Positions 1-64,000 of a stretch of 64,000 nucleotides of DNA are shown here, piece by piece. The DNA comes from Isoetes taiwanensis (lineage: Eukaryota > Streptophyta > Lycopodiopsida > Isoetales > Isoetaceae): positions 436,284 to 500,283 of the forward strand of contig JAJEKV010000094.1 of assembly GCA_021234155.1 (NCBI GenBank), in the 5' to 3' direction. Position numbers and translations under genes: made by a program. Below the pieces are notes generated by a model that saw only the letters and a list, made by a program, of their open reading frames with translations, searched no databases and had not been told where the DNA came from. Within the stretch, counting starts at the first letter, position 1. Every line of letters starts with the position of its first letter.

Positions 1-954
1 CAGTTATGTCTTCTGAATGGACAGATCGCGGACCTGCTAAAATAGTCCGGACCTGCTGATGGCGGCCTGATCTGAAGCCAGGATCCGGCTGGGCAAGGAT
101 TTGTGAAAGGCAATCGGCTACAGTAAGGGCACAATGCCGGATCTTTGCCGTACCTACAGTTCTGGCTATAGCATATGCCTCTGCATTCAAAGGTAAATTT
201 TTTATGATGTTTTGGGCTTTCTTGCATGAGAAGCTGATGGCGGCAATGTTCACATAGGTAAAGCAAATCGTTCTGGATTGTAAAATTTTGATTAGGTCTT
301 TAGGCTTCGCATGAATTTGCCTGAATTTTGACAGGCAATCTGCTTCAGGGTTTTATCAGACATTTCATCTATATCTATTCGATGCAGGTGCATCGGGCCT
401 AATTCTTTCCGACAATACCTGATAGGTGCTCTCAAAACTTTAGCTATGGAGCAGTAAACTGTGTTCATATTCTTTCTGTTGTGGCTTACTGGTGGGTTTT
501 TTGTTCCCTTATCTTTAAGGTACTTTTGGTTGCAGCTATTGAAAACTAATATAGCATTCTGTGACCAAACGGGTTCTTGTTGCTTATTGTATGGGGCATG
601 GATAAATCTCATTTCATTTCATTTCTATACAGGGGAAGCCCATGCTAGATGATTATGTAATCTCTATTCAATATAGCTTTGGGGGGAATGCTTTGTGATG
701 TTTTGCTTGCCAAATGAGTCCATTTATTAGAGCAAATAATATACAGCTAGGGCTGCATTGCAGCCTTCTAGATATGTGCCTGAAAATAAAATAACAAATA
801 GAACATTGAAATTTATGAAACTTTTCTCCCGCTGGTTCAAAGTATGGGGTGATGTGATACTTCTTTTCTCAGCCTTATCTTCTTCCTTATCCTCTATGCT
901 CTTTGTTGTACATTTTGACCTATAGAGAGATTTGTAGAGCAGTTGGAGGTTAGC

Positions 955-1090
955 TGAGGTGTGCATATTCATCCCTCTGTATACGGATGATGTGGTACTC
1001 ATATCCTCTTCCCCTGAAGGCTGTCAACATCATTTATTGGCACCAAGGGCCATTCAATCCTTTTCCAAGAGGTGTAACCATGAAAGTTTT
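955..1090 (+). pseudogene. LINE reverse-transcriptase YxDD-box scrap
   Basis: The plus-strand frame reads IPLYTDDVVLISSSPEG, followed by QHHLLA and FSKRC. This fits the catalytic palm motif of LINE reverse transcriptases (LLYADDVVLIS...L..HL..L..FC), with threonine in place of the usual alanine before DD. Only this motif and the start of the next helix are present; the upstream fingers and the downstream thumb are missing. It lies in the opposite orientation to the LINE 3' end at 1990-2790, so it belongs to another insertion. The same scrap occurs in the second copy of the direct repeat near 42780-42900, where the Y-T-DD codons are damaged. Confidence 0.6.
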
Positions 1091-1989
1091 GAGAAGAATA
1101 TAGCAGGCAGCAAAGAAAAACATAAGCAGTCATTTAAAAGAGAAAACAGGACTCAGATAAAATCATGCTTTGAGCCTGGCTAGGAAAAAGACAAAAGTTT
1201 CCTAATTTCAAAGTTCCAGTTTTTGTTTTTTCATTTTTATGCACGTATCTAGAGGGCTGCAATGTTCCCCAGCTGTATATGATAATTGCTGTAGTAAATC
1301 TCATAGACCCAAGTGGTCTCTCTTAAACATTAATATAATCTTTCTTTATCTTTTTGGCCTCTCTCTCCTTTGGCGGTGGCTATGGTGCTAACCCTGGCAA
1401 CCCTATTTACCTGAATGAATGTCATCCACAAATGATCCGAAGAGCCAGCCACGTTTTTTTTCGGTCTACCTTGTCCACTTTTGGACTACCAATTTAGTCT
1501 TTTTCTGTCCATTTGCTGTTCCGGCCTGCCGGAACCATTCTATTTTTCTTAACCTCACAATTTGACCACCTCCTTTGCCAAAACCATCCTCAGTGCTGTT
1601 CTGAAATGTACGAAAATTCTTTGACTGTTACACCAGTACAATTGCCAACTTCTAGCTCTATTGGAACAGGAACTTCTTACTCAATTGCCAACTTCTAGCT
1701 CTATTGGAACAGGAACTCCTTACTCACTTGCTGTTGACCCCAGATTTTGTGCTTCAACTTTGGGAGGTATTTGAATGAACTGTTAGACAGGTTACATTTA
1801 CTAGAAACAAATGACAAATCTTAGGGCAAAAGTGGCAAGCATCAGAGTTCAACAAATCAGGTTGCCTAAATTGAGCAATTACAAACAGTTGGGATGGAAC
1901 AGCAAGCAGACACTAACAAATGGGTGGAAGTGGTTAGGTAAAAACAACTTTTAGAGCCAGTTAATGATGTGAAAACCACCATTTCTGGA

Positions 1990-2022
1990 GGAAGAAAGAA
2001 AGAAAGAAAGAACGAAAGAAAG
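1990..2022 (-). repeat. GAAA microsatellite forming a LINE 3' tail
   Basis: An imperfect (GAAA)n run of about 32 bases. On the minus strand it is a (TTTC)n tail directly after the LINE 3' hairpin region. Simple-sequence tails of this kind are common at the 3' ends of non-LTR retrotransposons. Confidence 0.8.
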
Positions 2023-2790
2023 GTTTATTAACGTCTACGTAAGACCCGAAGGGTCTATGAGACCATAACACATACAGAATTCAAGGACTCCAGGAGGAAA
2101 ACCCTTCTGTTATCTAAAATATACAAACAAAAATATTAATTTAACAGAACTTATAGTGAAAATATAAGAATCTGCTCAAGTAGGGTTTGATGGGGATAGC
2201 CCATTCGTTCCTGTGACTGCTGCAAGGTAATTTATAATACCCTTTCTTGGCTTGCTTTGATGCTTGATGCTCGGCCTCTTCTGGAAAGACCTTTTATGTT
2301 TCATGACTGCTGATCGTTTTATCTTCTTAGACAGTGCCAAAGTCACCCCGTTAGAATCAGGATACTTCCTCTTCTGTGATGCCTCCAATATCATCTTATC
2401 ATCGTTTGACTCGGATGAAAAGAAATTAGTTATTTCTGTTTGCTTCAGGCACGTTGGATTCTTTTGTTTGAGAATGTTTCTCCTTTCTAGGGATAGTTTT
2501 ATATACAAAGTGAGATACATATTTCTAATCGTAATATTCTATCAGCTGTCATAGAGATGTGGGGTCTCTAAAAAGACAATGATATCTGCCTCTAATGATG
2601 TAGTAGGTTGGGCAGGTAAAAATAATGTTCCGACTCAGCCATGTTTAAATCGCACATTGGGCATTTCCGATCTTCATGACTAATATTTTTCGCCCTACCA
2701 ACCTCAATCTCCAAGTGGTGAAATGACACTCTAAACTGCCCCATAGAGTATCTCACTTTATTCGGCAGATCAATATCCAAATATCCAGGC
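2023..2790 (-). pseudogene. LINE 3' end: C-terminal Cys/His domain plus 3' UTR hairpin
   Basis: On the minus strand, 2780-2592 encodes LPNKVRYSMGQFRVSFHHLE, IEVGR, then RKCPMC...SEHYF. This resembles the C-terminal Cys/His segment of LINE ORF2 proteins (FR...H.L.IE.GR....R.C..C......E.HF...C). A second segment at 2520-2176 (LTLYIKLSLERR and onward) looks like the protein's end and is out of frame with the first. Downstream, 2056-2042 forms a hairpin (AGACCC TTC GGGTCT) followed by an AATAAA-like stretch and the TTTC tail. Endonuclease and RT are absent, so this is a 5'-truncated insertion. Its 3' end resembles those near 23750, 45660 and 48930. Confidence 0.65.
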
Positions 2791-2831
2791 CTTACGATGA
2801 AACCATCTGCCCTCTTCCAGCTGGTATTATT

Positions 2832-3225
2832 TTGTGGTATTTCTGTCTTTTAAGCAAAAGCTTCAACAACGTCCATTTCTTTATTTTTATTTTTGAAATT
2901 TCTGGTTTGCAACAATATCCAAAACTCTTATTCAGGGAATTCGGCATCGAGCCCCCTCTTCAAGGAGGTTATAGAGCTTTCTTATTTTCTCTATTTTTGT
3001 CTTTTAGGAAAAAGCATCAACAACATCATTTTCTCTATTTTTATTTTTGAATTTTTTTATTTGCAGGAAGATCACTTGGTTTAGCCAGAAGAAGGGAGGG
3101 AGGCACCGAGCTACCTCTTCGAGAAGGTACAGAGCCTGTCTTGTTTCTCTATTTTTTGTCTATTAGGCAAAAGCATCAACAACTTCCATTTTTTTTATTC
3201 TTATTTTTAAATTTTGTATAGGGGA
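2832..3225 (+). repeat. Three tandem copies of a ~155-bp unit
   Basis: The text 'tttttgtctttta-g-aaaagcatcaacaac', followed by a T-rich stretch, occurs near 2845, 2995 and 3150. Between copies sit related GC-richer blocks ('gagccccctcttcaaggaggt' and 'gagctacctcttcgagaaggt'). The T-rich part ends in a polypyrimidine run plus 'ttgcagg', like a splice acceptor, so this might be an intron/exon pair that was tandemly duplicated. No protein family is recognisable. Confidence 0.65.
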
Positions 3226-3479
3226 ATGGTCCCACGGCTATTTTCTAGGCCCTCGAAAACGGCCCGACGATTAATGCTGAGGGTCTGTTTTTGAAAAAAC
3301 CCTCCAACAACGCCATTCTCTTTAACGCGAAAGGACCGGCAGTCAGATTCACCGCTGATCATTGCCAATTGGGCGGTCCATTGATTTGTGGCGTAATCGA
3401 GAGCAAATGACGAAATAAAAACACGTAATGTAGACCAACAACGACACATCGGGGAGTTCCTCAAAAGAATCTTTGCCAC
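3207..3479 (-). CDS. Unrecognised 90-codon reading frame, doubtful
   Basis: This minus-strand frame starts MAKILLRNSPMCRCW and ends in NSRGTIPLYKI. It is richer in GC than the flanks and overlaps a shorter frame in another phase (3552-3349), which could indicate a frameshift. I do not recognise a domain; there is no signal peptide or membrane segment. It sits between the tandem repeat at 2.8-3.2 kb and a set of TAGAA/TTCTA pentamers. It may be a real exon, a transposon remnant or chance. Confidence 0.18.
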   Translation of the reverse strand: MAKILLRNSPMCRCWSTLRVFISSFALDYATNQWTAQLAMISGESDCRSFRVKENGVVGGFFQKQTLSINRRAVFEGLENSRGTIPLYKI

Positions 3480-3562
3480 ATGTCGGTCTCATTGGCAACA
3501 ACAAGGTCAATACAAACCGCCTGCTTTTTGCCGTCCGTCCAAATAAGATCACCCTTGGATTG

Positions 3563-3628
3563 CAAGAAGAATAGATTAGAATAGAAACGGAATGAAATAA
3601 TAAAAAACCATTCTATTCTATTCTATTA
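3563..3628. repeat. Inverted AGAAT/ATTCT pentamer runs
   Basis: TAGAA-type pentamers (3565-3588) are followed after about 25 bases by (ATTCT)3 at 3610-3627. The two runs are inverted relative to each other and could pair. TAGAA tails also flank the LINE 3' ends near 7325, 23745 and 45660, so these are probably tails of two small LINE-derived insertions. Confidence 0.6.
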
Positions 3629-3709
3629 GGGCATGATATGCTTTTTACAAGAATATATCTTTATCTAATTGTCCGTTGGATGTCGCTTTCATGGCGTGGA
3701 TCGTTAAAA

Positions 3710-3809
<100 letters not shown>

Positions 3810-5220
3810 ATGCTTTTGATATTTATTTGCCCATTTTATCTAACGTCATCTATTTAGCTTTGTATCTTCACCATTAACTAGATATTGGGCCTTATTATTA
3901 GAAGTTACATGTATGAAAACATTGTACTAAAGTGGGTGCTTGCATCCAAATAGAGACTGAGATAACAGAAGTAACGCAGTGCAATGTATTGCACCAATTA
4001 CCAGCTAGTCTAAAGGCCATTACCATCAAGGAATCCACATCCTACTTATGATCAAACAGTAAAAAATGTTAAATCTTAGTGTCCATAGTGCAATAAAATG
4101 ATCACCCAACTTAGATGTACATGCATGAGCAACCTCTACATAGCACCATCACATCCAATTCCAGAAAGCATTGACTTGAAACTTAACAGTTCACTATACT
4201 TAGTACAAAGCTTCTACTATAACTCTTAGCATTTAGATGACACTTCGTGCCAGTGCCATTGTTCCTCTTGCCCTCATATATTCATTTGTACCAAATCAAC
4301 CACATTGCTTTTTTACAAAATGTCATTTGCGCATTTCTGTACTATAAATTTTCCTTCAAATTTAGCAATGTATGTACAAATGTCAATTATTTGATGTATA
4401 TCTACAATAAAATTGTATTTATGTTCGATGTGGACAAAATGTCTACAACTTGATGGATATCGACAAAAGTTGTATTTATGGTAATGTCGGGCACAATCAC
4501 TAGCTTCACTTGAAAGCAAAATTTCAAAGGCATGTCATTATAAAAAGCCCAAAGTGCCCAACTAAAAAGCCCATGAAAATGTTTTTCCCAAGAGAGCATA
4601 TGATTGCCGCCTTCTACATTTTTATTTAAGGAATAACTCTTTTGAAGTTTGTAACAAATGCATCAAACAAATGTGTAATGTATATAGTATGTTAATACTA
4701 CAAGGAAGCTCAAACACACAAATAAAGAGTAAAAGCAACACAAATTGCGGATGTGCTATCTCCATCATATATGAACAACACCAAGTTTGATAAGGATGAA
4801 GAAAAACTACATTTTGGCCCCTCGTTTATTGGTGTACACCATTCTAGCACTCCATCCTAGATACGAGAAGGTGATAATCAAAATTTTAAATAGATAAACA
4901 CCTGGTGGGTGGAGCTAAAGATAATCTATGTACATGCAAGGAATCCTTCCACCGGAGAGATTATTCTAACTTTCCTTTATTATTCAAACAATTTTCCTTG
5001 GTAGGAGGGAGTAGTAAATTTCACCATGACTACAAGACACATGTGGACATGACGGAGATGTATGATGTTGGTATGATAAGATGAGATAAGCAGAAGCGAG
5101 AAAAGGACAGGCTACAAGTAGGATTTGGTGATGGAAATTCCAATTACGCATGTGATGCGTTGAGGATACATATAAAATATCCCCATAATACTATTATATT
5201 ATGATGCACACTAGCTTAGG
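3810..5220. other. AT-rich stretch with no recognisable gene
   Basis: I see no coding domain, RNA gene or clear transposon end here. Short overlapping frames near 4247-4600 on both strands are compatible with chance in AT-rich DNA. Confidence 0.5.
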
Positions 5221-5345
5221 GTTTAAGGTATGGGGAGTATCTTATATGAATATGGACACAAGTTCCAAAATGAGCTCTAATTAGGATTTTAGGTATGGGG
5301 AGTATTTTATATGAATATCGAAAGTAGTTCCAAAATGAGGTCTAA
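5221..5345 (+). repeat. Two tandem copies of a 65-bp unit
   Basis: 'aggtatggggagtat-ttatatgaatat' begins at 5226 and again at 5291, and both units end in 'agttccaaaatgag'. The spacing is 65 bp. The copies differ by a few substitutions, so this is an old local duplication. Confidence 0.85.
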
Positions 5346-5946
5346 AAAGACGCCCTATCCAAAGCAAAAGCTAGAGCAATGATTCTTAACATAGAAGTAA
5401 GATATTTTTATCACGTCAACAGGTGGTGTTCACGTAAGCTTACATCAGCCATAGATCTTGGTGCAACTAGTCTTATCTTACACGAGCTTTTGTTCTATAG
5501 TCCCTATTATAATATTACCTTCTATTATTCTGTTGATGAGCCTTCAATGCAGTAGGGCTTGCAGCCTAGAGGGCCCTCTTCTTTTGAAGCTAAATTAGTG
5601 TAGTGCCCCCCGATTTCAACTGCTTTAACTTAGGCTGCACTACAAATTCTGCATTTTTTTTCGTTCATATATCTTCGCTTCCTCAAGGATCGATTCGATC
5701 TTGCTTTAAATTTCGTATTGTCAATTTGAACTTTGAGTCAACAAGTTGATTAGGTCTATCATATTCTTCAAATAAAGCTAAAGCTCAACCTCGCTTAAGT
5801 TACATCAGGCCATAGCTAGATACCAGACCCTGCTTTAAACCTCTAGGGGATGTCAAACTGATCTAGTAAGATAAACCCATTAAGGATAAATCTTTTTTAA
5901 ATTCAAAGCCTAAACGGTATCAACTTAACTTTGACGATAAAAATCA

Positions 5947-5968
5947 TTCTTTCTTTCTTTCTTTCTTT
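5947..5968 (+). repeat. TTTC microsatellite
   Basis: A (TTTC)5-like run. It resembles the TTTC tail of the LINE 3' end at 2 kb, but no LINE hairpin is visible beside it. Confidence 0.8.
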
Positions 5969-6087
5969 GATTCATCAATCACATAAACTGTATTGTTGTC
6001 TCAAGGCCAAAGTCGCCAAAAGTTATGCAAACAGACGCTAATATTTGAGAAGATAAATCATCAGCAGACGATTTTTTTTTGCCCCAA

Positions 6088-6215
6088 AATGGCATCGATC
6101 CAAGCCCCGATCATTATTCGGGATGGGACGATCGGCTATATATGTGCTCGTTATTCTTATGGCTCGTTGGCATCTTCTCACCAAGAAAGATCTCTTTCCT
6201 TGTCCATTGCTTCTT
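6088..6215 (+). repeat. Dispersed ~125-bp repeat, copy 1 (LTR-like)
   Basis: The block runs from 'ggcatcgatccaagcc' through 'gctatatatgtgctcg' to 'tctttccttgtccattgcttc'. It reappears in the same orientation at 12480-12608 with scattered differences. The central TATATATG followed by a pyrimidine-rich stretch looks like a core promoter, so the pair could be degenerate LTRs about 6.4 kb apart. No PBS or gag/pol reading frame was seen between them. Confidence 0.7.
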
Positions 6216-6969
6216 CTCCTCATCATCTTGCTCCTCTTCCGGCGCCCTTCATCTTTACCACCATCCTTTCCTGTGTAAGCTTCGCCTATCTCGTGCACGA
6301 TGATTCCTTAATAGGTGGTGGTGAGAGCTTTCATGTTTGATTCCACTATCAATTGGTTATGGTCGCTCTTATTTGTTGTTTCTAGCGTAATTGTTTTGGG
6401 TTGATGAGGCTTTGATTATGGACTTGGGTTCCGGGTGATTGTTTGTCAATTAGGCTTTGTGGTCCTTGTACATGCAAATTTATAGATTATGAGCATTGAC
6501 TTCTCGCTGCTTTTGGTATTTGTAAAGTTGTTGTTCATGCCTGCGAAATTTCATAATTCTTTGTCCACGGCTCCAAACGGCATTTTTGCATCTTCTGCAA
6601 AGGGTTTTTACATCGGCCTGGTTGGCCTATTGCAGCTGGTTTTCACATCGCCTTTGCTGGCCGGCCCAAATGATTGCTCGCCAATTTCCATCAAATCACT
6701 CGGTGTCTCTTTGTCCTTTTAATGTTTTTATTTTGTTCTCTAGAACTTCTTACGATTGGCATTCATGAATTTTGCTCATATCGGTACTTCCTCGCCATGA
6801 TGTCGAGCTTGGTTGCGGGTCGAGAGTGCATTTTTGCCGAGGGCAGATTCGACATCTTGATGGTTGTACTCCATCGCCTAGGACCATGTTCATGGATCTT
6901 CCATATTAAATCTTTTCTATTTCCGCTTCCTCTTTTCGACCCCTTTTTTCCCTGGATTCAATATCTAAT

Positions 6970-7125
6970 ATCTAGCACAATAACAGGGGCTTACTTTTAG
7001 ATTTTTATACGTTTTTTCACATGGTTTTTCTATGATTCCATTGTTGTATTAGTTGAGGTGTACTAGATAGTATTTCTAGAGTGCACCCTTTATGGGCCGT
7101 TGATTTTCGTTGGTTGGAACAATCC
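6970..7125 (+). repeat. Dispersed ~160-bp repeat family, copy 1
   Basis: It begins near 'aatatctagcacaataacaggggc', continues with 'ttatacgttttttcacatgg', and reaches 'tttctagagtgcaccctttatgggccgttgattt'. Related copies occur at about 15908-16085, 18405-18520 and (3' part only) 41615-41690. There are no long inverted repeats, which suits a SINE or a non-autonomous LTR/Helitron-type element better than a foldback element. Confidence 0.65.
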
Positions 7126-7144
7126 GAGGGTTGTTATCTTTCTC

Positions 7145-7245
7145 TGCATGTGTTTGTGCATGAATACTGCGCATGTGTATGCATGTGCATGTGTACTGTG
7201 CATGTGCAAGTGCATGTGCATGTGTGCATGTGCATGTGTACCCCT
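7145..7245 (+). repeat. Degenerate TGTGCA/GCATG microsatellite
   Basis: Alternating 'tgtgcatg' units make up about 100 bases. Translated frames give Cys/Met- and His/Val-rich peptides that are artefacts of the repeat. Alternating purine-pyrimidine DNA like this can adopt Z-form. Confidence 0.85.
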
Positions 7246-7320
7246 TTGGATTCTCGCTGCCGGAGTGGAATTTTGCTACTAGGAGGTGGATTTTTTGCTC
7301 ACACTTACAAAGGTATTTGT

Positions 7321-7352
7321 TTTTTAATAGAATAGAATAGAATAGAATAGGT
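7321..7352 (+). repeat. TAGAA pentamer run
   Basis: 'tttttaatagaatagaatagaatagaatagg' is a (TAGAA)4-like run. The same simple tail adjoins LINE 3' ends at 23.75 and 45.66 kb, so this may be a nearly complete truncation of such an insertion. Confidence 0.75.
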
Positions 7353-8450
7353 TTTTAATGTTTCTTCAGTTAGCATAATGGTTTTTTTTACAAGGTATTG
7401 GTTTCCCTCGTTCTACAATGTAGTGCTACAAAACCCGCCTTTGTTTCCCCTTTATATTCTAAGAACAACACATCAATATGGTCTTTGCCATGTGCGTGTG
7501 GTGGTTATACCGATGGTGGCGGGACCAATTGAACTTGATCTTCATTTATAGGGTTCTCTAGTATAGTAATAATGTTTGATCAACATCGTGTTTGACTTCG
7601 TGTGTCGAGGAATGTCATGTGGAATTGATGGATTGGGAGACTCTATAGTCCGCATTAATATAAAGGAAAAGAAATCGGTTAGATTGATTTTAATTTAGAA
7701 AATAGAACTTTAATAGCTTAAATGAAACCAATCAAATAAAAGCGCTCTACAATAATGTTTATTCATAAACCTTTAGTAGCTAAATAAAATTGAATCAAAT
7801 AAAAGATTTTGACATTGATATATGCTCTACAATAATGTTTTATTCACAAACCATTGCATGAACATCAACGCTACTCTGCAGCAGAATAATTGGTGAGGTT
7901 CATAAAGAACCGCTGAGACTTTTTTTATGGGTTGCCCCGGCTTTGGTTTAACAGTGAAGAGAATAAGCCAGCTTTGGTATGTGGAGTAGGTTTCTCGTGA
8001 ATCTGCCTGAAGCGAGATCAAGGGTAGAGTTTTTGAAGCAAGCTTGCTCGCTCGCTGCTCCACGGTTGTTACTTTTAGCTACGCTTATTTCTCTTTCACA
8101 ATGAAACCATTGTTTATCAATCTATACGATTTTGATGCTCCATTTCTAGTTTAAAGATAATGCATGATTCACCTTCTGGTTCGATTAAAGTTCCAAACCT
8201 ACAATATAAATGCATTCTTGTGGCCACCGCTTGACCGATTCAGATGACTCAAAAAGGGCATGGAATAATCCTTTTGCTGTGTACAAGAATCCGCTTTGTT
8301 GATTGAAGCTAAAGGTTGGCTCAGCTATGAACAATCCGGTAGGGGCCAGAAATATCCAAGAGTTGGAAGCAAACATAGGGCCTAAACTCTAGACTCTTTT
8401 TTGAATCAAGAACATGGTTGGTTGGATACATCAACTTTCATCATGCATCT
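7353..8450. other. No recognisable gene
   Basis: Two minus-strand frames (8063-7827 and 8376-8185) are moderately long for this composition but show no domain I can name. The rest is AT-rich and unassigned. Confidence 0.4.
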
Positions 8451-8454
8451 CTAC

Positions 8455-8895
8455 ACTATCCCCAAGGCCCCAAAGGGGCCAAAAATTTGTTAGTTAACAC
8501 AAACCATTACATCCAACACATTAAATTAGATTTTCCCTAAAACCCCGCTTTTGGTGCATATTCACACGGGAGTGACTCCTCGGGCAAGGAGAGCCGCTTT
8601 TATACCCCCTAAAACAAGATAATACATGCATGAAATCAACACAATTGAGTACATTGCCTCAAACGTTATAGTATTTCACAACTCTCATTATACAAAGATA
8701 AAAAAAATTCGCACGAAGCTTACCCCACAAATGAGGATCGCTATTCACGGTCCAAATCAAAGAATAAGTCGTGAATATGCCTATCCAATAGCTCTCATTG
8801 CCCAAGTCATCCCCTCGTGGAATATGCACCAAAACCAAAGGGGTTTTAGGGGAATTTAATTTAAAGTGTTGGATGTAGTGGTTTATGTTGATGTA
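8455..8895 (+). mobile_element. Foldback (MITE-like) element, copy 1, complete
   Basis: The left arm (about 8490-8598: 'aacacaaaccattacatcc', then 'gtgcatattcacacggg' and 'gggcaaggagagc') is the approximate reverse complement of the right arm (about 8789-8892: 'gctctcattgccc', 'gaatatgcacc', 'gttggatgtagtggtttatgtt'). The arms are about 100 bp and the unique centre about 190 bp. A GC-rich hairpin 'ggccccaaaggggcc' precedes the left arm. There is no coding capacity. Copies exist near 18048-18375 (inverted) and 22005-22375. Long imperfect TIRs with a small centre fit a non-autonomous foldback/MITE family; no clear target duplication was found. Confidence 0.8.
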
Positions 8896-8953
8896 TCTTG
8901 GTCCTTCTAATTTTTTCAAGAACTACCGATTGCCGCCCTAAGCCATCGATTTT

Positions 8954-9300
8954 TCAATGTGGGATCCAGATCCGAGCTTCGGCTCTTTCCATTCCGACCG
9001 TTAGGTTGGATTTTGGCCAGCCGGGCCGGCGCGGCGCAGAACGCGGTGGTTGAGCCGCATGCAACATCGCTTCATCGATTTTTAGTGATACCGCTTTGCA
9101 GCCCTCAACCTTTCTTATGCTTCCTTTTCTTAACTTGCCCAGCTCCCCCAACCAAAGAGATTTCAATGGCTTTTAAACTTTTCCATCCCCAAAATTTCAA
9201 TCGAATTTGAGCTTTGTTGCACCACACACCTCTATATTTTTCCAACATCACAACAAGAATTATCCCGGACCTCAGATTTTCATTGCAAGTAGGCATAATT
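8954..9300. other. GC-richer block, no assigned function
   Basis: Frames on both strands span this block (plus 8959-9210; minus 9166-8954), including a GC-rich patch 'gccgggccggcgcggcg'. I cannot tell which strand, if either, is coding, and no domain is visible. Confidence 0.25.
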
Positions 9301-9899
9301 CCAGCTTTTTTGGTGTAGTATAGTTTTTCATGCTATAGTCTCAGATAAGCATTTCTATTCATGTATGGTTTCGAGGAGGATGCCGGACTTCTTCTGTGAT
9401 AGATCCGTGTTCAAATTTGTCAGGGCGCACTTAGTATCCATTTGAGTCATCTCGTGATATTTTTCATGGCTACTTTTAGTTCTCGATTGAATGCTTATAA
9501 AGATATACAATTGTTGGGCCATACACAATTTATACATTTTCATCTTTTCTTATGAATGTAAAATGTGTAGAGTTCTAAAAGTATTGATCCTATTCATAAA
9601 TGGCATATAGGACCTGAATCCTTTCTAGATTGTTTCCGAACCATTCCTAGAAGGGGCCCTACATCATTCCTTGAAGCGCCCGCCTTCGTTATTTTCTTAG
9701 ATCTATGAGTCTAACTAACGTGATTGATGCACAATTCATGTTGTTAGACGTCGAATCCTATTTGTTTAAGTATGGCAACTCTTGGCTACTTTTCCAAGTA
9801 TGTGTTTTGGAGCTTATTATATTCTTTGATTGTTTTCCCCCGATGGCTCTCCATGTTGTTGTCAAGAGGCATCATAGGTTTTTTTGTCCTTGTGTGCAT

Positions 9900-12150
9900 C
9901 TATATTTAGCGTTTTGAATTTGTCATTGAGCATCACATTGAGCATCGTGGGTTGTATTTTTGAAGTTGTTTGCTAGTCATTGAGCATCCCGCAAAGTGGT
10001 GATTCTTGTTTAGTTCCAGCCATTTCTGGTATCTATGTTTATCGATTACATGTGGATTCGATAAATAGTGTGTTGCATTCTCCGTGATCTTCATGAACAT
10101 TTTTGTATGTTATGAAAAAAATTTCATTTTTCCCTCAATTTGGCCTTGACATTAATTTTATCTTCGTTGTTGATCTCTCTCTCGACCTCGAAGTTTCCCT
10201 TCTCAAATTTCACTTGGCCCCTTTGCCTTTTTCATGTGTATCTATGCATCCTTCTATCGGTTCCACCTCCATGTCGGTTTGATTTCGAATTTAGCTGATT
10301 TACCCTTTATCTCAACTTTGTTTTGTTGTCCTTTTGTTTACTTGTTCATTTGAACATAGACCTCTACCCCATTCGACGGCTTAGCCTTTCTTCACGTAAG
10401 CGGCAAGATTCAAGACTAATCGCACATACGCTTTAATTGTACTTTTCATATCCAGGTACCACTAAAACTTCGACTCTCCTTTTTTAGTAGGTATCCTCTT
10501 TCCATGTCTATTCAAATAAAGTTTTTCTTTGCATCCACATTTCACCACATACTATTCACATTGTAGTCCGTGACTGCAATTAATTTGGCCATAAATTTTC
10601 TCCTACATTTGCTTATCATTCTCGTTGTTAGACAACATTGGGTTACTTCATCTTAGAGGGATATGATCATTTTGCATTGGTGGACTTGCTAATTGCCACA
10701 TTCGCCATTTCATCTTAGAGGGATCCGCCTACTTTGCCTTGCTACTTAATTAGATTCCCTAGGATGAAAGAATTGGTTCACGCGCTTTCCTTTAGACATA
10801 CCGCTTCTATTGCTATATAGTATCATGGATCACGTTTTTGTTATAGGACCTTCATATCTTATTATATTTCTAAATGATCATCCCATTGATATTCTTGCAT
10901 TGCCTCTTCCACTGTCCCATTCTCGCCTCTGCCCTCGCATTTGCAATTTGACATGTTCTATATTTGTGGACTCATTCGATGCATGTTGATTTTGGCTTTT
11001 TATTTAAGACATACTACTACATATATATGTTTCGGTATTTGTGGTTTTTTCGTTATGTGGAGCTTCTTCCACTATTTTTTCATTGCTTGCTCTCTATCCC
11101 CACGTATTTTACTAGGCTAGCTCGACTATTTTTCGCCTTCTCTCATTCGGGCCAAGATTTAATTCCATGGATCTTTGGGGATTATGCCATAGTTCCATTT
11201 GTATTTAGGTGCTTGTGTTCTAACCTTTTCCTTGCAAGAGTCATGTGGTTTTTTATTTTCGCACATTTCACGATTTCTTTAATATTTTCTCTCATTTTCT
11301 AAAGTTTAATGTTGTTTCATCCAATAGAACTCATTAAACATGTTCATCGATCATATATAATGCGTATTAGATGGTCGGGTGCTATATTCCCAATTTCCTG
11401 TATTTTTTACATTTTTATAACTATTTTGAATTCCCCTCGTGTTGGCCTTTGCATTAGCTTTGTTCTTGACATGATCTCAACTTCGACCTCAAGACGCCTT
11501 TCTCGACTTTTGACTTTGTCCCATTGCTTGATTTTCATGTGTATCCAACCAACCGCTTCTACCAAAAATCAATCCTCCATGTCGGTTTAACTTCAATTTC
11601 GCTTTTTCCCCGACCTCAACCTTGATTTCTATCATTTTGTCCATTTACCCATTCGATCGATTTCACCTCCTTCACGAAAATGGTGCATCTACAAAGGACT
11701 GTATGCTTTTTCGCCCTCGAATTTGTTTATGACTCACCCATCAACTCTCTCCCTTTTAGTGAGTAACTTTTTTCTTGATGGCTCTACTAACAATATGTCA
11801 CTTTATCGAGTCATTATATTTTCATTTTCATTTTGTATGTACATTACGCCTTTTCGCTTTATTATTGCATAATATGCTAACGCTAACTTTACTAGCACGA
11901 TGTCACTTTTAAATACTATGGCTCAATCTCCATACAATCCAACCCCACCTTGGCACTCTTGACCTCCATCTCCTTTTTCCCCTCGGCTATAACCTTATCT
12001 TCATCTCCTTTTTCCCCTTCGACCTCATATTTCAACCTTCTCCTTTCGTGTATAACCATTTTAATTTTCTTCGGATTTGTCTCACTTTTGTTCGACCCAA
12101 CGATGTGATTTACATTTCATTTCAATCTCAAATTCCGTGTTGACCTTCCT
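9900..12150 (+). repeat. Pyrimidine-rich region with degenerate internal duplication
   Basis: The plus strand is strongly T/C-biased. Two blocks about 1.3 kb apart share a text order: 'ggcctt-gcatta', 'ctcgacctcga', 'ttcatgtgtatc', 'cctccatgtcggttt' and 'ctcaac-ttg' (about 10140-10330 and 11440-11630). A third weaker block lies near 11940-12110. This looks like an old tandem or dispersed duplication of non-coding repeat DNA. The frames seen on the plus strand (e.g. 10964-11302) are hydrophobic because of the T richness and show no domain. Confidence 0.5.
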
Positions 12151-12479
12151 CTTGAATTTATGCTAATATTTGCAACCTCTACCTCAAATGGATCGACTTG
12201 GATGTCATTTATCACGGATTTATGCATGCTGTTGTTCGTGCACATGGTCGCAGGCATCGTCATTTGGCCATCTTCCTCTTCCATCTGCAATAATTGCCTG
12301 TGGAGATCCACGTTGATGTTCGTGTTCACGGCAGATGGCGGTCATCATGCTCTCCTCTCGCCACGTTGTTCAATGTTGTTGCTCAACATTTATATGTTTC
12401 CCCGGCCGATTGGGCTTGTAGATAAGGAAGTTATCCGTGATCGGACCGGCTTTTGTGTTTTGGGGAGTCCCTTCCTGCA

Positions 12480-12608
12480 TCGGCATCGATTCAAGCCCTG
12501 ATCCTTATTCGAGATCGGACGAGTAGCTATATATGTGCTCGCCATTCTTATGGCTCAAGCATCGGGCGCCTTCTCACAAAGCAGCATCTCTTTCCTTGTC
12601 CATTGCTT
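12480..12608 (+). repeat. Dispersed ~125-bp repeat, copy 2 (LTR-like)
   Basis: Second copy of the block at 6088-6215: 'ggcatcgattcaagccc', 'gctatatatgtgctcg', then 'tctttccttgtccattgcttc'. It is in the same orientation and has a comparable TATA-like centre. Confidence 0.7.
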
Positions 12609-14465
12609 CCCACCCCTACCCGCCTTTATATGTTGTTTTGAGTTCGACTATTTTTATATGTTTTGTTCAAGATCGACCACCCATTAGGTGATGGTTTTTC
12701 CACCATGGTTGCCGAAATTATTTTCCACCTACAAGGTGATGCTATCTATATTCTTCAAGCCGCTGGGATGCTAGATGATTTCCACCGCTGGTGATGCTAT
12801 TTTTTCTTTTTCCACCTCTTAGTGATGTTTTCTTTCTCTTTAAATGTTTGTTTAGGGTTTCTAACATCTAATGGGTGTTCTTTGCTTTTTGGGGACTATT
12901 TTCTTAAGGGGTACTCGCCTGTCATGGTTGTACCTATTTTCCTAACATTTAACGTGTACTTTCTAGGCATTTCTCCTTTCTTCCGTGTTTCACACATTCC
13001 ATGGCGCTGATGCGCCGCTTTTGGCTGGTTTTTTTACCAATTTCTTACCTTGCTCTTCGTGGCATCCTCGAGGTCGCTTGTCGAACATTTTCATTAGGGT
13101 TTTCTTCAAAACCCGAAGGGCGGGTTTTTTATTTCCATGAGAAGTTGTCGCCATTGTCCTCTCTCTTGCCTTTGCATATTTTCTTATTTCATTTATGGGA
13201 TAGCTAGACATTGTTCCTATGGTCACCTCCCCATTCAGATTTTTCCATATGTTGTATATCACATCGGGATGAACGACAAAGCCTATCGGCCGGTTTTTGT
13301 GTTCTTTTTACAGTCCCTTCCTAGTAATGGTAATGCATGACCAACTCAACCGGTAGAAATACTATATATTGTTCCCTTTACTTATAAATCCTAGACAAAA
13401 TATCTGTTGTGGGCCTAAAACTGTGTTGTTGTTATGATGAGCATGTTTAAAGAATCCTCTTTTTGAGCTATACAATTTGTTCCTTGTCCACTTTCATAGG
13501 GCTCAGATATCTATAACGGATCCATGTGGTTTTTTCGGATATAATTCCAAAGCAATTTTTTGGACATGCCCGAATGCCCATCCCATACTATCGAATAGCC
13601 ATCCTGGGCATCCAATGTGCCCTCGATGGCCATCTAGGGGATTATCGATACCCCATCCCATGGTTTATTCGACAACCCGAATCATTAATCATTAATGCGG
13701 TACCGGATTTTGACAAGAGTAGTCCGGTTCGACCAAGTAAAGTCCTTGGCCAGCCCATTCCCGCAAAAAAACCCGCTCAATGACTATTCCGGCAAGATTG
13801 AATTTGAATATTAATACAATGGTTTATTTGAATTTTAAAACTAACCCAATGGTTTATCGCTGATTATTTCGATCAATTCATAGTGGTTAATCGTAACACC
13901 AATAAGGGATTTATCCGACACCCAAAAATCTTATTACATGTTAATACATCCAAATTTACATCGTGGTTTATCCGACACTCTTCTCTCGGTGGTTTTTCCG
14001 ACAATTAATTGTCAAGATAGTATTATACATTGAGTACAAAGGCTCGTGTACAAACCCTATGACTATAATGTTGTACTTACACTAAATGTTATTTATTTGG
14101 ACACTTGCCATTCCCTTTATATAGACACTTGTGCTAATTTGAATGTGGTGCACTATATGGAGTAGCCATACCCCAAAAGGCATAAAACTCTTGCATTAAA
14201 CCATTGAATGCATTCATACAAAATATAGCAATATGCCGAATTGTTCTAAATTAATCTGAATCAACTTCAACCATCGGCGACATGCCCACCGCCTTTAATG
14301 CTCTCAACAATGAAATCTGGGACAAAATTTGGTTGTGTCCATAGCGCATCTAACAAGGTTCTCGTGATAAGTATGGTGAGGACTCCTCTAAGACGCTATT
14401 AATTAAGCCCTTCCGCCAAAACTACATGAAAGATAAATTCCCAAAATAGGTGCACAAGTTGTTGT
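12609..14465. other. Repetitive T-rich DNA, no recognisable gene
   Basis: The segment contains repeated phrases such as 'tggtttatccgacac' (13825-14000) but no coding domain. A Lys/Arg-rich minus-strand frame (13262-12990) mirrors the T/C-rich plus strand and is probably compositional. Confidence 0.4.
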
Positions 14466-14469
14466 TAGA

Positions 14470-14670
14470 TGTTCCCCAACCTATATGATGCTTCAATCAT
14501 ATAAATACGGAAATTTTTCTCCCATGGTAACTCCATCACCATGGAAAGGCCTTCCGTCTCTGACTCGACCACTTGTGATGGGCAAGTGTCCGGGTGAAGG
14601 ACACGGAGGTGTCATTCGGCCCCACACCTTCTATAGGAATCCTTGCACATATGCCTTTAGTTCGTAATCT
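14470..14670 (-). repeat. LTR-like sequence, partner of the LTR at 41.4 kb
   Basis: It starts 'tgttccccaacctatatgatgc' and continues 'ataaatacggaaat', 'cccatggtaactccatcacca', with 'taggaatcct' near its end. This order matches the LTR at 41382-41611 (tgt...ccacctaat..tatgtgatgct, ataaatacagaaat, cccatggcaactccatcacca, ggggaatcct). It could be a solo LTR or the distal LTR of a large nested minus-strand element. No primer-binding site lies beside it. Confidence 0.5.
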
Positions 14671-14756
14671 TCTTTAACCCTCGATGGTCCGATTGCCTTC
14701 AATGTCAAAAATGTCCTCATAGGCACTTTTGGTATTCCTCGATTGTAGATCAAACT

Positions 14757-15600
14757 CGATGGTCACTATGAAAACAAAATTTCTCTTGAGAGTCAGATTT
14801 TGGACAAAACTCCTATTGAACAGATTTTATCAAAAAAGCAATCAGATGGGACATATGTTAAGGAAAGTACTAATGAAGATGTGAATGTCAGAAGTGAGGC
14901 TCAATTCTCCAAACTGCCAGAAGGTGACATATTCAAATAGACAAGAGTTAATGGAAGCTTCAAGAGAATTCAGAAACAAAAAGTAGTTAGAGAGCAAAAA
15001 AAGAGCAAGGGCTGATGGATGATCTGGGTGATTACAATGTTATGAAAAATAAAGGAGCTATAGTTATTGGGGAGCCTAAACTTATAGTAAGGGGTAGAGT
15101 TCCAAATAAACCAGGTTTTGCTACAGAAAATTTAAGAATAACCTTGAAGAACATAATCAAGGAGGCCAAGTAACAGGACAAAGGTCAATGCTCCTATACT
15201 CTCATGGACTTCCCTATCAAAAATATTAGTAAGAGTGGGTCATTAAATATAAAAACTCAAGACAAAACAAAGCAACCTTTGACTTCTAAGTATCAAGCCA
15301 TAAACTTGAAGGAATCTTCTATTCAGAAGTCTTCAAACTCCAATCTACCAGCAACAAAGTCTCAGCAAATTCCAAAGGATCCAGGTTCTATAAACTCTAA
15401 AGATTTATCTGATGGTGAATTGGTTTGCCAACCTATTAAGGAACACGAAACAACTGATCTCCAGCAACCTGTACAATGTTTTAATTCATTTCACGTATTA
15501 TCTAACCTTAATGGTGAGATATGTTGGTTTAGATAAGAGCACACCATGTGATCTAACTCACATTACAGTTCCTACTATAGCCCCTCCCATTTAAAAAACC
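14757..15600 (+). pseudogene. LINE ORF1/spacer-like fragment
   Basis: Plus-strand frames (14760-14938, 15204-15536 and onward) encode Ser/Lys/Gln-rich, low-complexity protein ending in QCFNSFHVLSNLNGE. That ending resembles the NxFxVLxxL phrase before the endonuclease domain of plant L1 LINEs. Codon choice and polar composition resemble the start of the L1 at 22.4 kb. In-frame stops are frequent. No zinc knuckle, endonuclease or RT is present, so the assignment is tentative. Confidence 0.3.
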
Positions 15601-15907
15601 CAGTTTGATATTCCTTCCCACTTGACTTCTGTTTCTCTGCCTTCTCTGATTGACTTGGACTCTCCTATGGTAAAATGTTCCACATGTTCTTCCAAGATTT
15701 CAAACAAGTTTACAGATCAAATGGCCTCTCTGCAGAAAGGTGTAGTCATCTTTTGCAAAGGCAGCAGGAATTTTCATTGGAAATTTTCTTGACTCAAGTG
15801 AATGACATTGATTTTGTAGCTGAGACTCCAGAGCATAGAGACATACTTACATCTAAAAGAAAGGAGCTTCGAGAAAAAGATGATACTAGGCAAGTTATGT
15901 TTCATCT

Positions 15908-16085
15908 TTGAATATGTAGCATAATAACAGGGGGTTTTCTTTGTGTTTTTGTACGCTTTTCACAAAGGTTTTCCTAAGATTTTATGGCGTATTCGAATGG
16001 ATGTACTAATGCGTACATCTAGAGTGCACCATTTCTTAGTCGTTGGATTTAGGTTTTTTTTTCAATGGTCTAACATCCAAGGGCT
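15908..16085 (+). repeat. Dispersed ~160-bp repeat family, copy 2
   Basis: 'aatatgtagcataataacaggggg', 'tacgcttttcacaaagg', then 'catctagagtgcaccatttcttagtcgttggattt' parallel copy 1 at 6970-7125 in order and orientation. Confidence 0.65.
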
Positions 16086-16576
16086 CACAACAAAAGCCCT
16101 TTTTTTTTTAGGGCTGAACATGCAAGCCTCGTGGATAGCATTTTAGGAAAGAAACTTGGAATGGCCTGACTTAAACGATCGGTGTTTTCGTGTTTCGAGA
16201 GGTAAAACAATCGCTTTGGGTCGAAATGTCTTTAGCGCCAAGTGCAACGCCTTCTACTTTCCAAAGACTAAAAGTCCAAGAGCGTTTAATGCTGATGGCG
16301 CCGACTGCTTCTTAGTCCGTCCCCACGGATGGGGGCTTCCAACGGCCGTCTGCATTGCTTGCCCCATGTCCCGTGCTTCCTGATTCCTGAGTTTTCAAAT
16401 CCAAATAATGGCGATGATCTTCCCGTGGTACAATATGGATCACTAGCGTGCTTTGGCGAATGAAGTCGGGCGAGTAGAAGGATTCTTGATTAAGGAAGAG
16501 ATTGCAGATCTCAATGCGCACCCAACAGACCGAGAAATCGGATTTGCAGCTTATAAAGCGCTAGCTTGTTCATGGC

Positions 16577-17345
16577 TTGCGTGATGCCATTCTATATGAG
16601 ATATGGATGAAGGAAAATGAGTCCATTGTAAAACAAATATATTTTTTCAAAGCGCTTCCATGGCCCGTAAATAAGGCCAAATCCGTGTTATGTGGCTCTA
16701 TATACTTCAAGACCCTTGAATTTGCGGGTAAATACCATATCTATGAGTATTGTTTCACATTTCAAGATCCATTCTCAAATTTTCTGCAACATAGGACATG
16801 CCTTTATAAAATGGGGTCAAGTGGCAAATGACTCACTCGATATTTTTCCACCGACATATGTAAGCAACTTGCAAAGTCGCATTCTCGTGTGAGTCTGAAA
16901 TTTCAAAGTTCATTTAGCTTGATTTGTCGGTTCTTCATCTCAATGTTGCTGAAATGCTTTATATTCACCTGCACACAGCTACAAAGAAAATAATTGAAAG
17001 GGCATTTAGGATGCCTATAGAGGATGTCTTTGAGGACTTTTCTGAGGAACCCATAGCATCTGGAAGCATTGCACATAAATTTGCAACTGTTTTTTAAGTT
17101 GTATCCTTCGCTTGATGTAATTATACTCCATGGAATGTGAAGGTTCATAAGGTCGCTTTTGAAGGAGCAAGGAGCTCAAATCGGAAACCAGTTGTTATTG
17201 TTGTCGCCAAGGTGTGTGGTGGCATTATCGCAAACATTTTCTTAGGCAAATCGATTGACATTATGGGCACTATTTTGTATTCTCGTGTTCGCCACCCTTC
17301 CGTGGAGAAGATGGGAGAAGAGAACATGGGAGCGCGAATGTGTTT
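16577..17345 (+). pseudogene. ABC1/UbiB (AarF)-family kinase fragments
   Basis: Three plus-strand blocks match, in order, the N-terminal kinase signature of ABC1K/ADCK proteins. These are chloroplast or mitochondrial atypical kinases, several of them linked to quinone biology. Near 16784-16880: GHAFIKWGQVANDSLDIFP (family: GPAFIKWGQWAATRPDLFP). Near 16965-17085: KKIIERAFRMPIEDVFEDF, then EEPIASGSIA (family: IE.AFG....E.FEDF...P.ASGSIAQVH). Near 17150-17310: RKPVVIVVAKV, then RVRHPSVEKM (family: VAVKVRHPGV). The blocks are in different frames, partly because of intron-like gaps and partly because of apparent small lesions. The catalytic lobe beyond the VRHP motif is missing. It is a truncated gene copy or a gene split by elements; the family call is fairly secure. 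Confidence 0.65.
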
Positions 17346-17399
17346 TAAATGAAGATTTTGCTAGATAATGCTAGATAATGCTAGATATAATGTACTTTT

Positions 17400-18040
17400 A
17401 GCTTCCAGAGTTGGAGACATTCTTCAAGGCAGCCTTCATGTGGAAGAGAGGCCGTCTTCTAGATCTCTGGACCAATTCCTATTGATAGTCAATTTGAATA
17501 CTCTTGTTTTATAGGCCATCGCCCTTTATAACCAGAGGATTGCAAAATGTGTTCTTGTGTTCTCAATAAGAAATTAGGCATGGAAATTAAAAAAGTAAAT
17601 TAGGTGATTTGAAATGCAAACTTTTGAGCAATATAATCATAACCTAGCATGCTTGGGTTTCTTTTCTTGCTGGTTACATATCATGGAAGGATATCAAAGC
17701 CTACAAGCTCGTGATTATCCGCTTATCATGTGAAGCATTGACGTTCTTGGACTTATTTTCCGATTGTTGGTGTGGAAATTTTTACCGATGAGTAGTGCCC
17801 TCCTCCAAGTTTGTACCATACCGGGTTGGCTACATGAAATTGAACTAATGTTCTGCTACTCAACGTAGAACATTTGATGTCCTTAGATTTGTCACTTGTG
17901 TGGAATTTTTTACATTGCTGATGAATAGTTTTATCTAGATCAACAGGTCCGATAACATGTTTTACTATAAATGCAGTTGTTTATTTTTTTGGCACTTATG
18001 TACTTATATAAACAACCTCTATAGTGTATATTTCTTGGTG
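17400..18040. other. No recognisable gene
   Basis: AT-rich sequence that might include intronic or flanking parts of the ABC1K copy, but I could not find any further kinase motif. Confidence 0.3.
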
Positions 18041-18047
18041 TTTTAGT

Positions 18048-18375
18048 TAGGCCCGAAGGGCCCAAAAAAAATTTTTAATATAACAATCAACACACAACTA
18101 CTATTAACATTATTAACACAAACTATTACATTTAACACACGCTTAAATTAAAATCCCCTTAAACCCCTTTGGTTTGGGTGCATATTCACACCGGGGTTAC
18201 ATAGGGCAACGAGAGTCGTCGGATGGGCATATTTGCCCTTTATTCCAAGATCTAAACCGCATAGCATTCCTCGCTTTGGGGTATGCATGTACAAGTTTTT
18301 GTATACTATATATTAAGGTTTGTAAAATACTATAAGGTTTGAGAGAATGTACTTAATGGTGTTAATTTTGTACAT
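18048..18375 (-). mobile_element. Foldback (MITE-like) element, copy 2, inverted and truncated
   Basis: Read on the minus strand this matches copy 1 in order: centre ('catgtac', 'acaccattaagtacattctctc', 'accccaaagcgaggaatg') then right arm ('ctctcgttgcccta', 'gtgtgaatatgcaccc'). On the plus strand it begins with the hairpin-like 'ggcccgaagggccc' near 18051. The second arm is missing or reduced to 'ggggctctcgacc' near 18395, so this copy is truncated. Confidence 0.7.
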
Positions 18376-18404
18376 GTATTGTAAATATGTTTTTGGGGCT
18401 CTCG

Positions 18405-18520
18405 ACCTTTTGATGTTTTATACGCTTTTCTATATGGTTTTTTCTATGATTTTATTATTGTATTCTGGTGCACATACTAAATAGTATTTCTAGAGCGATC
18501 GGTTTTTTAACCGTGATTTT
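18405..18520 (+). repeat. Dispersed ~160-bp repeat family, copy 3
   Basis: 'ttttatacgcttttctatatgg', 'tttctatgattttattattgtatt' and 'aaatagtatttctagag' match copy 1. It directly abuts the truncated side of foldback copy 2, which suggests that one element inserted into the other. Confidence 0.6.
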
Positions 18521-20235
18521 TATTAGGGAAAAAAATCATGAGGCCATGGTTTCTCTTTGATTTTCACCCTAAATAAACATGCGTGCCTCGTTAAAAAAAA
18601 AAAAAGCTACAGAAAAGCTATAGGGCTACATGCGAATGCCCTAGTCGAATTTTTTTAGGTCTAGGCCCGAATCTAATTCGCCCGGCCTTGCCCCTCGTTT
18701 GGCGATTTGGCAGCCATTCTTTGCATGCTTGAAAGATAAAGAAAAAGGCAATGGACGCTTACAACATCGCCTTCTTACCAACCCGCCAAGCTCAATGATA
18801 TGCCTTTGAAGCTAGTACTAGTTGTAGATGAAGTAAATTTGATTAGCTTTGTAGTTTAGTTATTGTTGATATGTGTTTTTGATGGTCCATGACTTTGCCT
18901 CGCAGGTTCATTTGTTTTTAGACATGGTGATAGATCTCCAACATCCTTTGGAAAATCAAAACCCAAGACTTTGGACCTCCTCGGGCAAGCAGATTGGAGC
19001 ACTTTGCCTTCACTTCCTCTCGCGAATATTACCACCAGCACATCCATTTGGTCACCTTTTAAAAAAGGTATGTTCATGGTGGCTTATGTTTAGGGTCAAT
19101 TGTAACTCATTGCAAGTTTTATTTGCCTGTGTGCAAGCAGTGCAAGAGAACTGACGCCGGATTAAACAATCTTATCTCCCTGCTTCAATGTAGAGTTAAA
19201 GGAACCCTTTTCCTTGAACGCCCTATCTAAGCATAATGAACGAAAATCCATGGCATAAAACCACTTTTGCCTTATTACAAGCATAGTGGATCTTCTCATG
19301 ACAGCCTAGTAGGGCTTTCAAAGATGAAAGACATAAGTGAAAAAGCATTACAGGGTATTCTTAATATGCCAAATACGCTTTGGCCCTCAATGCAAAGAAA
19401 CACAAGGCATGCTTCAACCAATTCATTTCTTAGCTTATATTCAATTTCTCTATTTTCCATTTATATTGTGTGCTATTATCTTGTATCCTTATCCGGCGTG
19501 ATCACCCCAAGTTTTGAGATGCTAATTTATTTGTTTGCATATTGGTATATTTTCTTGCCTCTAATTGTGTGTATCTTTTGGCATTTTTAATGCAGGCCTT
19601 TTATATTGCCTACGTACATGAAATATGCTTAGGACCTATCAAGTAGAGATTGGAAATAATCACAAATGAATTCTATATCTTGGTTGTTGATGCATCTACA
19701 ACATAAGAACTATGTTGTATTTGGAATGGCACGTTGTACTTGGAATAGAATAGGTTGCGGTGTTCGTTATGAATGGGGGTATTTTTACAATTCAATTTAT
19801 GTTTGAAGCTATAGAAGTGTGAACCAATTCAAATTTTGGATGCGAATACCCCGTGTCTTTTTCTTCTGAGTTCCTTGTAAAAGCTGTGATTATTTTAAAG
19901 TTGAAGTGCCCAAGTATTTACTTTCTTTTTGGTGTTTATGCCCATCCATTTAAGTTGCCTTGCCATTTTACATATCTACTTTACATCATTACAATTCGGG
20001 CCAAAATATGTTTTTAATACAACAACATAGATAACACATATGACACATATCATACCATATATAAAGCAGTAACATTTTTGTTCTTAAAAAATAGGAAGTA
20101 ATTTTTCTGGGCTGGCCTTGACACGTATGCGCCCATTGCATTTTTCGATTTCAATAAAATGAAAAAATCTCCAGCCCGCCACGTGCCGAGGAAACTCACC
20201 AGCCAGGAAACTAGGGTCGCAACCGCGGATTTGCC
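18521..20235. other. No recognisable gene
   Basis: Contains an A-run near 18593-18605 and a few unassigned frames (18873-19154, 19267-19590). A donor-like 'aaaaaggtatgttc' lies near 19069. No domain is visible. Confidence 0.3.
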
Positions 20236-20240
20236 CCCGT

Positions 20241-21070
20241 GATTCGATGGAGTATGTATGGTTTGCAAAATTGTGCCACCGGATCAAGATGTCTTGCTCG
20301 CGGAAGCTGTTCTAGCCCTTTTGGCGTTATGGCCCGCCTTTGCCCCTTCAATCCGCTTCCATATTGGGCATTGGTCTTGCCTGTGTTTCTTTCTCCGATT
20401 TTTCCAGTTCTTCAATTTCGACATCAGGGAAAAATCTCGAGGATCATTTGGTCGGCAAAATTAGGGTCGTTCAATCCGATTCTAGCCTTTCTAACAAAGA
20501 AAAGCTCGTTGTCCAAGAGCTTATGAGCAATGCCGAAAAGAAGACGCCAATGCATTGATTGTGGCAACAAATCTAAAGATTCAAAGGATTCTATGCCGGA
20601 CCTTTTAGATGAGAATTTGAACTGCATATTTTGCATGCAGATGACAACGCCCGATCACCGTAAATTTTAGTTAATTGTTTTGTGATCGTTGAATATTTTA
20701 GAACGATGTTTCTAAATGTTCGCTTTCAATTGAATCTGGACTTTTTAATCTACCATTGGTGCTTGATTGAAGCCTATTTGATGCTTTTATTATTGAAATT
20801 GAATTGAACGACTCAATTTCTTTTTCCCAAGTTGTGCGGACACCATGTGGGCACAATTTTTGCCTGAGATGCTTCCAAAGATGGATTGGACGGGGAAAGA
20901 AAAACTATAAAATCCGCTACTATAAAAATCGGTCATCAATCCCCTCAGAATCAAGGCTTATTCATTGTTTGGAAAGAACTCCCTTCTCCCAAATGATCCC
21001 TCTTGCTTGCTCTATGCTTGAGTTTCAAGAATGCGCTTTGGGTCTAAGAATCCGACTCTTATGTAATTGA
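20241..21070 (+). pseudogene. ORTHRUS/VIM-like (plant UHRF1) PHD-RING gene, 5' part
   Basis: Plant VIM/ORTH proteins are nuclear E3 ligases that bind methylated DNA and histone H3 and maintain DNA methylation; their order is PHD, RING, SRA, RING. Here a PHD start (VCMVCKIVPPDQDVL, then GSCSSP in another frame) is followed by a linker LVGKIRVVQSDSSLSNKEK (family: LVAAIR...ADESLS..EK). A first RING half (NLNCIFCMQM) ends near 20659 at a donor-like GT. After a ~170-bp intron, the RING resumes at about 20832 as RTPCGHNFCLRCFQRWIGRG. SRA and the second RING are absent. Frame breaks fall where CTG/CAG bases seem lost: 'gattcgatgg' would give D-S-D-G if it read gattCTGatgg. So this may be a sound gene with consensus errors, truncated downstream. 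Confidence 0.72.
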
Positions 21071-21539
21071 AATTAGCCTTGATAGAGTCCCGTAAGGATT
21101 GCCGGTAGAACCTTGGAACCCGGTGCCGGCCGGTTCTTGTTGCGGCCGCCATCGCTTCTTCGATATCGTTGTTTTTAAGGGGCTACCCAGGCCCCTGTTA
21201 TCCCCACGATATATCAATATATTTAGTGTCTAACGTTTCAACCATAACCCCGCATTTATATTAGTTATATCTACGATTCGACCATACTATAGCATGCCTT
21301 CACCTTTTAGAATATAGACTATGCTCTATTGGGACAATAGAGTCCATCTTTTAGAGACCTGGTTTTTGCATGCCTGGTTAAGGACAGAACTTAAGCCACG
21401 TTTGAATATATATTGACTGAAGTTATTGACTCCTACATATTAGTATATTGAGTAATAGAAGCTTACCTTAGCAAGCCTTGGTAGCTTAAACCGTAGAACC
21501 ATGCCGTAGTGGTGTTATAAGCAGAGACCTTGCTTAGAT

Positions 21540-21631
21540 GGCACACTTAGAAATTATGGCCATTACCATAAAAAATACCTGGCTTTTGCTAGGTATTTTT
21601 TATGGTAATGGCCATAATTTCTAAGTGTGCC
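21540..21631. repeat. Perfect inverted repeat with 41-bp arms and 10-nt loop
   Basis: The left arm 21540-21580 (ggcacacttagaaattatgg ... aaatacct) is exactly the reverse complement of the right arm 21591-21631; the loop is 'ggcttttgct'. As RNA it would form a long perfect hairpin. Possibilities are a very young foldback element, a small-RNA-producing hairpin, or a sequencing/assembly fold-back artefact. Confidence 0.95.
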
Positions 21632-21928
21632 TCTTTCTGACCAATTTCATAATATTAATGGTTAAATTTTTAGCCCATCAAGCTGGTTAACTTTTTCACA
21701 ATCCTCAAAAAGATGTGTATGTGGCATCTTTTGATTGGACTTGCTGTGATATCTATAAATCATCAAGAATGATTAAAGATGTTCAGCAAATTTGATTGGT
21801 GAAAAGAACCTAACCATTACTTTTAAGCCATTGCGATTTCAAAGAAAAAATTGTAACTTATTTACCTTGGTAGAATAGCGGGATGTTGCACGTTAAGCCA
21901 TTTGTTATGGGCTGGGAAAGAGAAACGT

Positions 21929-21952
21929 TCGCGGCGGCCTTGGCCGCCGCGA
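21929..21952. repeat. GC-rich palindrome with 11-bp arms
   Basis: 'tcgcggcggcc' TT 'ggccgccgcga' is a perfect 11-bp-arm palindrome in an otherwise AT-rich stretch. It contains overlapping CGGCCG-type sites; its role is unknown. Confidence 0.9.
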
Positions 21953-22004
21953 TAAGTTTCTTGTAATAATATAATTAAAAATGTTTTCTAGTTTGTTCAT
22001 CAAT

Positions 22005-22375
22005 TCTTAGGGCCCCAAAGGGGCCCAAAATTTTTTTGGTTAACACACAAACCATTATATCCAACACTCTAAAATTAAATCCCCCTTCAAACCCCCTTTG
22101 GTTTGGGTGCATATTCACACGGGGGGTGACGTAGGGCAGCGAGAGCCCCTATAATTATGTTTTGCACGTACAAAATCAACACCATATAGTATATTACCTC
22201 AAATCTTAGAGTATTTTGCAAATCTTGTTATACAGTATAGCAAATTCCATACATCCATACCCCACAAATGAGGAACTTTGTGTACGGTGTAGATTAAAGA
22301 ATAAGGGGTGAATATGCCTATCCAACAACTCTCGTTGCCCGGAGTCACCCCCCGTGTGAATATGCATTAATTCTA
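22005..22375 (+). mobile_element. Foldback (MITE-like) element, copy 3
   Basis: It starts with the hairpin 'ggccccaaaggggcc' near 22011. The left arm follows ('aacacacaaaccattat', 'gtgcatattcacacgggggg', 'agggcagcgagagcc'), then a centre matching copies 1 and 2 ('accccacaaatgaggaac'), then the start of the right arm ('ctctcgttgcccgg', 'accccccgtgtgaatatgc') ending near 22368. The outer part of the right arm is missing and the plus-strand L1 begins immediately after it. Confidence 0.78.
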
Positions 22376-22635
22376 AGAATAACAGAATATTTCAATTTTC
22401 TCTTGGGGGATTCTCGGATTCAAGTGATAGTGAGGGATACGGAAGTGATACAGAAAATTGGGACAAGGAGGAGTATCTTATGGGGAGCTCTCATGTTGAG
22501 TCTAAGGCTGATCAGAATCATTTAAAAAAAAATGCTAGGAAAAATGATAGCAACATTGATAATGGGCTTATTTTCTTTGGATTGGATAAAACTCCCACAA
22601 AAATACAAAAAAGTAAAAAAAATAGTAAAAGTAAG

Positions 22636-22660
22636 ATAAGATAAGATAAGATAAGTAAAA
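22636..22660 (+). repeat. AAGAT pentamer run within the LINE
   Basis: 'taagataagataagataagataag' lies in the Lys-rich end of the ORF1-like region of the L1. It is probably replication slippage within coding-derived sequence. Confidence 0.85.
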
Positions 22661-23744
22661 GGAAATCTACAAGAGCTAAAAAGTAGCTTCTCAACCCTCT
22701 TCCCATTCCTTCTCGCTTCTCCAATGAAGGTTCTTTCTTGGGATATGAGGAATTAAGGGTCCTCTAAAAAGAAGACGTGCTATAGCTCAAATTTGACTTT
22801 ATAATGATGATATTATCCTTCTGCAAGAATTGAAGCTGCCTATCTTTGAGTGTGGTAACTTAGGAGATTGGATTTATCTTGGAACATCATCTACTTGGAT
22901 TGAGTCATCAGAGTTAGTGGTGGTTTAGCAATAATTTGGAAAAAGAGATTAGTCATCACCATTTCTACAATAGTCCTTCCAAGATATGGCAATTTACTCT
23001 ATTTGTGTCCGATTATTCATTTGGAATTATCAACATTTATGCTCCCACCAACCCTAAAGATAGAGAGCCTATTTGATTGAAATAAACAATTGGCTTACCT
23101 CACAAAGTATTGATAACCTGATTGTGGCTAGAGATTTCAATAAGACTCCTTCTTGGGATCTTAAATTGGGAAATAAGATTAATATGACAAGAAGTGAAAA
23201 AATGAATTGAGAAACTCTTTTCTCTGATAATAGTCTTATCTCTATTCCCTCTTCTACTTCAACCTTCACTTGGTCTAATAAGCGTAAGAATAATGCAGAG
23301 TTTATTGTTCTCTTGATAGATTTTTATGTCTCTAATCCTTCTTCTGCTATGTGGGACAACAGGTTTGTTACTAGTGATGAAGGTACCTCTATATCTGATC
23401 ATCAGTCTCAGTTTAATGTTCCTTATAAATTTAATGTTTCTCTTCTTGATAATGAGAAGTTGTGTTCTTAAATTCAGGAATTTCTATATGGATTTGGAGG
23501 AAAGCAAATAGATTGGACAATAGTTCCCTATCTAAAAAAAAACTACTCTAAGATAAAGAAAATTAAGGATTGGATCAAGAATTGGTCTAAGTCTAAGCAT
23601 GAAGAATGTCATATGGAAAAGGATCAACTCTTGATGTATATGAAGTTAGTTAGGTCTACTTCAAAAATGATCCCCCGTGAACTCAAATCTGGGTTGGAAG
23701 AAGATATTTTTGAGAGGAGAATCAGAAATATTGCAGAAATGGAG

Positions 23745-23836
23745 GAATAGAATAGAATAGAATAGATTTTTACGGCCCACGGAGACCAATAGGTCATGGG
23801 ACCCATACAAAAAGTATATAAATCAAGTATATAAAT
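23745..23836 (-). mobile_element. ~90-bp LINE 3'-end insertion nested in the L1
   Basis: 'gaatagaatagaatagaatag', then 'ttttacggcccacggagacc' and 'aggtcatgggaccc' interrupt the L1 frame between AEMEE and DMDSGSTKFF. On the minus strand this is a 3' UTR end, GGTCCCAT...GGTCTC...(CTATT)n, matching those near 45.66 kb and (with a different tail) 2.0 kb. It is a short, heavily 5'-truncated retrotransposition. Confidence 0.7.
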
Positions 23837-25756
23837 GATATGGATTCTGGTAGTACAAAGTTCTTCTTTAGGGTTGCAAATAGTAGATTGTTGAGGAACT
23901 CCTTTACTGAGGTTAAGGATGAGACCCACTATACTTCGCATCCACTCAAAGGGATATTGCTAACACTTTGCATGCTAAATTTAAGGATATCCGTCAGTGT
24001 AAGCCTATTCCTTCCAATGATCTCCAGAATGCTAATGCTTTTAAGTCTCTCATTGACAATACTCTTTCTTTTGCCTCTGATTCTATGGATTGCTCAATGA
24101 TCTCTTTGCCTTCACAAGATGAAATCTTTAACATTCTTAATAGTTTCAACAATGGGAAGTCTCTTGGTCCAGATGGCCTTCCTGCTGAATTCTATGTTAA
24201 ATTCTGGGATATTCTTAAAAATGATCTTACTTCTCTTGTGCATGCCTTCTGGAGTGCTGAGCATTTGCATCCTTCTATTTCTAGTGGTTTCATCTCCTTG
24301 ATTCCCAAGGTCGATCATCCGACCAATCTTCAAGATTGGAGGCCTATCTCTTTAACAAACATTACTTTTAAGCTTTGTGCTAAAAAATCATTGCTCTAAG
24401 AATTATCTCCGGAAGAATATCAAACCCTAAATCAATCTACTTTTCTTTCCAAGCGATATATTCTAGATAATTATGTGGCTGCTATGGAGGGTCTCCACTG
24501 GAATAAGATCTCTAAGCAGACTTACGTTCTTCTTAAACTGAATTTTAAACGAGCTTTTGATTCAGTGAGATGGGATTTTCTTGATTTTGCAATGTCTAAG
24601 CTTGGTTTTCTTCCCAAGCTAAGAAATCTCATTTTTCGGCCTTAATTCTAGATGCAATTGAGTCGTTCTTATCAATGGTTCTTCATTTAAATTCTTCCCC
24701 TTACTTGTGGTATTAGGCAAGGTTGTCCCCTTGCTCCTTATCTTTTTCTAGTTGCAGCTGAGTTCTTTACTAAAGCTATTTCTCATTATCAGAATCTTGG
24801 TCTTATTAAAGATCTTCGGCTTCCAATGAATCTCTTAGTATTCTACAATATGCTGATGACTCTTTTTCCTTTCTTGATGCTGATAATTAAATATTGAGTT
24901 CTTTATGAAAATTCTTAAGCAATTCTCAGTTGCTTCTAGTATCCACCTTAACCTTGACAAGAGATTGATAGTTGGAGATACTACTCATCAAAGTGTGGCT
25001 GGTATTAAAGTTCTCTCCCCTCTTCAAGCTACTATAAATTGTTGGGTATGCCTCTATTGTGGGATCCTATTCTTTCTAGAATCAAGAAGAAGCTTAATAA
25101 TTATAGGACTACTATATCCCTTGCTGGTAGAACTATAATTATAAACTCAGTCTTAACGAGCTCTCATGTATACTTCTCCACTGCTCTAGTAGCTCCTAAA
25201 TTAATCTATCATGATCTTGAGAAAATTATAAGAGGCTTTATCCGAAATGGTAAACATCTTGTGAACTGGGGCTCTATAAAGGTCATAGGGGGACTTGGCT
25301 GCAAGAATTTATTTCTTCAAGCTCAATCCTTAGCAGGTAAGTTCATCCGAAGGCCATTCATGGTAATCAATCTCCTCAGCCTCTAAGTTCATTAGATATT
25401 GATTTATAAAAGTCATCCTTATGGTTATCCTTCTATTCAAAGATTCCGCTTCTCACTCACTGCTTTTGTTAATCTATAAGCCTACCACCAATATCTCTCC
25501 TCCATGTGCAATTTAATTAAAACATGGAATTCTAATTCTCCAAACTATGCTTTTGTTTCAAGAGATAAACTTCATGGTGAAATGCCTATTTTCTCGAATC
25601 CAATTCTTGCAGATCATGATTCTTCTATGCTAGCTATTCGACATCCAAAGATCCGCATCTAAATGGTCCGATGTTTGGTTTCATTAAAGACCTTTTCTTA
25701 AAAAGACAGGGATTATCTCTTGGACTAAGCTAAAAGAGCTCATTAGGGGCACCTCG

Positions 25757-25770
25757 ATAAAAAAAAAAAA
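25757..25770 (+). repeat. Poly-A run
   Basis: A short A-run within the 3' third of the L1. It interrupts the frame and may mark a small indel or a basecalling weakness. Confidence 0.6.
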
Positions 25771-26081
25771 GTCTTCCATATTAAGAATCTTTTGTGTAAT
25801 CTCTCTACCACCAGGGAATGGAGATTGGGGGTATTGATGGCAAAGTGGGATATAAGGTGAGGATCTGCAGATAATGCTCTCTTTGCTAATGATGCAAATT
25901 GTAAAGCAATGACAAAGTGGCCAATCAATAATGATCAGCTTAACACCTTATTCTCCAATGTTTGGTTTTTATTGTCCTCCCAAGATCTCTTATTTCATTT
26001 GGTTGGTTGCTAATGGCAGTTTGAATAATCTTTATTCTTTGTCAAGAAAGAATTCTAATGTTTTGGTAGATTGTCCCCATG

Positions 26082-26299
26082 GGGGATTCACACCTAAGAC
26101 CCGTGATAAACCTAGGTGCATGGAAGGGGTTTTTTCGACGCCAGACGATACTAGGGGTTTAAATCCCCTCTTACCGACATTCTAGTGTATTTTTTCCACG
26201 GAGGGGTTTTTCCAACACTTTTGCGTATATATAGGGTGTTTCTTCTCACCTTAAGCACGCAGGTGGCATATGCTCATGTGATAAAGGTGAACCCCCCGT
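26082..26299. mobile_element. ~218-bp MITE-like insertion with target-site duplication
   Basis: The L1 text 'gattgtccc(c)atg' occurs at 26069-26081 and again at 26300-26311; removing one copy restores the L1 frame ...NVLVDCP-MLCGKDE. The insert begins 'ggggattcacacc' and ends 'ggtgaacccccc', which are inverted terminal repeats. It contains no reading frame. The duplication is about 9-12 bp, which suits Mutator- or hAT-like non-autonomous elements; the exact superfamily is uncertain. Confidence 0.8.
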
Positions 26300-26702
26300 G
26301 ATTGTCCCATGCTCTGTGGTAAGGATGAAAATATGAGTCTTATCTTCTTCCGCAATAAGCTAACGTGTTTCGGTCTTGGTTTAAACTAATAATTTGGAAT
26401 ATCTCATAATCAAGATCTTCGCCTATTCTTCAATCTAATGACAAATTCACTAACACTATTGTTCATTCTCGCTTTTGGAATATCCGGAAATAAAAAACCG
26501 TGGTTTTATATGAAATAAAAAACTTTCTATTTCCGGATTAAGCCGCATTTTCAATTTGACTTTGAAACTCTTGTTAGTGCTCACAAAAAAGATTTGGTCC
26601 TAACTATGACAGAAATGGACCTGATATGGAGAATACAAGGTGTTGTTTTGATTTGTTTGTTTCAAATTTGAATGTGATAGATTCTAACATCCTTTTTTCT
26701 CG

Positions 26703-27721
26703 ATGATCCTAGAATATCTTGAGTTCCCAGAGGATCGGGGAAGAGCAAGTTTGATAATCAATCTCTTTTTCGTGGAACCCTCAAGTGATGCCATGTTCGA
26801 GAAAAATTTGGCTACATCAATGGAGTCATATATGATGAGGGTTGGCTTGTCACATTATCGGAAGGATAGTGAAGACTTATGGGCTGCCATTTTCTCAAGA
26901 GGTGGTTCAGATCCGCTGCTTATGGTCGCTTTTCTAATCAACAATCATTTCAGTTTAACTGAAGGCAATTAACTATCAAGATAAAGACCGATGTACTATA
27001 ACCACAAGCAACTTGCGGATGTCTACGGATCAATGATTTTACTCTTGGGAGACGTTGATACATTTCATATTCTACAAGTATAGTTGGCCTACCAAGTCCT
27101 ATACCTTTGAACAATCCGATTCCTTCAACGCCTTACTTCGATTCTATCCTCTTTGTATAGTCATAGTCCTTTGATTTGAGCATGGAATCTTTGTTGGTTG
27201 ATCTGATTTTTCTTTCCTCCTTTCATTTCTTTGGATTACCTACATTGGTGTGCTCTTATCTAAATTTTTTATCTTGTTTCACTATTTTGGTTGGTTTATA
27301 TTTTGAACGGGATTTGAGATCTAAGGTTTGCCAACGGATATTATTTCACTCGACATTGGTGGGATGTCGCTCAATGTTAAAGACCTCTGGTGCTTCAAAT
27401 TTTTCTCATCATTCCAGCCATTTTGGATATTACCGGGATATAGGATTTATTCAGCCTATGTTGCTCAGAATAACTGCATACTATTCTCTTTTCATCATGC
27501 TTTCATTTCAAAAAGCAATGGATTTTGCTTTGTACTTCTTAGGGTTAAAAAGGGGAGAAGTTGAGGAAGTCGTGATATGCGGTACCCACCAGCCAAGATA
27601 TAGGGACTTTTGTCTTCTTTTTGTGCTTGAGGTTAGCAATAACATGATAGGTCCACATGATATCCTCAAGCAAAAGGTACTCCTACCCGACGGAATTACC
27701 GGAAGGCATCCAACGCCATAA
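26703..27721 (+). CDS. Unrecognised reading frames, including a 181-codon frame
   Basis: The largest open frame (27176-27721) encodes a hydrophobic, Phe/Leu/Ser-rich protein that starts MSMESLLVDLIFL and ends ITGRHPTP. An overlapping frame lies at 27328-27564 and another at 26703-26972. I see possible membrane-like segments in the first 60 residues but no named domain. The frame may continue the transposon-like coding region that leads to the Ulp1-like domain at 32.3 kb, or be chance. Confidence 0.2.
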
Positions 27722-27756
27722 GTTTAGACCCCCGGGTTCTATGTAATCGGCATTTC

Positions 27757-28041
27757 CTACCGACTACTTCCATCATACACTAAATCATCCCCGCCAATAT
27801 GCTCATCATCCTTTCTGAAAGCGAGGAGCATGCATCTTTCCTTGCTCCATGGTATGTCCTCATCCTCCACAAAATGGTCTATGAGGATGGTTTCAGCGTA
27901 AAACAGCACTTCAAAGAAAGTCCTGCATCCCAATCGTAAGGTCGAGAGCCGCTTGGCCCAACTAATGATGCCACCTGAGGATATTGGAGGCGGGTTGTCG
28001 CCACCCAACATCCGGATCAAGATTGCTTGGCTAAGGTACAA
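27757..28041 (-). CDS. Unrecognised 94-codon frame
   Basis: The minus-strand frame starts MYLSQAILIRMLGGDNPP. The plus strand here also has long runs without stops (for example MMPPEDIGGG...WLRYNPRRDSVADALG near 27970-28075), and the latter leads in phase-shifted form into the charged frame at 28104. I consider the plus strand slightly more plausible but cannot decide. Confidence 0.15.
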   Translation of the reverse strand: MYLSQAILIRMLGGDNPPPISSGGIISWAKRLSTLRLGCRTFFEVLFYAETILIDHFVEDEDIPWSKERCMLLAFRKDDEHIGGDDLVYDGSSR

Positions 28042-28103
28042 TCCGAGGAGGGACTCCGTGGCCGATGCATTGGGGAATTATATCCTAATGTAGAACTCAA
28101 GAA

Positions 28104-28331
28104 ATGCAAAGACAAGTTGATGGGCCCTCAGATATTGGTGATGAAATCAACTTCGCAAGAATAAGGATGGAGAAGCTCGAAGAAAACCTAGCAACCCCAA
28201 TGCTCTCTATCCATGTACCATTGCTGGCGCTTAGAAGAAAAGAAGAGGAGGAGGAAAAGAGGAAAAATGCAAGAAGAAAAGAGGAGGAGGAAGAAAGGCG
28301 CTTGGTGGAGCAAGAGATAATGAAATTCTAA
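28104..28331 (+). CDS. Charged coiled-coil-like reading frame
   Basis: The frame encodes MEKLEENLATP and then alternating Arg/Lys-Glu runs (KRKNARRKEEEEERRLVEQE), predicting a highly charged helix. Such segments occur in transposon-encoded structural proteins and many nuclear proteins. It lies upstream of the coiled-coil-like frames at 29.8-30.0 kb and the Ulp1-like region in the same strand, so all may belong to one broken gene. Confidence 0.3.
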   Translation: MQRQVDGPSDIGDEINFARIRMEKLEENLATPMLSIHVPLLALRRKEEEEEKRKNARRKEEEEERRLVEQEIMKF

Positions 28332-28867
28332 AAGTAAAAAATGCTGACGTCAGCGTCAATGGAAATTATTTTATCAATATTTATTTTCTCTATGTTTATT
28401 TTTATTTTTATTTTTGAAACACAAATAAAATTACAGAAAATACCTGCACATGTACATGAAGGCCAAAAGGTTCATCTTTATACAAGAGATAAAATATACA
28501 GTCATGTTTCGTTATAAAACAAATATACAATTTTTCTTTTTTATACTATAGGTGGTCCCCGCGAATCCTCAGAGCAAGTGCCAAATCCTTTGGCATTATT
28601 GTGACATGCTTGGCATGAATAGCACAAAGATTTGTATCGCAAAAAAGGACCACCAAGTAATCTTCTGTGGCTTCCTGCAAGGCAAGGATAGCATGGGTCT
28701 AGGGTAGAAGCATGAAAGGGTGGGCAAAACAAATACCGTGATTTTATATTTACAAATTCAAAATGTAAGGAAATCCTCCCCCCGTAAATTATTATTCTTG
28801 GAATGAATCATTAATAGGGCAAATAATTTTGAACTCTCCTCCTCCTGCTCAACCTTCCTCCCCGCCG

Positions 28868-29012
28868 AACCTCCATAGCCTAAAAGCTTGACATCCATAT
28901 TCAACCTCCATAAATAAAGCTTGACATCCATATTCAACCTCCATAGCCGAAAGCTTGACATCCATCCATAGCCAAGATCAGACCTCCATAGCCAAAAGCT
29001 TGCATTTTCGTG
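28868..29012 (+). repeat. Tandem ~35-bp repeat
   Basis: 'aacctccatag/aa', then 'aagcttgacatccatattc' is repeated three to four times with small changes. The minus-strand frame reading LWRLNMDVKL repeats reflects this array rather than a protein. Confidence 0.85.
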
Positions 29013-29025
29013 AGAGTCAAGCACC

Positions 29026-30065
29026 GTGGAAGAGATCATGACGAAACAGCTTTGGAACAAAGACATCTCCAAGGAAATCTCCTCGCAACAAACCTCAGAA
29101 AAGCCCATGCCAATGTCTCCCACTAGAACCACCGCCAAAAACTCAAGAGTGGGTCTTCTTCAGACGGGAGGTCTTGCCGCCTCGAAGTTTGACAAGGTAA
29201 GCATCAAAGCAGCCTTAGGAGCAACAATTTTGATAGCATGTTTCCGTGGCTAGTGCAAATAGTGCGTGATGTTTGGGGTTCAAGCCCCCGCCGGTTAGGG
29301 GTTATCAAGAGTGCGTGATTAAGCCCGGTTGATGGCGATTTTTTTTCCGTGGTATGAGCACGCTTTTTGTAGGAGGGACATTGCAAATCATCACATTCCA
29401 TTGTATTTTGCCCGAGCATATGCACTTCATTACAAAGGAGTACGCATTGATTGGGATGAGGTGAAAGCAAGTGCAAGTCTTCATTCAAAAGGCTCTCAAA
29501 AAGAATCCGACCCGGCCGCATTAGCTACAAAGAAAGTCTTCCAATGTTAAAGCTATTAAATGTATGCCTCGTAGAATTGGGGCAGCAAGCTGGAAATGAT
29601 GAAAAGGTGGAGGGAAACAAGAGCATTAGATTCCGCCTCCCCATGCTTGATGAAATACGACTTTAAAAGAGAAAAGGAAAAACAATGGAAATTGAACTGC
29701 TTGAAGCATGAGAGTGATAAGAGCTTTGACAAGACTTGTGCAGAGTAAAAGATGCAAAAATATGTGAGCAGCTCAAAGATATGGCGTGTTTAAAAGCAAG
29801 CTGAAGCCAACTGATGTGCAAATGGCTTTGGCATCCCATTTAGAGGAGGAGAAATCAAGTTATATTGCTGACTTAGATGCTCTAATGATTCCCATTGATT
29901 GTTTAAAGGCTGATTTTGCAAGAATTAGAAGCCGCCATTGAAAAATCAGCAAGGATTTGGAAGTTAATTCCAACCGTGGAGAATAGAATAAAGGAGATGA
30001 CTAAGCATTTGGAAAGGTCGACCCGATAGGTCCCGCAGCCCCGCCTCCCATACTCGCAAGAAGAA
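29026..30065 (+). pseudogene. Transposon-type coding fragments (coiled-coil part)
   Basis: Plus-strand pieces include ARAYALHYKGVRIDWDEVKA (29329-29550) and, near 29825-30060, a helical stretch (EEEKSSYIADLDALMIPIDC, KADFARIRS) typical of long coiled coils. The pieces are in several frames. No zinc finger or transposase signature is visible. Position and strand suggest the N-terminal and central part of the gene ending with the Ulp1-like domain at 32.3-32.9 kb. Confidence 0.3.
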
Positions 30066-30069
30066 GATC

Positions 30070-30980
30070 TGAGCTTCATTCTCACATATAAGCAATACTT
30101 GTAGCAAAATACCAATGATTGCCTTGACTCGACCATGGTAATATCTCCACTTTGTGGTCATACATATTGTCTATTTTGTCTTATATTCGTGGTTTCAACG
30201 ACTAATACATGTGTACATGATTGTTCATGGTCCGAGGACCCGACATTAATCGCTTTAGGAATCCCTTCCGAGGTACATCTATTTCTATTTTGATTACATA
30301 ATTAGTTTGAGTGTACTTAGATGTAGTTAGTTTCCATCATGTACATAACCAGATTAACATTTGATTTGACGTGGTTTTGTCTTTACCAGAAAAGAGGAAA
30401 TGTATTTGCTTCTCAGATTTTACATTTACATGTGCCATGAAGTGCTTTTCTCGAATTCCTTTACAGGTGTATTAATAGGGTGTATTGCATTGATCAGATT
30501 TCTTTTGCATTTACATGTGATCAAAATGCATATGAATTTGGTATTTGATTCTTTCCTTTACATTCAATGTCAATGATGTATTTGATAGGGTGTATTGATA
30601 AAATATTTTGTTCTCAAATACATTTGAATTTAGTATTTGGTTTTCCTTTACATTGTGATAGCTATGTACACTAATGTACTTCTATTTTGTCGTTACATTA
30701 TCGCCAGAAAAGTTTGCCTCAGTAAAAACCTACTTGCATGTAATTAACATTTGTTCTGCTTTTGATTTGCATCCGATTGTTTTTCTTCTCAGATTTTGCT
30801 TCTATCTACTTACATCTTCCCTTGATTCTCAATCAAGTGTTTACATTTTTTATTGACACCCAATTGTGTCAATGCGCATATGGGTAGTATCAAGAAAGGA
30901 AGAAGTAAAACCGGCAGTAAACTAAACAATTCATGTTTCGCACTATGCTTAAGTTCTCAATATAGCAAAATTTCATGTTG
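30070..30980. other. T-rich stretch without recognisable gene
   Basis: Several near-repeats of 'catttacatgtg' and 'tttacattcaatg' type phrases suggest degenerate local duplication. No coding domain. Confidence 0.35.
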
Positions 30981-31716
30981 TAGGTGAAAAGAAGAATGTT
31001 ATTGAGATGGGGTTGCATTTACCATTCTCGACATCCCAATTGCTCAACCCGCACAAAAGATGCCGCCGCTATCGATGTTGGAAGTCCATCCACATCTACA
31101 TCACCTTTGAGAATTGCAACAACTCATAAGCAATCGCTGCGTGATTTGGAGACAGAGGGGTATGTGGAAGGTAGGGTGATGACATTCTCGATTACATTAA
31201 GATTGCATCCGCTAGAAGTTAGAGTTCACTAATGTTCAATATTTTGCAGCCAGGGTTGTTTTCCAAAAAGAGATCCCACCTGCTGAAGCCGAGCCGCTAT
31301 TATTGAGCAACTAGTCAAAGCCCGTAAAGTAATTCTCTCCTTTCGTGGTTTCTATTTTTTTTTTTTTGTATTTTGAAACTTACGCTGACGGTTTACGATA
31401 AAATTATCAAGATGTTGGTGATCTACATTGAAAAAAAAAATTCAAGTCGCCGCTTTTCAAGTTGAGGAAAAGGCTTGTTCTTTGGCGTAATGTTTTTTTT
31501 TGTCTTGCTTTCAAAACATTAGAATGAAGCACTTTCTTGTCTCTTCTCGAGACTTGCGACGATTCAAAGGAGCTAGATGATGTTGAAGAAGCCTTGAGAT
31601 TGCAAAACAAGGCAACGACTAAATTTATGGTCAAAGCCGATGCCAAAACAAATTGAAAAAAAGAGAGTGCAAACCGTAAAGGGGACATCCGCCGCAAAAC
31701 CGGTAATTGCTAGCTT

Positions 31717-31976
31717 ACATTGACTTACTTATACTTCAAGAGTTTATTATATTTTACTCGCTTTGCGTGTCTAAACCACCGAAACAGAGATTGAAGGTAT
31801 CAATTTATGCTTTATTGTCATGGATCAATTGTTAATATGACACTAACATTGACTTACTTATACTTCAAGAGTTTATTATATTCTACTCGCTTTGCGTGTC
31901 TAAACCACTCGAAACGAGATTGAAGGTATCAATTTATGCTTTATTGTCATGGATCAATTGTTAATATGACACTAAC
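31717..31976 (+). repeat. Perfect tandem duplication, ~129-bp unit
   Basis: Unit 1 starts at 31717 ('acattgacttacttatac') and unit 2 at 31846; both end 'gttaatatgacacta'. The only visible differences are one T/C change and the pairs 'accaccgaaacagagatt' / 'accactcgaaacgagatt'. These are what one gets by mangling a single original 'ccactgaaacagag' at its CTG and CAG. Confidence 0.95.
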
Positions 31977-32231
31977 ATCTTGATCCGACAAATGTAAATG
32001 ATGACAAGGATAAACTTATGGAATTCACGCCATTCACGCCATTCAAGAACCGGCCCACGGGCTGAAATGAAATGAAAGTGGTTGCATCCGACATAGCAAT
32101 TTTATGTGCAACTAACTCTAAAATGAGTAGCCGCTTAGTGGATCTTTATGGCGTGTAATAACCCGGGTTGTAACCGAAATGTATTTGTTGCTATTCCTTG
32201 TCTCTAATGTTAATCTTAATCTAATCCGTGC

Positions 32232-32895
32232 TTGTATGAGACATTGCCTTCGAAAGTGGAAGAGCAAAATCTTTTTTATCCCCGCTACAACTATATAAGG
32301 TTTAGAGAAGCTACCAGCAAAGAAAAAGAAAGGGTGAATCACCAAGGATCACCGAATGTCATTGAAATAGTGAAATCGTGGATGAAGGGGATTGTGGTAG
32401 CTAAATGCCATCATATCCTTGCACCTATCCTTGAGAATGACCATTTTGTGTCGGGCCGCTTTTACGCCGCACCATCTCGATTCCAAGATCCTACCGCACT
32501 GTGAATTCACGCCTTGAATCCTCTTACAAGTTATGCGACCTACGAGAAAGCAATCAAAGGGTATGTAATACTTTTAAGTTGTTGCTTTGCTTTTTCTTCG
32601 CTAATTCGGGCCCCGCTAAATTTCGCGGATATGTAGGTCGCGACACACAAATGTTAACCACATCGACGGCCAAGTATCTAGAGGCGCCGATTTCATGAAG
32701 AGAAATAATGTTAATCGGATTCAAAGAAGTAGAGGTGCCACAAAGAGTCCCGATTTAACATCATGTGGGTTGTATGTGATGGGATTTATGCACAAATATG
32801 TTGAAGCTCTTGTCTCCGGTAGAGATATGGAAGTAAGTTGTATGCCTTCCCTTGTATGTAATCGCATCTCATGTTCCTTTAAATATTTCTAACCT
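32232..32895 (+). pseudogene. Ulp1-like (C48) cysteine-protease domain of a transposon-type protein
   Basis: Plus-strand blocks read FYPRYNYIRFRE...VIEIVKSW (32235-32400), HHILAPILENDHFVS (~32410-32455), CDLRESNQR (~32535) and, at 32720-32825, SPDLTSCGLYVMGFM. The last matches the catalytic-Cys box of Ulp1/SENP deSUMOylase-like proteases (Q....DCG.YVM.FM). Plant CACTA and Mutator elements often carry such a protease. The blocks are in different frames with intron-like or lesion gaps. The catalytic His and Asp are only loosely assignable, and activity cannot be judged. Confidence 0.5.
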
Positions 32896-33198
32896 TATTT
32901 ATGGATGTCACATTACATCTAAATGGTTCTCTCATGAATACCTCGTCACGACGACAATTTCTAATAGATGCTTTGGTCATGCATTGTGATGCCAATCCGA
33001 AAGAACGACGCCCAGCCAGCCCTCCGATTTCCGAAATGATCATGAGTCCGAAAGTATCCGATTTTGCAAGATGAACTATGTAACAGTTTATATATATCTT
33101 TTGTTCACATTTGTGTTCACATTTCCTATCATAAGGAATGTGTAAATGACACTATGTCAATAGTATACTACCGATAGTATACTTTATGACTATGTAAG

Positions 33199-33220
33199 TT
33201 TTTTTTTTTTTTTTTTTTTT
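33199..33220 (+). repeat. Poly-T run (22 bases)
   Basis: Uninterrupted T22. On the minus strand it is an A-run and could be the tail of a retrotransposed copy; no element body is evident next to it. Confidence 0.95.
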
Positions 33221-33337
33221 GAAGAAAAAAAGATTTCTGATTTAAAGAACCCTTGTACCCTTTTTTGGTCAATCAAAACAAGCTTATTTGATTGTTTCGA
33301 CCGCTACAACATTACTTGATTGTTTTGATTGTTTCAA

Positions 33338-33880
33338 CACCACACTACCACACCCCCACCATTACTCCACCACACCACATCATACCACCACACACCACAC
33401 ACACACCACCACCACCACCACCACCACACACCCCACACACCACCACCACACCATTCACCACACACCACATCCGCTCGTGAATATGATAGTTGGTGTATGG
33501 TCTATGGTGTATGGTGTGTGGTGAATGGTGTGGTGTGTGGTGGAGTGTGTGGTGGGGTATGTGGTGAATGGTGTGGTGTGTGGTGGGATGTGCCTGCTCG
33601 TGAATATGATAGTTGGTGTATGGTCTATGGTGTATGGTGTGTGGTGAATGGTGTGGTGTGTGGTGGGGTGAGTGGTGGGGTGTGTGGTGGGGTGTGTGGT
33701 GAATGGTGTGGTGTGTGGTGGGATGTGCTCGCTCGTGAATATGATAGTTGGTGTATGGTCTATGGTGTATGGTGTGTGGTGAATGGTGTGGTGTGGTGGG
33801 GTGTGTGGTGAATGGTGTGGTGCGTGGTGGGATGTGCCTGCTCGGGTGAATATGATAGTGTGGGGCATGGTATGGTGCAT
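33338..33880. repeat. Strand-switching AC/GT minisatellite
   Basis: 33338-33472 is (CAC/CCA)-rich. From 33473 onward the same sequence class is on the other strand (GGTGTG-rich). The second part is built of units starting 'ctcgtgaatatgatagt' at about 33474, 33598, 33732 and 33842, each followed by 'tggtgtatggtctatggtg' and variable runs of 'tgtggtggg'. Long open frames on both strands (His/Thr-rich minus, Val/Trp/Cys-rich plus) are repeat artefacts. The G-rich strand has many GGTG/GGG runs with G-quadruplex potential, and the two halves can fold back on each other. Confidence 0.95.
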
Positions 33881-34442
33881 GGTTTGGTGGTATACACACC
33901 CTAACAGCTTTAGTGTTCATTTCATGCGATGGTATTGTTCAAGAGGTTTCCGACCAACATCCGTAAATTTTTGGCGATGCTTCAGATGCTTCAAGATGCA
34001 TTTAAAGAAAAAATACTCAACATATTTTCCTATTGGTCACCGGTTACCATATTTTGTTAGTGTGCAGATCATAAATTCTCGCACCTTGAAATTCCTTTGT
34101 TGGCTTTAATGTTTGTTTTGGTATACTATTTCAAGAATTGTACTTTGCATTTTATAATTAATGACAAAAACCGCCATTAACTTGAGTTGCACCAAAAACT
34201 TGAGTTGCAAACTAAGTACCAAACATGTTTCTTATATCTATACGTAAAGGATAGAAATAGTTCGCTTAACTAAAAGAACAAAGGAAACTCGTGAGAACAA
34301 GAAAAGCAAAAAAAATAGTCACAACAAATTGTAGAGAAGAGGAGTTCTCATTTAATGAAAAAGCTTTACAAAAAATGGAGTCACAAGGACTATTGCTTCG
34401 TGGTTTAATTAAAAGTTTTACAAAGAATAGTCACAAGGACTA

Positions 34443-34814
34443 TTACCAAAAAAATTGAAACCGTGGGATTACAAAAAAACAAGGCTTGATCTTCGTGCCA
34501 TCTTCAAATTTTATATATGAAGGTCGCCCTCCATGGCATACATCTTCATTTCGAGGAGTCGCCCTCGCCGAGGTAAGCCTCATGCACCCACTGATCACCC
34601 GCAACGGCTTACACCGATGATCCATGATGAGCTTCTCCACCTCGGTGGAGTGAACTTCGCCGATCAGAATCGGGTGGCCTCCTGAGGAAGACACGGATTC
34701 TCCTGAGGAAGACACCTGATTCTCCTGAGGAAGAGGAGGACCGTGGCCGGGCGGGGAGGAGCAGCACAATGGTCGGGATAGTGTTCCCATGAGTGTGGTC
34801 TTGAACTTGGCCAT
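34443..34814 (-). CDS. Hypothetical 123-codon frame
   Basis: It starts MAKFKTTLMGTLSRPLCC with ATG in a plant-like context (ccATGgc). It contains a short duplicated Ser/Gly segment (SSSGESVSSSGG, from three repeats of 'tcctgaggaagacac') and ends in PCFFVIPRFQFFW. No domain is recognised. A pyrimidine-rich leader lies upstream (34815-34870), and a TATA-like 'tatttatatatg' on this strand lies about 240 bp further upstream. Length, start context and leader make it one of the more gene-like orphan frames here, but it could be a transposon remnant. Confidence 0.3.
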   Translation of the reverse strand: MAKFKTTLMGTLSRPLCCSSPPGHGPPLPQENQVSSSGESVSSSGGHPILIGEVHSTEVEKLIMDHRCKPLRVISGCMRLTSARATPRNEDVCHGGRPSYIKFEDGTKIKPCFFVIPRFQFFW

Positions 34815-35361
34815 GGCGGTGAAGGAGATGGACTAATGGGGAAGGAGGAAGGAGATGGCTAATAGACGATGGGGACTAAATGAAGCTACAAGCAGAATTT
34901 TGGGAATAAAAGGGATGTTTGCATGCATACGATTTTGTTTTGGGAATTAGGCGTAAGAGGAAAGGGATGTATCCATGCATACGATTTCACACCCTAGCAC
35001 AACCCTAACACAAAGTTAGCAATATCCCACATGCATATATCACAAAAAACGCACACATATATAAATAGGGTTTTGTTTATTATTGATAAGTGTGGATAGA
35101 GATTTAGATGTTGAAAAGTTATGGCTCACCGGGCTGTAATCTTCAATTACAAAGCCGTCATAACCGGCCCAAGATGTAATCCTAGTCCACCCTTTTTTAG
35201 TAATGGGCTCAAATATCCCACATGCATTCAATGTTCCTCAACAATTGCCAAATCAACAAATTGCCAAATCAACAAATGCCAAATGAATGGATTATGTTAA
35301 GGCATATTGTGTGCCTATGCATATTGTGTTTGGTAAAGCGTGAGTCAACAATATAGAGATA

Positions 35362-35616
35362 ACAAGGAATATTCCTTATTATTTTGAAAGGAATATTCCT
35401 TATTGCATTGAAAGGAATATTCCTTAGCTTAGTTATCGTGAATATTCCTTATTACCTTCAAAGGAATATTCTTTAGTTTGTTTAAGTGCACCCATAGTTA
35501 CAAGGAATATTCCTATTATTTTGAAAGGAATATTCCTTTTGCATTGAAAGGAATATTCCTTAGTGCCTAGTTATCTATCAAGAATATTCCTTATTACATT
35601 GAAAGGAATATTCCAC
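35362..35616 (+). repeat. Array of ~10 GGAATATTCC palindromes in two ~130-bp tandem units
   Basis: The palindrome 'aaggaatattcctt' or a close variant recurs about ten times (near 35364, 35389, 35413, 35435, 35461, 35501, 35525, 35547, 35582 and 35602). The first five and last five form two tandem units of about 130 bp with matching linkers ('attattttga', 'gcattga', 'agttatc'). Each core contains GAA-TA-TTC, the two-pentamer core of heat-shock elements (nGAAnnTTCn). Spacing is irregular (about 20-40 bp), and there are no unique equal-length spacers. Confidence 0.92.
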
Positions 35617-37985
35617 ATTGAGTATAGCCCTTTCCTTTGAGCTAGGCTTGTGGGATATATGCCAAAGATCAACCATTGGCCAATTGGGTCGAAAAAGAGG
35701 ACAAGGGGGATAGATTTTGAGAAAAGGATGTTGAACAAATCATTGGCACAAATCATTGGTTAAGGAACAAATCATTGGCATGGTACGAGCCATATCGTAA
35801 AAAAAGGGAGAAGGGAATAGACAGGATAAAAATTCCTTTTTACCCGTGGTGACCGGGTTGATTCCGATGGCGGAGGAGATCGAACGACTAGATCACAATC
35901 CATATCCCCAATTCAAATGCAAACTCACCGGGCGACCCGATTCTTTGAGGAGATCAATGCCAACAGTGGAAACCAATTGAACTTACACTAAGTATAACAG
36001 CCTTTGAAGTATATAAACATTATATTAATGTTTGTGTTTTAATCTGTTCACATTCTCGACATATTCAGTTTGCAAGTCCATGCCTTAGTGCATAGAAAAG
36101 TTACTTCAACAACAAAGTTAACGATTACAGTAGATTCTACAATCTCCTCGCAAATTTCCCAAAGAACATTTCATGCCAATAGTTAGTCGGGCTCATATGC
36201 ATAAGATGTACCTTTAATCTTATGTTTGACTGCTCCAATGGAAATCTCACCCCACTTATCGACTCGATGGACAAGAACTTTCTTTCCTTGAATAAGCCCT
36301 CAGACTTTGATGGCAACCAGAATCAATTCAAAGTAGTTACCAGCTATAACTTCATTACCACAATAAAATTCATTTCCATAGTCATCCTTGGTGTCTTCTT
36401 TCGAGGGCATGTTTCACTTCTCAGTAATCGATGAGATAATAAGGGACCCTTTCATAATTGTCCGGGATGTGAATGATGCAAAATAATCTCCAACCCCGCA
36501 CCGCCTCATCCACATTGTCCACGCCATTTGCCCACAAGTCCTCTCGCCAGCATCTATCTTCTTCAACATTGTCCCCGCTTTGTAGGCTCTAGTTTTCTCA
36601 ACTCCCACCGCCACAATGATCAGATTCTCACAAGCAGCCAATCAAAATTGATGCATGCCTTACAAAAACATGAAAGAGATCTACACATTAACTTTGTTGG
36701 ATCATTTGGATCTATGGATGATACGCAATGAAGAGATTGCACCCCTTTCACCGAGCACATCAAATCTTTGGGAACGGCCAATGTCGACACCTTCCAAAAA
36801 TACCCTTTCCACATCGTAAACTTTCTTTCAAGAACCTCACATGCGCTTCGTGATTTTTTATCACTTTCCCATCCTTTTTTTTTTTTGTTCTCACCGAGCC
36901 ATAGTTTGGCTATGGCTCCTTCTCCGGCCATGTGTGCCCTTCCCATGTCCCGAGCCAAAGAAATTCCAAAGCAGCATTCTGATCTTATGCTCTTGATGAT
37001 ACCTAGTTACATGATAGAAAGCTCTTTCTCGACTTGAATTGGGTCGCACCCGTCGCGACCAAACTAAGTGGTATTTCATATGACCAAAGACCATTTTCTT
37101 TTTCAGCCAATTGAGGTGCATCTTTGAATGCTTTTTGTACAAAGTGAGTATCATGTGTTTTGTCATCCAAAATAAAGAAGTGCACACATTTCCTCATTTT
37201 ACCCTCGTACCTTGAACATCGCGATGTGGACCAATATGTCGATTTGTTCATTGTACCAATGTTGTGCTTGAATCTCGCTGAATGGCTTCAAAGTATAATT
37301 CTCCGAGAAATCAACAACCGATAATACGGTATCATCACTGAAGACTCTTCATGGATTCCTTTGAATTGTTTGCTCGCCAATGTGCCACAAAGTTATGATA
37401 TACAAACTTCGACATATGATCAAACATGTTATCCAACATATTACCGAGCTGCCTTTTCTTGTCAATTAGCTTTAGTCTTCGTGGAAGTTCCTTTCTTCGA
37501 GGGCTCATTAACGTAACCATAGACTTGCCAATCAAGCATTTGATCAATCTGCCCCTTGTATTCTCTTGGACACAACTCAATTAATTGTTTCCCACAATTT
37601 CCACAACTGATTTGATACATTGTAGCTTATGCCACTGCTGCCTCAAATAGCCGCTCATCACATACCATAGCCCTCCAAAATGTGCTAACATTATCAAATG
37701 TCTTGTCCTTCGCTTGACATATTCCAAAGATGAGCTTCGAGATGCACACACACCACAATTGCACTAACAATTTTCATGGAGTCTTGATCTCATCAAATTA
37801 AATGCCCGCTTGTACAGATCTGATTGCTCATGTTTCACGAACAACATGTGTTTTTTTTCCTTAGCTTTCTAATGCAAGAAGGTTTTAAGTATTCAAATTG
37901 CCTAAGCCCAATCCAACCTCTCGATACCGATCCACAAAATTGAATAATTCACCAGAAATTACAAAGGAAATAAAATTAGTCACCT

Positions 37986-38010
37986 CATTACATTACATTA
38001 CATTACATAC
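37986..38010 (+). repeat. ATTAC pentamer run
   Basis: 'cattacattacattacattacata' is a short (ATTAC)5 microsatellite within the upstream part of the transposase-like gene region. Confidence 0.9.
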
Positions 38011-38165
38011 AAATCTTTTACATATTCAAGACCCTAAACTCCCACACATACATGTACATTCTCGACATGAATTTTATTTCATTTACTATGAAGTCACATA
38101 ATTTTTTTAACAAACAATACATCTCCACACTAATTTCTTCTTAGTTATCACCACATCTACAATAC

Positions 38166-38262
38166 ATCCATCCGTAATATACATGTAAACAAATATACAT
38201 CCGTAATATACATGTAAACAAATATACATCCGTAACATACATGTAAACAAATATACATGTAA
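38166..38262 (+). repeat. Tandem 29-bp repeat, three units
   Basis: 'atccgtaatatacatgtaaa' plus 'caaatatac' is repeated three times with one T/C change, ending in a partial fourth unit. The minus frame reading YMYITDG/YGCIFVYM-type peptides is a product of the array. Confidence 0.93.
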
Positions 38263-39639
38263 TGTTGCCATGAAATAATTTGACATTTCCATGTAGAACA
38301 ACTAGGGCATCGCATCTACATTATATTCAAAAAGTAAAGAAATCGTTACAAACCTTACATCAATGTTACAAAATAAAAGACATCTTTATTCTCGCCAAAA
38401 AGTAAAGAAATCTACAAACTTTACATTCTTTATTCTTCAAAAACAAGATGCAATTACAAACTAAATTACAAATGCATTCGTAATGTCAATATATTGAATT
38501 GGTTGTGTCCTCTTCTTCATGACATCTCTAATTTTTGGTGAAACCTTTGAGTTATCTAACCAAAACCGAAAGCAACCATATCCTTCATAGCCCCGATCTA
38601 TCGTATTTGTTCTTGATTTCGACCGCTAATGCCCACGATTTGTTCCACCTAGTGACATTCTTTTCCTTCTCTCGACTACTAGTTTCATATTTCTAGGATG
38701 TATTTTCAAAGAACTTAGTCGCTAGTGAAGTCTTCTCAGTAATTCTCCTTCCTCTCCAACCACCATAGATAGTACGTAATGCTTTGCGCAAGTCCGCCAT
38801 TGCTATTTGCATTTTTGACGCCTTGAGGCCATCCTTTAAATTCTTTTACCAGATCTGTTTTCACGATAGCCTCTTGAGGCCTTCCAATGACCTCGGCTCA
38901 AATAGGAATTGCAATCTTTTGTCCCCGCACAATCTTCTTGCAAATATACTTTGCTGCTTTTGAGTCAAATTAGATACCTCATTCATTATGAGATTTACGT
39001 AAGCATTCACCTTTCTTCTAATTGGCTTTGTCACGTGATCCACCCCTACAAACCCTCTCTGCTTCGATTTTCTTTGCCCGCTTGTAATGCTTTCCTAAAC
39101 TTCATCAATGAGAGGATTGAAATCAACCCGATGTCGACCTCGGCGCTTGCATGAGAGTCCAATCCTTCTTCCATAGTTTCTTCTTCAACCGGTGCTTTAA
39201 GACATCGATCCATTCTCAAAAAGGGGATACAACATCCTCGCACAAGAAATCGATTATTAACCGTATTTGTACTACCGCTTGAAGGGATTTGTATTATCGC
39301 TTTGAAGGAAAGGGATTTCAATTTGTTCAAGATACATTTGTTTCTTGAAATGCATTCGATTTAAGAGCAGCCTATAATCGATTCGCCAAGTTTTCGTTGA
39401 GGTAGAACCGAGCCATGTTTGATCGATTGAGTAAAGTTCAAAATGTGCGCCAAAGTTTTTTTTTTTCCTCAAGATATTTAGATTTTATTGATAGAGAAGC
39501 TAGTACAAGATTTCGGGAGGATTTGGTATAATTATGGAGAATATTGTAATGCGGAACCGCCTTTATTAATGATAGGCAACTCCATGTAAAATTCAAAATG
39601 TACATTACAAACACTTTAACCCAGCTCAAATTTTTACAT

Positions 39640-41340
39640 CAATATACAAAAAATTCAATCACCCTTTCATGCTTCTACCCTCTAAAAAACGTAAGGTCGA
39701 TTTGAACTCCTAGGCGATCTCCCCGAACAAGCCGGGCTGAATGTCGGGCCATGAAGCGTAAGTTCAAGAACTGGGTACTTCAATCTCCCTCAATGCCACG
39801 GAGCCGGTATCCACCTATGGGGCTTCTTCAGCGAGGAGGCAAAATTAGAAAGACTCTTACCCCGGCCAGGATCTGGTTAGCGCCTAGGACTCATCCTTCA
39901 CGATGTCGCTTGTAGTCGCTTCCCAATTTGTTTGGGGTACTTTTACGCTTTCTTTTTTATTCTAAGAGTGTTGAGTTGGTCAACATCCCGCTTGACTTGG
40001 TTCTCTCTATCCGGGCCAGCCTTCCCTCTATGCATGCCGCTTTTCCATAATAGACGGTCCTCCTTTTGTATCTCTATGTACTTGTCCTACGAACCGGGCA
40101 TCTCTAGTTCATGGGTTGCGTGGACCTCCGGGCGAAGGTATGCGAGATAGTTCCTTCCAAATGACACTCTGGTCTCCTCGTCATAATAATAATGGGGTAT
40201 GGTGAAAGCACATCCTCCTACAACAAATTCTCCATCTCCTAAATAAATGTATTGCTCGCGTCTCTAACCTTTGGATCTCCACTTGCACCTCTTGTGCATC
40301 GCCTATTATAGCCATGTCCATAATCCACAGATCTCTACTCGGCAGCCTTCCTCATCATTGCCCGCCACATTTGGGGGTAATAGTGGACTAGTGTCATGGT
40401 TTGATCTCGCTACTCCACTAGTATATACTTTTGCCAACCGCATTGAGTTTAAGCAATAACCGCCCGCTAGATGAAAAGCGTGATAAGGTATCTAACCTCC
40501 TACTCTAAAATGTTGGACCAACTGCCAAGAAAAAGTTCGATCTTCTCGATCTCCAAAGAAGGTTGCATCCAAGTTCAGCAAAAATTTGGATAATATCAAG
40601 GGTCTCATAGCTCGGGTTTGTGTAGTGCGAGCCATGGCTATGGAGGCGGTGGGTAGGTGCCTATGTACCTGAAACAAGGGCTGATGCTTACATGGCGCAG
40701 GCAAGCTCGGCTATGGCGGTCAACTCCGGACGGATGGTCAAGCCCGGCTATGGCATAAGGAAGCCCGGCAAGTACGCTGGATCGGTGGAAGGAAGCTTGA
40801 AGTACGATGGCTATGGCGTAAGGAGAAAGCGAAGAGAAAGCACAAAAAAGGGGAAGGGAGGAAAAAACGCCTCAAAATTTAAATCCTAACCTTTTCTTGT
40901 TTTTTCTTTCTTTATTTTCTAAATATATATAAAAAAATTTATATGGCAGACGCATATAGGATGCCGTGTAGGGGGCTTTTGGTTCTTAAGTCTCAATTCT
41001 GAGACCATCTTTCCCCCTACGCCACCTTAAGCCTAGGGCTGAAATGATGACACCTAGTGTGCCATCCGATGGAATCCTATCTAATTGGAGTGTTCCTGAT
41101 GTAATGGGGCAAGAATCCCTTCATCCGAGCCTCTTAAAACAGTTATGGCCTCCAGGAGCAAGAGACCTAATTCTTCCAAGACTCAATAGGGTCTGACGTT
41201 TATATGCTACAATCTACTTTCTAATTTATCCATTCTTCACGCATTTAGGATAAATAGCATACTACATATGGATTTAGGATAATATCCTACATTTAAGATC
41301 CACTACTAGCTAATCAATCTAATGAGTTAGAATATGGCTA
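39640..41340. other. GC-richer region with unassigned frames
   Basis: 39.7-40.9 kb is richer in GC than its surroundings. It contains a Gly/Lys/Arg-rich plus frame (40692-40889, with repeated 'gctatggcg' phrases coding G-Y-G) and a partly overlapping minus frame (40704-40492). It lies between the transposase-like gene and the LTR/PBS at 41.37 kb and could be the internal leader or gag region of that minus-strand LTR element, but no gag or protease motif was found. Confidence 0.25.
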
Positions 41341-41369
41341 GGGCTATGATCCAAATTACCAAAATCATG

Positions 41370-41380
41370 GCTCGATACCA
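41370..41380 (-). promoter_or_regulatory. Retrotransposon primer-binding site (initiator tRNA-Met), damaged
   Basis: The plus strand reads 'gctcgatacca' directly before 'ttgtgacgcc'. The common plant primer-binding site on the element strand is TGGTATCAGAGC, i.e. GCTCTGATACCA on this strand. The sequence differs only by loss of the TG of CTG. Position right at the LTR edge supports the call. Confidence 0.7.
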
Positions 41381-41381
41381 T

Positions 41382-41611
41382 TGTGACGCCCACCTAATCT
41401 ATGTGATGCTCCCATCGTGATAAATACAGAAATTCCCTCCCATGGCAACTCCATCACCACCGAAGACCCTCCATCCGACTAGGACTACACGGCCATTCGT
41501 CCCACGCTTATGGGGAATCCTATATAGCTTAAAGCGCATATACATGTTAGCACCGACAAACAATACAAATAATAATCTTCTATATATATATAGTAATAAT
41601 GACATTTTAGG
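41382..41611 (-). mobile_element. LTR (5' LTR of a minus-strand element)
   Basis: It begins TGTGACGCCC just outside the primer-binding site and probably ends near 'atgaca' at 41611, giving TG...CA ends and a length near 230 bp. It shares an ordered set of blocks with 14470-14670. The element's interior would lie at lower coordinates; no reverse transcriptase or integrase of LTR type was recognised there, so the element is deleted, nested or non-autonomous. Confidence 0.55.
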
Positions 41612-41614
41612 ATA

Positions 41615-41690
41615 ATCTCAGGCGCACTTTTTGGCCGCTGATTTTTTCATTTTATTTTGGTTCATTGGATTTTCGGTTTTTATTCCTCTC
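41615..41690 (+). repeat. Dispersed ~160-bp repeat family, partial copy 4
   Basis: 'ggcgcactttttggccgctgattttttca', followed by 'ttggttcattgg', matches the 3' half of the family (compare 7078-7125: 'agtgcaccctttatgggccg'). Confidence 0.45.
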
Positions 41691-41825
41691 GTGTGGCTTT
41701 TGAAATCGACCGCTAGGTTTTACCAGTTGCAATAGTTGATTTGATTTGTATTTAGTCGGATTTGCACCGCCCGCTAGGTTTTAGATTTGCAATACATGGG
41801 CAAACGCAGGGAATGGAATGGTTCA

Positions 41826-44575
41826 TGGTCGCTTATGTCTTCGAATGGACAGATCGCGGACCGCTAAAATAGTCCGACCTCGCCGATGGCGGCCCGATCC
41901 GCCGTGATCCGGGCCGGGCAAGGATTTGTGAAAGGCAATCGGCTACAAGAAGGGCACAATGCTCTGATCTTTGCCGCACCTACAGCTTCGCTATAGCATA
42001 TGCCTCGCATTCAAAGGTAAATTTTTATGATGTTTTGGGCTTTCTTGCATGAGAAGCCGATGGCGGCAATGTTCACATAGGTAAAGCAAATCGCTCGATT
42101 GTAAAATTTTGATTAGGTCTTTAGGCTTCGATGAATTTGCCTCAATTTTGACAGTAACTGCCGTGGTTTTATCGACATTTCATCTATATCTATTCGATGC
42201 AGGTGCATCGGGCCTAATTCTTTCCGACAATACCCGATAGGTGCTCTCAAAACTTTAGCTATGGAGCAAGAACCGTGGTTCATATTCTTTACTCGCTGTG
42301 GCTTCTTGGTGGGTTTTTTGTTCCCTTATCTTTAAGGTACTTTTTTGGTTGCGCCTATTGAAAACTAATATAGCTTTCTCGGACCAAACGGTTCTTGTTG
42401 CTTATTGTATGGGGCATGGATAAATCTCATTTCATTTCATTTCTATACTGTGGAAGCCCATGCTAGATGATTATGTAATCTCTATTCAATATAGCTTTGG
42501 GGAATGCTTTGTGATGTTTTGTTTGCCAAATGAGTCCATTTATTAGAGCAAATAATATATAGCTAGGGCTGCATTGCACTTTCTAGATATGTGCCCCAAA
42601 AATAAAATAACAAATAGAACATTGAAATTTATGAAACTTTTCTCCAAATGGTTCAAAGTATGGGGTGATGTGATACTTCTTTTCTCAAATTTATCTTCTT
42701 CCTTATCCTCTATGCTCTTTGTTGTACATTTTTGACCCATAGAGAGATTTGTAGGAGCAGTTGGAGGTTAGCCGAGGTGTGCATATTCATCCCTCCTCAG
42801 ATACCCGGATGATGTGGTACTCATATCCTCTTCCCTCAAGGTCGCCAACATCATTTATTGGCACCAAGGGCCATTCAATCCTTTTCCAAGAGGTGTAACC
42901 ATGAAAGTTTTGAGAAGAATATAGCAAAAGAAAGAAAAAAAACATAAGCAAATATTTAAAAGAGAAAAACAGGACTCGATAAAATCATGCTTTGAGCCCG
43001 CTAGGAAAAAAGACAAAAGTTTCCTAATTTCAAAGTTCCAGCTTTTGTTTTTCTCATTTTTATGCACGTATCTAGAGGGTCGCAATGCTCCCACCATATA
43101 TGATAATTGTCAGTAGTAAATCTCATATACCCAAATGGTCTCTCTTGAACATTAATATAATCTTTCTTTATCTTTTTGACCTCTCTCCTTTGGCGGTGGC
43201 TATGGTGCTAACCCTAGCAACCCCATTTACCTGAATGAATGTCATCCACAAATGATCCAAGAGCCACCCACCTTTTTTCGGCCTACCTTGTCCACTTTTG
43301 GACTACCAATTTAGTCTTTTTCTCGTCCATTTGTCGTTCCTACTGTTGGGACCATTTCTTTTCCTTAACCTCACAATTTGACCTTCTCCTTTGCCAAAAC
43401 CATCCTCGTCTTTGTTCGGAATGTATGAAGATTCTTCGATCGTTACACCAAGACAATTGCCAACTTCTAGCTCTATTGGAACAGAACTCCTTACTCGGGC
43501 TTTCGCTGACCCCAGCATTTTGTGCTTCAACTCGAGGTATTTGAATGAACTGTTAGCATGTGTTTACATTTACTAGAGACAAATGACAAATCTTAGGGCA
43601 AAAGCTGCAAGCATCGAGTTCAACAAATCAAAGTTGCCTAAATTGAGCAATTACAAAACAGCTTGGGATGGAAAACGCCAGCGCACACTAACAAATGGGT
43701 GGAAGTGGTTAGGAAAAACAACTTTTAGAGCCGCTTAATGATGTGAAACCACCATTTCTGAGGAAGAAAGAAAGAAAGAAAGAACGAAAGAAAGATTTAT
43801 TAACGCCTACGTAAGACCCGAAAGGTCTATGAGACCATAACACATACGTAATTCAAGGACTCCGTGAGGAAAACCCTTCTCATATCTAAAATATACAAAC
43901 AAAAATATTAATTTAACGTAACTTATAGTGAAAATATAAGAATCTGCTCAAGTAGGGTTTGATGGGGATAGCCCATTCGCTCCTCGTGGACTACCGCAAG
44001 GTAATTTATAATACCCTTTCTTGGCTTGCTTTGATGCTTGATGCTCGGCCTCTTTCGAAAGACCTTTTATGTTTCATGACCACTGATCGCTTTATCTTCT
44101 TAGAGCGATGCTGCCAAAGTCACCCCTAGAATCGATACTTCCTCTTCGTGGATGCCTCCAATATCATCTTATCATCGCTTGACTCGGATGAAAAGAAATT
44201 AGTTATTTCGCTTGCTTCAGCACGTTGGATTCTTTTGTTTGAGAATGTTTCTCCTTTCTAGGATAGTTTTATATACAAAGTGAGATACATATTTCTAATC
44301 GTAATATTCTATCACCGTCATAGAGATGTGGGGTCTCTAAAAGACAATGATATCTGCCTCTAATGATGTAGTAGGTTGGGGTAAAAATAATGTTCCACTC
44401 AGCCATGTTTAAATCGCACATTGGGCATTCGATCTTCATGACTAATATTTTTTTAAGCCCTACCAACCTCAATCTCCAAGTGGTGAAATGACACTCTAAA
44501 CCGCCCCATAGAGTATCTCACTTTATTCGGCAGATCAATATCCAAATATCCGTGCCTTTTACGATGAAACCATCT
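41826..44575 (+). repeat. Second copy of the ~2.75-kb direct repeat, CTG/CAG-depleted
   Basis: It is colinear with 1-2809. Typical pairs, first copy versus this copy: 'gacctgctaa'/'gaccgctaa', 'ttctggattg'/'ctcgattg', 'ggctgtcaacatc'/'ggtcgccaacatc', 'tgcagctattg'/'tgcgcctattg'. Sequence without CTG/CAG is almost unchanged over long runs. It includes the LINE RT scrap (about 42780-42905), the GAAA tail (about 43770-43795), the 3' hairpin (near 43815) and the LINE C-terminal Cys/His segment (44575-44270), all with extra frame breaks relative to the first copy. Confidence 0.92.
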
Positions 44576-44929
44576 CACATATATTTAGGAAGTTCCCCAA
44601 AGGAAAGATGAAGAAGTCCTTTTCAAAGCCAAGGCATCCATTCAATGCATTCTTAACTTGAAGGTATGTTATGATATATCCAATCGTGATGAGACAAGAG
44701 TTAAGAGAGCATATGCGATGCTCGAAATGAACATAATAGACGTAATTTTAGAAGACTGCTCAAGCACTAATCGGACATAAGTTGTATATATGGAGATCTA
44801 TTAAGAAGGTAGGTTTGTAAGACAATGTGAAGAATGAATGACGCAGATAAAAAAGATGGCTACACGATTGATTTTTATGACATGCCTTTTTAGTCAATAA
44901 TATATTCGGGGTCTTCAGATTTGACTATT

Positions 44930-45420
44930 CGTGTTAAAATGTGATATGAAACGGGAGACCTTTGTCGCATATGGTTTATGCTATTTTCTTACCAAATTGT
45001 TTGTGTGTTTGTACCAAATTCCCATTGCATGTGGCATCGAATTTATGGGAACAAGCATTGTTCAACGTGGCGCAGGAGTGCAAAGTTCGTGTATTATACC
45101 GCCAGACGCTTGGAGATCATTGCTTAGTGCTTGCGTAGCGCCGCGGAATATGGACTTGAGAAGACAAAGGTTTTAAGGAGATTGTTTGTTTGGATTCTCG
45201 ATTGTGTCAGCAGGTATGTGCTCATTTCTAACATGTATGCTACCAAGAGTGTCGGGCCTAAAAGCATTACACGTGCTTGATCTTGTCATCCACAAAACAA
45301 ATTACACGCACTTCTAGGACACAATTGTCCTAGATGCAAAGAATAGCCACAAATATCGCCATATGAAACTTTATTTGGATTCTTCTTCTACTTGGCGTGA
45401 AGGTATGTTCATCTAAATAG
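44930..45420 (+). pseudogene. Pentatricopeptide-repeat (PPR) protein, C-terminal scrap
   Basis: Near 45093-45150 the frame reads PPDAWRSLLSACVAPRNMDL. About 70 bases later, in another frame, it reads YVLISNMYATKS. Together these match the last PPR/E-motif segment of PLS-class plant PPR proteins (PDA..W.SLLSACR.H.N..LG......YVLLSNMYA). A further block near 45275-45330 (HKTNYTHF) may correspond to the E/E+ region. PPR proteins act in organellar RNA processing. The upstream repeats are not evident, so this is a truncated or mis-sequenced copy next to the duplicated repeat. Confidence 0.55.
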
Positions 45421-45654
45421 AGATAACCTAATGAAGAAAGAGCATACCCCATTACTATAAGAGGGAAGCCGGAGTTGAGAGGGATATTAGGGTCTTCTGC
45501 TTGGCATTATGCCACTTAGAGCAAGCAATACGCCTAGCTAAAAGAACCACAAAAATATAGCTCAAGTCTTTGCCAATGTATTGCATTTCCACAAGAGATT
45601 ATGTATTAGTACATCATGAAGGAACTATACCTTTTGGCAAATTTGACATGTATA

Positions 45655-45735
45655 ATATTAATAGAATATAATAGTTTTTTATCGCCCAATCGAGACCAAT
45701 CGCCTATGGGACCCGGAGAAGGAGCGCAAACTTAA
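45655..45735 (-). mobile_element. LINE 3'-end insertion (truncated)
   Basis: 'attaatagaatataatag', then 'ttttttatcgcccaatcgagacc' and 'cctatgggacccgg' is on the minus strand GGTCCCATAGG...GGTCTCG...(CTATT)n, the same end as the insertion at 23745-23836. It is only about 80 bp, or it runs further upstream without recognisable coding. Confidence 0.6.
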
Positions 45736-45739
45736 CTTA

Positions 45740-46460
45740 TTATCGTCTCGTTAAAAACCCCCACCAAGAAGGGTTTTCGAGGGATAAGCGACTTAGATTA
45801 AAAAAGAAAGAATGTAGTCTGTGGTGATCTCATGTTGTGAACAAGGAAAAAATGTGTTGCAGAATATGCACAACTTGGCAATTTGGTGCAAGACTTTGCA
45901 TTTGAAAATTTTACATTGTTTGAAGTGCATGCCTTCTCCTTTATAAGATATGGTTTTGCATGTACCGAAGGAAGAATGCTCTAAGTTAAGTTGCCAAGTC
46001 GGTCCGTGTGGTATAATATCGTGAGACAAAAATTGACTTAGTAATGGTAAAGAAAAACAAAGCACATGCCTATATGCCCAAAGAAATCAAACTCATACAG
46101 TAAAAATTATATGAATCTCAAATAATATAATCTCAAAATTGGCGACTTCTTTGACAAACTATACCAAACACGACCTAAAAAACAAAAAAATGGACGTACC
46201 CCACATCAAGTGGCAATTATTGTTTACTTAGATATCTACTTCTAAGTAGCAGCGAATATAACAAGGCAGAAATATTCCATTTCAGTTAACATTTGATCAA
46301 ACAACAATATAAGTCCATGTGTACAATAATATGCTTGGCGAATTAATGTCTTTTTAAGCAATAATAGTGAAGGGACGTGGTCTCTTATCTTTATTTTCTT
46401 TATAAAATCCATTTCCTTTTTTAACATGGACCCAAGATATGCCCAATGATGTTCTCAACA
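45740..46460. other. No recognisable gene
   Basis: AT-rich. A minus-strand frame (46065-45793) shows no domain. Confidence 0.35.
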
Positions 46461-46465
46461 ATTTA

Positions 46466-46860
46466 TTAATTTTTGAACTTCTGATCGACGAAAAGCCCAG
46501 CAACGCTGGGCAATTTTTCTAGTAATAATAATAATACTAGTAACGGTGCCCAGCGTTGCTGGGCAAAAATTGAGAGCTTGTAAATGTTTTGGCCAAAATG
46601 AGAAAAGCGTGTAGTAATAATCCAACTTTTGTAACCAAGCCGAATTTTGGCCGAATGCCTGTCAACATCTGCGTTCGCTATGGATGTCGCGATCACACCG
46701 GATATTTCTTTTTCTCTTTTTGATCGGGATATTAAACTGTTGCAAATATGTTTTATACTTCTAAAATATGTTTTATTAGAAAAATACATACATAAGTTTT
46801 CACCTTGATGTACAGAACCTGAACCTATCCCTGCTTCAAACTGGCTACATATCATTCGAG
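46466..46860 (-). mobile_element. Repeat with mirrored GCCCAGC hairpins
   Basis: GCCCAGCAACGCTGGGC (46495-46511) and its exact reverse complement (46548-46564) face each other across a (TAA)n-containing 36-bp spacer that itself carries 'ctagta...tactag'. A 129-codon minus frame runs through the block (IATSIANADVDRHSAKIRLG), but I take this as chance or a short transposon-encoded piece. The arrangement looks like two termini of the same small element family inserted head to head at a TAA repeat. Confidence 0.4.
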
Positions 46861-48900
46861 GTGTATTATCGTTTGGGGTGTATTAGAATTTTTTGGGGCC
46901 ATTAGATCATGGCACATTTTAGGGAAGATTTCCTGTGCATCCATATGACCCGTCCGTTGAGAAAATTTATACCATTTAAGACATGGCCACAACTTTACAA
47001 ACCACTAAGGGTTCTGCAAAAAAATATAAAAGGGGTTTCTCAACCTCTACTTTATAATGTTCTCTCCTATGCTAGGTATTAGCATTACTCTAAATCTTGT
47101 CCATTTTTATTTAATTTGGGAAAGTCATCCTTTCGAGCAATAAACTGGATCCATCTTGCATGCGCTGAGTTTTCCATGTTGATCTGCAGAGTCTGGCACT
47201 AAAACATTTTGGATCTGTAAACGGGAAAACGCGATTAAGGAAATGGGGAAAATTCATTCATGAATTTGTTTTCCAAAACGTAAACTGCTTACCTGCCATA
47301 TGTCATACGCAGGATTAAGAATATACATTGGCGTTTGAATAAAAGGGAGATGATATTGTGGCAAGAAGCACTGCAGAACATTCACAATGGCATCTTTGAA
47401 TCATTTTAGATTCTTTGTATATCACTTGCTAAAAGGAAATACCCGAGCAGCAGCCTCATGTTGGGAAATACAACTGTTTGGCAAACTTTTTCAAAGATGT
47501 TGCAAAAAACAAAAAGAACAACTTAGAAGAAGCACAATAGAAACTAAATTAATAGTTAAAAGACAAATGAGCTAAGAAATAGATAGATTAACATATAACC
47601 ATCACTATAATGGAGTTTCAAAATTTTCCGCCTTTAGATGCTTCTAGATAAAATGGTACTAAATCTCATTCACATAAACCTATGAAGTTTTCAATGCCAT
47701 TTCTAGCCAGTGGTCTGTAGCATGTGAAGCAAAATCCAACTTGAGTAGAAATGCCACTGGTTCTTCCGTAAAAGGGAGAGGAATAAAAGAAATATTGGAT
47801 AATTACCTGAAGTACGCTACTGCATGCCAACGTGATCAAGAACATACAGTAGCCTGCTGCGATAGCTAATCTCACAACAATTTGTTCATGTGAACTAACT
47901 CACCTAAGCAACAGTGCAGTGGTTCAGACTATCAGGCATCCCTCCAAGTTTAGGCCTTTGAAACTGCCATACTAATATACCAAACCTGGCCTTAAATACA
48001 GTTTTGTTTCAAGCTCCTTTAAGCTTCAATCCTTAAAGCTTGGAAATCTACATTCTATAAGAAGGAAAAAACATTTCTTACATACCTAAACTGGCGTATC
48101 ATTCTTCTCTTTTTGAGGTATTGAACTCAAGCAAGAATCTACATTTCAAGTAACAACTAATACAAACTGCAACTGCTTGTATAACAGAGCAGACGAATCC
48201 AGTGTATGAGAGACGAAGTCCAGAGCAAGCAATTTCTGCCAGCTACCTTTTTCTAAAACATCACGCTGGCAATCTTTCGGCATGACATCTTTAGCTCTAA
48301 GCTGCATGGTTTATCCACCAGAGCAACTGTGTCCCACACAAATCATAAATAAGGTGAGATCCAACAACGAAAATACAGGTGCATCAAATGTAAAGCATGA
48401 AATAGACTCTCGTATCTGGAAAAGAAATAACATGCACCTAAATTTTTTTATTTAAAGGATAGAACGGCATGGCATAGAAGCAAACCGGCACTGAAGAACA
48501 AAAAATGGAGTTTGGCATTTTTCTGGTCTAATTCGTATTCATTCAACCCATACCTAGATTTGTTTCTTCAAAAGGGACAGCAGCATGGTGAAGACGCATT
48601 GGTCTGAAGAATGGCAAAATAGAGCTAGCTTTGAGCGGAACCCGGGATTAGTTTAATGGCCCTTCCAAATCCATGCCCCATCTATTCTTGAAGAAGCATT
48701 TTAATCTGATGCTCTGCCCAGAGACAAAAGCTACCATAAATATGTATAGCAGAATAAGGTGAAGAAAGGGCTATGGCGGCAATAGCGTCCGGCGATAGCC
48801 TAAGAAAATTATCTGACGCCCTCGCTAACCCTAAGAATATGACGTGGCATAATCTCCTCCATTGGCTTCATCAAATCTGGAGCGTCCAAATTAGGGCTGG
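46861..48900 (-). other. CTG/CAG-intact island with splice-site-like motifs
   Basis: Trinucleotides CTG and CAG have normal or high density here. On the minus strand, donor-like sites occur near 47292 (GGCAGGTAAGC), 47806 (TTCAGGTAATT) and 48092 (TTTAGGTATGTAAG), and the frame ending at the second reads LAIAAGYCMFLITLACSSVL. I cannot assign a protein. It could be the intron-rich part of a gene transcribed leftward, or a long non-coding transcript. Confidence 0.3.
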
Positions 48901-48914
48901 GTCCAACACTTACA

Positions 48915-51900
48915 CAATAACATTATAATATAAGATGATTAAATCGAGCTTCTTAAGACCCAAAAGGGCATGAAGCTGAAATACAATAAAGTATCAAGTA
49001 TTGTGCAGAGTTTTTAACATAAGATGATGCTTATCTATATCGATATGAATGTCTCCAGACTCGGAGAGGATCCATCCGCCACGAGAGAAAAAGGTTAGAG
49101 TGTTCAGCCTCATGTCTCGCCTTTATTGGATCATATTGTGTGCATCAAGAAGGGTATGTTCTTCATCTTCAATCTGGCCGCCTTCACAAAACAGTAAAAT
49201 TCTTTCTCCCCTGGGATTTTCATCCATCGACCTTGTTTTAGATTCTTAGGTGATGAGAGCTGAGCCTATATCTTGCAATGACTTTCCTGGCACGTGGAGA
49301 TGTTTTCAGATAATCTTGTTCTGCGTATATTAACATTGGGTTAATCTCTGACTGATAAAACTCCATCTTTGTACCCTTTTCTTGCCACAGTTTCTCAATG
49401 ACCTTGGCTCCCCAACTGATCGCGGATCCCTTCGCCGTCGGTAGGCCAATTATGTTCTTCCAGTCCCCATTTATGTAACCACTCTTTTACTTCTTGGAAC
49501 CACCCTTGGCTGCTCGAGGTTTGCATTGCAAGGTGAGGAAGCCGACTCTCCTCTAGATTGCTGATCCTGTTAACATATGATAATGTTTGGCACAAAGCTT
49601 CACCTCTAAGGGAAGCATCCCCTGTCTCGCTAAAATCATTGCATAAGGCACTTGTTTTTATCCCAAGTTCTTCCCCGGCGAAGAGTTTGAGCACTCCTTC
49701 TATCTTCTCCCACATTTTGCTCGATAGAGATGGCCCCAAATTGGACAGCCCATATAGCACTACAGCTTGCACCGTGGTACGAAAAGAGCATTTTTGGAGC
49801 TTCCATCCCCGCTAAACCAGCTTTATGGCATCTTTGCAACATGCCGTGGCAGGCACGCTTTGCCTCCTCGCAATGCGTTTTCAATGCAAACCTTCTAGCT
49901 GTAATTTGAGCAGAATTCCAATCCTAGATATTTGTAAACATTAACCAATTCCAACCGCTCATTCTGATAAAAAGAAATCTGGTTTTGAGAACGTGCCACT
50001 TACCATGCATTTAGACTTGGATAAGTTCACCTTCATACATTTGTCCAGGCAAAAGAGGGCCGATTGTCTAGATATGTTTGTAACCCTTGTGAAGTTTAGA
50101 GAGAAGGACCACGCCATCTCGCATATATTAAGAGTTGGATAAGAAAGTTTCCAAGCAATGTTCCAAATTGTCCTTTGGATCTCATCCATTCTTCTAGGGA
50201 GTCAATGTAAAGCCCAAGAGCTTAGGGAGATAAGGGGCAGCCTTGTTTCACGCCACCGTGTGAACCTCATCCGTAGTTTTTCACAGAAAGTTTAGCAATT
50301 ACCTCTTCATACAATTTGGCCACAATGCCCCACGTATTCTCCGGAAGGCCTAACTCTTCCATCCTCTCTTCTAGGCCTGCTCTGGGACTGAGTCGAAAAA
50401 GCCTTCAGAAATCAATGAAAGCCATGTGCAACGATTTTTCCGGGACGCTTAGCTCTCCATTAAGACTCTGATCGAAAAATGTGATCATAAGTGCTATGAT
50501 CCTTCCCAAATCCTCGCTTGGGTGATGGTCCTCTTATCCGAGAATCAGCCCATGCAGCAATTTTCTTCTCGAGAATGCCTCCAAAGATTTTTGGAAAAAT
50601 GATGCCTACTAAGATTGTTCTCAGAAGCTCCCCGCGATCCCGCCTATCTCCCCGCTTTGTAAATAGATACTACTCGCATGTTTGCCATTGTCTAGGGAGA
50701 CCCTCCTTTGTCGCATCATTAAGAACCTTCGTGAGATATGGAATCAGCCCATCTCCTCCCCATTTTATCAATTCAAATTAAAGCCCTTCTAAATCGACCG
50801 CCTTCCCATTTGCCAATGATCGAAAGTGTACTCTTTAACCTCTGCCCTAAGTGAAAAGATCTTCTAAAATGGTGCAACCTTTCATCTTTGAAGCCCGTGG
50901 GGCATAATACAATTCCTTTGACAAATTCTAGCGCCTTTGATGTCTCCAAATTATGCCCTTCGTGGTGGCATGGCCAACTTAGACCAAAGCTTCTTGGCTT
51001 TTCTTCAAAAGCGCACTAAGGCCACTTGCCGAGTCTTGTAAAAGTCCGCCTTCTTCTTCTTTAAAGCTTTTTGTACCAATCGAGGTTTCATTTTCAGACC
51101 CTCGACGGCAATGACCTTCTCGGGCTATGAAGCATTCTTGGTCCCACCAAGACTTGGATTTCAGCGTGGGCAAGCTCGGGTTTCTCCAAAGCTTTTTCCG
51201 GCTGCATTCAGATAACTTGGGATAAGGATTGAGCATTTGGGCGCTTCCTTACGCTTTCAAGCAATCTAGACAAAGCTTGTTGGTAGGCGTCTCTTTTCAC
51301 ATAATCCAGCTTTGATTTTTGGGGCAAATTCCTTTTCCACTTTGCATTTTCGAAAACTCATATCCAAAGCAAAAAGGGACAGTACATGGTCCAACTCGTT
51401 GCTTGTCAATCGCCTTTGAGATAAGGGACTCGCTTCAGGGATCAGCGCTTAGCAGATAATCAACCGTCATCGCCTCCTTGCTAAGTAAAACATGTTGGCT
51501 TGTTAGTGCCCGGATATTTCAAATGCCATTGAGTATTTTAGATTGCGATGGAGCCAAGCTCTAACAAAGAGCTTACCCATTTGGTTTTTTATTCTGTTAG
51601 CCGAAGCTTCACAAATTGGGGATCATAGACTTCTTCTAACATCCGACATCCTCGGTATATTTGATACATTGCATATTTCGTGTCCTGGCATTAAAATCCC
51701 CTACTAGGACCTGTCCTTTATCTTGAAAATCTTGAATCTGCAATGTAAGAGCATGGTATGGATGGTCCGAGTCCATTCCTTCCTGTTTATACACCTTCAT
51801 ATTCAACGGCGCATAGTAGCAAGCAGCCAGGAATATTGGGTGAGATGTTCCTACTTTTATCCACATAAATTGACTCAGGTGTCTTTTTGTGCCACTCGAG

Positions 51901-52145
51901 ATGCTATCTCAAATTGTTTTCGGGCATACAATGCTATGCCTCCAAAACCACGACCCATGCACGAATCTTTCATATTCCATACTGCATCAACAAAGGCAAA
52001 ACCTGTCAAATCTGGTAATGAACTTGACTGGTGCTGCCATGTTTCCAGAAAAATTATAACATCTGCATTTTCCCAAATGTGTACTGTTGCATCTATTTTA
52101 GCCTGGTGTAAACCATGGATATTCCAAAGACATGACCTTTAGGTC
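48915..52145 (-). mobile_element. Second LINE (endonuclease + RT + Cys/His end), nearly full length
   Basis: Read on the minus strand. The endonuclease starts near 52135 and includes ADVIIFLETWQ, MGRGFGGIALYARK, FMWIKVG (51866) and GQVLVGDFNART (~51695). After a linker, the RT region has NGKAVDLEGL.FELIKWG (~50800), LIPYLTKVLNDATKEGLPRQ (~50740-50690) and FGKDHSTYDHIF (~50500). WNIAWKLSYPTLNICEM (~50150) and FCLDKCMKVNLSKSKCMV (~50060-50010) follow. C-terminal pieces are GEALCQTLSYVNR (~49600) and a GRW...CTQYD Cys/His end (~49200-49050). The 3' end near 48970-48930 has GCCCTTTTGGGTCTTAAG, resembling the hairpins of the other LINE ends. Several frameshifts fall at CTG/CAG-like positions. Confidence 0.82.
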
Positions 52146-52379
52146 TCGCTTTCCCTATTCTCGATTTTCTTCTCTTTGTTACAATGGGTGGTCCATCCAT
52201 CATAAGCGAATTTCATTAAAGTTGGAAATTTCGCGATTCCAATTTCTCGTGAAATCGCTTTCTTCCCTTTTATCACACATTTATGGCTAGATATGGCACT
52301 ATTTGCTTAAAAAGAAACCAGCTTATCATGCAAAAAACCGCTACATTTAATATAAAACAAATACGGTTTTAGTTGTCGA

Positions 52380-52720
52380 AGAGAACTATGGCGCCATTTA
52401 CTTGGAAAGTATGAGGAAAAGCTGCCCGAGAAACACAAAAAGCAAATATTAAATTGCCAAAAAAAGCCTCAAAGAAGCAAACAAAATGGCGCCGGCCGCT
52501 CCTTTAGCTTAGAAATAACCACAAAGCAAATAGCGTTGGAACGCCGATATTTGCTTTAACGCGAAAGGAAGCAATGGTGCAGCGCCGCTTATTTGCTTGA
52601 ACGGAAAGCAAGCAAATAGTGCGACGCTTATTTAAGAGCTTGTGCAAATAGTGCAAAGCCGCTTATTTGGCGTGAACGTGAAGACCAAGCAAATAGTGCT
52701 CGCGCCATTTTGCTATAGAT
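52380..52720. repeat. AAATGGCGC / GCAAATAGTGC motif cluster 1
   Basis: 'atggcgccatttac' (52388), 'aaaatggcgccgg' (52485) and 'cgcgccatttt' (52703), plus variants such as 'caaatagtgc' (three times), occur in both orientations with 'cttattt' spacers. The cluster lies just downstream of the ParB/methyltransferase-like gene on its strand and between it and the LINE. Confidence 0.7.
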
Positions 52721-52879
52721 AACACATATTTTCGAAGACCATGTAGATATATATATTAATAGAAATATTATATAAGATACAATTTTTCAAAACACGTAAT
52801 TTTTTTTAATAGTCATTGGCTAAGTGTTCATCGAGACTTTCTCATAATCATCCGTGTTAATTTTATCAAGGGTCAATTT

Positions 52880-55800
52880 GATCCCCGCTCGCTCCAGCTT
52901 TGGGCCGACGCCTCACCTTTCTCTCAGATGAGAAGCTTCTTCGTCTGCCCCTTCTCGAGATTCACCATCTTGCAAAGTCAAGACTTCCCGCTGGCATGCT
53001 GGTCAATGGCCTTTGGGTCAAGCCGGGGTACATGACGCTCTCGACCCTACCTGTAATGCCCGCCACGATTTCATCTTTCCTAACTCATGCTCAGATGTCA
53101 CAATCCGATTCTTCCTACATGAAGGGATGCCCTAGAGAAGGCTCCACCGTAGAAGAAATCTAGTACAATGTTACCTTGAGGGCAGAGCTTATCAACAAGG
53201 TAGAACGCAGCTTGCAGGACCAATCTGTTTATGCACCGATATATTCTCCTCCATACCCCTCGCCAACTCCACTTAAACCCTGCCTTGCATGAGTTTTTTA
53301 GCCATAACATCGCCTCACTTCCGGCATGCTTCCTTTAGGAATAGGAGGAATTTATGGAGCTTTCTAGGATGGTCGCCAAATAGCCTAAGGTCCGTGTCTT
53401 CGCCGCTCTCCGCCTCAGCGTCGAAATCCTCAGAAGCAAATAGAAGAGCTTGTGGCTCTTTGATTCCCTCGAACCACCGTAGCTCCGTGCTCTTCTTCAT
53501 AGATTCCTACAAACACTCTAGACCCGATTCTAGTCTTTCAAGCGACCGGCAAATAGTAAGTTATGTTCCGCCCGACGAAACATAGAATCCAAGATGTCTC
53601 TTGGTCTCGCCATCCGTGAGACATTATTGAAGAACGCTGTTACAGCCTCACTTTTCCAAGCCGAGTAAGCCGCCTTGCATCTAAACATATCATGCCGGCA
53701 GTAGAACCGCACGCTCGCTCGAATCCCCCCAGTGACATGCTCCACAAACCATCTTGGCGTGGCCTTTTCTCGCTTTCAGTCAAGGATTTTTCAATGGACC
53801 TGGCCAAGGAGAATGGCATGTTACCATGAACTCCCCTTTTGAGTATTCCTTCCTGCACTCCACTTATGGTGGCATACCCCAAAACCGTAAGTGCTTAATC
53901 CGAGAAGTGGTCTCGTGGCTTTCCTTAGGTCCTCTCGAATTTCTTGTACTTAGTGCCAATCTGACCGCAATGAAGTGCGATCTCCTTCTTCATGTAAGCA
54001 AGTACTCTTAAGTTCTCATACCGCCTTGAAGAAATTATCGCTTTTGTAATCTGAGGTGACTTTGACGATATATCCCCGCTTAAAGTTTCTTCGAGGACCT
54101 TTCTACAATCATCATAGTCCAAGCCCCTCATGCATCTAAGGTAGTTGTCACCGGCAATCTTTTGTCTTTAGCAAAATTGATTACTATAGCTTGACCCCTC
54201 GTTGTCCTTAGTTCTCCCTTCCTCCATTTGTTCCACATCCGGGCGAAGAGTGCATAGACATCATCCGGCATGAAGACAAACCGATTGACATCCTTCGTGT
54301 GTTTGCCCCTCTAATCTTGTCTCCATTTCAAGGTAGTGCCGCAAGAGAGTCGGGCATTTTAGAATTTCAAATGTTGCTATTTACATCTAATGGCGCAATG
54401 CGCTTATTTGAATTGAAATGGCGCAAGGCTTATTTGAATCGAAATGGCGCAAAAAAGCGCCATTTGATCGAAATGGCGCAGTGCTTTTGATTTACATCAA
54501 ATAGCGCAGCTGCCATTTCGATAAAATGAATGGGTAAGGAGACGAAAACATACCTTGTACTCGCACTTCTTGATCGCCCTTACCAAATAGGGCTGGTCTT
54601 CCGCGATTCCCGGTAATCGCTATAAGATGGTGGATCTGATCCACATATGGTTCCTTGAAGACAGCTTTGCTACTATATCATTCACATCCACACCGAAATA
54701 AGAAGGTCCGTGTCACCGATCTCTCCGTAAAGAACTCGCGATATTCTATAGACATAGATCTTGCCGAGCTCAGCCTAGCATCCTCTCGTCCCCAACTTAT
54801 CGCATTACACGAGCCGAAAGCAAAGAAATGACCGAATGATTACCATTGATAATATAAAATCTTTTCCGAATCAAGTCAGATTCCTGTGACCAGCTCAGCA
54901 ACTCCTTTGTATCCGGATCAAAGGGCACTACATCTCATCGGAGTGAATACCGGTGTGGATCCTCAAAGAAATGATTTGCGTAGCCTCCTAACATGCTCGG
55001 GGTTAATAACCCTGGCGGTCATATTAGGTGGGGCCTCTTCTAGATCCCAGATAGATATTCTTCTGGTGTATGTGACTCCAAGGGGGAACATGTGGCCGTG
55101 CTTTTGTATTTTCTTTAGTGTTTCCTCTGCCATTTCTTCTTCTTCGTCACGGTCCATCTTTAGTTCCTCGGGCACTTCAAGATCTGCAATCTTTTGTAAT
55201 TTCCTTTGCCCTTATCTCTGCTTTGGTTTGTGGCTTTCTCTTTGCTGGAGTGCTATCTCGGCCGTGGATGCTACATTTCTTATGTGCTTTGTAGCCTCCT
55301 TATTGTCACTAATAGTGCGGGTTACTATCGTGAGCTTTTCATCAAGAAGCTTTCGTGACTTCACTTGAGAATCATGTTTGTGAGCCTCGCCTCATCCCTC
55401 TTCTCATCCCTATGTCCCTCCCCTTCTCAACTTCGCCCTTCTTCTTGTTCTCAGATCCCCGTACATCACCACCTCCACTGCTTTTGTTCCTTTGCCGCCT
55501 TTGGTGGCATTTTTAATTTTACACCTTTTCTCTCAGATTCTCCCAAAGAGCCATCCGGCCGTCCATTATCGGGCCGCATAAGTTGTTTCGAGAGCTTCGC
55601 TTTTACAATGTAGGACACGGGAGTTTTTGACATGTCCATGGCCGCCGCATGTATCATCAATCCTTTGAGGATCTCTACCGCGCCTTTGATATCCGCTGCT
55701 CTCGACTCATAAGATGGCAGCGCCAACCTTTTTTCTTGGCCGATGCTGCTTGGTCCTTCATGCCGACTCCATCATTGCAAGCTCGTGAGTAATCGCCAAT

Positions 55801-56100
55801 CCATGCAATAGAGATCAATGCCGCCACTCGACCGATCTTCCATCAGGTAACCAAGAAAGTCAAGTCTTCCTTGTTTCTTTTTGACTTCTCTCATGTTGAC
55901 AATGATGCCCATCCGGGCCACTCTGCTGAGGCTCCTTCTTCAATTGCACTGATTTGACAAGGAGGCAAAGTTCTCGCTTCTTGTCTCCCCTTTGGTTGGG
56001 TCTACGCCACCAAGGGTATGGCTCTAACGATCTCCATACACCAAGACCTTCCAAATGAGGACTATGCTCCTCAAGTCACCACGCTCCATTTCTTCTACAA
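52880..56100 (-). pseudogene. ParB/Srx-like plus methyltransferase-motif-like gene, fragmented
   Basis: Minus-strand blocks in order: helical MALPSYESRAADIKGAVEIL and VSYIVKAKLSKQL (55726-55600); TYTRRISIWDLEEAPPNMTA and NPEHVRRLRKSF (~55085-54965), then in another frame VVPFDPDTKELLSW and RFYIINGNHSVISLLSA (~54930-54800). This order fits a ParB/sulfiredoxin-like fold (R.I..L...P.N.R...HV..L..S... then IINGNHR..A). A donor-like AAG|GTATGT sits at about 54555, followed by an intron-like gap holding AAATGGCGC motifs. Then RFVFMPDDVYALFARMWNKW, MRGLDYDDCRKVLEE, FYCRHDMFRCKAAYSAWKSE and, near 53170, GNIVLDFFYGGAFSRASLHV-GR, which resembles motif I of a DNA methyltransferase (D.F.GSGT...AA...GR). 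No DPPY motif was seen. Frameshifts are frequent; the fold calls are by eye. Confidence 0.42.
54385..54530. repeat. AAATGGCGC motif cluster 2 (in a putative intron)
   Basis: 'gaaatggcgca' occurs at about 54417, 54441 and 54470, 'agcgccatttg' at 54455, and related 'caaatagcgcagc' at 54498. The cluster falls between the donor-like site at 54555 and the next coding block of the ParB-like gene. Confidence 0.85.
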
Positions 56101-56154
56101 GACCAGCCACCAAGCAGGTAAGCATGGTGAGAGAAATGGCATGTGCTAGAAAGT

Positions 56155-56545
56155 TAAAACAGTAAACGGTATTTAGATTAAATGGCGCAATTTAGATCTG
56201 TAAAATGGCGCACTGGGCCATTTATTTAGCTTTTTATATAATAGAGCAAATGGCGCAGTGCTTATTTAGACTAAAATGGCGCAAATGGGCCATTTTGAAG
56301 GGGACGAAGGGACCCATAAAGAGCTTAATTAAAGCCTAGTTTAGCGCCATTTAGTTTAAATGGCGACTGCGCTACTATTTAGTCTAAAATGGCGCAGTGC
56401 CATTTGCTCTTTTATGGGTCCGCTTCTACAAGAATATTAACAGACATTATAGAAATGGCGCTACCCATTTCACAAACTATAGGAGGAAAAGGTCGCTACA
56501 AACCCACCCTTCTTCCTAATGAAATGGCGCCCGCGCGCCCATTTC
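56155..56545. repeat. AAATGGCGC motif cluster 3
   Basis: At least seven 'aaatggcgc' (about 56173, 56203, 56248, 56273, 56391, 56453 and 56520) and a 'gcgccattt' (56346) lie in about 390 bp, alternating with 'cttatttag' and 'gggccatttt'. It sits immediately upstream (5') of the ParB-like gene. Confidence 0.9.
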
Positions 56546-56754
56546 AGCTTACCTAAGACACTACACTTCAGCTACCTAAGACACTACCTAAGAAACAACA
56601 GATACTAACCTCGAAGCCCGCTCCCCGGATTTTGATCAAGATTGCGCCATTGTATAAAAGTATAAAAGTACACTAACCGTATAAATCCTACTCCACTTTT
56701 TTTTCCGAAAGCCCCCTGATCAACAAAGCGCCAGAGAGAGAAGATGGTTGAATA

Positions 56755-56835
56755 GGAGAGAGAATGTGCAAGGGCGCTTAGGCGCCAGGGGCGCTAAGGC
56801 TAAGGCGAAGGCTAAGGCTAAGGCTGAGGCGAGAA
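56755..56835 (+). repeat. GGCGCT/GCTAAG short tandem repeat
   Basis: 'gggcgcttaggcgcc' is followed by several 'aaggctaaggc' units. Open in places, but clearly simple sequence. Confidence 0.8.
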
Positions 56836-56939
56836 AAGAACAATGAAATTGAAAATGAAAATTGACTGAAAGAAAAGAAAAGAAAAGTCTGGGAAAGAAA
56901 AGAAAACCAATTTTACCCGCCTCGCCTCTTCAAATTTAT

Positions 56940-57180
56940 ACTGTCATTCCGCCTCGAAATTTTGAAAATTTCGATTTTTCCCCCCCAAGTCCGCTCTCTA
57001 CAAATTTTAAAAATTTTGAATTTTCCCCGCCAACCGCTTTCTCCCGCCGCTCACCATTATAAATCTTAGGTAGTTTAAGTCATTCCGCCAAGACGCCAGA
57101 AACCCGCCTACTACCAAATTTGAAATTTGAATTTGCCCGCCTGTATTTTGAACTTTGAATTTGCCCGCCGCCCACTTCAT
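56940..57180 (+). repeat. Degenerate repeat with TTTGCCCGCC-type sites
   Basis: 'gaatttgcccgcc' occurs twice (about 57130 and 57160), with 'aattttccccgccaac' (~57015) and 'attttacccgcc' (~56911). TTT/TTG-CCCGC resembles the relaxed E2F-site consensus, but the surrounding 'aaattttgaa' repeats show these come from local duplication. Confidence 0.5.
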
Positions 57181-57429
57181 AATGGGCGCTTTTCACCGCT
57201 CATTGCCGTGAGGCGCATATGGTCATTAGAAGGCGCTATACTCGACCCGACGGCTATGCATTTTATGCACCTCGCCCCTCGCTTTCAATATTCGTGAGGT
57301 TTTGCGCTTTTGAGATCTCTTTTTGGTCGAAAGCAGGGCTTTTCTCCGACGCCTATTCCGCCTTTAGACGCTTGGTTCCTTAGTCGATAGCAAAGAGCTT
57401 TGCCGCCTTGGCCGCTTGTCTTTTTTTGT

Positions 57430-57625
57430 ACCGCTTAGCCCTTGTCTTCATTCTTCAGCGCGCAGCTTTCGTTTCTTAGGGCGCCGGCTTCATTCTTCAG
57501 CGCTATTTCATTCCAGTGGCGCCGCCTTCATTTTTCAGCGCTTTGTCCAGATTCTCCAAGCGCTTGTCCGCATTGTCAAGATTATTCAGCGCTTGACCAA
57601 ATTCTTCAGCGCATTCTCCTCGATA
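57430..57625 (+). repeat. Degenerate minisatellite with ATTCTTCAGCGC core
   Basis: 'cattcttcagcgc' or variants recur about six times in 190 bp with spacings of roughly 20-50 bp. The Ser/Phe-rich frames across it are artefacts. Confidence 0.8.
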
Positions 57626-57844
57626 TGGCGATCCTAATCGCCAATGACGCCCGTGTTAGAGGCTATTCAGTTCTAGTAAAATGTTTTAGTATGTTTAATG
57701 TAGGATGTAGGATGTTAAATATTTTAATATGTTTAAGGGTAGATCTTCTCTATCTTGTTCAAGAGATAAGTTCTCAACAATTGATGTCTTGTCAATCTTG
57801 TAGTAATAGAAATCCATAACTCTAGCTATTAGATATAGCATTTA

Positions 57845-58115
57845 GAATAAAGATGCCATTTACCGTCAATGGGCCATTTTCCTTGAATGGAGCAAATAAA
57901 ATTCCTTGAAATGGAGCACCGCGCTTATTTCCCTTTAAAATGACGCAAATATTTAATGGGAAATGGCGCAAATGCCCATTTCAAGGGAATGGCGCAAATG
58001 CTCCATTTCAAGGAAAATGGCCTATTGATTGTAAATGGCGCAAATTCGCGCCATTTCAAGGTAAATGAGCGCGATCAAGGCCATTTCAGAAATGGAGCAC
58101 CGCTACCATTTGTCT
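57845..58115. repeat. AAATGGCGC motif cluster 4
   Basis: 'gaaatggcgcaaatg' (57960), 'gtaaatggcgcaaat' (58033), 'cgcgccatttc' (58048) and variants such as 'aaatggagcac' (twice) and 'ggccatttt' alternate in both orientations with 'tcaaggaaa' spacers. It lies just upstream of the En/Spm-like reading frame. Confidence 0.85.
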
Positions 58116-58224
58116 CATGTCGTATAATTTCTTTCACATTTTCGCTTATTTTCACTAAGTATATGTCATCGAGGGTTGCATGTCTCTAACAAGTATATAT
58201 ATATATGTGTATTGATTCTCACAG

Positions 58225-59010
58225 AAAAGGCCCCCTCGCAAATCCTTGTCGATGGGGATGTGGTAGCTGCCGTGGGACATGAATTGCATAGAGGCCATCT
58301 CGCATGGCAGAACATTCCATGGTGCAATGTGGTCGCGGAGGTCACCGAAGCCATAGTGCCCACCCATGTGCTTCCCATTCCGTGAGGGAGCGTATAACAT
58401 TGCCGGGCCGGGGGACATTTATCGAATGGCCTCAAATCAAGTGAAATAATCGCGGAAGGAGCCCCAACTTACTCATCGGAAACGCCCGATAATCGAAACC
58501 CCGAACTTGCCTAGTAGTCCCTCCACAACATCATCGACTCGCTAAGTCGATCGCCCGCCCTTCAAACAAGAAGCAAAGACAGAATATGGTGAACCTTGTC
58601 GCAATAATACCGTGGGTTGGTAAGGGTGTCTTGGTGAATAGAACTTGCATCCATGGGAAGAATGTTGACGCACTCAACGAAGCAAAGGTAAGTTACCGAG
58701 GTCGTGGTGCCTACCCACATCCTTCCGATTCCATGTGATGGCGCCGACAACATTGAAGAGGTCAGGGCACGCTTATCGAATGGCCTCGCAAAGATATAAG
58801 ATATCATGCCATTGATTTAGCTACTCCATCACCGACCTCGATTGTAGAATCAGAGGGCAATGTCGATGCGATGAAGAAATTGATCCTACAAAGGGATCTA
58901 GGTACACGCTTTTCCTCGCAGGATAGCATCGATGATGATGAACCACCACCTAGTTTCTCAAGAACTCCATCTCTTGATAAGCATTGCCACATTCTTCATG
59001 CATGTGACCG
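58225..59010 (+). pseudogene. En/Spm-like transposon protein, duplicated C-terminal-type domain
   Basis: Plus frame 58240-58440: VDGDVVAAVGHELH, NVVAEVTEAIVPTHVLPIP, then in another frame TLPG.GTFIEWPQ. Near 58690-58800 a second unit reads VTEVVVPTHILPIP, then RLSNGLAK. The pattern (G.V.....VHG..L......V.V......LP.P......G.FI.WP) is that of a repeated domain in plant En/Spm (CACTA)-associated proteins (I believe DUF8039; unverified). No transposase core is present. A Ser/Asp-rich tail follows (SSQDSIDDDEPPPSFSRTPS). Confidence 0.45.
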
Positions 59011-59529
59011 GCAAATATGCAGAGGCCATAATTGTCTTCGATCCCCGTGATGCCGCTGACGATGAATTTTAGGAGACTCAAAGGTGGGGCTCAGGGGGAA
59101 AGATCCTTCCCCGCACTAATTACAGAGGATCTCAAATGTCATGCTTGTGCGTAAAGGCCGCCAGAAAATTACCTTGTACAATGGGAAAATAGCGATGTGA
59201 TGTCAGCAGGATGGAAGGACTGCCTCACAACATCCGCAAGCTCGAGAAGCTAAAGAAAATGAGGATATGGAAATAGAATCTTTGAGGACAACATTCAGGC
59301 TCAATTCAAACGAAAAAGGAAGTATACTTACACACATAGGATTCCAAGACAACCCAAGGGAAAGAGCAAAGAGGAAAGGCTATGCTCCACAACTTCAATC
59401 AATAAGTTCATGAAGACAAGTCACCTGCAAAAATACTTGCAACAAGAAACTTACCAAGCATCAAGTATGTGAATTAAGAAAAGAATTTTTATCTCAACCA
59501 TACAATGCAAGGGTTACGATTTTTTTGAC

Positions 59530-61620
59530 GGGCCGAAAGTGACTTACACAGAGAAGGAGAGGACAGATAGTGCTCAAGGGATGGAATTGCCCTCACCGGT
59601 GGCGATGGCTTTTAGGTATCACCACCAACATTTTACAATTGGAGAAACAGATTTGAAGCAGTGCAAAGGTAGTCAACATGGTAATATCGGCTCTAAGAAG
59701 CCCGTGATCCACTACACCGGCCAATCAATGTGTGCTAGACAGATTCATTCAGAGAATGTCAAAGTATTCCCCATAGGAGCAAAAAAAAAGAGGTAGAGAT
59801 GATGTAAGAGAAAATGTACCTAAGCTTCCTTCCATTCTTAATAAGAAGCTTATACATAAAGAAGTTGGAGCAAAAGGAAGAGCTTACAGAACAACCTGTA
59901 GCCTTGAACTCTTTTTATAGTATATGGAAAAGGGAATTTCCAGATGTTAGCATTGCAAAAAATACAGCCTTCTAAATGCAACATCTCAAGGTGGTAATTA
60001 AGCAAAAAGCCGGAAAAAAAAAAAAGATACAAGAGAGAGACGAAATCTTGCAATTCAACGTCGGGCTCATATATGCTAGAGCAACGCCTTTGCGTAAGTC
60101 AATATTGGCATTGGAGAGCATTGTCACAAATGTCTCCTCGAAAATCATCTATGTATAATACATGATAAGATGGATCAGGTTAAGACTTTAGTGCCTAGAA
60201 GTCATCATCTAGCAAAATCAGATGGAGAGGTGATCGCTTGAAGAGTAGTTTGACAGAGCTTTGACTCATGGGCATGGTGGTCGTGCCTATGGTCATTTTT
60301 CACTTGATTTATGGAAAGATGATTCAAACTTCCACATTGGTTCACTTTCTAGAATATTGCATAACTTGGAATTGGTGCAAGAGGACAAGATAGGTGACTT
60401 ATGTGGAAGTAAGCCCAGAGATTGCAAATGGATGCAAGCAAATAAGGACATCAATCCTTTGAAGAACAAACTTGCTTCCATGGGAGAAGTATTGCCAAAT
60501 ACTTCAACTACAACTAATCCCGAGGTGTTCAACCCTCTTCCCAAATCTCTATTTGCAACTTGATAATGCAAAGGGCAAAACAAAAATAGGTATGTCTTTT
60601 CATACTTATCTTATTTGACTTGGCTTAAGGTCTTTGATGAGATCCAAGTGGGCTTTTTATGATGGTCGGCCACACCCATGATGATATTGATGCTTTATTT
60701 GGAAATTTTTCAACCTTTGATGAGTTCGGGTTTGATGCTTTGACACTACCGTGAGCTACTTTACTTGTTTAGCAATGCAATGCAAAATCCCCAATTCCAT
60801 ACTTTATTGATGAAGTTCCAAATTGAAGGATTTTGTGAAGGGATTCATCCCTCGATAAGGGCCAACGCCTGGTTGGGCATAATCGAACCATTGCTCTTCA
60901 AATTTAAGATGGCGGAGATTGGCCTGTTATGCAATACAAAATGCGCCCTACACATAAAGAGTGGCTTCCAAAGCAGATTCTCCGTGAGTTAGAATGTGGA
61001 AAGAGGATGAACATGGTCAGCCAATGATACCAAGTGGTGTGCCACAAAATATTCCTCCTAGACCAACATTGAAAGATCTTCCGTGGTTGAAGGATAGCAT
61101 CAACAAATACATCTCCCTATGGAAGGACATATGTAAGAATCAAGAAAGTAGCTTGTTTGCAAGGCAATACACGGCAAGTGTTGAGTATTGGAGCCAGCCT
61201 TTCTTATCTCTTTGAGGATGTTGCTTCAGACGCCCTCAAAATGATGCATTTTGGCCACAAACAAGACAAGCTCCTCTAGAACAAATAGCATTTGTTCCAG
61301 AGGTCGACGAGATTCGCCTTTGGTCACACCCACCTTTACCATCTTATTGTGGCCCGCCGATGGTCGCCCGCTGTTGCCTCTTGAAGAGTTTGATCCTCAC
61401 GCATATGTGACAAAGGGTATGTTTGTTCTAGTCGACTGAGATGATAACACCGCCACTTGGTTAGATATGCAGAGGAGAATGTTGTTCTTGATCCGTAATC
61501 TACATATTTTGGCCATATTTTTGTATCGTGGTGGAAGCCTACCGAGGGGACTACAAAGACCGCTTGACTAAGCGCCATGCCTAATCCTTCCGATCCTTCA
61601 AGGTATGAAAATTTAGATGC
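59530..61620 (+). pseudogene. Transposon-type reading-frame pieces, unassigned
   Basis: Plus-strand pieces: MELPSPVAMAFRYHHQHF (59539-59796), SLDLWKDDSNFHIGSLSRIL (60261-60563), KFQIEGFCEGIHPSIRANAW (60765-60992), DEHGQPMIPSGVPQNIPPRP (60994-61215) and VPEVDEIRLWSHPPLP (~61290-61340). They look like real protein composition, all on one strand, each ended by a nearby stop. They most likely continue the En/Spm-like gene at 58.2 kb. I recognise no catalytic motif. Confidence 0.3.
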
Positions 61621-61977
61621 TATTCATTATGCCCGATGCCAATGGCAAGAGGCCAAAAAAAAAAATTCAAATATATTATAGACATGTGGAAAGACATAGC
61701 ACATTGTTCATCTTAATACATGAGATCTTGTACTTGTAATACATATCTTTCATCTTAATACATAACATTACTATATTTGTGATCATATATAACCGCTACA
61801 TCTTTAATATATAAATGCATACATGATTCATAGATAAGATGGTCGGTGCTTATATGTTGAACAGTGATTCAATCATCTTCGTGATCTCAGAGTAGTGATC
61901 CCCTCGATATCTCATAGCTCATGCGCCAGAAGCCATATCGATGGATCATAACACCTAATTGACGCAGGCAATGAATC

Positions 61978-62103
61978 TCACCAAAAGCTTTTCTTCGCAG
62001 TAGGATCAAGAAGAAGATGCCTATCTAGGCAACCAACAAGATCGAGTGGCTCATCGAGCACTTGATCGCCGATGTGGTGAATAGAAGAAGGAAAATAATC
62101 CAT
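61978..62103 (-). CDS. Small ORF behind duplicated promoter, copy 2
   Basis: A 41-codon frame starts MDYFPSSIHHIGDQVLDE at the ATG that follows the duplicated promoter block at 62104-62160 and ends at 61978. The peptide shows no domain and no clear similarity to the copy-1 peptide, so the ORF may simply be carried along by the promoter duplication. Confidence 0.25.
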   Translation of the reverse strand: MDYFPSSIHHIGDQVLDEPLDLVGCLDRHLLLDPTAKKSFW

Positions 62104-62160
62104 GGGAGACGAATGACCCTAGCCCCAATGGAGCTGTTTTTATAGTGAAGTAAAATTATT
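62104..62160 (-). promoter_or_regulatory. Duplicated core promoter-like block, copy 2
   Basis: The minus strand reads 'aataattttacttcactataaaaa', a short leader with 'gctccattgg', then 'cgtctcccATGg'. The same order occurs at 62681-62735. TATA-like CTATAAAA lies about 50 bp before the ATG. Confidence 0.5.
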
Positions 62161-62477
62161 GGGGTGGATCAGAAGCCATCATTGAGCGTATACAAGTATC
62201 ATGTACTGCATGTATGATTCTATCATGTACTCGATTCTATACATCAACTAATATTCACTATGCTTATATTATATATATCCCAATGTATACAAAATCATAA
62301 GTGCTTATATTAGGTATACATATCATAGATGATTCACTCGCCATTGCACGACTAATATAGGTGTGATTGAAAATAAAAGACAACTTGCATAGTTCATAGG
62401 TACTCATGTCATTATTATATCCTTAGCGCATACGCATTCACTCATCATCAACATCAAAGCACGTGATGCTATTCAGC

Positions 62478-62681
62478 TCAAAGATCTCCCCGATCGTGAA
62501 GCCAATAAAGGTGGACCTTAACACGAAAGTGAGCTTCCCCGCAAGCACTCAGTAGACCATCCGCTTTGGACCGCAGCCATGGATCAAGTTTGATACCATT
62601 TCTGTAGCATTCACACGCATCATTATAGCTAAGGTAGCACCCGGCGGATTGATGTTCTCGACGATCGTGCAAGGAAGCCAT
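62478..62681 (-). CDS. Short TPR-like ORF, copy 1
   Basis: A 67-codon frame starts MASLHDRREHQ and contains YNDACECYRNGIKLDPWL followed by ADGLLSACGEAH. The spacing Y-A-C-Y-G-I-L-D-P matches the second half of a tetratricopeptide (TPR) unit (..A...Y..ALELDP......GL). One TPR unit alone is not a stable domain, so this is either an exon or a gene end. A TATA-containing block lies directly upstream. Confidence 0.35.
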   Translation of the reverse strand: MASLHDRREHQSAGCYLSYNDACECYRNGIKLDPWLRSKADGLLSACGEAHFRVKVHLYWLHDRGDL

Positions 62682-62735
62682 GGGAGATGAATGAGCTCTA
62701 CCACCGATGGAGCGCTTTTATAGTGAAGTAAAATT
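62682..62735 (-). promoter_or_regulatory. Duplicated core promoter-like block, copy 1
   Basis: The minus strand has 'aataattttacttcactataaaa', 'gcgctccatcgg' and 'tcatctcccATGg'; compare copy 2 at 62104-62160. Conservation of the block up to the ATG, but not beyond, is notable. Confidence 0.5.
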
Positions 62736-62814
62736 ATTGATGTGAATTATTGGTGTTCATTGCCTTTATAATGAAAGTACCATACATGTATATGATCCAA
62801 TAATTTCTATGTAT

Positions 62815-62893
62815 ATACTATCAATAATTTTGATGAGTATATACCATCAATAATTTTGGTGGGTATACCATCAATAATTTTGGTGGGTATAAA
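62815..62893 (+). repeat. Tandem ~25-bp repeat, three units
   Basis: 'atcaataattttgatgagta', then two units 'ccatcaataattttggtggg-tata', directly upstream (on the minus strand) of promoter copy 1. Confidence 0.9.
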
Positions 62894-63189
62894 TATACAT
62901 CAAATTGCCGAAAAAAGAACATTGGCCTCCGCCTAGCTATGACTTATTCTCGTCTTGAACGTGATTCTATCACTTGCAAGATGAATCATGAGGACTTCAA
63001 GCCGTGCCGCGAGCCAGATATACCGCTTGAAGACCGCTCACCATCGCTGTTCTCAATCCTCGCCATTATCCCCGATCCCGCCGATGTTATCATCCATCTC
63101 CCCGTGGAATAGGGAGTATCAAATGTTCATGATCGAAAGGATCTCGAGCGCCTTCGCTAGTTCTCGATCATTCGTAGTAATAGTAGAAG

Positions 63190-63475
63190 AATAATATTAC
63201 TTGTTATCTTATTGTAATCTGTTGTGTTAGTATACAACAGTACACATAACCTTTTGTAATACACATAACCGTAATATAAGTAATAGTAAAATAATAGTAC
63301 TTGTTATCTTATTGTAATCTGGTTGTACTCTTTATTGTTATCTTATTGTAATCTTATTGTTATCGGTATACATAACCTTTTGTAATACACATAACCATAG
63401 TATGCAACAGGTATACATAACCTTTTGTAATACACATAACCATACTATAAGTATTGAGGTATACATAACCCTCCA
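63190..63475 (+). repeat. Complex tandem repeat (two interleaved motifs)
   Basis: 'acataaccttttgtaataca-cataacc' occurs at about 63243, 63369 and 63416. 'ttgttatcttattgtaatct' occurs at about 63201, 63302 and 63337. Together they fill about 280 bp. Confidence 0.88.
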
Positions 63476-63789
63476 AGGTATACTATATAAAAATTATTCC
63501 AACTTGTCTTCAGAATTCCAACTTTAATGAAACTCTGCTTTCATCAAGACAAGATTACATAATAACAATACACGTACAAAATGCATCAAGAATGCTCAGA
63601 CTCCAAGGGGTTCAACCGACAAATGTGGCCTTTAGATAACAAATGCATTTAATCAAGACAATGGCATTGGCTGGCATAAAACAATGGCTAGGGTAGTCCA
63701 AATTCATCCTCCCTCCCCGTACACTTTGTAGATAGGCTGAAACATGCTATGGCATGAATGTAACCTTCCGGAGATGTAATCTCATAGAT

Positions 63790-63987
63790 TCACCCTATGA
63801 AACTACTCCAGGTTGAATGTCCCTGGTCCGATGAGGTAGGAAGAGGACGTATCCCCTTTTGGAGCACGATGGTTCCATGGGCAGCTAGAGGATTGTGGCA
63901 CCAGGGGCAACCACGAATCCGTACCTGACTCACCCCTCTAAATCTATAGGTTATCTCACCACATCTAGCAAGCCCAAGGTGTCCCAC
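63790..63987 (-). CDS. Unrecognised frame near the window's right end
   Basis: The minus frame starts MGHLGLARCGEITYRF and includes RGCPWCHNPLAAHGTIVL. The Cys-x-x-Cys could belong to a zinc site. GC content is higher than in the flanks. The frame is open close to the window edge, so it may be the 3' part of something larger to the right. No family assigned. Confidence 0.22.
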   Translation of the reverse strand: MGHLGLARCGEITYRFRGVSQVRIRGCPWCHNPLAAHGTIVLQKGIRPLPTSSDQGHSTWSSFIG

Positions 63988-64000
63988 TGGATGTTACTTG

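Follow-up and report, generated by a model that had tools for sequence, protein, structure and literature searches.

Systematic errors of nanopore consensus sequence have been described at Dcm motifs (CCWGG), in which about 70% of the consensus errors of the 2019 ONT basecallers were located and in which Nanopolish often fixed only about 70-80% of the errors (Wick et al., 2019, PMC6591954). To the extent of the sections of that paper at hand, the Dcm errors resemble those reported here in being systematic consensus errors at a 5-methylcytosine motif that the training data did not cover, persisting through consensus and yielding only partially to polishing; they differ in that the motif concerned here is the wider CWG (CTG or CAG throughout) in a plant genome, the altered sites often acquire a CG dinucleotide, the errors are patchy and the methylation is putative. 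Nanopore accuracy is also lower on native plant DNA (Ferguson et al., 2022, PMC9749173; PMC7501810). There, as here, plant methylation is proposed as a cause of the basecalling loss, but a context-resolved consensus error does not appear in the accessible parts of these two papers, and the strings CHG, CAG and CTG are absent from PMC9749173. What is described below is an artefact of a known kind, comparable to that at Dcm sites, in a context for which no report was found in the open-access literature searched, namely CHG-context consensus errors in plant assemblies. The other systems that come close are mutational. CHG is a cytosine methylation context of plants, and both repeat-induced point mutation (RIP) and CHG deamination yield C-to-T transitions and lose CpG. 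The present case is like these in its context-specific and copy-specific change in repeats, and unlike them in its many indels and other substitutions and in a gain of CpG.

The window, that is, the whole 64-kb stretch of Isoetes taiwanensis DNA analysed (contig C1105, positions 436284-500283), begins with one copy of a repeat and carries a second copy beyond a 39-kb unit:

1-2809, forward strand: copy A of the repeat, CWG intact (101)
2810-41825: 39-kb unit between copies A and B, parts of which recur on C1105 on the same strand and on scaffold C980 on the opposite strand
41826-44575, forward strand: copy B of the repeat, CWG damaged (31)

Both copies are present where the first-pass annotation had placed them, and its counts of about 100 and about 30 CTG plus CAG become 101 (CTG 54, CAG 47) and 31 (CTG 15, CAG 16) when made exactly. 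In the pairwise alignment, 46 of the 54 CTG and 37 of the 47 CAG of copy A are altered in copy B. The resulting 83/101 (81/98 once a deletion near 1683-1740 is excluded) is a large majority, although at 82% it falls short of the earlier wording that almost every such site was altered. Control trinucleotides isolated from CWG were altered at rates of 5-18%, far under the CWG rate (CWC 2/40, GWG 2/35, GWC 3/26, CWA 4/70, TWG 4/70, WCG 3/17, and 82/1350 for the remaining isolated trinucleotides). Likewise, 81 of the 126 difference clusters between the two copies touch a CHG site, compared with a mean of 23.6 and a maximum of 37 in 500 random placements. The claim that the copies differ mainly at CTG and CAG is thus upheld, the pattern being strongly non-random. 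Most of the clusters do lie at CHG, but the differences are not confined to CWG: 45 of the 126 clusters make no contact with CHG, and among these are homopolymer-length changes and several changes of CGT to CGC. Against dinucleotide-preserving shuffles, copy A holds 101 CWG where 86.3 are expected (z +2.1), and copy B 31 where 69.0 are expected (z -5.7).

A new CG was gained at 46 of the 83 altered CWG sites. CpG dinucleotides number 43 in copy A and 84 in copy B, of which 54 are new, while 13 of those in copy A are lost. The trinucleotide CCG was altered in copy B at 10 of 13 sites overall but only at 4 of the 7 that lie clear of CWG; pooled over three copies, the altered fractions are 11/41 for CCG and 14/34 for CGG, compared with 8/29 for TCG and 4/37 for CGA. 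Isolated CCG, which is likewise a CHG context, is therefore not clearly affected, and this would fit either lower methylation of CCG or another trigger. A sparing of CCWGG, as might come from a basecaller aware of Dcm, was considered and rejected: CTG preceded by C is altered at 10 of 12 sites and CAG preceded by C at 7 of 8, and altered CCWGG sites are visible in the alignment of the two copies.

Three more full copies of the repeat, at 97, 94 and 91% identity, were found on scaffold C980 (copies C2, C3 and C4). The numbers of CWG per copy are 101 in A, 102 in C2, 64 in C3, 36 in C4 and 31 in B. The clean copies A and C2 have 97 CWG sites in common, and of the 101 sites in A, 4 are altered in C2, 45 in C3, 75 in C4 and 85 in B. 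More than 4 bases away from CWG, however, divergence from A is 4.1% in C2, 3.6% in C3, 4.6% in C4 and 5.1% in B, and columns private to one copy, again away from CWG, number 55 in B, 51 in A, 48 in C4, 20 in C3 and 17 in C2. Since these values are comparable, the damaged copies are neither much older nor much less accurate overall; it is their CWG that suffers. The subsets of CWG lost also differ among the damaged copies, and of the 64 sites altered in both B and C4 only 8 show an identical product.

The two most damaged copies, B and C4, are inverted relative to each other. In element orientation, CTG was changed to CCG or TCG at 18 of the 45 altered CTG of copy B, and the mirror change was seen at none of its 35 altered CAG (Fisher 5.4e-6). 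In C4, also in element orientation, the same changes were found at 3 of 36 CTG and 13 of 34 CAG (Fisher 0.004), and the error spectra of the two copies are alike in contig orientation. An opposite polarity on the element together with the same polarity on the contig points to a one-directional reading or consensus step, rather than to something that operates on the sequence of the element itself. C3, which is less damaged, showed no polarity (p 0.72). The differences belong to the assembly rather than to the DNA element, given the copy-specific damage and the contig-bound polarity of B and C4, though neither C3 nor a second repeat family (below) shows such polarity.

A skew is also seen across the window. 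CGC outnumbers GCG by 544 to 257 and CCG outnumbers CGG by 520 to 284 in the damaged segments, as against 16 to 12 and 37 to 33 in the clean ones. This window-wide skew of CG products was considered as proof of a one-strand consensus and dropped, as it is partly intrinsic to a repeat: window 57001-57600 and eight other copies, picked as good matches to this CWG-poor query, all show the same skew in element orientation (9/9), on both contig strands. Among these nine sequences CWG is no more variable than GWG (45/99 vs 24/54); either this repeat family is natively CWG-poor or all nine copies are damaged. The sign of the skew in sampled stretches of the assembly with at least 10 counts was plus in 12, minus in 11 and even in the rest, with a heterogeneity chi2 of 93.2 (27 df) in damaged tracts and 40.3 (24 df, p 0.02) in clean tracts. 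Because of the repeat-intrinsic skew, only the paired-copy polarity of B and C4 was retained as evidence.

The published I. taiwanensis assembly comprises 204 scaffolds and 909 contigs that total 1658.30 Mb (scaffold N50, 17.40 Mb). As given in the available sections of its description, native high-molecular-weight DNA was sequenced on ONT R9.4.1 flow cells with Guppy 3.1 flip-flop; assembly proceeded through miniasm, racon, pilon with Illumina reads and Bionano scaffolding, followed by two LR_Gapcloser rounds with pilon in between and by purge_haplotigs (PMC8566536). Illumina reads of the project are filed under BioProject PRJNA735564. The stem 'methylat' is absent from the main text of that paper. 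The assembly of the window appears to be this published version 1, and its sequence would hence derive from native DNA read on nanopores.

The difference between copies A and B is very probably an artefact, in which the R9.4.1 basecaller failed at CWG, most likely because of CHG 5-methylcytosine, and in which the failure was left unpolished over most of the region. Native DNA would have been read on R9.4.1 nanopores by a basecaller that fails at CTG and CAG, the cytosines of which are putatively 5-methylcytosine in a context of which its training data contained few examples. A CG-containing string (CCG, TCG, CG, CGT or CGC) would often be emitted in place of CWG; a network meeting 5-methylcytosine mainly before G would favour CG output, and this would account for the gain of CpG. 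The consensus of many reads would leave such a systematic error in place, and short-read polishing with pilon would restore the true sequence only in patches where short reads can be placed, failing over most of the region. The view of the first-pass annotation, in which the long-read consensus is systematically wrong at CWG except in corrected patches, is well supported by the range of 31-102 CWG among the five copies, the contig-bound polarity of B and C4, the small number of single deaminations and the match to a native ONT R9.4.1 assembly. As the trigger of the miscalls, CHG methylation would be the best candidate.

It is improbable that the damaged tracts, while still artefacts, are single uncorrected nanopore reads brought in by gap filling with LR_Gapcloser rather than consensus sequence. 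The assembly did pass through two such rounds with pilon only in between (PMC8566536, methods as available), and a single read strand would yield the one-direction polarity of B and C4. A raw read should, however, have more random errors, and copy B is about as accurate as copy A away from CWG, with 55 private columns against 51 and a divergence from A of 5.1% against 4.1% in the clean C2. Further against single reads, CWG-low patches alternate within 3 kb (e.g., 11, 44 and 10 CWG per kilobase in sampled stretch L060), and the damaged segments of the window reach up to 20 kb.

Genuine mutation in the plant, directed at CWG within repeats and either RIP-like or due to deamination of methylated CHG, is highly improbable, even though the changes are context-specific, repeats are hit and CHG is the methylation context concerned. 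Only 9 single deaminations (CTG to TTG 2, CAG to CAA 6, CAG to TAG 1) occur among the 68 listed products, of 80, of altered CWG in copy B. T-to-C is the commonest A/B substitution (35/126, with C-to-T 15 and G-to-A 16), indels are frequent, CpG is gained and the polarity turns with contig orientation. The changes are not, in the main, the C-to-T and G-to-A transitions expected of RIP or deamination. Ordinary divergence of old paralogues with native CWG variation is scarcely credible. The 4-5% non-CWG divergence between copies is a real background, and a native shortage of CWG is conceivable for one repeat family; but of the 101 CWG of A, 97 are shared by C2, whereas 45 are lost in C3, 75 in C4 and 85 in B, at the same non-CWG divergence.

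Over the whole window, 870 CWG were counted against 1648 expected (sd 35) from 60 dinucleotide-preserving shuffles (z -22.2). A two-state model divides the window into CWG-poor, CpG-rich segments and others, given here with the observed/expected ratio (o/e) of CWG and z against shuffles:

3214-14766: CWG-poor, CpG-rich segment (o/e 0.41, z -10.8)
14767-15940: normal-CWG segment (o/e 1.35, z -0.6)
15941-22358: CWG-poor, CpG-rich segment (o/e 0.49, z -7.5)
22359-26072: LINE-like segment with weak Pfam RVT_1 hits, modelled as clean yet short of CWG (o/e 0.77, z -5.3)
26073-46726: CWG-poor, CpG-rich segment that includes copy B (o/e 0.41, z -16.3)
46727-48757: normal-CWG segment with dispersed repeats (o/e 1.37, z +0.9; 46 genome matches)
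48758-63174: CWG-poor, CpG-rich segment (o/e 0.55, z -12.0), of which the high-copy part 57001-59000 may be natively CWG-poor

Two simple rules for the distribution of these segments were tried and rejected. The rule that clean segments are genes and damaged ones transposons is contradicted by the dispersed repeats in the clean 46727-48757 and by the depleted 57001-59000 being high-copy too; the latter also contradicts the rule that high-copy sequence is clean. As repeats occur in both of these tracts, methylation and polishing success are inseparable here, and the suggestion of the first-pass annotation that depleted segments may map methylated DNA stays a conjecture. The dispersed repeat at 57001-59000 was matched on both strands of many scaffolds among the best 40 of 344 scored candidates.

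Scans of the window gave no tRNA and no Rfam hits, and Pfam searches gave a hit in none of 10 pieces of one set and in one of 10 of another. A tandem array of units of about 109-135 bases, rich in TGGTG, lies at 33472-33894 within a CWG-poor segment. RING/PHD-like reading frames occur at 20243-21070, with Pfam RING hits for 20771-21070 and a weak PHD hit; they may be of ORTHRUS/VIM type. This region may be a gene fragment, possibly captured, since about 1.9 kb (20066-21963) is absent from a sampled piece of a paralogous unit (L099). A frame change beside CTCGC in the fragment was considered as an independent check on the errors and, being weak, was not used.

Parts of the 39-kb unit recur elsewhere, in C1105:400001-424000 and C980:778877-854000. 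Window 7106-11122 has its counterpart in C1105:400001-404000 and window 29005-33031 in C1105:420001-424000, both at about 92%, C980 carries matches to the unit on the other strand, and four sampled pieces are 88-98% identical to it. It was also observed that C4 has the left flank of B on one side and the right flank of A on the other, like the junction of tandem units. When three of these paralogous pairs were compared, 51-88% of the CWG in one partner had no match in the other, compared with 5-29% for controls; both partners are damaged, partly at different sites.

The occurrence of CWG in the rest of the assembly was surveyed on large scaffolds in 40 stretches of 3 kb placed at round coordinates; 4 of these were all N, leaving 36 (108 kilobases). 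Among the one-kilobase bins, 34 of 108 had a CWG o/e below 0.7 and 50 of 108 had one of at least 1.0, although an o/e below 0.7 is not diagnostic alone, as 41 of 108 bins also fall under this value for the natively rare control GWC (mean 0.77). The window, with 50 of 64 bins below 0.7, is worse than the sample (Fisher 2.7e-9), which may be because it is a duplicated region with copies at 88-98%, poor for short-read placement. CWG-low patches occur elsewhere in the assembly too. What sets CWG apart from the controls in the sample is the wider spread of its o/e (sd 0.41 vs 0.22-0.28) and its anticorrelation with CpG. In the sampled bins CWG o/e is correlated with CpG o/e at rho -0.50, against -0.15 to 0 for four control motifs, and inside the window the value is -0.38, against +0.34 for GWC.

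Native CWG variation contributes a share of the low bins in the sample. CWG o/e was 1.17-1.61 at 35 loci that carry the dispersed tail of the repeat, though these had been chosen because they best matched a query that was itself clean. The two-state model (switch rate 1/500) put 50% of the sample in the damaged state; this figure was set aside, since the model also caught CpG-rich stretches with normal CWG (L064 and L090). One sampled stretch, L069 (C1078:3000001-3003000), has a GC content of 0.57 vs 0.35-0.43 in the other listed stretches, and a CCG/CGG skew of 94 vs 57. All-N stretches were noted at L049, L054 (on C1105), L061, L079, L080 and L098, on C1105 and large scaffolds.

The sequence difference between copies A and B is not biology; its practical use is as a caution to those who work with a public reference genome. 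No reliance can be placed on frameshifts, the ages of repeats, the divergence of paralogues or CpG statistics in CWG-low tracts, and the reach of the problem is indicated by the 34 of 108 sampled kilobases, in what appears to be the published lycophyte genome, with a CWG o/e below 0.7. A low CWG o/e combined with a high CpG o/e per kilobase offers an easy way to screen other plant assemblies built from nanopore reads. For the plant itself, one further reading is speculative and, on present evidence, rather doubtful: the miscalls may be a fossil of CHG methylation, with unpolished tracts keeping a record of methylated CWG sites nearly base by base. If so, the methylome of the sequenced tissue would be readable from the FASTA alone, and the 16-18% of CWG retained in copy B would be unmethylated sites. 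The repeat share is given as 38% in I. taiwanensis (PMC8566536, in the section at hand), much lower than the 63.15% given for I. sinensis; damaged repeats that escape masking could contribute to this gap between the two species.
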